Part shown: piece by piece, positions 1 through 26,297 of the stretch
Numbering within the stretch: position 1 is the stretch's first letter
Layout of the letters: each line of letters starts with the position of its first letter
Virus record (IMG/VR): IMGVR_UViG_3300044957_000444
Coordinates: 1-26,297 of that record
DNA from: a virus
Reading direction: 5' to 3' (one strand)
DNA: 26,297 nt
Made by a program: the position numbers and the translations under genes
Notes under the pieces: generated by a model
What the model was told of the DNA's origin: nothing
Databases searched by the model: none
Seen by the model: only the letters and a program-made list of their open reading frames with translations

Positions 1-360
1 ACTCCATCAGCTATTGTTGCTCGTGATAGTTCTGGTAACTTTATTGCTGGTACGATTACAGCAAACTTAACAGGAACAGCTACCTCTACAACTAATATAC
101 CAAATCTTACTGGTGATGTAACATCTATTGGTAATGCTACAAGTATTGCTGCAGGTGTTATTGTTAATGCTGATATAAATGCTAGTGCTGCTATTGCAGT
201 TTCTAAATTAGCAGCATCAACGATTTCTGGTGTTTCATTAGGATCTAATTTAGGTACATTAACTTTGAATACATCTGGAAATGGTATTTCCGGTTCTACA
301 ACTTATAATGGAAGTAGTGGTACTACATTTACTGTTACCTCTAATGCTACTTCAGGAAAT
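1..360 (+). repeat. Long in-frame direct repeat, copy 1 of the fibre shaft
   Basis: This stretch is almost identical to 898-1257 (offset 897 nt, a multiple of three), with only scattered differences. It encodes the same shaft repeats, beginning TPSAIVARDSSGNF. The copy may extend upstream of the window. Confidence 0.9.
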
Positions 361-3300
361 ACTGTATCAACTATTGTTCAAAGAGATAGTTCTGGTAATT
401 TTAGTGCTGGTATTATTACTGCATCAAGTTTTAGTGGTTCTGGTTCTTCACTAACGGGTATTGTAACTTCTCTTACTGCCGGATCTGGTATTTCACTTAA
501 TCAATCCACAGGTAATGTAACGATTACTGCAACTGGTGGTGGTGGTGGATCTTCTCAATTTGTAACTACGGCAGCAGGTATTCATACTTTAAGTAATGTT
601 GGAATCGGAACCACAAATCCAACAAGTGCATTAACAGTTTCTGGTGATGCAAGAGTTACTGGTGTGGTGACTGCATCAAGCTTTGTAGGTAATCTTACAG
701 GTACTGCAACATCAACGACAAATATACCAAATCTTACTGGTGATGTAACTTCTATTGGTAATGCTACAACTATTGCTGCAGGTGTTATTGTTAATGCTGA
801 TATAAATGCTAGTGCAGGGATTGTAGATACTAAATTAGCAACCATAAGTACTGCTAATAAAGTTAGTAATAGTGCTACCACCGCAACTAATGCAAATACT
901 CCATCAGCTATTGTTGCTCGTGATAGTTCTGGTAACTTTATTGCTGGTACGATTACAGCAAACTTAACAGGAACAGCTACCTCTACAACTAATATACCAA
1001 ATCTTACTGGTGATGTAACTTCTATTGGTAATGCTACAACTATTGCTGCAGGTGTTATTGTTAATGATGATATAAATGCTAGTGCTGCTATTGCAGTTTC
1101 TAAATTAGCAGCATCAACGATTTCTGGTGTTTCATTAGGATCTAACTTAGGTACATTAACTTTGAATACATCTGGAAATGGTATTTCCGGTTCTACAACT
1201 TATAATGGAAATAGTGGTGCTACATTTACTGTTACCTCTAATGCTAGTTCAGGAAATACTCCATCAACTCTTGTTCAAAGAGATAGTTCTGGTAACTTTA
1301 TTGCTGGTACGATTACCGCCACATTTAGCGGAAATGTAACTGGTGATTTAACTGGTGCAGTTACATCTTCAGGTGCAAATGGTCAACTTGTCAGATTAGA
1401 TGATCGTATTATTGAACCAAGTGCTCTAACTGCAGGAAGATTGCAGTTTGGATTTACTTCTTGGAACAATAACAATGGTTCTCCATATGCTGATTATTTA
1501 CATTTAAGATCTTATACAGATGCTAGTGGTGGTAATGATAATTTAGTCATGTTCCGAAAGGATACCCTCGGAATGAGAATTTATCAGCAAAGTTTTGGAT
1601 CTACAACTGCATATTCTTCAGTAGCTGAGGTTCTTCTTAGCACAAATTACACCTCGTACGCGCCATCTCTGACTGGCACCGGTGCTTCTGGTACCTGGGG
1701 GATTTCAATTTCTGGTAATGCTAATAGCGCATCTACTGCTGGATCTGCTACAGTGGCTTCTTCTATCACAGGCGGAATCGCCAACGGAGCTGATAATTAT
1801 ATCAATTTAAGAGTCATTCGTAATGCCAACGCATCCCCTCTAGATGGCATGTACATAGGTTATGGCAACGGAGGCAGCGGAAATACTCGCCTCTATGGCG
1901 GAGGAAGCACTGGCAATCACGCTTACGTTGATGCCGATGGTAACATCTACAGATCTAGCGGAGGATATCAATATGTGTACAATACTGGTACCTGGGGGAT
2001 TTCAATTTCTGGTAATGCTAGTTCTGCAAGTAGTGCGCCTTTTGATGGATTAACATCTAAGGCAAGTGGCACTGGAACTTATACAACATCTGGAGACTTC
2101 AGAGCACCAATCTTCTACGATTCAAATAATACTGGGTATTATGTAGATCCTGCAAGTACTTCTAATCTTAATAAGTTTAGTGAGTTCACTATGGCTTATA
2201 ATAGTATGAATCCGATGTCTGCTAACTCTCCTTATGCTGCTAGATATTCTGGTTCTATTGGCTATAGAAATGGAACTATGGGTAATGGAACTACGGATTT
2301 TAATGTGATGTTTTCTAACTGGGGATCTGGATTTATAGATTCATGGAGCAGTCCTGGAAATGCTCCTGGTGGGTCTTCTCATTATGTAGGATTACAAGGA
2401 CTTCACTATAACCATGTAAATAACTCTCAAGGATATGGTTTCCAGATGGCTTGTGCAGGAGAATCTGATAACAGATTCTTTTGGAGAAGTGCGTGGCCTA
2501 ATTTAAGAAGCTGGGTGGAGATGATTCATTCTGGTAACTACACCTCCTACGCGCCATCTCTGACTGGCAGCGGTGCTTCTGGTACATGGGGGATTTCAAT
2601 TTCTGGTAATGCTAGTTCTGCAAGTAGTGCGCCTTTTGATGGATTAACATCTAAGGCAAATGGCACTGGAACTTATACAACATCTGGAGACTTTAGAGCT
2701 CCAATCTTCTACGACAGCAATAATACTGGATACTATACAGACCCAGCCAGCACTTCAAACTTAAATGTTGTTACAGCCAATGGAGGGATGTATGGGATAT
2801 GGTGGGAACCGATAGGCGTAGGTGGCAACAGCGGTAACGGTAGTTATTCCTATCGTATTTTCCAAGAAGGTGGTGCATGGAGTCACCCATATCCTGATTT
2901 AAGAATCGCATACCATACAGGTATTAAATTTGGTGCAAATTCTAGTTATGAAGGTATGCGATTCTACACTGACGCCGACATGCCAACATTGGTATTCCAA
3001 GTTAATGGTCCATCCGGCTACCTGTTCAAGTATAATTGGATGTACACCAATAGTACTGGTTTCTATTCTGGTGATAATAATGCTCATTGGAATCCAAATG
3101 TAGAAAGTTCATATGGTTCATGGCGATTAGTTGGAACTAGAAATGGTTGGACTGGAATTTATTTTGGATCTGGTGGAGACCAAGTCAATCATTTAATGTT
3201 TGAGAGCAATAATGGAGGGTTCTACTCCCAAAACAGTGGAAGATGGTGGCTGTATTACAGTTATGGAAATGCTTCTTGGGGTGTTAATACTTCTACAACA

Positions 3301-3681
3301 TCTTCATCTTATGCAATCTATTCTTCTGGAGCAATTTACTCCACAGGAAACATTGTTGCGTACTCAGATAGAAGAAGTAAAACTGACATTAAAGTAATTG
3401 ATAATGCTTTAGACAAATTATTAAATCTTCGTGGTGTAACTTACAGAAAAATAGATATAAAAACAAACAAAGTAAATGAAAAAATTGAATCAGGTGTTAT
3501 TGCTCAAGAAGTAAATGAGGTGTTTCCAGAAGTAGTGACTTATGCTGAAGATGTTGATGAGTATGGGGTATCCTATGGAAACTTTGCAGGACTCTTCATT
3601 GAGGCAATTAAAGAACAGACTACAATTATAAATAACTTGAAAAAAGAAATTGAAAATTTAAAATCTAAATTGGGAGAATAA
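1..3681 (+). CDS. Repeat-rich tail fibre protein with C-terminal S74 chaperone (5' partial)
   Basis: The reading frame is open from base 1 with no start codon in the window, so the gene begins upstream; 1,226 codons are visible. The first ~460 residues are low-complexity Ser/Thr/Gly/Asn repeats (motifs such as ARDSSGNFIAGTITA and NIPNLTGDVTSIGNATTIAA recur), typical of trimeric phage fibre shafts. The middle carries two copies of a Tyr/Asn-rich module with the motif FYDSNNTGYY.DPAS. The last ~105 residues, starting YSDRRSKTDI (Ser codon 3364, Lys codon 3379), match the peptidase S74 intramolecular chaperone: Ser plus a Lys five residues later, then GVIAQEVNEVFPE and a terminal coiled coil (AIKEQ..IINNLKKEIENL). 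In this family the chaperone trimerises the fibre and cuts itself off before that Ser. Probable role: receptor-binding fibre at the virion tip. Fibre function is inferred; the S74 domain is clear. Confidence 0.9.
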   Translation, partial: TPSAIVARDSSGNFIAGTITANLTGTATSTTNIPNLTGDVTSIGNATSIAAGVIVNADINASAAIAVSKLAASTISGVSLGSNLGTLTLNTSGNGISGSTTYNGSSGTTFTVTSNATSGNTVSTIVQRDSSGNFSAGIITASSFSGSGSSLTGIVTSLTAGSGISLNQSTGNVTITATGGGGGSSQFVTTAAGIHTLSNVGIGTTNPTSALTVSGDARVTGVVTASSFVGNLTGTATSTTNIPNLTGDVTSIGNATTIAAGVIVNADINASAGIVDTKLATISTANKVSNSATTATNANTPSAIVARDSSGNFIAGTITANLTGTATSTTNIPNLTGDVTSIGNATTIAAGVIVNDDINASAAIAVSKLAASTISGVSLGSNLGTLTLNTSGNGISGSTTYNGNSGATFTVTSNASSGNTPSTLVQRDSSGNFIAGTITATFSGNVTGDLTGAVTSSGANGQLVRLDDRIIEPSALTAGRLQFGFTSWNNNNGSPYADYLHLRSYTDASGGNDNLVMFRKDTLGMRIYQQSFGSTTAYSSVAEVLLSTNYTSYAPSLTGTGASGTWGISISGNANSASTAGSATVASSITGGIANGADNYINLRVIRNANASPLDGMYIGYGNGGSGNTRLYGGGSTGNHAYVDADGNIYRSSGGYQYVYNTGTWGISISGNASSASSAPFDGLTSKASGTGTYTTSGDFRAPIFYDSNNTGYYVDPASTSNLNKFSEFTMAYNSMNPMSANSPYAARYSGSIGYRNGTMGNGTTDFNVMFSNWGSGFIDSWSSPGNAPGGSSHYVGLQGLHYNHVNNSQGYGFQMACAGESDNRFFWRSAWPNLRSWVEMIHSGNYTSYAPSLTGSGASGTWGISISGNASSASSAPFDGLTSKANGTGTYTTSGDFRAPIFYDSNNTGYYTDPASTSNLNVVTANGGMYGIWWEPIGVGGNSGNGSYSYRIFQEGGAWSHPYPDLRIAYHTGIKFGANSSYEGMRFYTDADMPTLVFQVNGPSGYLFKYNWMYTNSTGFYSGDNNAHWNPNVESSYGSWRLVGTRNGWTGIYFGSGGDQVNHLMFESNNGGFYSQNSGRWWLYYSYGNASWGVNTSTTSSSYAIYSSGAIYSTGNIVAYSDRRSKTDIKVIDNALDKLLNLRGVTYRKIDIKTNKVNEKIESGVIAQEVNEVFPEVVTYAEDVDEYGVSYGNFAGLFIEAIKEQTTIINNLKKEIENLKSKLGE
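718..815 (+). repeat. Partial third copy of the fibre shaft repeat
   Basis: The segment encoding NIPNLTGDVTSIGNATTIAA and the following VIVNADINASA is nearly identical to parts of both flanking long repeats (about 94-190 and 990-1087). This gives three tandem-like modules within 1.1 kb. Confidence 0.8.
898..1257 (+). repeat. Long in-frame direct repeat, copy 2 of the fibre shaft
   Basis: Second copy of 1-360, in the same reading frame. The near-identity at the nucleotide level, including synonymous sites, points to recent duplication or gene conversion. Confidence 0.9.
1987..2173 (+). repeat. Distal fibre module repeat, copy 1
   Basis: Starts GGTACCTGGGGGATTTC and runs through the FYDSNNTGYYVDPAS motif. 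It matches 2581-2767 with few changes at an offset of 594 nt (in frame). A shorter related piece with the same TSYAPSLTG.GASGTWGISISGN motif lies at about 1648-1720. Confidence 0.85.
2581..2767 (+). repeat. Distal fibre module repeat, copy 2
   Basis: Second copy of 1987-2173, again ending in FYDSNNTGYY.DPAS, with Thr in place of Val after the second Tyr. It lies upstream of a unique segment that may be a receptor-contacting region. Confidence 0.85.
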
Positions 3682-3682
3682 C

Positions 3683-4114
3683 ATGGCATTGAGTAGAAAT
3701 TTTGAAATTCCTGGTACTGGGGTAACTGTTGATGATGCATATCATGTGATTGTTAATGTTACTACTGAAAAAAGATTACAAGATGTGCCACCGCCACCTG
3801 ATTCATCAACAAAAAGTGGTCTCACTGAAAATAAGAAAGGAGATCCTGTCTATTGGAAAAAGGGTTATACTGGTAGAATTACTTTAGAAGTTTATGCTTC
3901 TAAAGATGCCAGAGATAATGGAAAAAATCCAATTGGAGCTATTGGAGTTAACCCTACTGATGTTGTGCATCCAGACTTAAAAACAATATGCACCCCCGGA
4001 AAAGATTTTAAAGTTATTTTCTTTATTGATACAGATAGTTCTGATTCTATTTTAACACAAGCGTATAATCATTTAAAAACAACTGATTATTATAAAAATG
4101 CCGTAGAAGTATAA
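3683..4114 (+). CDS. Hypothetical protein downstream of tail fibre (143 aa)
   Basis: The ATG lies one base after the fibre stop codon, with GGGAG about 7 nt upstream (inside the fibre's last codons), so it is probably translationally coupled to the fibre. The product is soluble, with a Pro-rich loop (VPPPPDSS) near residue 38 and a beta-rich pattern (GYTGRITLEVYAS), and has no signal peptide or membrane segment. I do not recognise a named family. Its position directly behind the fibre gene suggests a small virion or fibre-assembly protein, but that rests on context only. Confidence 0.75.
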   Translation: MALSRNFEIPGTGVTVDDAYHVIVNVTTEKRLQDVPPPPDSSTKSGLTENKKGDPVYWKKGYTGRITLEVYASKDARDNGKNPIGAIGVNPTDVVHPDLKTICTPGKDFKVIFFIDTDSSDSILTQAYNHLKTTDYYKNAVEV

Positions 4115-4131
4115 TAAATAAAATAACAATT

Positions 4132-4347
4132 ATGAAACCTAAAATGATTGATCACGAAACACATCTTAAGCAAATTCTTGAAAATCAAAAAACTCTTTCA
4201 AATGAGATTCAAGAACTTTCAAATGTTCTTACAATTAAAAAAGAACAATTTTTAAAATTGCAGGGAATTGTAGAATATCTTTCTGCAAATGGTATTAAAG
4301 CAGAAGCAAACGAACAAGTAGAACTTCCTGAAAAAGTAGAAAAATGA
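4132..4347 (+). CDS. Small coiled-coil protein (71 aa)
   Basis: Short acidic/basic alpha-helical protein. Residues ~10-45 have heptad-like spacing of Leu/Ile (HLKQILENQKTLSNEIQEL), suggesting a coiled coil, followed by KLQGIVEYLSANGIK and an acidic tail. No Shine-Dalgarno is evident; ATAATAAATA at 4111-4120, just upstream, resembles a T4 late promoter element. The stop codon overlaps the ATG of the next, decayed reading frame (ATGA at 4344-4347). No named family recognised; probably part of the fibre/structural transcription unit. Confidence 0.65.
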   Translation: MKPKMIDHETHLKQILENQKTLSNEIQELSNVLTIKKEQFLKLQGIVEYLSANGIKAEANEQVELPEKVEK

Positions 4348-4581
4348 TTTATACCTGACAACTCACAAGTTTGAAGAGAAAAGATTCTTCAGACATTAAA
4401 AATATTAAAGTTCAAGGTGTAATTGAATATCTTGAGCAAACTGGAGTTACTTTTCCAACTGAAGAAGAAATTGCTGCAGAAACGGCGGAGGTAGCATTGG
4501 AATGAAGAAAATGGTGAATGGGTATTAGAAACCTTCCCAACACCTGAAGGAGGAGAGGGAAACGATACTCTTTCTCTTTGA
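4344..4581 (+). pseudogene. Decayed tandem relative of the preceding small gene
   Basis: An ATG overlapping the previous stop (ATGA) opens a frame that reads MIYT, hits TGA at 4356, then continues in the same frame as QLTSLKRKDSSDIKN and on through IKVQGVIEYLEQTGVTFP to a stop at 4503-4505. The segment KVQGVIEYLEQTGV resembles KLQGIVEYLSANGI of the upstream 71-aa protein, so this looks like a duplicated copy. A different frame then continues as WNEENGEWVLETFPTPEGGEG to a stop at 4579-4581, suggesting a second lesion (frameshift) near 4500. It could instead be restarted at TTG 4371 (44 aa). A sequencing error cannot be excluded. Confidence 0.55.
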
Positions 4582-4587
4582 TTACTT

Positions 4588-4611
4588 GGAGGAGTAACCC
4601 TCCTTTTTTTT
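4588..4611 (+). terminator. Rho-independent terminator closing the fibre unit
   Basis: GGAGG (4588-4592) pairs with CCTCC (4599-4603) around a 6-nt loop and is followed at once by eight T residues. It ends the + strand fibre/structural transcription unit. Confidence 0.8.
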
Positions 4612-4614
4612 ATT

Positions 4615-4621
4615 CTAAATA
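4615..4621 (+). promoter_or_regulatory. Possible T4-type late promoter (CTAAATA)
   Basis: CTAAATA resembles the T4 late octamer TATAAATA. It lies 20 nt upstream of the ATG at 4642 and just after the terminator, where a new transcription unit would start. This is a motif match only. Confidence 0.4.
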
Positions 4622-4641
4622 CTTAAAATTGCTTCCCATTT

Positions 4642-4833
4642 ATGTCAACAAGGGAATGGAATAATCCCACCAGAGAACCCTGGAATGGGCCAATACATAA
4701 AATTTTAAAAGCAATCGATAATCATACCAAATTATATCTTAAGACTGGTGATAAATGGCACGAAAAAAAAGCACAAATACTTAGAGAATATGTTTTAGAT
4801 CTTAAAAAATGGATTCATAAAGAAGAATTATAA
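4642..4833 (+). CDS. Hypothetical small basic protein (63 aa)
   Basis: Begins MSTREWNNPTREPWNGPIHK; Trp- and Lys-rich with a predicted helical second half (HEKKAQILREYVLDLKKWI). No signal peptide or membrane span. It has its own small unit behind a terminator and a late-promoter-like CTAAATA, and no obvious Shine-Dalgarno. It converges with the lysozyme frame on the other strand, overlapping it by 6 nt at 4828-4833. Family not recognised. Confidence 0.65.
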   Translation: MSTREWNNPTREPWNGPIHKILKAIDNHTKLYLKTGDKWHEKKAQILREYVLDLKKWIHKEEL

Positions 4834-5337
4834 AATTTTATATCCAGTATTCCAAAGATTTCCCTCTGCCTTTCTTCTACGAGCAAGTCCTACCTCAACA
4901 TTACTACCAGGATTACGATAAAGATAAAGAGCATCGGGCACTAAGTTCCACTCTTTATTCTTTAATCTTCGTGTAATTGTAGCAAAATCCCCAGAACCAA
5001 AAAAGTCAGCCCCAAGATTGTAAGCAAAACTAAGAAGAGCACCGCGTTGTCCATCATTCATCTCACTCCAATAAGGTATTTTTGAGAGTTTAGGAATAAA
5101 CTCAGTTTTAATTTGATTGATTAATAAATCATCTGCTGTTATTTGTGAAATTTTTTGACCAAGATAAAATGGATTTCCATTCATATCTCTGGTGCTTCCC
5201 CATCCAATCGTAATTGGAACTCCACCAGATAAAGGATCTGGATATGCCTCCAGATGACAACCTTCAAACTCTTTAATTAACTCTACTCCTTTAGCAGGTA
5301 TATCATACTTGCTGTTAGAAGAAGTAGAGTTTTCTAC
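4828..5337 (-). CDS. GH24-type phage lysozyme domain, likely expressed by -1 frameshift
   Basis: The frame encodes a complete GH24 muramidase: KGVELIKEFEGCHLEAYPDP (catalytic Glu in FEGC), PITIGWGSTRD, a helical core (QRGALLSFAYNLG) and the C-terminal signature GLARRRKAEGNLW. An ATG-started version (from 5184) would lack the catalytic Glu and half the active site, so it cannot be the real start. Upstream in this frame there is no ATG, GTG or TTG before an in-frame TGA just ahead of the slippery site. The frame is entered exactly by a -1 slip on A-AAA-AAG (5343-5337) at the end of the upstream peptidase gene. Coordinates start at the first codon after the slip; 169 residues. An ATT start at 5277, behind AAAGGAG, is a weaker alternative. 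Role: cleavage of host peptidoglycan for lysis. Confidence 0.85.
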   Translation of the reverse strand, partial: VENSTSSNSKYDIPAKGVELIKEFEGCHLEAYPDPLSGGVPITIGWGSTRDMNGNPFYLGQKISQITADDLLINQIKTEFIPKLSKIPYWSEMNDGQRGALLSFAYNLGADFFGSGDFATITRRLKNKEWNLVPDALYLYRNPGSNVEVGLARRRKAEGNLWNTGYKIL

Positions 5338-5362
5338 TTTTTTACTTCAAAAATTCTCCCCC
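5326..5362 (-). promoter_or_regulatory. Candidate programmed -1 ribosomal frameshift signal
   Basis: Reading on the - strand: a purine-rich Shine-Dalgarno-like GGGGGAG (5362-5356), 12 nt, then the heptamer A-AAA-AAG in the correct phase (GTA AAA AAG then stop TAG). The sequence AAGTAGA overlapping the heptamer and stop can pair with TCTACTT around a 4-nt AAAC loop. The same heptamer with an upstream internal Shine-Dalgarno drives -1 frameshifting in E. coli dnaX. The hairpin here overlaps the slip site instead of lying 5-9 nt downstream, so its role is uncertain. Confidence 0.65.
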
Positions 5363-6029
5363 ATCCATCACTTCCACCAGGACACCAACGATACTTAAGC
5401 ACTTCTTTTGAATATCTTGCTCCTTTACCATTCATAACAGGTCCGGTATATCCATCATTCAAACTTCCATAAGGATCATTTACAACATAAGATTGACCGT
5501 CCTCAGATTTACCAATTACAACAAGCATATGCCCACCAGTAGGAGCAGACAAAGAGCCTCTATGAAGAATCCCAATAACAACAGGTCGTTCAGCAGCAAT
5601 CTCACGATCCAAATCTGCGAAAGTAAGATTGTAACTAAACCGAGATTGAATACCATAAGAAGCTAATACCTTGGTTTGTACTTCGTGATCTGTTGTGTCT
5701 CCTATCTGAAATACTTTGGTTACATAGGCATCATCTCCTTGTGCTCCTTTGAGAGTTCCTGGTTTAAAATACTCAAGACACATTGCACAAGCAGATGAAT
5801 TACAAGTGCGTTGTGCATCTCTATAATTGTCTGTTTGTGGAAAATAAGGAACATCAAGCACAGAAGATTTTGGTTTTTCTGGTTTTGTTCTATAGATTCT
5901 TACCCAGTTTGATGTATCATCAATCAAAGGTGAATCAATTAAATCTTTTTCAAGTTGTTCCACAGCAGCAACGTGCTTTGGATTTTTTTCATCATAATAC
6001 TGAAAGAAATTATGTAAATCAATTTTCAT
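5334..6029 (-). CDS. C39-like cysteine peptidase, N-terminal domain of a two-part endolysin
   Basis: 231 aa. Residues ~57-195 fit the Peptidase_C39_2 / papain-like fold: LDVPYFPQTDNY, then Cys76 in RTCNSSACAM, His167 in GGHMLVVIG and Asp185 in VVNDPYG, a complete Cys-His-Asp triad. No signal peptide. The ATG is preceded by GGAG at 8 nt. The first 55 residues form a charged leader of unknown role. The stop TAG sits directly after a slippery A-AAA-AAG, and a -1 slip would extend the protein by 169 residues of GH24 lysozyme (total 400 aa). Known relatives cleave peptides; here an amidase/endopeptidase acting on peptidoglycan cross-links is plausible, giving a muramidase plus peptidase endolysin. 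The substrate is inferred from context. Confidence 0.85.
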   Translation of the reverse strand: MKIDLHNFFQYYDEKNPKHVAAVEQLEKDLIDSPLIDDTSNWVRIYRTKPEKPKSSVLDVPYFPQTDNYRDAQRTCNSSACAMCLEYFKPGTLKGAQGDDAYVTKVFQIGDTTDHEVQTKVLASYGIQSRFSYNLTFADLDREIAAERPVVIGILHRGSLSAPTGGHMLVVIGKSEDGQSYVVNDPYGSLNDGYTGPVMNGKGARYSKEVLKYRWCPGGSDGWGRIFEVKK

Positions 6030-6055
6030 TTTTTATCTCCATTAAAATAAGCAGT

Positions 6056-6064
6056 TTTTATAAT
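6056..6064 (-). promoter_or_regulatory. Possible late promoter for the endolysin gene
   Basis: ATTATAAAAA-like sequence about 30 nt upstream of the peptidase ATG, one mismatch from TATAAATA. It lies in a gap with no other gene. Motif match only. Confidence 0.3.
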
Positions 6065-6117
6065 GATTAGACAAATACTCACACAAAAAAATAATAAGAT
6101 TTGTGTGTATGGCATAT

Positions 6118-6282
6118 TTAGTATCTGAATTCGTTAATTTTATCGAGAACTTTATTTAAATACTTATGGGCAATTTTTTTAGGATCTGTGGTATATTGTG
6201 TGATTTGTTCTCGATATAAATCATCCTTACATTTTAATACCCAACTTTTGATTTCATCTTTCGTCAATTGATTTCGTGGCAT
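6118..6282 (-). CDS. Small hypothetical protein (54 aa)
   Basis: ATG at 6282 to TAA at 6118-6120. The peptide begins MPRNQLTKDEIKSWVLKC and continues through REQITQYTTDPKKIAHKYL to EFRY. It is charged and helical, with no membrane span. It fills an otherwise empty 320-nt gap, has a coherent amphipathic sequence and good codon structure, and resembles in style the short conserved proteins common in T4-like cyanophages. GGAG lies about 16 nt upstream, which is further than usual. No function recognised. Confidence 0.65.
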   Translation of the reverse strand: MPRNQLTKDEIKSWVLKCKDDLYREQITQYTTDPKKIAHKYLNKVLDKINEFRY

Positions 6283-6350
6283 AAAAAAAGAAAAGACTCC
6301 ATTCTTATATAGAACAAAATTTTTTTATATAAGAAAAATGAGTTAGAGTT

Positions 6351-6560
6351 TCAAAATATTCCTGGAAGAATTTGTCCAGTCGTAATGTAAGTACCAATAG
6401 CAATTACAAAACCCAGCATTGCTAATCTTCCATTTAATTTCTCAGCACGTTCTGCATAAGTTTCTGTTTCGTGTTGTGTCATGTCTTTCTCCGTAATGTA
6501 CATTTTAGGTTCGAGAGCAAATAGATTTTGTCTATTACCATCTTCTGTTGTTATAGTCAT
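6351..6560 (-). CDS. hli: High-light-inducible protein (Hli)
   Basis: 69 aa. The C-terminal half has the chlorophyll-binding LHC motif AEKLNGRLAMLGF (E-x-x-N-G-R-x-A-M-x-G-F) followed by a single membrane helix VIAIGTYITTGQILPGIF. The N-terminal TEDGNRQNLFALEPKMYI also resembles the start of cyanobacterial Hlips, favouring the long start. Hlips bind pigment and protect photosystem II under high light; phage copies are thought to keep host photosynthesis running during infection. A second in-frame ATG at 6482, with a good GGAG 6 nt upstream, would yield a 43-aa Hli containing the whole chlorophyll-binding helix. Confidence 0.93.
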   Translation of the reverse strand: MTITTEDGNRQNLFALEPKMYITEKDMTQHETETYAERAEKLNGRLAMLGFVIAIGTYITTGQILPGIF

Positions 6561-6576
6561 TTATTTAGTTTAGAAC

Positions 6577-6585
6577 TTATTTAGT
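6577..6585 (-). promoter_or_regulatory. Possible late promoter for hli (CTAAATAAG)
   Basis: CTAAATAAG lies 17 nt upstream of the hli ATG; a second ACTAAATAA touches the start codon. Both resemble the T4 late octamer. Confidence 0.4.
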
Positions 6586-6607
6586 GTAACAAGGAGTAGA
6601 ATTTCTG

Positions 6608-7411
6608 TCAACTCTCTGATGAGGATTTTGCGACAGAATTTTCGGTTATCCGACCCAGATAAGGATTATAGTTCATGTAATCTTTAATATCAATATTGGC
6701 ACCATTTTGTTCCCAGAATTGAAAAAGAGCATTATAATTTGCTCTGTGAAATATATCAATATGTTCTGGATGAATCGAAGATCCAAGTTCTATTCTGTAA
6801 AGTAAAAGTGGAATACTATAAGTATTACCAGAATTATAAATTAAATCATCGGCAACAGGACGTGGTTTAACACCATTATCAAGTTTATATTTTTCCCCTT
6901 TAATATGAAATCTTATAAGTTTTTCTGCATGATGACGATTGATTAAATAGCAGGCTGTAGAAAAATCATTTACAAATCTTTTATGAAGTTTAACGTGAAT
7001 ATCTCCGGTACAAATAATCGCAATTTGAATTACATCCCAATCATAAGGGACATGAGCATAAAAATCATTCCAAGTAAAATTCCAAAATCTCACCAAATCT
7101 AAATTACAATCATCTTCCATAATCACCGCATATGAACTATCAGAAGTTTCATACCAATGCTTAATAGCCTTAAGATGAGAAGTAGTGCATCCAATCTCAC
7201 TAGATGTCATCATCTCAGGATAACGTCCAGTAAGAATGTCACTCAAATCATCATCTCTACCATCATATGCAGAGATACGTGTATAATTTTGGATTTCCCA
7301 ATACTTAAACTGATCTTCCATATATTGGCGTCTTTCTGGTTGATCATCTAAATTAAGGTAGTAAATGGGATCAAAGTTTTGGAGTTTGTGTGCAGATTTA
7401 TTTTTATCCAT
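6608..7411 (-). CDS. Glycosyltransferase family 25-like protein
   Basis: 267 aa from the ATG at 7411, which overlaps the upstream GT11 stop as TAATG; a TTG 15 nt earlier is possible but less likely. GT25 hallmarks: a start strand YYLNLDDQPERRQYMEDQF, then EIGCTTSHLKAIKHW and the metal-binding acidic strand YAVIMEDDCNL, with a later PVADDLIY segment. No membrane span, so a cytosolic transferase. GT25 members (the LPS beta-galactosyltransferase LgtB family) add sugars to LPS cores or O-chains. It is the last gene of the glycan operon. The sugar donor cannot be read from sequence. Confidence 0.85.
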   Translation of the reverse strand: MDKNKSAHKLQNFDPIYYLNLDDQPERRQYMEDQFKYWEIQNYTRISAYDGRDDDLSDILTGRYPEMMTSSEIGCTTSHLKAIKHWYETSDSSYAVIMEDDCNLDLVRFWNFTWNDFYAHVPYDWDVIQIAIICTGDIHVKLHKRFVNDFSTACYLINRHHAEKLIRFHIKGEKYKLDNGVKPRPVADDLIYNSGNTYSIPLLLYRIELGSSIHPEHIDIFHRANYNALFQFWEQNGANIDIKDYMNYNPYLGRITENSVAKSSSES

Positions 7412-8265
7412 TAAATAATTTCCCAATCACAACAATAAAGATCTTTTGTATCATGAAATGAATATGCGGAACCAAACCACATTTTTGGTGCTATTACCTT
7501 TTTATTTGGATTTTTTTGCAACCAAGCACCCCACCAACTCATAGAACTATTGGCAATAATAGCATGAGAACAAAGAGACATTAAACATAGATCTACATAC
7601 GGAACTAATGCTCCATCATCATATTTGTCCTCTGGTTCAGAAAACATGAATCGATCTGGTTTAAAAAACTCTTGTTCTTTACACCATTCAATAGAATCCG
7701 AGAATACAAGAACTGGTATATTATCTGAAAAATATGCCAATGCCTTTTCGTAATATTCCAATGGTTGAACTGGATGTTGATCTTGAAGATTCACATAAGC
7801 CCATTTAAATCCACGTTTATCTGTCAGATTAGGATCTCCCCTACGAACATGTAAAAAAGCAACTTCTTGATCTCTAAATTGCTTCATGAATTCTTGACAT
7901 GGTTCTAACCATTCTTTTTTGAAAGTGTAGTCTTCACGAACTTCATCCTTTACATGTTTAAAATATTTTTCTGTTTGAAAAAACCCAACCACATTTGCAC
8001 TATCAGGACAATCATTGAATAATTCTTCATCAAAATGAAAATGAGATTCTTGTGCAGGAATCATGTTATAAGAAAACTTGACATGATCTACATTTTTCAT
8101 TTCAAATGCATCAAACAATCCATAATTATCAATCTGGAATTCTGGATGGTGTGGTGGAATAGAGTATTCAAACCCCCTATTTCTAGCAATTCCTTTTACT
8201 GCGGCATGTTGGAACATTTGATTTCCCAAACGACCCATAGTACCAATATTATCAAATCCAATCAT
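7411..8265 (-). CDS. GT11 alpha-1,2-fucosyltransferase-like protein (downstream copy)
   Basis: 284 aa with the GT11 motifs in order: GTMGRLGNQMFQHAAVKG at the N-terminus, the GDP-sugar-binding HVRRGD at 139-144, VFSDSIEWCK near 187-196, and the C-terminal signature DLCLMSLCSHAIIANSSMSW with SWWGAWL. Family length is about 280-300. GT11 enzymes use GDP-L-fucose to make Fuc-alpha-1,2-Gal (H antigen) in bacteria and animals. The ATG overlaps the end of the epimerase gene by 14 nt with AGGA upstream, so the two are coupled. A second GT11 lies at 10629-11555. The sugar may be L-galactose here (see findings). Confidence 0.92.
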   Translation of the reverse strand: MIGFDNIGTMGRLGNQMFQHAAVKGIARNRGFEYSIPPHHPEFQIDNYGLFDAFEMKNVDHVKFSYNMIPAQESHFHFDEELFNDCPDSANVVGFFQTEKYFKHVKDEVREDYTFKKEWLEPCQEFMKQFRDQEVAFLHVRRGDPNLTDKRGFKWAYVNLQDQHPVQPLEYYEKALAYFSDNIPVLVFSDSIEWCKEQEFFKPDRFMFSEPEDKYDDGALVPYVDLCLMSLCSHAIIANSSMSWWGAWLQKNPNKKVIAPKMWFGSAYSFHDTKDLYCCDWEII

Positions 8266-9100
8266 TTTTCATTTCCTCAAACACTTTAGCAATCCCATTA
8301 TCTATTGTAGTCTTTGGTACCCACCACCCAGTAATATAAGTATTTGCTTCATTCCTTTTATCCATTTGAACACTATCTTTTTCTAAACCTGGTTTAATAT
8401 TTACCTCTCTACCAATTAGTCTAAACTGATCCCGAATGATTTCAGCAATCTCTTTAATAGAAGTTGATCTAAATGATGTAATGTGAAGAGGATCTTCTGG
8501 TTTAAAATCAGTATAATTTTCCATTATGGTTTCTAATGCTTCACAACAATCTTCAGCATACAGAAATTGTCTTTCCTCTGTACCATCCGTCATCATCTCA
8601 AAATCACCTTTTTCAAATCCTTTTCGAATAAAATCAGTGATTACGTGTGCCTTTTCGTGATCATTTTCAATACCATAGACATTCCAGAATTTAACAGTCA
8701 ATCCATTCAGTGCAGTGGTGTAAAGTTCACCAACTCTCTTCATCACACCATAAGGAGAGTAACTCATATTACTCATCTGAGAAGATGCGAATACAAATCT
8801 CTTATTATATTTTTCAAGAAGATCGAATGCATTTGCAATGATGCGAGTATTATTATTGATAAAATCAAAAGTATGTTGATACTTTTTGAGATACCTAGAA
8901 CCACCTACATCAAATGCTAAAAAGAAAACAAAATCAGAATCCATAATCACACGATGAAGTTCTGGATTAGGAATAACGGTTAGATCTTGATGTTCTCCAT
9001 TGACAACATCAAACTCATGAATCTTATGTCCCTTGTTACCCAAATATTTTGTCAAATAGGCACCGATCTGACCACCAGAACCCAATATCGCAATTTTCAT
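8252..9100 (-). CDS. NAD-dependent sugar epimerase/dehydratase (extended SDR)
   Basis: 282 aa. Rossmann signature GSGGQIGAYL at 7-16, acidic strand ending FDV, and the SDR catalytic pair in SPYGVMKR (Tyr117, Lys121) with an upstream Ser in FASSQMS; WNVYG follows as usual. C-terminal half has the RQFLYAEDCCEAL motif of nucleotide-sugar SDRs. It acts on a nucleotide sugar in the cytosol; the exact reaction (4-epimerase, reductase or dehydratase) is not decidable. A weak AGGA precedes the ATG, and a 70-nt AT-rich gap upstream may hold a promoter. Confidence 0.85.
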   Translation of the reverse strand: MKIAILGSGGQIGAYLTKYLGNKGHKIHEFDVVNGEHQDLTVIPNPELHRVIMDSDFVFFLAFDVGGSRYLKKYQHTFDFINNNTRIIANAFDLLEKYNKRFVFASSQMSNMSYSPYGVMKRVGELYTTALNGLTVKFWNVYGIENDHEKAHVITDFIRKGFEKGDFEMMTDGTEERQFLYAEDCCEALETIMENYTDFKPEDPLHITSFRSTSIKEIAEIIRDQFRLIGREVNIKPGLEKDSVQMDKRNEANTYITGWWVPKTTIDNGIAKVFEEMKNDWI

Positions 9101-9141
9101 TTTTAAATTTCCTAAATTAGATTAATCTTATTAATTAAAAA

Positions 9142-9169
9142 AATATAATATATTTTCTTCCAATCGCAA
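9142..9169 (-). promoter_or_regulatory. Possible internal sigma70-like promoter in the glycan operon
   Basis: TTGCGA (9169-9164), 16 nt, TATATT (9147-9142), upstream of the SDR gene in one of the few real gaps of the operon. The AT-rich background makes chance matches likely. Confidence 0.3.
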
Positions 9170-9901
9170 TTAAACGAGTTTAGAAGGATAATAAGTGCTT
9201 GGACAATTGTTCAAATCTGGAACTCCTTGAAGACTACTTAAATTATATTTAACGTTATCAAAAAACGTATCAGATTGTGAAATATCCATTCCCATTTCTG
9301 TGATTTTAGTTGATGTTACTCCACTATTATGTCCATCTTGTTTAAAAATAGGCATATCCAAAGAATAAACATTATAGTATTTTTGTATTTCAGCATATCC
9401 ATTATCCATGTGATCCATAAGTTGATAGCCACAATACTTAGATATGCGAGAGCAAACTTTGCGATATTCTTCAGAAAAATAGATTACAGCATGTCCAGAC
9501 AACATATTATATACTTGGACTATTTTATCATTAATTTTTTTATAATGCAAAAATGGACCAGAAAAATTTAAATATCTTGCCCACTGAGATACTCCAATGA
9601 ATAGAGCATCAGCATCATCAGGAACTTCAATTTCAAATTCATAATTACCAGTAAATAAACAGTCATCTTCCATTAACAAAAATGGAGTTTGAATTGAAGT
9701 ATCAGACAAAACTTTATGTTGAGATCTGGCACACCCAACTTTGCCGTCATCACACTTAACTCCAGAAACTCTTGTCACAAAAGAAAAGTTAAGTCTATTG
9801 AGAGTATACTCAATGGATCTCCTTCTATCTTCTTTTTCATCAAGATTAATATAGTAAGTATTTAAATTTCTTAGGTTAATTTTCATATCAAATGTTACCA
9901 T
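9170..9901 (-). CDS. Glycosyltransferase family 25-like protein (second)
   Basis: 243 aa. The start strand NTYYINLDEKEDRRRSIEYTL, the motif GCARSQHKVL and the acidic strand FLLMEDDCLF match GT25. It is distantly related to the GT25 at 6608-7411, with much divergence. The first ATG (9901) overlaps the GT6 gene by 14 nt; another ATG at 9886 sits one base after the GT6 stop and would give MKINLRNLNTYYINLDEK, an equally good start. No membrane segment. Likely adds one sugar in the same glycan. Donor and linkage unknown. Confidence 0.8.
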   Translation of the reverse strand: MVTFDMKINLRNLNTYYINLDEKEDRRRSIEYTLNRLNFSFVTRVSGVKCDDGKVGCARSQHKVLSDTSIQTPFLLMEDDCLFTGNYEFEIEVPDDADALFIGVSQWARYLNFSGPFLHYKKINDKIVQVYNMLSGHAVIYFSEEYRKVCSRISKYCGYQLMDHMDNGYAEIQKYYNVYSLDMPIFKQDGHNSGVTSTKITEMGMDISQSDTFFDNVKYNLSSLQGVPDLNNCPSTYYPSKLV

Positions 9902-10619
9902 ATTGATCTAATTCTCTTTTTTCTTGATTAAATGAGGTGTCAAAAGCATCCTTATTAACTGCAATCAGTTTTGGTTTCCAGGGGTAATTTGAATAATTAA
10001 CCAGTTCTTCAGGAAACATATAACTTGGAGAAAGATCTTTTGGAGGATTCTCATTGAAATATTTGTTCAAATGACTTTCGTCATGCCACACTGCAACAAT
10101 TCCATTCTCCTCATCTTTAGAAACTCTTTCAGAAATAGTCCTTGCCATTTCCAGAAACTTCTCAGATCTACCACCAGCAAATGCTGCAGCATAATACTTA
10201 TTTCTATTATTATCAGGAACATAAGCAGTAGACTGCTTTCTTACTTCATAAGGATAGACAGACTTATCCTCGAGCACTTTGTATGGATGAATTACACCAA
10301 CCAAATCTTCAAGAACTTCATCTCCAACCTTATCCACAAAATAAACATCAGCATCAAACAGGTAAGTATAATCAAACTGTTTAAGATACTCTCTCTCAGA
10401 ATAAATGTAGTTGTACTTTTTCAATGCTGGTTCAGGCCAGATCTTATGTTCAATTTTACTAACTTTAATATTATCAGAAGTCTCTTCTAAATCATTATCA
10501 GTAAAAAGAAGACAACTAATATCATGATCTACCAAAAAATTATTTTCAATAGATTTAAGAAGTTTTTCAACAAATTGAATATACCTTCCAGTTGCAATTG
10601 TAATTACACAAATTTTCAT
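9888..10619 (-). CDS. GT6 family (ABO-type) alpha-1,3-glycosyltransferase
   Basis: 243 aa. Strong family-6 pattern: LLFTDNDLEE, WPEPALKKY, the nucleotide-metal motif YLFDADVYF with DxD at 89-91, GDEVLEDLVGVIHP, TAYVP, KYYAAAFAGGR, and the catalytic block AVWHDESHLNKYF (Glu181, equivalent to the mammalian catalytic Glu) ending with LSPSYMFPE. GT6 includes the human blood-group A and B transferases and alpha-1,3-galactosyltransferases, which retain configuration and move GalNAc or Gal onto galactose. Bacterial members often have NxN; this phage one keeps DxD, as animals do. It lacks the Golgi anchor and stem, so it is a soluble minimal catalytic domain. It directly follows a GT11 gene (gap ~9 nt). 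Confidence 0.92.
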   Translation of the reverse strand: MKICVITIATGRYIQFVEKLLKSIENNFLVDHDISCLLFTDNDLEETSDNIKVSKIEHKIWPEPALKKYNYIYSEREYLKQFDYTYLFDADVYFVDKVGDEVLEDLVGVIHPYKVLEDKSVYPYEVRKQSTAYVPDNNRNKYYAAAFAGGRSEKFLEMARTISERVSKDEENGIVAVWHDESHLNKYFNENPPKDLSPSYMFPEELVNYSNYPWKPKLIAVNKDAFDTSFNQEKRELDQYGNI

Positions 10620-10628
10620 TTTAATAAC

Positions 10629-11555
10629 TCAATTATATGTCATTTGAATCCAACCATTTGGAATGAGATCTTTCGTATCATTACTCTTCATAAGATCTGG
10701 ACCAAACCATGGTTTTGGAACTATTATATCATTCGTTCTATTCTTTTGCAACCAAGAACCCCACCAACTCAGAGAACTTGTTGCTGTAATGCCGCCATTA
10801 CACAAACTCATTAAACAGAGATCAGTATAAGGAATAGTTGATGATCTAAATTCAGGATTACCATCTAACCATAACCAACACTTACCAGAAAATTTTTCAT
10901 TATTTTCAGATAAATAAAACCTTTCATCTTTAAAAAATTCTTGATCTTTACACCAATCAATTTCATCACTACAGACAATTACAGAAACATTATCGTTGAA
11001 TTTTTTTAAAGCAGGTGCATAATAATCATCAAAAGTTTTATTCTTACAAAGATGTTCAAATCCATGGGCATCACCTCTACGAATATGCAAGAAAATAACC
11101 TCACTAAACTGAGATACAAAATCTTTACAAGGTTCTAAAATTTCATCAATGAATTCAAAATCTTCACGAATTTCTTGTTCAATATGTTTGAAGTATTTTT
11201 CAGATTGAAAAAATCCATCAATATTTGTATTGTCTTCTACTTCATTAAAAAGTTTTTCATCAAATTCAAATGATTTTTCAATTTTATTTTTGATTTGCGG
11301 GTTTGAAGATGCAAGTGATTCAAAACTATATCTTTGTTGATCTCCAACATTTTTATTTAAAATTCCAATATTACTTTCCTTTAAATGAGGCATTTTAAAA
11401 GGAAATTGAATACAATAATCAGTTAATGATAAAATATCTTTATCAGGAATACACCAATCAAATCCACGATTTGCAGCAATACCACGAAGAGCAGCATATT
11501 GAAACATTTGATTTCCCAATCTTCCATTGCTTCCTAATCTGTCGTATGAAATCAT
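10629..11555 (-). CDS. GT11 alpha-1,2-fucosyltransferase-like protein (upstream copy)
   Basis: 308 aa. Same architecture as the other GT11: LGSNGRLGNQMFQYAALRG, HIRRGD at 157-162, VIVCSDEIDWCKDQEFF, and DLCLMSLCNGGITATSSLSW with SWWGSWL. An extra stretch (~residues 60-95) is missing from the shorter copy. Start is set by an ATGA overlap with the preceding gene (11552-11555). Its C-terminus ends 9 nt before the GT6 gene, placing an H-antigen-type enzyme immediately ahead of an ABO-type enzyme. The two GT11 copies are clearly homologous but diverged, suggesting different acceptors. Confidence 0.92.
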   Translation of the reverse strand: MISYDRLGSNGRLGNQMFQYAALRGIAANRGFDWCIPDKDILSLTDYCIQFPFKMPHLKESNIGILNKNVGDQQRYSFESLASSNPQIKNKIEKSFEFDEKLFNEVEDNTNIDGFFQSEKYFKHIEQEIREDFEFIDEILEPCKDFVSQFSEVIFLHIRRGDAHGFEHLCKNKTFDDYYAPALKKFNDNVSVIVCSDEIDWCKDQEFFKDERFYLSENNEKFSGKCWLWLDGNPEFRSSTIPYTDLCLMSLCNGGITATSSLSWWGSWLQKNRTNDIIVPKPWFGPDLMKSNDTKDLIPNGWIQMTYN

Positions 11556-12430
11556 AGTTTTAATTCTGATGGATCAAATTTATAATCAGAGTCTAAAAAT
11601 ACTCTGTTAGGATATGTAGGTTGATAAAAATTATCTCTCACAAGTGTCTGATTAAAATTCAATAGGTGTGAGATCCAACTATAAGAACTTTTAGACATAA
11701 TTAAAAGATTCGCATTTGACATATGATAAATGTCATCTATTGGATGTTCATTTAATTTTAAAACAATCTCAAAGTTTTTATTTGATAATTCTAACAAATC
11801 TATAAAATCGTTTTTATTTCCTTGAGAATGAATATAAACGCACACATTTTTATTATATAATCTTTCCTTTAAAATATCAAAAATATTTTGAATATGACTA
11901 GAATCCTTATAAACAAAATATGTCTCCATTTCTGGATAAGTTGGGACATCGCAAGAATTAAGTGCTCTTAAATGAAGACTAATATTGAAAGCATTTTTAT
12001 CAAAATAAATTTGATTAGAATAGATAAGATTTTTTTTTATTTCTTTCAAATAATCATTTTGATACATTTCATCAATCAATGGAAATCCATTTTTGATTAT
12101 AAAATTCTTATCAACTTCCACACAAATATTTTCTTTACAGTCTTCATTCTCGCCAATAAAGTCTAATAGATCTTGATATTTACCACTAAAGTCATATTCA
12201 ACATCAAACTTTTGTGACTTATTTAAATTGAAAAATTTAGTAAAATCTTCACTCCATCTTTCTTTGGGAACACTATTATACTGATAATGTGATATGTTTA
12301 TAAATGGATCAGCAAAAAAATCTACTTCAAGTTTTTTACAAATTCCATAAAGAACTAGATTCCATTGAGCAACAGAGCCTATTCCTTCCTTTCCAAATCC
12401 ATTAACATTAGTTTTTAAAAAAATAGACAT
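11552..12430 (-). CDS. Fucosyltransferase-like GT-B protein, divergent
   Basis: 292 aa. No clean family match, but it has ISLHLRALN (HxR, like the GDP-binding motif HxRRGD) at about 150-158 and, near 240-265, DDIYHMSNANLLIMSKSSYS followed by WISHLLN, which parallels the GT11 C-terminal signature (LCLMSLC...NSSMSWWGAWL). I infer a remote fucosyltransferase-type GT-B enzyme using a GDP sugar. The two key Arg/Asp residues of GT11 (RRGD) are not conserved, so the donor or linkage may differ. Very AT-rich. ATG start, no clear Shine-Dalgarno; its end overlaps the next GT11 by 4 nt. Confidence 0.65.
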   Translation of the reverse strand: MSIFLKTNVNGFGKEGIGSVAQWNLVLYGICKKLEVDFFADPFINISHYQYNSVPKERWSEDFTKFFNLNKSQKFDVEYDFSGKYQDLLDFIGENEDCKENICVEVDKNFIIKNGFPLIDEMYQNDYLKEIKKNLIYSNQIYFDKNAFNISLHLRALNSCDVPTYPEMETYFVYKDSSHIQNIFDILKERLYNKNVCVYIHSQGNKNDFIDLLELSNKNFEIVLKLNEHPIDDIYHMSNANLLIMSKSSYSWISHLLNFNQTLVRDNFYQPTYPNRVFLDSDYKFDPSELKL

Positions 12431-12432
12431 AA

Positions 12433-12561
12433 TTAAAAATTCAAATATTTACGAATTTCGTGCAAGTTAGCATCACACTGAATATAATCTTTAGGAATAC
12501 TTCGCAAAGTTTTTAAAAATTCTTCAGAAATAAGTTCTGGTTTAACATATTTATCCATCAT
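12433..12561 (-). CDS. Small hypothetical protein in the glycan operon (42 aa)
   Basis: ATG at 12561 overlaps the stop of the sugar dehydrogenase as ATGA, and TAA lies at 12433-12435. Sequence starts MMDKYVKPELISEEFLKTL and continues RSIPKDYIQCDANLHEIRKY. Soluble and charged. It fills the only gap between two glycan genes and is translationally coupled to the upstream one. It may be a genuine small protein or the remnant of a larger enzyme; no family recognised. Confidence 0.5.
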   Translation of the reverse strand: MMDKYVKPELISEEFLKTLRSIPKDYIQCDANLHEIRKYLNF

Positions 12562-13775
12562 TTTACTATTCCCCAATAATCAACAACTTTTTTATCAACA
12601 TAATTTAAATCACCGAATAATTTATCGGGATGCATAATCACCACCACATCCGAGTTATCAATACATTCCTGAGGATTTGAGAACTCATTAATGTTCATAT
12701 CAAGATTAGAATATGTTTCAAAAATAGAATCATAACCATTTACTTCAATTTCAAGATCTAAAAGATCTCTTATTAATCTTGCAGATGGAGATCCAATCAC
12801 AACAGGAGAGTTTGGTTTAAATGAAATTCCAAGAACTCCAACTTTTTGATAAGATTTAAGCTTACTCAAAATACTCCCATAAACCATTTCATTTACTTCT
12901 TCTGCAAAAATCAAGTTTTTTGCAGTTTTTTTTCTATCCTTTGCAAATTTTATAAATGCAGAAGTATCTCTTGGAAAACAAGTTCCACCATAAGGAGTTC
13001 CATACCCAAAAAAGTAAGGAGAAATTCTTTTATCTAATCCAATTGTTTGAGTAATATTATGAATATTTACATTATTCATTCCTTCGCAAAGTTGTCCTAA
13101 AAAATTTGCAAAAGTAATCTTATTTACGATATAAGCATTTAATGCAACCTTAGCAACTTCTGCTTCCTCTAAAGTTAAAATTTTTCTTGGTGGATCATTA
13201 TCATGAAATTTATACCAAATTGATTGAGTCATTATGGTGTCTTCAATATTGTTTGCACCAACTAAAAAGAATTCTGGATTTTTAAAATCTTTTATCACAC
13301 TACCAAGTTTGACAAAATCGGGAACATAAGAAAACCCAAACCCCTCACCATGAATTCTTTTAGAAATCTTTTCAACGTGTTTAATTAAGTTTTTAATGGT
13401 TCCTGGAAGAACCGTTGAAGAAAGAACAATAAGATGATAATCTTTAGTACTTTTTCTCAAGTTCATCGCAAGATCTGTGAGTGCAGATTCAACAAACTCA
13501 GATGAATAACCATTGTCACCAAGTTGAGTATTAACTAAAATAATAGTCGCATCAGTTTCATCAACCGCTCTTTGATAAGAATCAGTAAATCCAATAAAAT
13601 TTACATGAGGAAAAATATCAGATAATCCTGGTTCATAAAAAGGAACTTCTTTATTATTAAGTTTATCTAAAATAAACTCATTTTTATCAACACCAAGAAC
13701 TTTATTTCCGGATTTTGCAAGACAACATGCAAGAGGTAATCCTAACTTTCCCAATCCAACAAAACTAATTTTCAT
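12558..13775 (-). CDS. UDP-glucose/GDP-mannose 6-dehydrogenase family protein
   Basis: 405 aa, normal family length. N-terminal Rossmann motif VGLGKLGLPLA (GxGxxG at 7-12), middle helix EAEVAKVALNAYIVNKITFAN with the family's Lys209 and Asn213, and the catalytic-Cys loop GYGTPYGGTCFPRD (Cys266). The family oxidises the C6 of a nucleotide sugar (UDP-glucose to UDP-glucuronate, or GDP-mannose) with two NAD+. The usual active-site Glu in the (S/N)PEFLREG motif is Asp here (VPDFVKLGS), and the following Arg is Leu; a substrate other than UDP-glucose is possible. Coupled both ways: ATGA overlap with the adenylating enzyme upstream and with the 42-aa ORF downstream. Confidence 0.9.
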   Translation of the reverse strand: MKISFVGLGKLGLPLACCLAKSGNKVLGVDKNEFILDKLNNKEVPFYEPGLSDIFPHVNFIGFTDSYQRAVDETDATIILVNTQLGDNGYSSEFVESALTDLAMNLRKSTKDYHLIVLSSTVLPGTIKNLIKHVEKISKRIHGEGFGFSYVPDFVKLGSVIKDFKNPEFFLVGANNIEDTIMTQSIWYKFHDNDPPRKILTLEEAEVAKVALNAYIVNKITFANFLGQLCEGMNNVNIHNITQTIGLDKRISPYFFGYGTPYGGTCFPRDTSAFIKFAKDRKKTAKNLIFAEEVNEMVYGSILSKLKSYQKVGVLGISFKPNSPVVIGSPSARLIRDLLDLEIEVNGYDSIFETYSNLDMNINEFSNPQECIDNSDVVVIMHPDKLFGDLNYVDKKVVDYWGIVK

Positions 13776-14986
13776 TTCGATATAATCCTCACTAATTTAT
13801 TTTTCCAGTAAATATCATATTGCTCATCTTTTGCAATAACAAATTCAGTGTCCAATCCAACATTTTCTTTTACCCAATCTGCATAAGGTTTCAGTGCATC
13901 AAAATTTTCTTCATTTCTAAATCTAACATGAAGAATTAAAGTTTTTCTTGGAATATTTACCTCACATCTCCATTTTTCAATTATAGATCCTACAGTATGT
14001 GAAATTGGAGCAACAATCCACCAACCAATTGCTTTTTTTACCTCTGGCCCATTATAATAATCAACTCCACGACCAATTATATCATAAAGAACATAATATT
14101 GTCTACCATTGTTTTCAACTTTCTTCATCTTTCCCCTATCACCACACCTATAACGAAAGATAGGAGTTTGATGGTTATTGAAGTCTGTAACTACAATATA
14201 TCCCTCTTCATAGTCTTTTACCGGATTTCCATCATCATCAAGAATTTCAACAATTCCTTGTTCCATTATTACACGAAGATTTCCATATCCATCAGTTGAG
14301 GCAACAGTTGGGAGTTCAGCAAGACCATATTGTTCGTGGAATTCTTTGACGAAAGGAATCAATCTTTCCTTGTGTCCATATGAACTTTCACTACACCAAT
14401 GAATTTTAATATCTTTAAGAACGTCAGCATGTCCCGCATCAATAATCATTTCACACAATTGACGAATAGATCCTCCTGATCCATGAATAAGAAATGGTTT
14501 ATGTTTAACTACCCAATCAACATGCTTTTGAGAAAGTGTTTTATAATTCATTGCTTTCACATTTCTCAGACTATCATAAAATGGATAATTTGGTTCTCCA
14601 GAAATTAATCTAAAAACCCATTCATTTTTTCTACCCATTCGCATCCAACTACGAGTAAAAATAGCATCCTTTCTATACCAGGAAGAAGAAGGAACCCAAA
14701 TTACTCTTGGTTGTCCTGTAGATCCAGATGTTTCGTGCTGTCTCATTTCCTCATTAGGAAAATTAGGACTATCTGGGAGATCTGATTTAGTCATTACTGG
14801 AAGACTATAAAAATCATTCCAAGTTTGAATATCAATTCCAAACTTTGATGATGTTTCTTTAAGTCGTTCAAATTGAAAATTCTTTAATTCACCAATAGTT
14901 TTATTTTCCATCTCAATAAAGAAATTGAGGTATGAAATTTGATTAAAGGTAAACCTATCAAAAATTTTATACAGTAATTTTTTCAT
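13772..14986 (-). CDS. PaaK/CapK-like adenylate-forming enzyme
   Basis: 404 aa from the ATG at 14986, which overlaps the aminotransferase stop as ATGA; a GTG at 15007 is the alternative. ANL-superfamily motifs: phosphate loop HETSGSTGQPRV near 85-95, HWCSESSYG, ASTDGYGNL, and FRYRCGDRG around 277-286, then GRGVDYYNG. Relatives are phenylacetate-CoA ligase (PaaK) and CapK of capsule loci, which activate a carboxylate as an acyl-AMP. In a sugar locus between an aminotransferase and a uronate-forming dehydrogenase it might activate an acid for N-acylation of an amino sugar or amidation of a uronic acid. The substrate is not evident. Confidence 0.85.
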   Translation of the reverse strand: MKKLLYKIFDRFTFNQISYLNFFIEMENKTIGELKNFQFERLKETSSKFGIDIQTWNDFYSLPVMTKSDLPDSPNFPNEEMRQHETSGSTGQPRVIWVPSSSWYRKDAIFTRSWMRMGRKNEWVFRLISGEPNYPFYDSLRNVKAMNYKTLSQKHVDWVVKHKPFLIHGSGGSIRQLCEMIIDAGHADVLKDIKIHWCSESSYGHKERLIPFVKEFHEQYGLAELPTVASTDGYGNLRVIMEQGIVEILDDDGNPVKDYEEGYIVVTDFNNHQTPIFRYRCGDRGKMKKVENNGRQYYVLYDIIGRGVDYYNGPEVKKAIGWWIVAPISHTVGSIIEKWRCEVNIPRKTLILHVRFRNEENFDALKPYADWVKENVGLDTEFVIAKDEQYDIYWKNKLVRIISK

Positions 14987-16068
14987 ATAATTGGAAAATC
15001 TAAACACTTTTGAATGATGTAATCAACTTCATCATTTGTTATTTTATTATGTATAGGAAGTAAAATAATACTATCCGAAACTTGAGTTGCATTTGGAAGA
15101 CCTGATTTTTTCCAAAGTTCTTGTTGATGTACCGCAGTCCAACATTTTACCACAATTCCATTAGAAAACAAATATTCTACCATTTTATTTCTAATTTGCG
15201 AATCAACCATAATTCCATAAAAGAAATAATTTGATCGACAATAATTCGGAATTACTTGAACCTTAAATTTTGTAGATAATTCTTCTGTATATTTTCTAGC
15301 AATTTGATTCCTTCTTTCTACATATGAATCAAGTTTCTTTAGTTGTTCTCGTAAAATTGCAGCTTCAATGTCACACATTCTAAAGTTAAGTCCAAATCGA
15401 TTGTGAATATATTCATAAGACTTTTTATTTGAAGAGTAACCATGATTTACAATTGATCTACAAATTTCTGCAAGTTGATCATTGTTAGTGGTGATTAGTC
15501 CACCCTCACCTGATGTAATAATCTTTGATCTTTGAAAACTAAAACAATGAAGATCAACTTGAGTTCCAATTTGTTGATCTTTATAAGTTGAACCTAAACT
15601 CTCAGCACTATCCGCAATTAGGTAAACTCCAAGTTTTTTAAATTCATCATAATTACAAGGAACTCCACCAACATCAACAAGCATTACAACATTAACATCC
15701 TTAGGAACATCTTCTGCACGAATGTTCCAATTATCTAAATCACAATCAACAAGTTCAACATCATCCAATACAAACTTTGCAGCATTTGCAGATGCAATAA
15801 AAGTAAAAGATGGAACTGCTATTTTTTTAATTTCAGAATAAACTTCTTTGAGTGCAAGAAGTGAAGTCATTAATGCAGTAGTGCAATTAGAAACTAGAAT
15901 TGCATGTTTACAACCAAGTCTTTGTTGAAATTGTTTTTCTAAAAGTTCAAGATTTTCTCCTTTTACACCAATCCCTTGAGAAAGAGATTTGAGTGCGGCA
16001 TTAATTTCTTCTGAACCAATATCCACATCGTCCCAGTTAATTAATTTCATACTTTTCGCAAAACTCAT
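14983..16068 (-). CDS. DegT/DnrJ/EryC1/StrS sugar aminotransferase
   Basis: 361 aa, typical fold-type I length. PLP site: NCTTALMTSLLAL (phosphate binding), ADSAESLG (Asp153, pyridine N) and the Schiff-base lysine in SFQRSKIITSGEGGLIT (Lys182), where most relatives have SFHATK. The C-terminal NHGYSSNKKSYEYIHNRFG and FRMCDIEAAILREQL segments fit the family. These enzymes put an amino group on a keto nucleotide sugar using glutamate. Two ATGs are possible (16068, or 16050 giving MKLINWDDVDIG); both overlap the kinase-like gene, with no clear Shine-Dalgarno. Confidence 0.9.
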   Translation of the reverse strand: MSFAKSMKLINWDDVDIGSEEINAALKSLSQGIGVKGENLELLEKQFQQRLGCKHAILVSNCTTALMTSLLALKEVYSEIKKIAVPSFTFIASANAAKFVLDDVELVDCDLDNWNIRAEDVPKDVNVVMLVDVGGVPCNYDEFKKLGVYLIADSAESLGSTYKDQQIGTQVDLHCFSFQRSKIITSGEGGLITTNNDQLAEICRSIVNHGYSSNKKSYEYIHNRFGLNFRMCDIEAAILREQLKKLDSYVERRNQIARKYTEELSTKFKVQVIPNYCRSNYFFYGIMVDSQIRNKMVEYLFSNGIVVKCWTAVHQQELWKKSGLPNATQVSDSIILLPIHNKITNDEVDYIIQKCLDFPII

Positions 16069-17026
16069 TAATAAGAATTACTGAGGTATAATATGCAACT
16101 TTTGATCTTGCATCTACACCATCAAAATCAAGAAGAAATGGAACAAGACTTGCAAAATGCATTACTTCATTCCACTCTGTTTTTCTCATTACATCTGCAG
16201 GATCTTCTAGGGAATGATCATAAAGAACTTGTGGAAGCGATTTTTTAAGATTTTCACAAAGTTTGAATACATCATTATCAAATAATTTAAAGTTACTTCC
16301 ATCAAATTCAAATTGACGAGAAGCAATCATTTCATATTTTCCATTTACAGAGTGCCAAAACTTTCCATAGTCATAATAATAATCACAATAATCATAACCA
16401 CGGGGATCAATCATAATGAATTTATCATTTACACGATCAATCAAAACATTGGAGAAATGGAGATCAGAATGACTCCAACGACCAACAAATTCTGGTTGGA
16501 CTGTTTGAAGAAATTTTTGTGTTTTAAATTTTTCCGCAAGCACTGAGATGTTTTTATATTCATTATCATTTACAATAACGGTTTGTTGTTGAATAAGATT
16601 TTTAAAAAAATCAGATTTTTTGGACAGTTCTTCAAGACGATTACTTAAGCGAGTAAAGTGCATTATATTAAAGTAATCTTCAGGTGTTGGGAGAATTTGA
16701 TACTGATATAGTCTACGAGAAAGTTTTGTAATTTTATTTGCCCAATAGAGTACTTCCTTTTCATCAATTTCTCCAGAAAGAATTAATCTACGAAGAGTTG
16801 GAAGATCATAATGTTCCATCTCATAAAATGCTTTATTACCATCTATTCCATAAAAAATAATACGAGGAAAGTAATCTTTGAATTCTTCAGGAATATTTTC
16901 AATGAACTCATATTCATCTACAAGCTTCATCATCCGTTCGTCAGAAGCTTCTTTATGAACCCTGCTGACCAAGATAACCTTTGTTTTTCCACCACTTTCT
17001 TGTTTTAAATAATCAGAATTATTCAT
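16037..17026 (-). CDS. APH/choline-kinase-fold phosphotransferase-like protein
   Basis: 329 aa from the ATG at 17026 (8-nt overlap with the phosphatase gene; a GTG at 17041 is less likely). The kinase catalytic loop appears as RWSHSDLHFSNVLID (Asp and Asn in the HxDxxxxN pattern) followed by the metal-binding IMIDPRGYD and DYYYDYGKFWHS, as in aminoglycoside or choline kinases. The N-lobe YEFIENIPEEF...FYEMEHYD is weakly kinase-like. Substrate unknown; in a glycan locus it may phosphorylate a free sugar or related metabolite. It lies next to a HAD phosphatase, a pairing seen in nucleotide-sugar pathways. Confidence 0.75.
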   Translation of the reverse strand: MNNSDYLKQESGGKTKVILVSRVHKEASDERMMKLVDEYEFIENIPEEFKDYFPRIIFYGIDGNKAFYEMEHYDLPTLRRLILSGEIDEKEVLYWANKITKLSRRLYQYQILPTPEDYFNIMHFTRLSNRLEELSKKSDFFKNLIQQQTVIVNDNEYKNISVLAEKFKTQKFLQTVQPEFVGRWSHSDLHFSNVLIDRVNDKFIMIDPRGYDYCDYYYDYGKFWHSVNGKYEMIASRQFEFDGSNFKLFDNDVFKLCENLKKSLPQVLYDHSLEDPADVMRKTEWNEVMHFASLVPFLLDFDGVDARSKVAYYTSVILINEFCEKYEIN

Positions 17027-17336
17027 TGAAAAAATCCTCACTATTAATTGCTTTATCGTCTATGTAGTAATCTGCTGCATATTTAACTCCGGTTCTTAAT
17101 TCTTGAAACTTGACACCCCACCCTGTTAATTGATCATAAGTTTCAACATACCAATTTCTTTTAGTCCAAAAACCCCTTGCAGTTTCAATTATAACATAAT
17201 TACCTTCTTCAGACAGCATATTAACTTTTTTAATTCTATTTGGAAAAGGAAGTGCTTGAAGATAATTCCAAGAACCATCTTCATTCTTTTTCGTGTCACA
17301 AAGAGTATTGTCCAAATCAATTACATACCTTTTCAT
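17019..17336 (-). CDS. HAD-superfamily phosphatase, small
   Basis: 105 aa, a minimal HAD domain. Motif I VIDLDNTLCD (nucleophile Asp and general acid Asp) at residues 5-14, motif II in VIIETARG, and motif III/IV as KYAADYYIDDKAIN. This is the size and pattern of the capsule/LPS-locus HAD proteins. It would remove phosphate from a sugar phosphate or nucleotide intermediate. ATGA overlap with the epimerase gene upstream (17333-17336) shows translational coupling. Confidence 0.85.
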   Translation of the reverse strand: MKRYVIDLDNTLCDTKKNEDGSWNYLQALPFPNRIKKVNMLSEEGNYVIIETARGFWTKRNWYVETYDQLTGWGVKFQELRTGVKYAADYYIDDKAINSEDFFNE

Positions 17337-18382
17337 TTGTTTTTAATTTGCTCCAAAATCCAATTATAAGTTTTGCGAATACCTTCTTCAAGGGTCTGAG
17401 AATAATCCCAACCCAATTCTTTACGAATTAAATCGTTATTAGAGTTACGTCCACGAACACCGAGAGGAGCATCTAGAATATATTCTTTATCGACAAATTT
17501 ACTAGCAACCTTTGCAGCAGTCTCTACTAGTTGATTGATAGTTACCATTTCTTCTGAACCAATATTTACTGATCCAATAAAATCAGAATCCATTAATCTA
17601 CGAGTTGCTTCAATACACTCATCAATGTAAAGGAAAGAACGAGTTTGTTTTCCGTCACCCCATACCTCAATAGTACCACCACTTTCTGGAAGTTCTGCTA
17701 CCTTACGGCAGATTGCTGCGGGTGCTTTTTCTCTTCCACCTTCCCAGGTTCCTTCTGGCCCGAATATATTATGATATCGAGCAACACGTACAGGAATATC
17801 ATAGTTGCGATGATAAGCAAAGTAGAGACGTTCCGAGAACAGTTTTTCCCAACCATACTCAGAGTCTGGATTAGCTGGATATGCGGATTCTTCACGGCAA
17901 TCTGGATTATCAGGATCAAGTTGATTATGTTCTGGATACATACATGCAGATCCAGAATAAAAAATCTTGGTAATATTTAGATCTTTGAAGTCATTAAACT
18001 GACGTACAGATTCAAGTACATTTAAATTGATGGTACAAGAATTATGCATGATGTCTGCGTCATTCTCACCAGTAAATACAAATCCTGCACCACCCATATC
18101 AGCAGCAAACTGATAGATTTCATCAAATGGTTGTAAGTATTGAGAAGGGACAAAATGATAAAAGTTTCCCAGATATCCCTTAAATCGAATCACTCTTTCG
18201 ACAAAGTTTAGATCACGAAGATCTCCCTGAATGAATTCATTTGCTTCTGTTTTTGAAAACTCCGGTTCTTTTAGATCTACACCACGAACCCAATAACCTT
18301 CGGATCGTAGTCTTTTTACCATATGGCTTCCAATAAATCCACCGGCACCCAAAACAAGTGCTGTTTTCTTATATTCACTCAT
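17333..18382 (-). CDS. GDP-mannose 3,5-epimerase-like protein
   Basis: 349 aa. Close in pattern to plant GDP-mannose 3,5-epimerase: GAGGFIGSHM, QFAADMGGAGFVF, FYSGSACMYPE (catalytic Cys147), SEYGWEKL (Tyr176, Lys180), HNIFGPEGTWEGGREKAPAA (catalytic Lys219), GDGKQTRSFLYIDEC, GVRGRNSNND and LGWDYSQTLEEGIRKTYNWI. All four catalytic residues known from the plant enzyme are present. The reaction converts GDP-D-mannose to GDP-L-galactose (and GDP-L-gulose). An insertion of about 20 residues (~66-85, RFKGYLGNFYHFVPSQYLQ) precedes QFAADMGG and is not in the plant enzyme as I remember it. It is the first gene of the glycan operon, behind a late-promoter-like GATAAATA. Confidence 0.9.
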   Translation of the reverse strand: MSEYKKTALVLGAGGFIGSHMVKRLRSEGYWVRGVDLKEPEFSKTEANEFIQGDLRDLNFVERVIRFKGYLGNFYHFVPSQYLQPFDEIYQFAADMGGAGFVFTGENDADIMHNSCTINLNVLESVRQFNDFKDLNITKIFYSGSACMYPEHNQLDPDNPDCREESAYPANPDSEYGWEKLFSERLYFAYHRNYDIPVRVARYHNIFGPEGTWEGGREKAPAAICRKVAELPESGGTIEVWGDGKQTRSFLYIDECIEATRRLMDSDFIGSVNIGSEEMVTINQLVETAAKVASKFVDKEYILDAPLGVRGRNSNNDLIRKELGWDYSQTLEEGIRKTYNWILEQIKNK

Positions 18383-18404
18383 AAAAATTATTTTGTGTTT
18401 GTAA

Positions 18405-18412
18405 TATTTATC
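18405..18412 (-). promoter_or_regulatory. Late-promoter-like element ahead of the glycan operon
   Basis: GATAAATA, 7 of 8 positions matching the T4 late octamer TATAAATA, 23 nt upstream of the GDP-mannose epimerase ATG. It could start the ~12-kb glycan transcript late in infection. Confidence 0.5.
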
Positions 18413-18418
18413 TGTATT

Positions 18419-18661
18419 TTATTCAACATAATCATCTTTTCTTACATAACAAGGAACTCCTTCAGGATCTAACCATTTAGCATATTCAATGTCTTCCATA
18501 GCAGTACAGCACTGCATTCCATTATCAAACAAATAAATATCATTCCATCGTTTCGTGTAATAATCTTGTTTTTGTAATCTATAATCTGGAAGACCATTCA
18601 ATTCAATGATACCTTTTTCTACAAATCGGTATCCCTCACGCTCAAGAAGAACTTTTGTCAT
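18419..18661 (-). CDS. Hypothetical protein (80 aa)
   Basis: Starts MTKVLLEREGYRFVEKGIIE and has a central YYTKRWNDIYLFDNGMQCC then WLDPEGVPCYVRKDDYVE. Soluble, Tyr/Trp/Asp rich. ATGA overlap with the upstream 71-aa gene (18658-18661). No known family; position and compactness suggest a small phage early or middle gene. Confidence 0.7.
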   Translation of the reverse strand: MTKVLLEREGYRFVEKGIIELNGLPDYRLQKQDYYTKRWNDIYLFDNGMQCCTAMEDIEYAKWLDPEGVPCYVRKDDYVE

Positions 18662-18873
18662 ACAACCCCCACAGTCTCAAGATCTTGTAAGATACACTCA
18701 ATCAGAATATCATAATTATCAAGAGGATCGTCAGAAAATACTACTCCCTCATTTCGATAATAACGATTTAATTTTTTATAAAGTTTTGGATTTTTTACAT
18801 CTAAATAAATTTCACCTTTTGCAGCAGAACGAAGAGTGTCGATATTCTTTTTAAATTTTGAAACTAAAGACAT
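18658..18873 (-). CDS. Hypothetical protein (71 aa)
   Basis: Starts MSLVSKFKKNIDTLRSAAKG, then EIYLDVKNPKLYKKLNRYYR and an acidic C-terminus (DDPLDNYDILIECILQDLE). Basic N-half and acidic C-half, no membrane segment. It is translationally coupled to the 80-aa gene by an ATGA overlap. No function recognised. Confidence 0.7.
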   Translation of the reverse strand: MSLVSKFKKNIDTLRSAAKGEIYLDVKNPKLYKKLNRYYRNEGVVFSDDPLDNYDILIECILQDLETVGVV

Positions 18874-18920
18874 TAGCTTGATTGATTACTCTATAAGTAT
18901 AATACAAAAAAATTTCAAAG

Positions 18921-19079
18921 TCAACTGCTTTTTTTGTCGTCTCTAAGATCTTTTAATAAGGGATCTTTTTTAGTCTGCACAATTTCACAAGATCTTTTAT
19001 AAAAAAAATTGTTAGTATTATTTGAAGATTCAAGAGTTTTCTTTATCTTTACCCAATTATCATAGTCGTGAGAATTCAT
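18921..19079 (-). CDS. Small hypothetical protein (52 aa)
   Basis: ATG at 19079, TGA at 18921-18923. The peptide begins MNSHDYDNWVKIKKTLESSN and continues NFFYKRSCEIVQTKKDPLL. Charged, helical, no membrane span. It occupies a 277-nt gap otherwise without a gene and has coherent codon structure. No clear Shine-Dalgarno. I recall short proteins of this style (WVKIK...FYKRA) in cyanophages but cannot verify. Confidence 0.6.
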   Translation of the reverse strand: MNSHDYDNWVKIKKTLESSNNTNNFFYKRSCEIVQTKKDPLLKDLRDDKKSS

Positions 19080-19150
19080 AACTTTTTAATAAAGATTAAT
19101 AATATATTATATTTTTATTGTTTTTAAGATTATGAGGATTTCATAACATC

Positions 19151-19402
19151 TCATCGAACCTCAAATTCCAATCTACGAACTTTGCGATTTCGTCTCTCCT
19201 CTTGAAAAACGAGATCTTCTGGTTTCAGAACATTTGTTTTTGGTGTTTGTTTGATTACGTTGAGCATAACCACTTGTTTCAAATCAACCGCAGAAATTTT
19301 ATCTCCTGTAATTGTTGCCATATTTGGACATCCACAGCTTACAGTTCTTGTCGAATTTCCTGTAAGTTCTTTGTTACAGAATTTACATCTAATTAATATC
19401 AT
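19151..19402 (-). CDS. Small Cys4 (zinc-ribbon-like) protein (83 aa)
   Basis: Two Cys pairs at the N-terminus, CKFCNKEL (Cys6, Cys9) and VSCGCPN (Cys23, Cys25), could bind zinc. The remainder (AVDLKQVVMLNVIKQ and a basic EERRNRKVRRLEFEVR tail) is unfamiliar. GGAG lies 9 nt upstream of the ATG, a good start. Possibly nucleic-acid binding, from the basic tail and Cys4 motif; this is only a guess. It lies directly downstream of the Dps-like gene (gap 14 nt), so probably in the same transcript. Confidence 0.7.
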   Translation of the reverse strand: MILIRCKFCNKELTGNSTRTVSCGCPNMATITGDKISAVDLKQVVMLNVIKQTPKTNVLKPEDLVFQEERRNRKVRRLEFEVR

Positions 19403-19416
19403 TGTTCATACTCCAT

Positions 19417-19851
19417 TTATTGTAAATGAGATTTTAATTGCCAGACAAATTTTCCATGAGATTCCATTAAGTCTTGAACTAAATTAGCAGTTGCATATTG
19501 CTTTTGTTCTTCAGATTCTTCTGAAATTTCTTTCATCAATTCACAAAACTTAATATTATCATTAAGAAGTTCTTGAAGCATTTCAGTTGCTCCTGTTGAA
19601 CTTGGTGACTCTTGTATTTGAGTAACTTCAAGCATTCTTGAAAGAGAACTTAAAGGTTTAATATTTAAGTATCTCATATGTTCTGAAATTCTGTCAATTT
19701 CTTCAAACATAGTATTATACTCCTCACCAAATAATTGATGAAGTTGAGTAAAATCACTTCCAACTACATTCCAATGATATGCCCAAGTTTTATGAAATAA
19801 AACAAAAAGTGACGATTGAGAATCACTTAAAAGTTTATATAGTCGTTCCAT
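19417..19851 (-). CDS. Dps-like ferritin
   Basis: 144 aa, four-helix-bundle ferritin-like. Ferroxidase-site residues of the Dps family are in place with correct spacing: His26 in YHWNVVG, Asp53 and Glu57 in EEIDRISEHM (27 and 4 residues apart, as in E. coli Dps His51, Asp78, Glu82). The motif LHQLFGEEY also matches. Dps proteins oxidise and store iron and protect DNA from peroxide. There is no long Lys-rich N-terminal tail, so DNA binding may be weak. A perfect late octamer TATAAATA lies 15 nt upstream of the ATG. Confidence 0.88.
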   Translation of the reverse strand: MERLYKLLSDSQSSLFVLFHKTWAYHWNVVGSDFTQLHQLFGEEYNTMFEEIDRISEHMRYLNIKPLSSLSRMLEVTQIQESPSSTGATEMLQELLNDNIKFCELMKEISEESEEQKQYATANLVQDLMESHGKFVWQLKSHLQ

Positions 19852-19865
19852 TATACTTTTTTGAT

Positions 19866-19873
19866 TATTTATA
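19866..19873 (-). promoter_or_regulatory. T4-type late promoter (TATAAATA) for the Dps-like gene
   Basis: Exact TATAAATA on the - strand, 15 nt upstream of the ATG at 19851, with the tRNA-Gly gene ending just ahead of it. Confidence 0.65.
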
Positions 19874-19875
19874 CA

Positions 19876-19947
19876 AGCGGATGACCCGATTCGAACGGGC
19901 GGCGAGCTGGTTGGAAACCAGCCATTCTACCACTGAATTACATCCGC
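19876..19947 (-). tRNA. tRNA-Gly (UCC)
   Basis: Acceptor GCGGATG pairs with CATCCGC; anticodon arm GCTGG-TTTCCAA-CCAGC (anticodon TCC); T-loop TTCGAAT. No encoded CCA. 72 nt. Confidence 0.95.
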
Positions 19948-19984
19948 ACTTATGATTATAGGATTTTTGTTTGTGAAAGTCAAG

Positions 19985-20055
19985 AGCCCTATATCGGAAT
20001 TGAACCAATCTCTGCAGTTTACAAAACTGCTGCATCACCACAATGCTTATAGGGT
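19985..20055 (-). tRNA. tRNA-Thr (UGU), slightly atypical
   Basis: Anticodon arm GCAGT-TTTGTAA-ACTGC (TGT), D-arm GCAT-TGTGGTG-ATGC, T-arm ATTGG-TTCAATT-CCGAT, acceptor CCCTAT with ATAGGG. Position 1 reads A opposite C72 (mismatch) and position 8 is A where tRNAs nearly always have U. It begins directly after the U-tract of the tmRNA terminator. No encoded CCA. Confidence 0.85.
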
Positions 20056-20082
20056 AAAAAAATAGAAGGCATTACACCTTCT
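20056..20082 (-). terminator. Terminator at the 3' end of the tmRNA gene
   Basis: AGAAGG (20082-20077) pairs with CCTTCT (20069-20064) around a 7-nt loop, then A and seven T residues, which end one base before tRNA-Thr. Confidence 0.75.
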
Positions 20083-20133
20083 TGTAAGTTTTGGGTAAAA
20101 AGGAAACTTATAACCCCTTTCACTCTTTTAAAG

Positions 20134-20178
20134 TCAAACCAATACTGATTGACGAGTGAATGCAACGATTTTGTTTGC
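20134..20178 (-). other. tmRNA tag-peptide reading frame
   Basis: Resume codon GCA, then 14 codons (ANKIVAFTRQSVLV) and TGA. From memory, marine Synechococcus/Prochlorococcus tags read ANKIVSFSRQ... and end in Ala-Ala; here the C-terminus is Leu-Val. Confidence 0.88.
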
Positions 20179-20241
20179 GTTTGTTTGTTTGTTGCGTCAA
20201 CAATTAGAATCTTGATGAACTGTCGATTCCAGAGCAGACCC

Positions 20242-20247
20242 AAGTAA
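20242..20247 (-). other. Intervening segment between tmRNA acceptor and coding pieces
   Basis: Six bases (TTACTT) separate the discriminator A of the acceptor piece from G1 of the coding piece. It is removed during maturation in permuted tmRNAs; this is very short. Confidence 0.7.
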
Positions 20248-20312
20248 TGGATCTGGAGAGATTCGAACTCTCGTGCAACTCATCAGACTTTCCAATCTCT
20301 TCAACTCTTTAT

Positions 20313-20341
20313 ATAGTAGCAAATATTTTTTATAATGTCAA
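20313..20341 (-). promoter_or_regulatory. Sigma70-type promoter for the tmRNA
   Basis: Perfect -35 TTGACA (20341-20336), 17-nt spacer, -10 TACTAT (20318-20313), and a start expected near 20306. The host-type promoter differs from the late octamers around it, so this RNA may be made early by unmodified host polymerase. The -35 box begins one base after tRNA-Ser ends. Confidence 0.75.
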
Positions 20342-20342
20342 A

Positions 20343-20424
20343 CGGAGAATAATAGAATCGAACTATCAGACTTTCACCTGGCATCGTTTTCAAGACGATT
20401 TACCGACCATCGGTGCTATTCTCC
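20343..20424 (-). tRNA. tRNA-Ser (UGA)
   Basis: Acceptor GGAGAAT with ATTCTCC; anticodon arm ATCGT-CTTGAAA-ACGAT (TGA); long variable arm typical of class II tRNAs; T-loop TTCGATT; discriminator G. No encoded CCA. 82 nt. Confidence 0.95.
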
Positions 20425-20439
20425 TCATATGTCTCTAAG

Positions 20440-20513
20440 TCGGGCATAAAGGATTTGAACCTTTGACCTTCCCGCCCCAAACGGGACGCGCTACCAAACT
20501 GCGCTAATGCCCG
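20440..20513 (-). tRNA. tRNA-Pro (UGG)
   Basis: Acceptor CGGGCAT with ATGCCCG; anticodon arm TCCCG-TTTGGGG-CGGGA (TGG); T-loop TTCAAAT; discriminator A. 74 nt. Confidence 0.95.
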
Positions 20514-20515
20514 AA

Positions 20516-20560
20516 CAGCTCAGGCTGGATTCGAACCAGAGACTTACCACTTGTAAGGAG
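20516..20560 (-). pseudogene. 3' half of a tRNA, Val(UAC)-like, lacking its 5' half
   Basis: Anticodon-like CTTACAA, T-arm TCTGG-TTCGAAT-CCAGC (outer pair T-C mismatched) and acceptor 3' strand CTGAGCT are present, but no complementary AGCTCAG exists upstream and the anticodon stem does not close. Upstream sequence instead encodes an HNH-endonuclease C-terminus, so the 5' half was replaced. Confidence 0.6.
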
Positions 20561-20656
20561 TTCGCAGTGACAGTTAGCACAAAGCATATCGCATTTGTCC
20601 AGTTCTGCCTTGATTTTTTCCCAACTCCAAAGACGTATCTTATTCCAAGATCCTTC
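20555..20656 (-). pseudogene. HNH homing-endonuclease C-terminal remnant
   Basis: Between tRNA-Arg and the half-tRNA, one frame reads WNKIRLWSWEKIKAELDKC then DMLCANCHCEL. The block ELDKC..LCANCH is the characteristic C-terminal zinc/His part of phage HNH endonucleases. The N-terminal part, including the first HNH strand, is missing and the frame runs out of tRNA-Arg, so no functional start exists. It is probably a decayed mobile gene that had inserted in the tRNA cluster. Confidence 0.65.
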
Positions 20657-20663
20657 CTTAAGC

Positions 20664-20735
20664 AGGCACGGCTGGGGTCGAACCAGCAATCGGCAACTTA
20701 GAAGGTTGATGCATTATCCATTATGCTACGTGCCC
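20664..20735 (-). tRNA. tRNA-Arg (UCU)
   Basis: Acceptor GGGCACG with CGTGCCT (G-U at the end pair); anticodon stem TCAAC/GTTGC-like with loop CTTCTAA (TCT); T-arm GCTGG-TTCGACC-CCAGC. First tRNA of the cluster. 72 nt. Confidence 0.93.
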
Positions 20736-20749
20736 ATAAACTCAGTATA

Positions 20750-21163
20750 TCACTCTTTAGGGCATGAGTCTACCCAAGGAGCACAGATTCTCATTTCACC
20801 TCCAAGTGCCTTACATTCATCAGTATAACACACAGAAGTATCTACTGGTTTTTCGAAATATCTGGGTTGATATTTTTTATCATCATCAGAAATAATTCGA
20901 TTATACTCTGGTGTTATATCATCGATTGCTCTATTCACATCTCTATCAATTCTTCTTTTCAATTTCTCATCATCTTGTATAATAAACTCATTCAATATAG
21001 TTTGTGGAAAATATTTTCTTTGAATTTCATCCAGTATATCCCAAAGATTATTTTGAGATATGCCGGTGCATTGAGAAAGTGTTGCAGTTATAACTGATAA
21101 TGTTACTGCAATTATTGCATATTTTATATCTGGTTTCTTTTTGCCAAAATTGAAATTAAACAC
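20750..21163 (-). CDS. Membrane-anchored Cys-containing protein (137 aa)
   Basis: Short basic N-terminus (KKKPD) then one hydrophobic helix, residues ~14-32 (IKYAIIAVTLSVITATLS), placing the rest outside the cytosol. The body is charged and helical (DDEKLKRRIDRDVNRAIDD), and the C-terminus has four Cys (VCYTDECKALGG, RICAPWVDSCPKE) that could form disulfides. The Gln before the first Cys (LSQC) does not fit a lipobox. GTG start with AAGAAG close upstream; there is no other start in frame. It lies 14 nt after the next upstream gene, in one operon. Family unknown; an envelope or lysis-accessory role would fit the topology but is speculative. Confidence 0.7.
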   Translation of the reverse strand: MFNFNFGKKKPDIKYAIIAVTLSVITATLSQCTGISQNNLWDILDEIQRKYFPQTILNEFIIQDDEKLKRRIDRDVNRAIDDITPEYNRIISDDDKKYQPRYFEKPVDTSVCYTDECKALGGEMRICAPWVDSCPKE

Positions 21164-21177
21164 TCTTCTTTTAATGC

Positions 21178-22095
21178 TTACTCATCCCAGTCCTTAGGGG
21201 TGGTTCTAACCTTGGTGCCTCCCTGCCTCTGATCTGCATATCCTGAACCATATTTCCAAAAAAAAGGTTTTTTCTTTCTGATTGGTTTTTTTGGTGGTAA
21301 TGGTTCCTGATTTACTTCTGTAATAATACTTTGCTTCCACTCTTCACTCATATTTGCCATAATCGCAAGAGCATTTTCATTAGTATCTGCATATCCTTCA
21401 TTAAGTAAATACTCAAGGACTACATTAAAGATATCAAGTTCTTCTCCCATTCTCATACGTTCTGCATATGCCATCTGAGATATTTGACGATTTGCGTATT
21501 TTTCACCTGTTGCAACAGAGAGTGGTTTGATGCCTTTTTTTCTTTCTGCAGCAAGAGCTCTCCTTCTTTCAGGATCTTCACCTCTTACTGCTTCATTAAG
21601 ACAAATATCATACATTTCATCCCAAGTGTATGAAGAAAGATCATAACCTTCTTTGACTAGAGAATTTACAATAAACTCAAATTCTTCCGTACTAAGTGCT
21701 GCTGCTCTTCTTCTTGCTCTATTACCACTTCCTCTCGGATCATTAGCACCATACTTACTATAACCTGCTCTCAAATAACGATTGTGTGCGTCTGCTGATT
21801 GTCGAGCAACTGATTGTGAATATGGAGAATCTCCATATGTCTTTTGGTCTTCTTTTGCTCTTGCAAGAGAACGATTAAGAATTTGCATCTTCGCAGAGGT
21901 ATCAGACTTTTCAGGACCAACATTATATTTTTTACGAAGTTGCTCCCCTCTACTTTCTGGTTTAGGTGGTTCTGCTTCTTTTTTACCACCGCCAAAAAGT
22001 CTTTTTACAGCAGAGCGAAGTCCTTCATCAACTTCCTGAGGAGAATAAACCGCAGTATATGCTTCTTGAAGATTGCGATAGTCTTGTGCGTTCAT
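21178..22095 (-). CDS. Probable virion-associated protein (305 aa)
   Basis: N-terminus NLQEAYTAVYSPQEVDEGLR then a basic linker rich in Lys/Arg/Gly (RSAVKRLFGGGKKEAEPP). Two related helical motifs follow: EFIVNSLVKEGYDLSSYTWD (~135-155) and VLEYLLNEGYADTNENALAI (~225-245) with MSEEWKQSII. This motif pair recurs, as I recall, in late structural proteins of T4-like cyanophages. C-terminus is very basic. It has its own perfect late octamer upstream and no membrane segment. Function unknown; a packaged or scaffold protein is a reasonable guess. Confidence 0.7.
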   Translation of the reverse strand: MNAQDYRNLQEAYTAVYSPQEVDEGLRSAVKRLFGGGKKEAEPPKPESRGEQLRKKYNVGPEKSDTSAKMQILNRSLARAKEDQKTYGDSPYSQSVARQSADAHNRYLRAGYSKYGANDPRGSGNRARRRAAALSTEEFEFIVNSLVKEGYDLSSYTWDEMYDICLNEAVRGEDPERRRALAAERKKGIKPLSVATGEKYANRQISQMAYAERMRMGEELDIFNVVLEYLLNEGYADTNENALAIMANMSEEWKQSIITEVNQEPLPPKKPIRKKKPFFWKYGSGYADQRQGGTKVRTTPKDWDE

Positions 22096-22115
22096 TTTTA
22101 CAAATACTTTTTAGT

Positions 22116-22123
22116 TATTTATA
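22116..22123 (-). promoter_or_regulatory. T4-type late promoter (TATAAATA)
   Basis: Exact TATAAATA, 21 nt upstream of the ATG at 22095 and directly after the upstream terminator. Confidence 0.7.
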
Positions 22124-22125
22124 AA

Positions 22126-22148
22126 AAAGGAGGTATAAAACCTCCTTT
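22126..22148 (-). terminator. Rho-independent terminator after the lysozyme-like gene
   Basis: AAAGGAGG pairs with CCTCCTTT (8 bp) around a 7-nt loop; on the - strand the stem runs into a T tract. It separates the lysozyme-like unit from the next late promoter. Confidence 0.85.
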
Positions 22149-22158
22149 GTATATTCAG

Positions 22159-22791
22159 TTAGACATCAGAAAGAACCAATTTCTTTGCATAGTTATATGC
22201 AAAATTAGTTCTTGCTCCATGATGTCCCCAACGTATCCACTTACTTGCATAGTACATATATTGATCGATAGATTTACCAGGAGTTTTCATTCTTGGTTCA
22301 ATCATTTTCCAATCACCTTCATTCAACATATAGTTAAGTTGAGTATCAAGTGAAGAAGCACTGGAACCTATACGAGCAGCGTGTCTTCCTAAACCATTAA
22401 ATCGAGTGGAATCCGTCCACTGAATCAATCCGTATCCACCGCTTCCACAGGATTGGTAGGAAACTCTTGCCCCACCTTCACAGATATTAGGAACAAAATC
22501 TGATTCCTGTTTGATATTGCCCATAATGGTGGCAAGAGCATTCTTATCTTTGATTCCTTGTTTTTGTAAGTAACTCAAAGTATAAGTTTCGGTATGATTA
22601 CACCCTTTACATTTCCAAATCTTCTCTAGTTTTTCGACCTTTGATTCTTTGGTGTCTTTCTGATTTGAAAAGTCTTGAATTGTGAGTTCTAAGTTTTCTT
22701 TCTCAGGAACTGGTGAGACACTCACTGGTATAAATAGTGGTGACTGAAACGCAGTTGAGACTGTTAGGGCAGTAATTGTTAATAGTAGCAT
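22159..22791 (-). CDS. Secreted or anchored phage-tail-lysozyme-like protein
   Basis: 210 aa. A hydrophobic N-terminus (MLLLTITALTVSTAF) looks like a signal peptide or anchor, then a linker with CKGC and the lysozyme-like core: LATIMGNIKQESDFVPN (catalytic-type Glu), SGGYGLIQWTD, LDTQLNYMLNEG and ASKWIRWGHHG. This order matches the Phage_lysozyme2 family (tail-associated or structural lysozymes). It is separate from the GH24 lysozyme at 4828-5337, so two muralytic enzymes lie in the window. An exported endolysin or virion lysozyme are both possible. No Shine-Dalgarno; the ATG follows the preceding small ORF by 5 nt. Confidence 0.8.
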   Translation of the reverse strand: MLLLTITALTVSTAFQSPLFIPVSVSPVPEKENLELTIQDFSNQKDTKESKVEKLEKIWKCKGCNHTETYTLSYLQKQGIKDKNALATIMGNIKQESDFVPNICEGGARVSYQSCGSGGYGLIQWTDSTRFNGLGRHAARIGSSASSLDTQLNYMLNEGDWKMIEPRMKTPGKSIDQYMYYASKWIRWGHHGARTNFAYNYAKKLVLSDV

Positions 22792-22796
22792 TAAAA

Positions 22797-22877
22797 TTAA
22801 TAGAATTCGGCATCCGTATAGAAGAGGGGTACACCCAACTCCCGAAGGGCATCTTCCACGGCTCTAAGGGTTGTCAC
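22797..22877 (-). CDS. Very short ORF upstream of the lysozyme-like gene (26 aa)
   Basis: GTG at 22877, TAA at 22797-22799. Peptide begins VTTLRAVEDALRELGVP and ends LFYTDAEFY. GC content is higher than its neighbours. It sits between a terminator and the lysozyme-like gene; its stop is 5 nt before that ATG, so it could be a leader peptide. No clear Shine-Dalgarno. Chance ORF not excluded. Confidence 0.35.
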   Translation of the reverse strand: MTTLRAVEDALRELGVPLFYTDAEFY

Positions 22878-22896
22878 TCAAAATCTCATAATAAAA

Positions 22897-22920
22897 AAAC
22901 AATCGTTTTAAAGATTGTTT
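22897..22920 (-). terminator. Rho-independent terminator after the 57-aa gene
   Basis: AAACAATC pairs with GATTGTTT (8 bp) around an 8-nt loop; on the - strand it is followed by further T residues. Confidence 0.75.
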
Positions 22921-22949
22921 AAACATTATATTTTATTATTTAGGATTTG

Positions 22950-23123
22950 TCAAGATTCCTCTTCAAAATAGGAAATCTCCAAATGATCACCCTCTGGTTC
23001 AATCCATTCATAAAACTCAGAAATAAGAGCAAGAGAATCCTCTTCTGAGATAGTTTTGTCTGCCACTCTTTTAAGTGACCATTCTTTTACATAACAAACA
23101 ATATCTTCAGTCTTTACTTCCAT
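22950..23123 (-). CDS. Small acidic protein (57 aa)
   Basis: Starts MEVKTEDIVCYVKEWSLKR and ends in an acidic tail EWIEPEGDHLEISYFEEES. The open frame extends further upstream, but that part overlaps the endonuclease gene and has no coding character (Pro/Ser/Thr-rich). The ATG at 23123 overlaps the endonuclease stop by 17 nt, consistent with coupled translation. Function not recognised. Confidence 0.7.
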   Translation of the reverse strand: MEVKTEDIVCYVKEWSLKRVADKTISEEDSLALISEFYEWIEPEGDHLEISYFEEES

Positions 23124-23544
23124 AGTAGTCTTTTCTAAAGTATCTCGAGAGAACATTTGAATTGTACCACTTTGGTTCTCCGGTGTCAAGGGATTCTGTG
23201 AGGACATTGTTGATAAAGAGTTGCCTGGTCTCTTCGTAGTTTGTTCTTCCCTTTGTTTTGTGTAAGGATAAAATGGTTCTCGTGAAATTCTGTTTTCCAA
23301 ATTTAATAATATCTTCTTTGAGTTCTGGACAAGATCCGTAATAGTTTTTCCAATCTGATTCTAATTTTACTTTTCTTTTTTTTCTTTTTTGAGTTCTAAA
23401 CTGCCACAGATATTTTCTCCCAATATATTTCCGACCGTTTAATTTATTTTCTATCAAATAAACAAATCCAAAATAATCTTCAATATCTTTAGATTCAAAA
23501 GGTTTCCCATTGCAATACCATGGATTATCGTAATCGCAATTCAT
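23107..23544 (-). CDS. GIY-YIG-type endonuclease-like protein
   Basis: 145 aa from the ATG at 23544. The GIY-YIG core appears as GFVYLIENKLNGRKYIGRKY, followed by a basic linker KRKKRKVKLESDW, then KNYYGSCPELKEDIIKFGKQNF and NYEETRQLF, which holds the usual Glu of the family. The first motif has F-VYLI for G-I-Y, a normal variant. Such proteins lie next to nrdA/nrdB in T4-like cyanophages. The role may be homing or host-DNA degradation; not decidable here. Perfect late octamer 27 nt upstream. Confidence 0.82.
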   Translation of the reverse strand: MNCDYDNPWYCNGKPFESKDIEDYFGFVYLIENKLNGRKYIGRKYLWQFRTQKRKKRKVKLESDWKNYYGSCPELKEDIIKFGKQNFTRTILSLHKTKGRTNYEETRQLFINNVLTESLDTGEPKWYNSNVLSRYFRKDYYGSKD

Positions 23545-23570
23545 CAATATAATCTAAAACATGATTTAGA

Positions 23571-23578
23571 TATTTATA
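23571..23578 (-). promoter_or_regulatory. T4-type late promoter (TATAAATA) for the endonuclease unit
   Basis: Exact TATAAATA, 27 nt upstream of the ATG at 23544, just after the nrdB terminator. Confidence 0.7.
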
Positions 23579-23604
23579 AAAAAAATATCTATAATGTGAA
23601 TTAT

Positions 23605-23631
23605 AAAAAAAGAGGAGGGGTTACCTCCTCT
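23605..23631 (-). terminator. Rho-independent terminator after nrdB
   Basis: AGAGGAGG pairs with CCTCCTCT (8 bp) around a 5-nt loop; on the - strand a T tract follows. Ends the nrdA-nrdB unit. Confidence 0.85.
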
Positions 23632-23654
23632 ACCTATAAGTTTTAATTGTATTA

Positions 23655-24785
23655 TTACAATTTAAATCCACTAAATGCATTAGGTTTCATATCTTGATTA
23701 ATTCCACCAATCAAATAACTGGTAATTTCCGTTTCCTGGGGTGCAACTTGAACTCCTTTAGAATTAATCCAATGAGAAGTCCAAGGAAGTGGATTATTGC
23801 TTGCCGAAATATCATACTGTGTCTTTAATCCAATTGCTTTCAACCTACGATTTGCTATCCATTCAACATATTGTTGAAGAAGTTTATCATTAAGTCCAAT
23901 CATACTACCATCCTTGAACAGATAATCTGCCCATCTCTTTTCTTCATTTACCGCACGATTAAACATTTTATAAGTCCACTCTTCTTCTTCTTTCATAATC
24001 TGTTTCATTTCTAAATCATCATTCTCTTTCCACTTATTTAAGATATTTTGAGTGATTGCTAAATGTTGGTTTTCGTCTCTTGCGATGAGACTAATGATTT
24101 TAGCGGATCCTTCCATAAGCTTAAGTTCGCCAAAGGCGAAACTGCAAGCAAAACTAACGTAAAACCGAATACCCTCAAGAATGTTAACATTTGCAACTGC
24201 TCTGTACAACTTTCTTTTGACATCATTTCTTGTTTCTTTTGCTAATGGTACATCTTCAAGTTGATACATCCATTGATTGGATGTTCCATAACTCTGTGCT
24301 GTATGAATAAAGTCATCATAAGATTCTGTAACGCTTTTGGCGCGTTCCAAAATACGTTCATCAACAACAATAGTATCAAACACTTCAGAAGGATCTGAAT
24401 AAACATTTTTGATAATATAAGTATAGGATCGACTATGAATCATCTCCATAAATTCCCATGCAGTCATACATGCCTCAAGTTCTGGAAGTGAGCAGTATGG
24501 TAAAAATGCCATACCAGGCCCTCTTCCTTGAACACTATCTAACATAATCTGATACTTCAGATTTGAAGTATAAATGTGTTTTTGTTCTGGGCGGAGAGTT
24601 TGATAATCTCCGCGATCTTTCTGAAGTGATACCTCTTCAGGTCTCCAGAAATATCCAAGTTGCTGTGTGGTAAGTTTCTCAAAAACGGGATACTTATATG
24701 AATCATACCTTTGAACTCCCAAAGGTTTTCCAAAGAACATTGGTTGCTTTTTTGTATTGACCTGATCCGTATTAAAAACAGTCAT
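23655..24785 (-). CDS. nrdB: Ribonucleoside-diphosphate reductase beta subunit (class Ia)
   Basis: 376 aa from the ATG at 24785, the same length as E. coli NrdB and beginning MTVFNTDQVNTKKQPMFFGK. An upstream GTG (24845, overlapping nrdA) is possible and has a GGAG-like sequence, but would give a longer-than-usual protein. Metal ligands and radical site are intact: Asp in MLDSVQGR, Glu and His in FMEMIHSRSYTY with the stable-radical Tyr in SYTY, Glu in NILEGIRFY, Glu and His in ARDENQHL. C-terminus holds QVAPQETEITSYL. With NrdA it reduces NDPs to dNDPs for phage DNA synthesis. Confidence 0.95.
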   Translation of the reverse strand: MTVFNTDQVNTKKQPMFFGKPLGVQRYDSYKYPVFEKLTTQQLGYFWRPEEVSLQKDRGDYQTLRPEQKHIYTSNLKYQIMLDSVQGRGPGMAFLPYCSLPELEACMTAWEFMEMIHSRSYTYIIKNVYSDPSEVFDTIVVDERILERAKSVTESYDDFIHTAQSYGTSNQWMYQLEDVPLAKETRNDVKRKLYRAVANVNILEGIRFYVSFACSFAFGELKLMEGSAKIISLIARDENQHLAITQNILNKWKENDDLEMKQIMKEEEEWTYKMFNRAVNEEKRWADYLFKDGSMIGLNDKLLQQYVEWIANRRLKAIGLKTQYDISASNNPLPWTSHWINSKGVQVAPQETEITSYLIGGINQDMKPNAFSGFKL

Positions 24786-24825
24786 GCCTCTTACTTGCGT
24801 TTGTTGTTCTTTTTGATTAAGAATT

Positions 24826-26297
24826 TTAAACTGCACAAGATTCACACTCTCCCTCCTCTACTTTACTTAATTCTTCAACCAACTCATCCAAAGTGGGTTT
24901 CGACACCTCAACTTCATCAGTTTTAATATCATAAGTATTTTGATAATATGATGTCTTCCACCCATACTTATATGTAGTTAGAAAGTCATTTGCCATTACA
25001 GAAACGGGAACTTCGTTATCTGAATAATTCTCTGGGTTATAAGACCAATTTCCTGATATTGCCTGATCGAAAAACTTTTGCATTATTGCAACAACATTAA
25101 TATATCCATGATTAGATTTCATATCCCAAAGTAAGGTATAATTATTTTTGAGAGTACTATATTGTGGAACAATTTGTTTCAAAGGGCCTTTTTTGGATTT
25201 CTTTACCGACAAATATCCACGAGGAGGTTCAATGCCGTTAGTTGCATTAGATACCACAGAACTGCTCTCTGATGGCATCTGTGCCGAGAGTGTGGAGTGT
25301 CTCAACCCATATTGTGATATGGATTCTCGCAGTGCCTTCCAATCGTGCTGAAGAGGAATGTTGGAAATCTCATCTACATCTTTTTTATAAGTATCAATCG
25401 GAAGTAGTCCTTGAGAATACTTGGTACGTCCAAAAGACTCACAATATCCTTTTTCTTTTGCAATTTGATTTGAAGACTTTAATAAAAAGTATTGAAAGGA
25501 TTCTGAAAGCCCGTGAACTGCATCCCATGCCTCCTGTGAGTCATATTTAAATCCCAGTTTGGCAAGATAATGTGCAAGACCAATAAACCCTACACCTAAT
25601 GCTCTACGACGTTTTGTAAAGTTTTCAGCTGCCTTGACTGGATAATGTTGATAATCAATCAATTCTTCGAGTCCTCTTACAACAAGATCACAAAGTTCCT
25701 CAAGTTCTTCGTCTGATTTAATTTTACCAACATTCAATGCACTCAAAATACAAGTTGCGATTTCTTCTGGTCCATCGTCATCAATATGTTGAAGAGGAAC
25801 AACCGGCAAAGTTATTTCCTGACACAAATTTGACATTGTAATCTGATCCTTAAAAGAACTATGAGTGTTACAATGATCTATATTCATAATATAGATGCGA
25901 CCTGTTTCCGCACGTTCTTTAAGAAGATTAAGAATGAGTTCTTGTGCCTTAACAACTTTTTTCGGGATGGACGAATTATTTTCATATGAAACATAAAGAG
26001 AATCAAACTCAGTTGTTCCGAAACAATCATAAAGTCCAGGTACATCATGTGGGGAGAAAAGCGTAATCTCACCATCTTGAATAAATCTTTCATAAAATAA
26101 TTTACTGATTTGAATTGAATAATCAAGTTTACGGACACGATTATCCTCTGATCCTTTATTATTCTTAAGAACAATAATATCTTCTATTTCTTGATGCCAG
26201 ATTGGAAAGTGGACCGTAGCACTTCCACCACGAATCCCGTTTTGTGTACAACATCTAACAGTTGATTCAAACTTTTTGAGGAATGGGATAACCCCCG
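24826..26297 (-). CDS. nrdA: Ribonucleoside-diphosphate reductase alpha subunit (class Ia), 3' part
   Basis: Open without stop to the window edge, so the 5' part lies beyond it; about 490 residues visible. Landmarks colinear with E. coli NrdA: CCTQNGIRGGSATVHFPIWH, LKNNKGSEDNRVRKLDYSIQ, TLFSPHDVPGLYD, RIYIMNIDHCNTHSSF, the active-site SNLCQEI (thiyl-radical Cys with Asn and Glu), ALRESISQYGLRHSTLSAQM, PSESSSVVSNATNGIEPPRG and the radical-transfer Tyr pair in TSYYQNTYD. The C-terminal redox pair is CESCAV, the CxxC tail reduced by thioredoxin/glutaredoxin. Followed by nrdB in the same transcript. Confidence 0.95.
   Translation of the reverse strand, partial: GVIPFLKKFESTVRCCTQNGIRGGSATVHFPIWHQEIEDIIVLKNNKGSEDNRVRKLDYSIQISKLFYERFIQDGEITLFSPHDVPGLYDCFGTTEFDSLYVSYENNSSIPKKVVKAQELILNLLKERAETGRIYIMNIDHCNTHSSFKDQITMSNLCQEITLPVVPLQHIDDDGPEEIATCILSALNVGKIKSDEELEELCDLVVRGLEELIDYQHYPVKAAENFTKRRRALGVGFIGLAHYLAKLGFKYDSQEAWDAVHGLSESFQYFLLKSSNQIAKEKGYCESFGRTKYSQGLLPIDTYKKDVDEISNIPLQHDWKALRESISQYGLRHSTLSAQMPSESSSVVSNATNGIEPPRGYLSVKKSKKGPLKQIVPQYSTLKNNYTLLWDMKSNHGYINVVAIMQKFFDQAISGNWSYNPENYSDNEVPVSVMANDFLTTYKYGWKTSYYQNTYDIKTDEVEVSKPTLDELVEELSKVEEGECESCAV

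Follow-up and report, generated by a model that had tools for sequence, protein, structure and literature searches.

Evidence for conserved programmed -1 ribosomal frameshifting in the peptidase-lysozyme endolysin gene of T4-like cyanophages

Introduction

Among tailed phages, programmed -1 frameshifting is best known from the tail assembly chaperone of the lambda gpG-gpT type, where it yields one short protein and one extended protein. In bacteria, the high slippage of the heptamer A_AAA_AAG in E. coli has been tied to the sole tRNA-Lys of this organism (reviewed in PMC5009743). The same review describes a few other bacterial dnaX genes that obtain their long form by slipping. An upstream Shine-Dalgarno element need not be present at a -1 frameshift site, and according to the review none is apparent in the cso2 frameshift case. 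Endolysins that are made in a long and a short form from a single gene, as is predicted here, have been characterized for CTP1L, Ms6 LysA and 2638A (PMC9430671, PMC4777826, PMC3111421). These differ from the present case in that they use an internal start in the same frame and their short form is C-terminal; PMC9430671 nowhere uses the word 'frameshift'. Another report (PMC10885494) names lysins among the genes said to contain frameshifts and cites a lactococcal case, which concerns a different host.

The stretch of DNA analysed here, called the window, is the 26,297-base IMG/VR virus record IMGVR_UViG_3300044957_000444. Judged by its relatives, the window is a fragment of a T4-like cyanophage. 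It carries an endolysin gene in which two enzyme domains are encoded in different reading frames. The comparisons below indicate that a conserved programmed -1 ribosomal frameshift very probably operates in this gene, and that a short peptidase and a peptidase-lysozyme fusion are predicted to be made from one gene in the window phage and in dozens of its relatives. The mechanism itself has been described before; what appears to be new is its employment in this endolysin, along with its conservation there and the reversals of its topology. No description of this case was found in searches of the open-access literature on frameshifting in cyanophages and endolysins.

The endolysin locus in the window

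The whole two-frame region lies on the minus strand of the window, running from 6029 to 4828 (Table 1). The first-pass annotation had described a peptidase frame ending GTA AAA AAG TAG with an in-phase A_AAA_AAG, a -1 slip into a complete GH24 lysozyme frame that has no start before its catalytic Glu, and a two-domain form of 400 aa. The sequence and its translation bear out all of this. The peptidase ORF terminates in GAA GTA AAA AAG TAG, and after a -1 slip the reading would continue GTA GAA AAC and on through the lysozyme to a TAA at 4830-4828. The predicted fusion is 400 aa long, with 231 aa from the peptidase frame and 169 aa from the -1 frame. Counted back from the last base of the stop, the -1 frame is open for just 13 nt, with a TGA upstream of that, and the heptamer is the sole slippery site within this opening. 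ATG, GTG and TTG were sought in the -1 frame upstream of the catalytic Glu of the lysozyme, and none was found. The 118-aa ORF that starts at an internal ATG is probably not a real product.

Table 1. Positions of the endolysin features in the window, and of the truncated lysins annotated in isolates
Feature	Position	Strand	Basis
C39-like cysteine peptidase, 0 frame; predicted short product, 231 aa plus TAG	5334..6029	-	Pfam, PHROG, invariant triad
Slippery heptamer A_AAA_AAG in the phase of the peptidase, abutting the stop	5337..5343	-	sequence; conserved in relatives
TAG, 0-frame stop that slipped ribosomes would pass through	5334..5336	-	sequence
Predicted stimulatory stem-loop with a small inner hairpin	5279..5331	-	folding; covariation and recoding in relatives
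-1 frame, linker and GH24 lysozyme (169 aa together), accessible only via a slip	4828..5337	-	translation
GGGGGAG, Shine-Dalgarno-like, within conserved GWGR codons	5356..5362	-	comparison with loci without an adjacent lysozyme
118-aa ORF from internal ATG, 'lysin' of gene caller	4828..5184	-	begins past the catalytic Glu
Annotated truncated 'lysin' of S-PM2 and S-CAM7	L001 2457-2675; L008 2608-2826; L405 1111-1383; L406 1165-1383		

The peptidase of the window matches Pfam PF13529 (Peptidase_C39_2; E 1.3e-13, 52.1 bits against a gathering score of 24) and the endolysin family PHROG 10051 (E 1.6e-90). Three residues that probably form a C39-like triad, Cys, His and Asp, are invariant among the peptidases compared. 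The lysozyme of the window is 81% identical to that of the in-frame relative L027, which matches Pfam PF00959 (Phage_lysozyme; E 2.8e-18, 66.9 bits against a cut-off of 22.3). The lone NCBIfam match was to GH24 and lay far under its cut-off. Both domains match families of cell-wall hydrolases; their enzymatic activity, a role in lysis and the ratio of the products are presumed. Structure prediction of the fusion gave a mean pLDDT of 33.6 without an alignment and a moderate mean of 65.8 with 14 sequences, the latter with two domain blocks linked by residues 230-239, a stretch of low confidence that coincides with the slip site.

In S-PM2 the 'putative lysin', and in S-CAM7 the lysin, are annotated as fragments of about 72-90 aa that begin at an internal start and lack the catalytic Glu, as would be expected if the lysozyme frame is entered by the predicted frameshift. 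PHROG 10457 ('endolysin', 95 positions) probably reflects the same truncation.

Other genes in the window were also noted. A run of sugar genes on the minus strand at 6608-18382 (GT25, GT11, NAD-dependent epimerases, UDP-glucose/GDP-mannose dehydrogenase and a DegT aminotransferase) looks like a phage-borne surface-polysaccharide cluster. A second lysozyme-like protein, distinct from the endolysin, is encoded on the minus strand at 22159-22791 and belongs to Phage_lysozyme2 (tail lysozyme, PF18013). A large repetitive tail-fibre-like protein with a C-terminal Peptidase_S74 chaperone domain lies at 265-3681. A second frame break, in NrdA at the edge of the window, was considered and rejected, as that gene is continuous.

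Conservation of the frame break and the heptamer

Scans of IMG/VR together with isolates gave 169 non-redundant cyanophage loci that encode this peptidase; these loci are related, so the counts given here are counts of sequences and not of independent events. The lysozyme is in the -1 frame in 113 loci, in the 0 frame in 23, in the +1 frame in none, and is not adjacent in 33. A slippery heptamer is found 0-6 nt before the stop in 99 of the 113 -1-frame loci, and it is A_AAA_AAG in 95, T_TTT_TTT in three and A_AAA_AAA in one. Both the A6G site and the frame break recur across dozens of divergent lineages in the homologue comparison that had been proposed as a check on the window, and this outcome strongly favours a programmed -1 frameshift.

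The heptamer is confined to the junction. A_AAA_AAG is present there in 67 of 80 representatives, and it was found in phase at none of the 17,897 codon positions elsewhere in their peptidase frames. Lys-Lys pairs away from the junction are coded AAA AAG in just 4 of 37 cases. No X_XXY_YYZ heptamer was found near the C-terminus of the 31 peptidases without an adjacent lysozyme that were searched.

Among the isolates, S-PM2 is 77% identical to the window in the peptidase and 74% identical in the lysozyme. Its junction reads GCA AAA AAG TAA and is followed by a lysozyme in the -1 frame that has no start codon. The three S-CAM7 isolates have the same arrangement with T_TTT_TTT as the heptamer, and a spacer of about 5-6 nt is followed by a stem.

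The downstream RNA stem

An RNA stem downstream of the slip site at near-fixed spacing is expected of ribosomal frameshift signals; in those of the dnaX type a stem-loop or pseudoknot lies some 5-8 nt away. The stem in the window has 13 bp (arms 5331-5319 and 5291-5279) and starts 5 nt past the heptamer. Its stability is -20.9 kcal/mol (z -4.7), which none of 200 shuffled sequences equalled. In 61 representatives, the longest uninterrupted helix has at least 8 bp in 59, and the helix starts 2-8 nt downstream in 58. When 66-nt segments were folded successively along the gene in these representatives, the mean z was -2.43 right after the heptamer and ranged from -1.1 to about +0.6 elsewhere.

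Three main linker families can be told apart by the first residues of the lysozyme, KGVEL, LVGIxL and CGVDL. In each of them the 5' arm after the heptamer complements a 3' arm that encodes these first residues, and 91-95% of positions pair in register as against 12-51% when the arms are slid. Pairs changed on both sides number 6, 3 and 5 in the three families, and between families the 5' arm, which codes for linker alone, varies together with the 3' arm. Permuting the 3' arms within families gave pairing equal to or slightly below the real pairing; this test had little power because the arms within one family are alike. Mean stability was -16.2 kcal/mol for the natural sequences and fell to -9.1 kcal/mol after synonymous recoding of the -1 frame (n=61), with a mean z of -2.44 and 67% of loci below -2. 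Control segments further downstream gave values near 0. As recoding weakens the stem and has little or no such effect on the controls, the stem is selected as RNA and is not a mere by-product of the peptide.

Two other elements had been suggested as stimulators from the window alone, and neither is supported. The 7-bp hairpin AAGTAGA/TCTACTT has a stability of -6.1 kcal/mol and overlaps the slip site, and it is the 13-bp stem that is conserved in relatives. The GGGGGAG lies in codons for Gly-Trp-Gly-Arg and is not specific to frameshifting loci; relatives without an adjacent lysozyme have comparable Shine-Dalgarno-like matches equally often, and the matches are no longer at the frameshifting loci (2.85 nt) than in these relatives (3.1 nt).

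Alternative explanations

Could the lysozyme be made separately, by ribosomes that terminate at the end of the peptidase and re-initiate nearby? An ATGA, GTGA or TTGA overlap of stop and start is present in 30 of the 113 -1-frame loci, including the isolate S-SRM01. These 113 divide into 83 with a heptamer and no overlap, 16 with both, 14 with an overlap alone and none with neither, so that every heptamer-free locus has an overlap. The overlap loci are also less structured (mean folding z -0.79). Separate initiation of the lysozyme is thus possible in these 30 loci. In the heptamer-only loci a start codon (ATG, GTG or TTG) precedes the first Glu of the lysozyme in 39 of 83, but there is none in the window, S-PM2 or S-CAM7, and coupling leaves the heptamer, the stem and the spacing between them unexplained. 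As an account of the conserved arrangement it is very unlikely.

The main concern raised by the first-pass annotation was a plain indel or an error of sequencing or assembly, by which a gene that is truly one frame would have lost one A of the homopolymer in the window. The pattern that was named as refuting a frameshift, one frame with one extra A, does exist: the L027-type loci and L135 have A7 in one uninterrupted frame, with the downstream stem kept. These are exceptions against more than 80 loci with a broken frame, and their A7 may be either a real variant or a homopolymer error. Several observations are difficult to explain by error. Most lineages have the broken frame with A6G, and its direction never varies. 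The junction in the record of an S-PM2 deletion mutant is identical to that in the other S-PM2 record, and the break is identical in all three S-CAM7 isolates. The closest relative of the window, L080, is a separate contig and has the same junction, and the heptamer and stem are under selection at the RNA level. Error is thus excluded as a general explanation by these comparisons, and it is highly improbable as the origin of the arrangement. Transcriptional slippage on the A tract, which would yield mixed products and is suggested by the A6 run and the existence of A7 variants, is likewise improbable in the extreme, as the bacterial cases reported in PMC5009743 occur on runs of nine A or T, longer than A6G, and an RNA stem at near-fixed spacing fits slippage of the ribosome and not of the polymerase.

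Proposed mechanism

The programmed -1 frameshift, as first proposed for the window, is largely upheld by the conserved frame, the heptamer, the covarying stem and the recoding test. Ribosomes translating the mRNA of the C39-like peptidase would arrive at A_AAA_AAG immediately ahead of the stop, where the stem-loop about 5 nt beyond the heptamer would stall them. The lysine tRNAs would shift back by one base to pair with AAA_AAA, and some of the ribosomes would enter the -1 frame and append a short linker and the GH24 lysozyme. A single mRNA would then yield a peptidase-only protein (231 aa in the window) and a peptidase-lysozyme protein (400 aa in the window). From the features described we infer slippage itself, its rate and the action of both proteins on the cell wall at lysis.

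The tRNA complement of the hosts is consistent with such a site. Synechococcus WH7803, which is the host of S-PM2 and may differ from the host of the window phage, has one tRNA-Lys, with anticodon UUU, among 43 tRNAs. Pattern matches for tRNA-Lys in three other Synechococcus/Cyanobium genomes gave one UUU each and no CUU. The frame arrangement, the heptamer, the covarying stem, selection at the RNA level and the single host tRNA-Lys(UUU) can all be read from the sequences. By analogy with E. coli, the rate of slippage in this endolysin gene may be high. It is plausible that the ratio of the two cutting activities is fixed by the ribosome.

The phages DSL-LC02 and DSL-LC03 (L004, L003) encode peptidase and lysozyme in two separate genes, both of which carry a copy of the N-terminal segment IDLHNFF.... 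This segment is possibly a targeting or binding module. In the frameshifting phages the lysozyme would obtain it through the predicted fusion. The segment may be dispensable for the lysozyme in some cases, since the loci with a stop-start overlap could make a lysozyme without it.

Variation at the junction

Variations in the junction among homologous genes have been observed. In ACG-2014f and its close relatives L009 and L116-L118, the peptidase and lysozyme are in one frame, and A_AAA_AAG is followed by TCTGA. Here a -1 slip would meet a TGA one codon on and give a predicted short form; a stem of 7-8 bp lies about 5-6 nt downstream. The same inverted topology is found in L136, of the other main clade, with the long stem kept. 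The heptamer in ACG-2014f may have been retained by chance. In the L148-type loci an ATGA is present and the heptamer is absent.

Loci with an extra segment (about KFIDAVK...) between the domains, which are L148, L149, L150, L152, L154, L158, L169, L178, L267, L270 and L272, have the ATGA overlap and no heptamer. In S-CREM1 (L005 1459-2640) the same two domains occur in reverse order, with the lysozyme first.

In a quick tree of the peptidases, many inner branches of which are weak, the S-CAM7 type is nested within in-frame fusions, and a different deep clade contains the A6G type. The A7, inverted (L136, on a long branch), overlap and peptidase-only forms are scattered inside the A6G clade. 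This distribution suggests separate origins and repeated switching of the junction forms. It can be proposed, tentatively, that cyanophages have repeatedly evolved a peptidase-only protein and a fusion from one gene and set them at a fairly even ratio, with S-CAM7 having evolved its own signal and ACG-2014f and L136 having flipped the default product. If this were true, the persistence of both products after their roles had flipped would suggest that the ratio of activities, and perhaps the timing of lysis, is selected. The family is a natural experiment on frameshift signals at one junction, with two heptamers, three linker families with distinct stems, an inverted topology and replacement by a stop-start overlap.

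Comparison with known systems

The system closest in its signal is E. coli dnaX (tau/gamma), which has the same A_AAA_AAG, a stem-loop a few nt downstream and a single host tRNA-Lys(UUU), and which makes two products with a common N-terminus, as is predicted here. ACG-2014f and L136 match the layout of dnaX in that their -1 frame stops one codon later. Unlike in E. coli dnaX, the window phage and most of its relatives would obtain the long form by slipping, the cyanophage site has no specific upstream Shine-Dalgarno element, and the gene and its role are unrelated. The tail assembly chaperone differs in being a structural protein encoded by another gene with another slip site. The in-frame cyanophage endolysins (PHROG 3617; ACG-2014f, L094-L132) have the same domains in the same order in one reading frame. 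Programmed -1 frameshifts are on record for few phage genes. The cyanophage gene, from viruses that infect Synechococcus and related freshwater bacteria, would be a conserved addition to them.

The internal-start model of two polypeptides does not fit the window, as the domains are in different frames and no -1-frame start precedes the catalytic Glu. Unlike in endolysins of the CTP1L type, it is the N-terminal enzyme that forms the predicted short product, and the frameshift would append a second enzyme to it. Frameshifting would thus be a second route, beside internal starts, to two proteins from one endolysin gene.

Follow-up and report, generated by a model that had tools for sequence, protein, structure and literature searches.

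What use might a cyanophage have for a tmRNA of its own, and for a tag that ends in Leu-Val where the tags of picocyanobacterial hosts end in Ala-Ala? The question is raised by one locus of the window, the whole stretch of DNA analysed here, which is an entire virus record of 26,297 bases and probably a fragment. The window encodes a high-light-inducible protein, the large and small subunits of ribonucleotide reductase, an endolysin-like protein, a ferritin/Dps-like protein, and tail-lysozyme and S74 domains. Because of this content we assign it to a cyanophage, most likely a T4-like one. A run of genes at 6608-18382, with a glycosyltransferase, a sugar epimerase, a UDP-glucose dehydrogenase and a DegT aminotransferase, makes up a cassette for surface sugars next to the tRNA region. 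As read by eye, the 3' half of a tRNA at 20504-20689 adjoins a short reading frame whose CxxCH stretch resembles the end of an HNH endonuclease; this is perhaps what is left of a homing gene within a tRNA.

Anatomy of the tmRNA locus

The initial annotation had described a phage-encoded, permuted two-piece tmRNA of cyanobacterial type, and the Rfam search bears this out. The cyanobacterial model RF01851 (cyano_tmRNA) aligns both pieces, covering 20322-20066 on the minus strand over its full length (model positions 1-288 of 288) with 101.5 bits against a gathering cut-off of 70 and an E-value of 1.1e-26. A match to RF04321 (tmRNA_permuted; 20297-20134, minus strand, 60.6 bits) lies inside it. 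ARAGORN, run on the window, reports five tRNAs and no tmRNA. The promoter, six-base spacer, pseudoknot and terminator that had been read between tRNA-Ser and tRNA-Thr are all present, and below the entry for the whole tmRNA the features are given in their order on the minus strand.

20341-20056, minus strand: tmRNA, cyanobacterial-type two-piece (permuted), complete (Rfam RF01851)
20343-20424, minus strand: tRNA-Ser(TGA), upstream neighbour (ARAGORN)
20313-20341, minus strand: sigma70-type promoter just 3' of tRNA-Ser, TTGACA (20341-20336), 17 nt, TACTAT (20318-20313)
20248-20306, minus strand: acceptor piece with the 5' side of the helix joining the two pieces, the T arm, the 3' side of the acceptor stem (CAGATCC) and A73 (Rfam alignment)
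20248, minus strand: discriminator A73
20242-20247, minus strand: 6-nt spacer separating the pieces (boundary reading)
20064-20241, minus strand: coding piece with acceptor 5' strand GGGTCTG (G1 at 20241), D-loop TGGAATCGAC, tag frame, pseudoknot and 3' hairpin
20134-20178, minus strand: tag frame ANKIVAFTRQSVLV, from resume codon GCA to stop TGA (read from the sequence)
20137-20142, minus strand: last two tag codons, TTG GTT, Leu-Val (host: Ala-Ala)
20084-20121, minus strand: pseudoknot region 3' of the stop codon, limits approximate (by eye, RF01851 alignment)
20056-20082, minus strand: intrinsic terminator, an 8-bp hairpin (stem 20082-20064) and a T-run to 20056
19984-20055, minus strand: tRNA-Thr(TGT), downstream neighbour (ARAGORN)

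The 5' end of the acceptor piece (20306), which was placed from the position of the promoter, and the 3' end of the coding piece (20064) are putative, and the spacer would be lost when the precursor is cut in two. The acceptor stem GGGTCTG/CAGATCC forms 7 of 7 pairs, including G3.U70, across the two pieces; the terminal CCA is not encoded, as is also the case in the hosts. The loop and downstream strand of the pseudoknot remain complementary despite changes of letters: the consensus GGUCA/UGACC is replaced by AAGUUU/AAACUU in the window, UAACA/UGUUA in L319, GAUCA/UGAUC in L015 and AGUCA/UGACU in L325, pairings that were read by eye from the Rfam alignments.

Viral relatives of the gene

A pattern scan that left the tag end free found 48 viral contigs, and at least 120 loci when applied to bacterial genomes; a second viral scan, with the other Asn codon, added 15. 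The gene is carried by the isolates and single-cell viruses S-CAM1, S-CAM3, AG-345-P14, S-CRM01 and S-SSM7. Among 17 further viral loci, 16 exceed the RF01851 cut-off and all 17 exceed that of RF04321. L030 and L045, whose tags are cut by contig ends, and L001, a copy of the window, were left out. Three chance matches were dropped: L125, at a contig end in a Phycisphaeraceae record, and L173 and L177, which have no tmRNA-like tag. Ten contigs have a PHROG match, each through a single protein, the assignments including ribonucleotide reductase, minor coat protein, DNA helicase, HNH endonuclease and psbA, in keeping with phage origin.

ARAGORN recognises the tmRNA at 59 of 69 viral loci and, among the matches listed, at 119 of 120 host loci. 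The tag ends that it reports are those read by the pattern, and in a few cases its tag starts lie some residues away. The window, L021, L028, L039 and the L009 group, all of which have the D-loop TGGAATCGAC, escape it, as does L030 with its contig-end cut. The D-loop TGGAATCGAC always occurs together with A59 in the T-loop (9 of 9: the window, at 20229-20268, and L009, L021, L025, L028, L038, L039, L043 and L045) and was never seen in the hosts examined. This pairing, a possible tertiary covariation, is a likely explanation of why ARAGORN misses these genes.

Several loci have peculiarities of their own. An entire tRNA-like gene, with anticodon GTT by eye, sits inside the inter-piece spacer of L015 (1333-1669 of IMGVR_UViG_3300027906_000087), and both pieces there still match RF01851 with 162.7 bits. 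The 'hypothetical protein' AOV58949.1 annotated across the tmRNA start of S-CAM3 (L003, 2500-2640) is probably a false gene call. Matches to the abiF RNA (RF03085) lie within or beside the tRNA arrays of two tmRNA-bearing phages (L008, 3640-3676; L028, 1658-1694), and the arrays around the tmRNA are very dense in L037, with more than 20 tRNA matches, and in L008. The 24-residue tag of S-SSM7 (L325), ANNIVAFSRILTREFARTDELVTA, is unusually long.

Origin of the gene and of its promoter

The tree of the tmRNA core, computed without the tag end from short sequences and with host sampling limited to picocyanobacteria among the matches listed, separates 47 viral from 23 host rows by a single branch with 100/100 support. 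A larger tree groups 83 host rows in one clade and 40 viral rows in another, the remaining viral rows falling outside both; it carried a long-branch warning, and the 47-and-23-row tree is its rebuild without L015 and L125 on about a quarter of the host rows. The nearest relatives of the window tmRNA are all viral. Viral and host genes have therefore been long apart, and any capture from a host is old. These trees speak against recent capture, which we reject, and the simple acquisition of a host gene first suggested for this locus is not supported.

The promoter matches the consensus at 10 of 12 positions, which by itself is weak evidence, since the surrounding 921-base region has 7 sites of at least 9/12 where 1.7 are expected. 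Among the 66 viral sequences with sufficient upstream DNA, however, 26 have a promoter pair of 10 or 11/12 at one common distance from the T-loop (one is 1 base off), with a spacing of 17 bases in 25 and 16 in one, whereas none of 116 host sequences among the matches listed scores that high in the same upstream stretch. The window promoter is on these grounds more than chance. Some further viral sequences (e.g. L308, L309 and L322) have 9/12 at the same place and the remainder have no clear promoter there. The proposed host-type promoter is sigma70-like, as described; its derivation from a host is not supported by the host count.

The end of the tag

The initial annotation read the tag ANKIVAFTRQSVLV correctly, and overlooked that it ends in -VLV, without the Ala-Ala of picocyanobacterial tags and of canonical ssrA. 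Among the matches listed, all 119 complete picocyanobacterial tags (13 distinct) end in Ala-Ala, while 59 of 66 complete viral tags of cyanobacterial type do not. The viral ends comprise 27 AV, 25 LV, 7 AA (L015 included), 4 TA and 3 TV; as 29 distinct tags, 19 end in V, 4 in TA and 6 in AA. The tag of S-CRM01, which ends in AAL, falls outside the pattern and is additional to the 66. The second, separate viral scan gave no AA end in 15. Counted as distinct tags, 23 of 29 viral and 0 of 13 host tags (the latter among the matches listed) lack Ala-Ala, with a Fisher p of 1e-6 that is overstated because the sequences are related. A pattern search of 300 picocyanobacterial genomes found an Ala-ending tag in 259, with a pattern that in a local check catches 7 of 69 viral and, among the matches listed, 119 of 120 host loci. 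A Val-ending tag was found in none of the 300, using a partial pattern that takes no TAG stops and catches 36 of the 69 viral loci in the same kind of check.

The loss of Ala-Ala appears to have been reached by several routes. L308 (...RQSAPVAV) differs from a host tag (...RQSAPVAA) by one changed residue, L035 (...RQTALV) is two residues shorter than its host counterpart (...RQTALVAA), the tags of L319 and S-SSM7 end in ...LVTA, and that of S-CRM01 ends in ...LVAAL. The final Val is encoded by GTT or GTA in the Val-ending tags, the Leu of -LV by CTA, CTT, TTA or TTG, and the viral tags stop at TGA, TAG or TAA. By parsimony no more than 5 switches between AA and non-AA are required, and since the viral sequences are related, the independent events are few. 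At L028 (3326-3489) a core nearly like that of the window is joined to the tag of the L018 group (ANKIVAFSRTSVPSLV), which suggests that core and tag regions have been exchanged within the gene.

Other viral tmRNAs retain the canonical end. A tmRNA-like tag is present in 14 of 16 viral loci of the alpha type, and all 14 (ANDN, pattern-read) end in LAA, 11 of them also called by ARAGORN; the tags that ARAGORN reads in seven further viral contigs from another scan end in AA. Overall, the non-cyanobacterial viral permuted tmRNAs have AA in 18 of 18 ARAGORN tags, from 24 loci of which six gave no call. L308 and L321, also met in this control scan, are of cyanobacterial type and were excluded from the 18. 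The one-piece ANDENYA-type tags end in AA in 120 of 120 among the matches listed, a weak control, as the set looks to be mostly prophage edges with a host gene. The single viral contig matched by an actinobacterial-type pattern gave no tmRNA with ARAGORN. Loss of AA as a general viral habit is rejected on the permuted and, more weakly, the one-piece controls; since AA is retained in the other viral permuted tags, the change is a trait of the cyanophage lineage.

Relation to known systems

The window gene is of a known kind, a permuted tmRNA of cyanobacterial type, and the phage precedent that had been in doubt is published: PMC9004378, in the part available, describes two-piece tmRNAs in phages, phages of cyanobacteria included, and counts 53 such structures in phage records, of which 50 come from marine or aquatic samples, in a census that sorted tmRNA forms with ARAGORN. 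The tmRNA database of PMC11915505, likewise in its available part, counts 79 bacteriophage sequences. What is new is the tag without Ala-Ala; no paper on its systematic loss in cyanophage tags, or on phage tmRNA tag ends generally, was found in a search of openly available literature.

With the picocyanobacterial permuted ssrA (RF01851) the window gene shares piece order, an encoded A73 without CCA, G3.U70, a tag start of ANK/ANN-I-V and the pseudoknot. It differs in its Leu-Val end, its D-loop with T-loop A59, its viral lineage and the placement of its own promoter. The marine phage tmRNAs of Melnitz, Mosig and AG-345-P14 described in PMC9004378 are likewise phage-borne and permuted, although that of Melnitz is of an alphaproteobacterial type with a glutamine riboswitch. 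Tag ends are not discussed in the part of that paper available. The isolated Kyanoviridae S-CAM1, S-CAM3, S-CRM01 and S-SSM7 have RF01851 matches as well, at loci where their records bear no tmRNA annotation; their tags differ from that of the window, ending in TVAA (S-CAM1 and S-CAM3), LVAAL (S-CRM01) and LVTA (S-SSM7).

Possible role of the altered tag

Whether the gene still works at all comes before what its tag might do. The window scores below a host-like viral copy (101.5 bits against 170.1 for L024) and its clade is missed by ARAGORN, as might be expected of a functionless copy of a host gene in decay. The viral acceptor stems, however, come in ten different forms, and the full 7/7 stem, G3.U70 and A73 are present in the same 67 of 68 sequences, L015 being the lone stem failure only because of the tRNA gene in its spacer. 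The promoter stands at a fixed offset, and -LV is kept through different codons. Since the charging features are intact and the tag end is maintained synonymously, decay is exceedingly improbable, and random decay of the tag is rejected on the synonymous conservation together with the compensated stems. The extra ribosome rescue once proposed for the locus would be plausible.

ClpX reads the terminal Ala-Ala-carboxylate, and substitution of either Ala raises KM and leaves Vmax nearly unaltered (PMC7652416, in the part available). All six host ClpX proteins examined have the motifs GYVG, NPSITRDVSGEG and GGRKHP, and one was aligned to solved ClpX chains. We take these pore motifs to be the sites of the residues named for Ala-Ala reading. 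On this basis we lean slightly towards the reading that cyanophages keep ribosome rescue and weaken the destruction step, through a tag that ClpXP would read poorly. The precursor would be transcribed from its own promoter, cut by host tRNA enzymes into two base-paired pieces and given CCA, charged by host AlaRS through G3.U70, and carried by host SmpB to stalled ribosomes. The ribosome would finish on the phage tag and be freed, leaving a chain that ends in -VLV instead of the host -PVAA. Such a chain would be degraded more slowly by ClpXP, since ClpX recognises an Ala-Ala-carboxylate terminus best, or be passed to another protease. Reporter tags ending in AAV or ASV are reported as weaker than LVA in Synechocystis (PMC3446811, citing Huang 2010), and cell survival is described as needing rescue, not degradation (PMC8012679). 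Against this, 7 of 66 viral tags keep AA, so its loss is unnecessary for persistence of the gene. The viral ends are all small or hydrophobic (V, A, L), and a weak degron may survive. Ala-Ala is moreover not central everywhere, since in Helicobacter pylori a change of the last two Ala to Asp stabilised the tagged protein only weakly, according to the part of PMC2584231 available. The tag end may also lie in an RNA hairpin, as drawn in the Rfam structure line, and this could drive codon changes too.

The retention of Leu-Val through synonymous codons in several tag families, as if something read it, would also fit a positive signal for another protease or adaptor, of host or phage, by which chains would still be destroyed. 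The tags of Mollicutes, with a different ending read mainly by Lon (PMC9382460, in part), offer a parallel. The candidate reader is hypothetical, however, and the ends vary (LV, AV, TV, TA, AAL), and we consider such retargeting unlikely. It is no less doubtful that picocyanobacteria degrade chains ending in -VAV and -VLV as efficiently as those ending in -VAA, the viral gene simply adding rescue capacity: the H. pylori case is a precedent, and the viral ends stay hydrophobic, as terminal residues of tags usually are (PMC4131195, in part), but the contrast with the uniform host AA among the matches listed, the 18 of 18 AA ends of other viral permuted tags and the weaker AAV and ASV ends in Synechocystis speak against equivalence. 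Inhibition of tmRNA is reported for a molecule resembling the TLD-only tmRNA of phage DS6A (PMC4131195), and the viral RNA might by analogy serve mainly to titrate SmpB and block host trans-translation; a decoy would need neither tag frame and stop, nor pseudoknot, nor charging features, all of which are kept, and this role is very improbable.

Returning to rescue with weakened destruction, a more specific form of it is tentative, and we would not call it probable: a dedicated cyanophage tmRNA would separate rescue from destruction by placing a non-degron tag on stalled chains during the breakdown of host mRNA, competing with host tmRNA and sparing ClpXP capacity or selected partial proteins. 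The engineered degradation-deficient tmRNA, tmRNA-DD, is laboratory-made, whereas the cyanophage change arose in nature and extends across a viral lineage. Common to it, to the ssrA AAV/ASV reporters and to the proposed phage system is that rescue is kept and degradation weakened via the last residues (PMC8012679 and PMC9382460, in the parts available). If this is true, the cyanophage gene would be nature's equivalent of the laboratory tmRNA, maintained by selection in viruses that infect the main phototrophs of the ocean. Phage tmRNAs are worth reading for their tags, and one clade of them escapes ARAGORN. The altered end makes it testable whether a phage needs rescue, degradation, or rescue without degradation.
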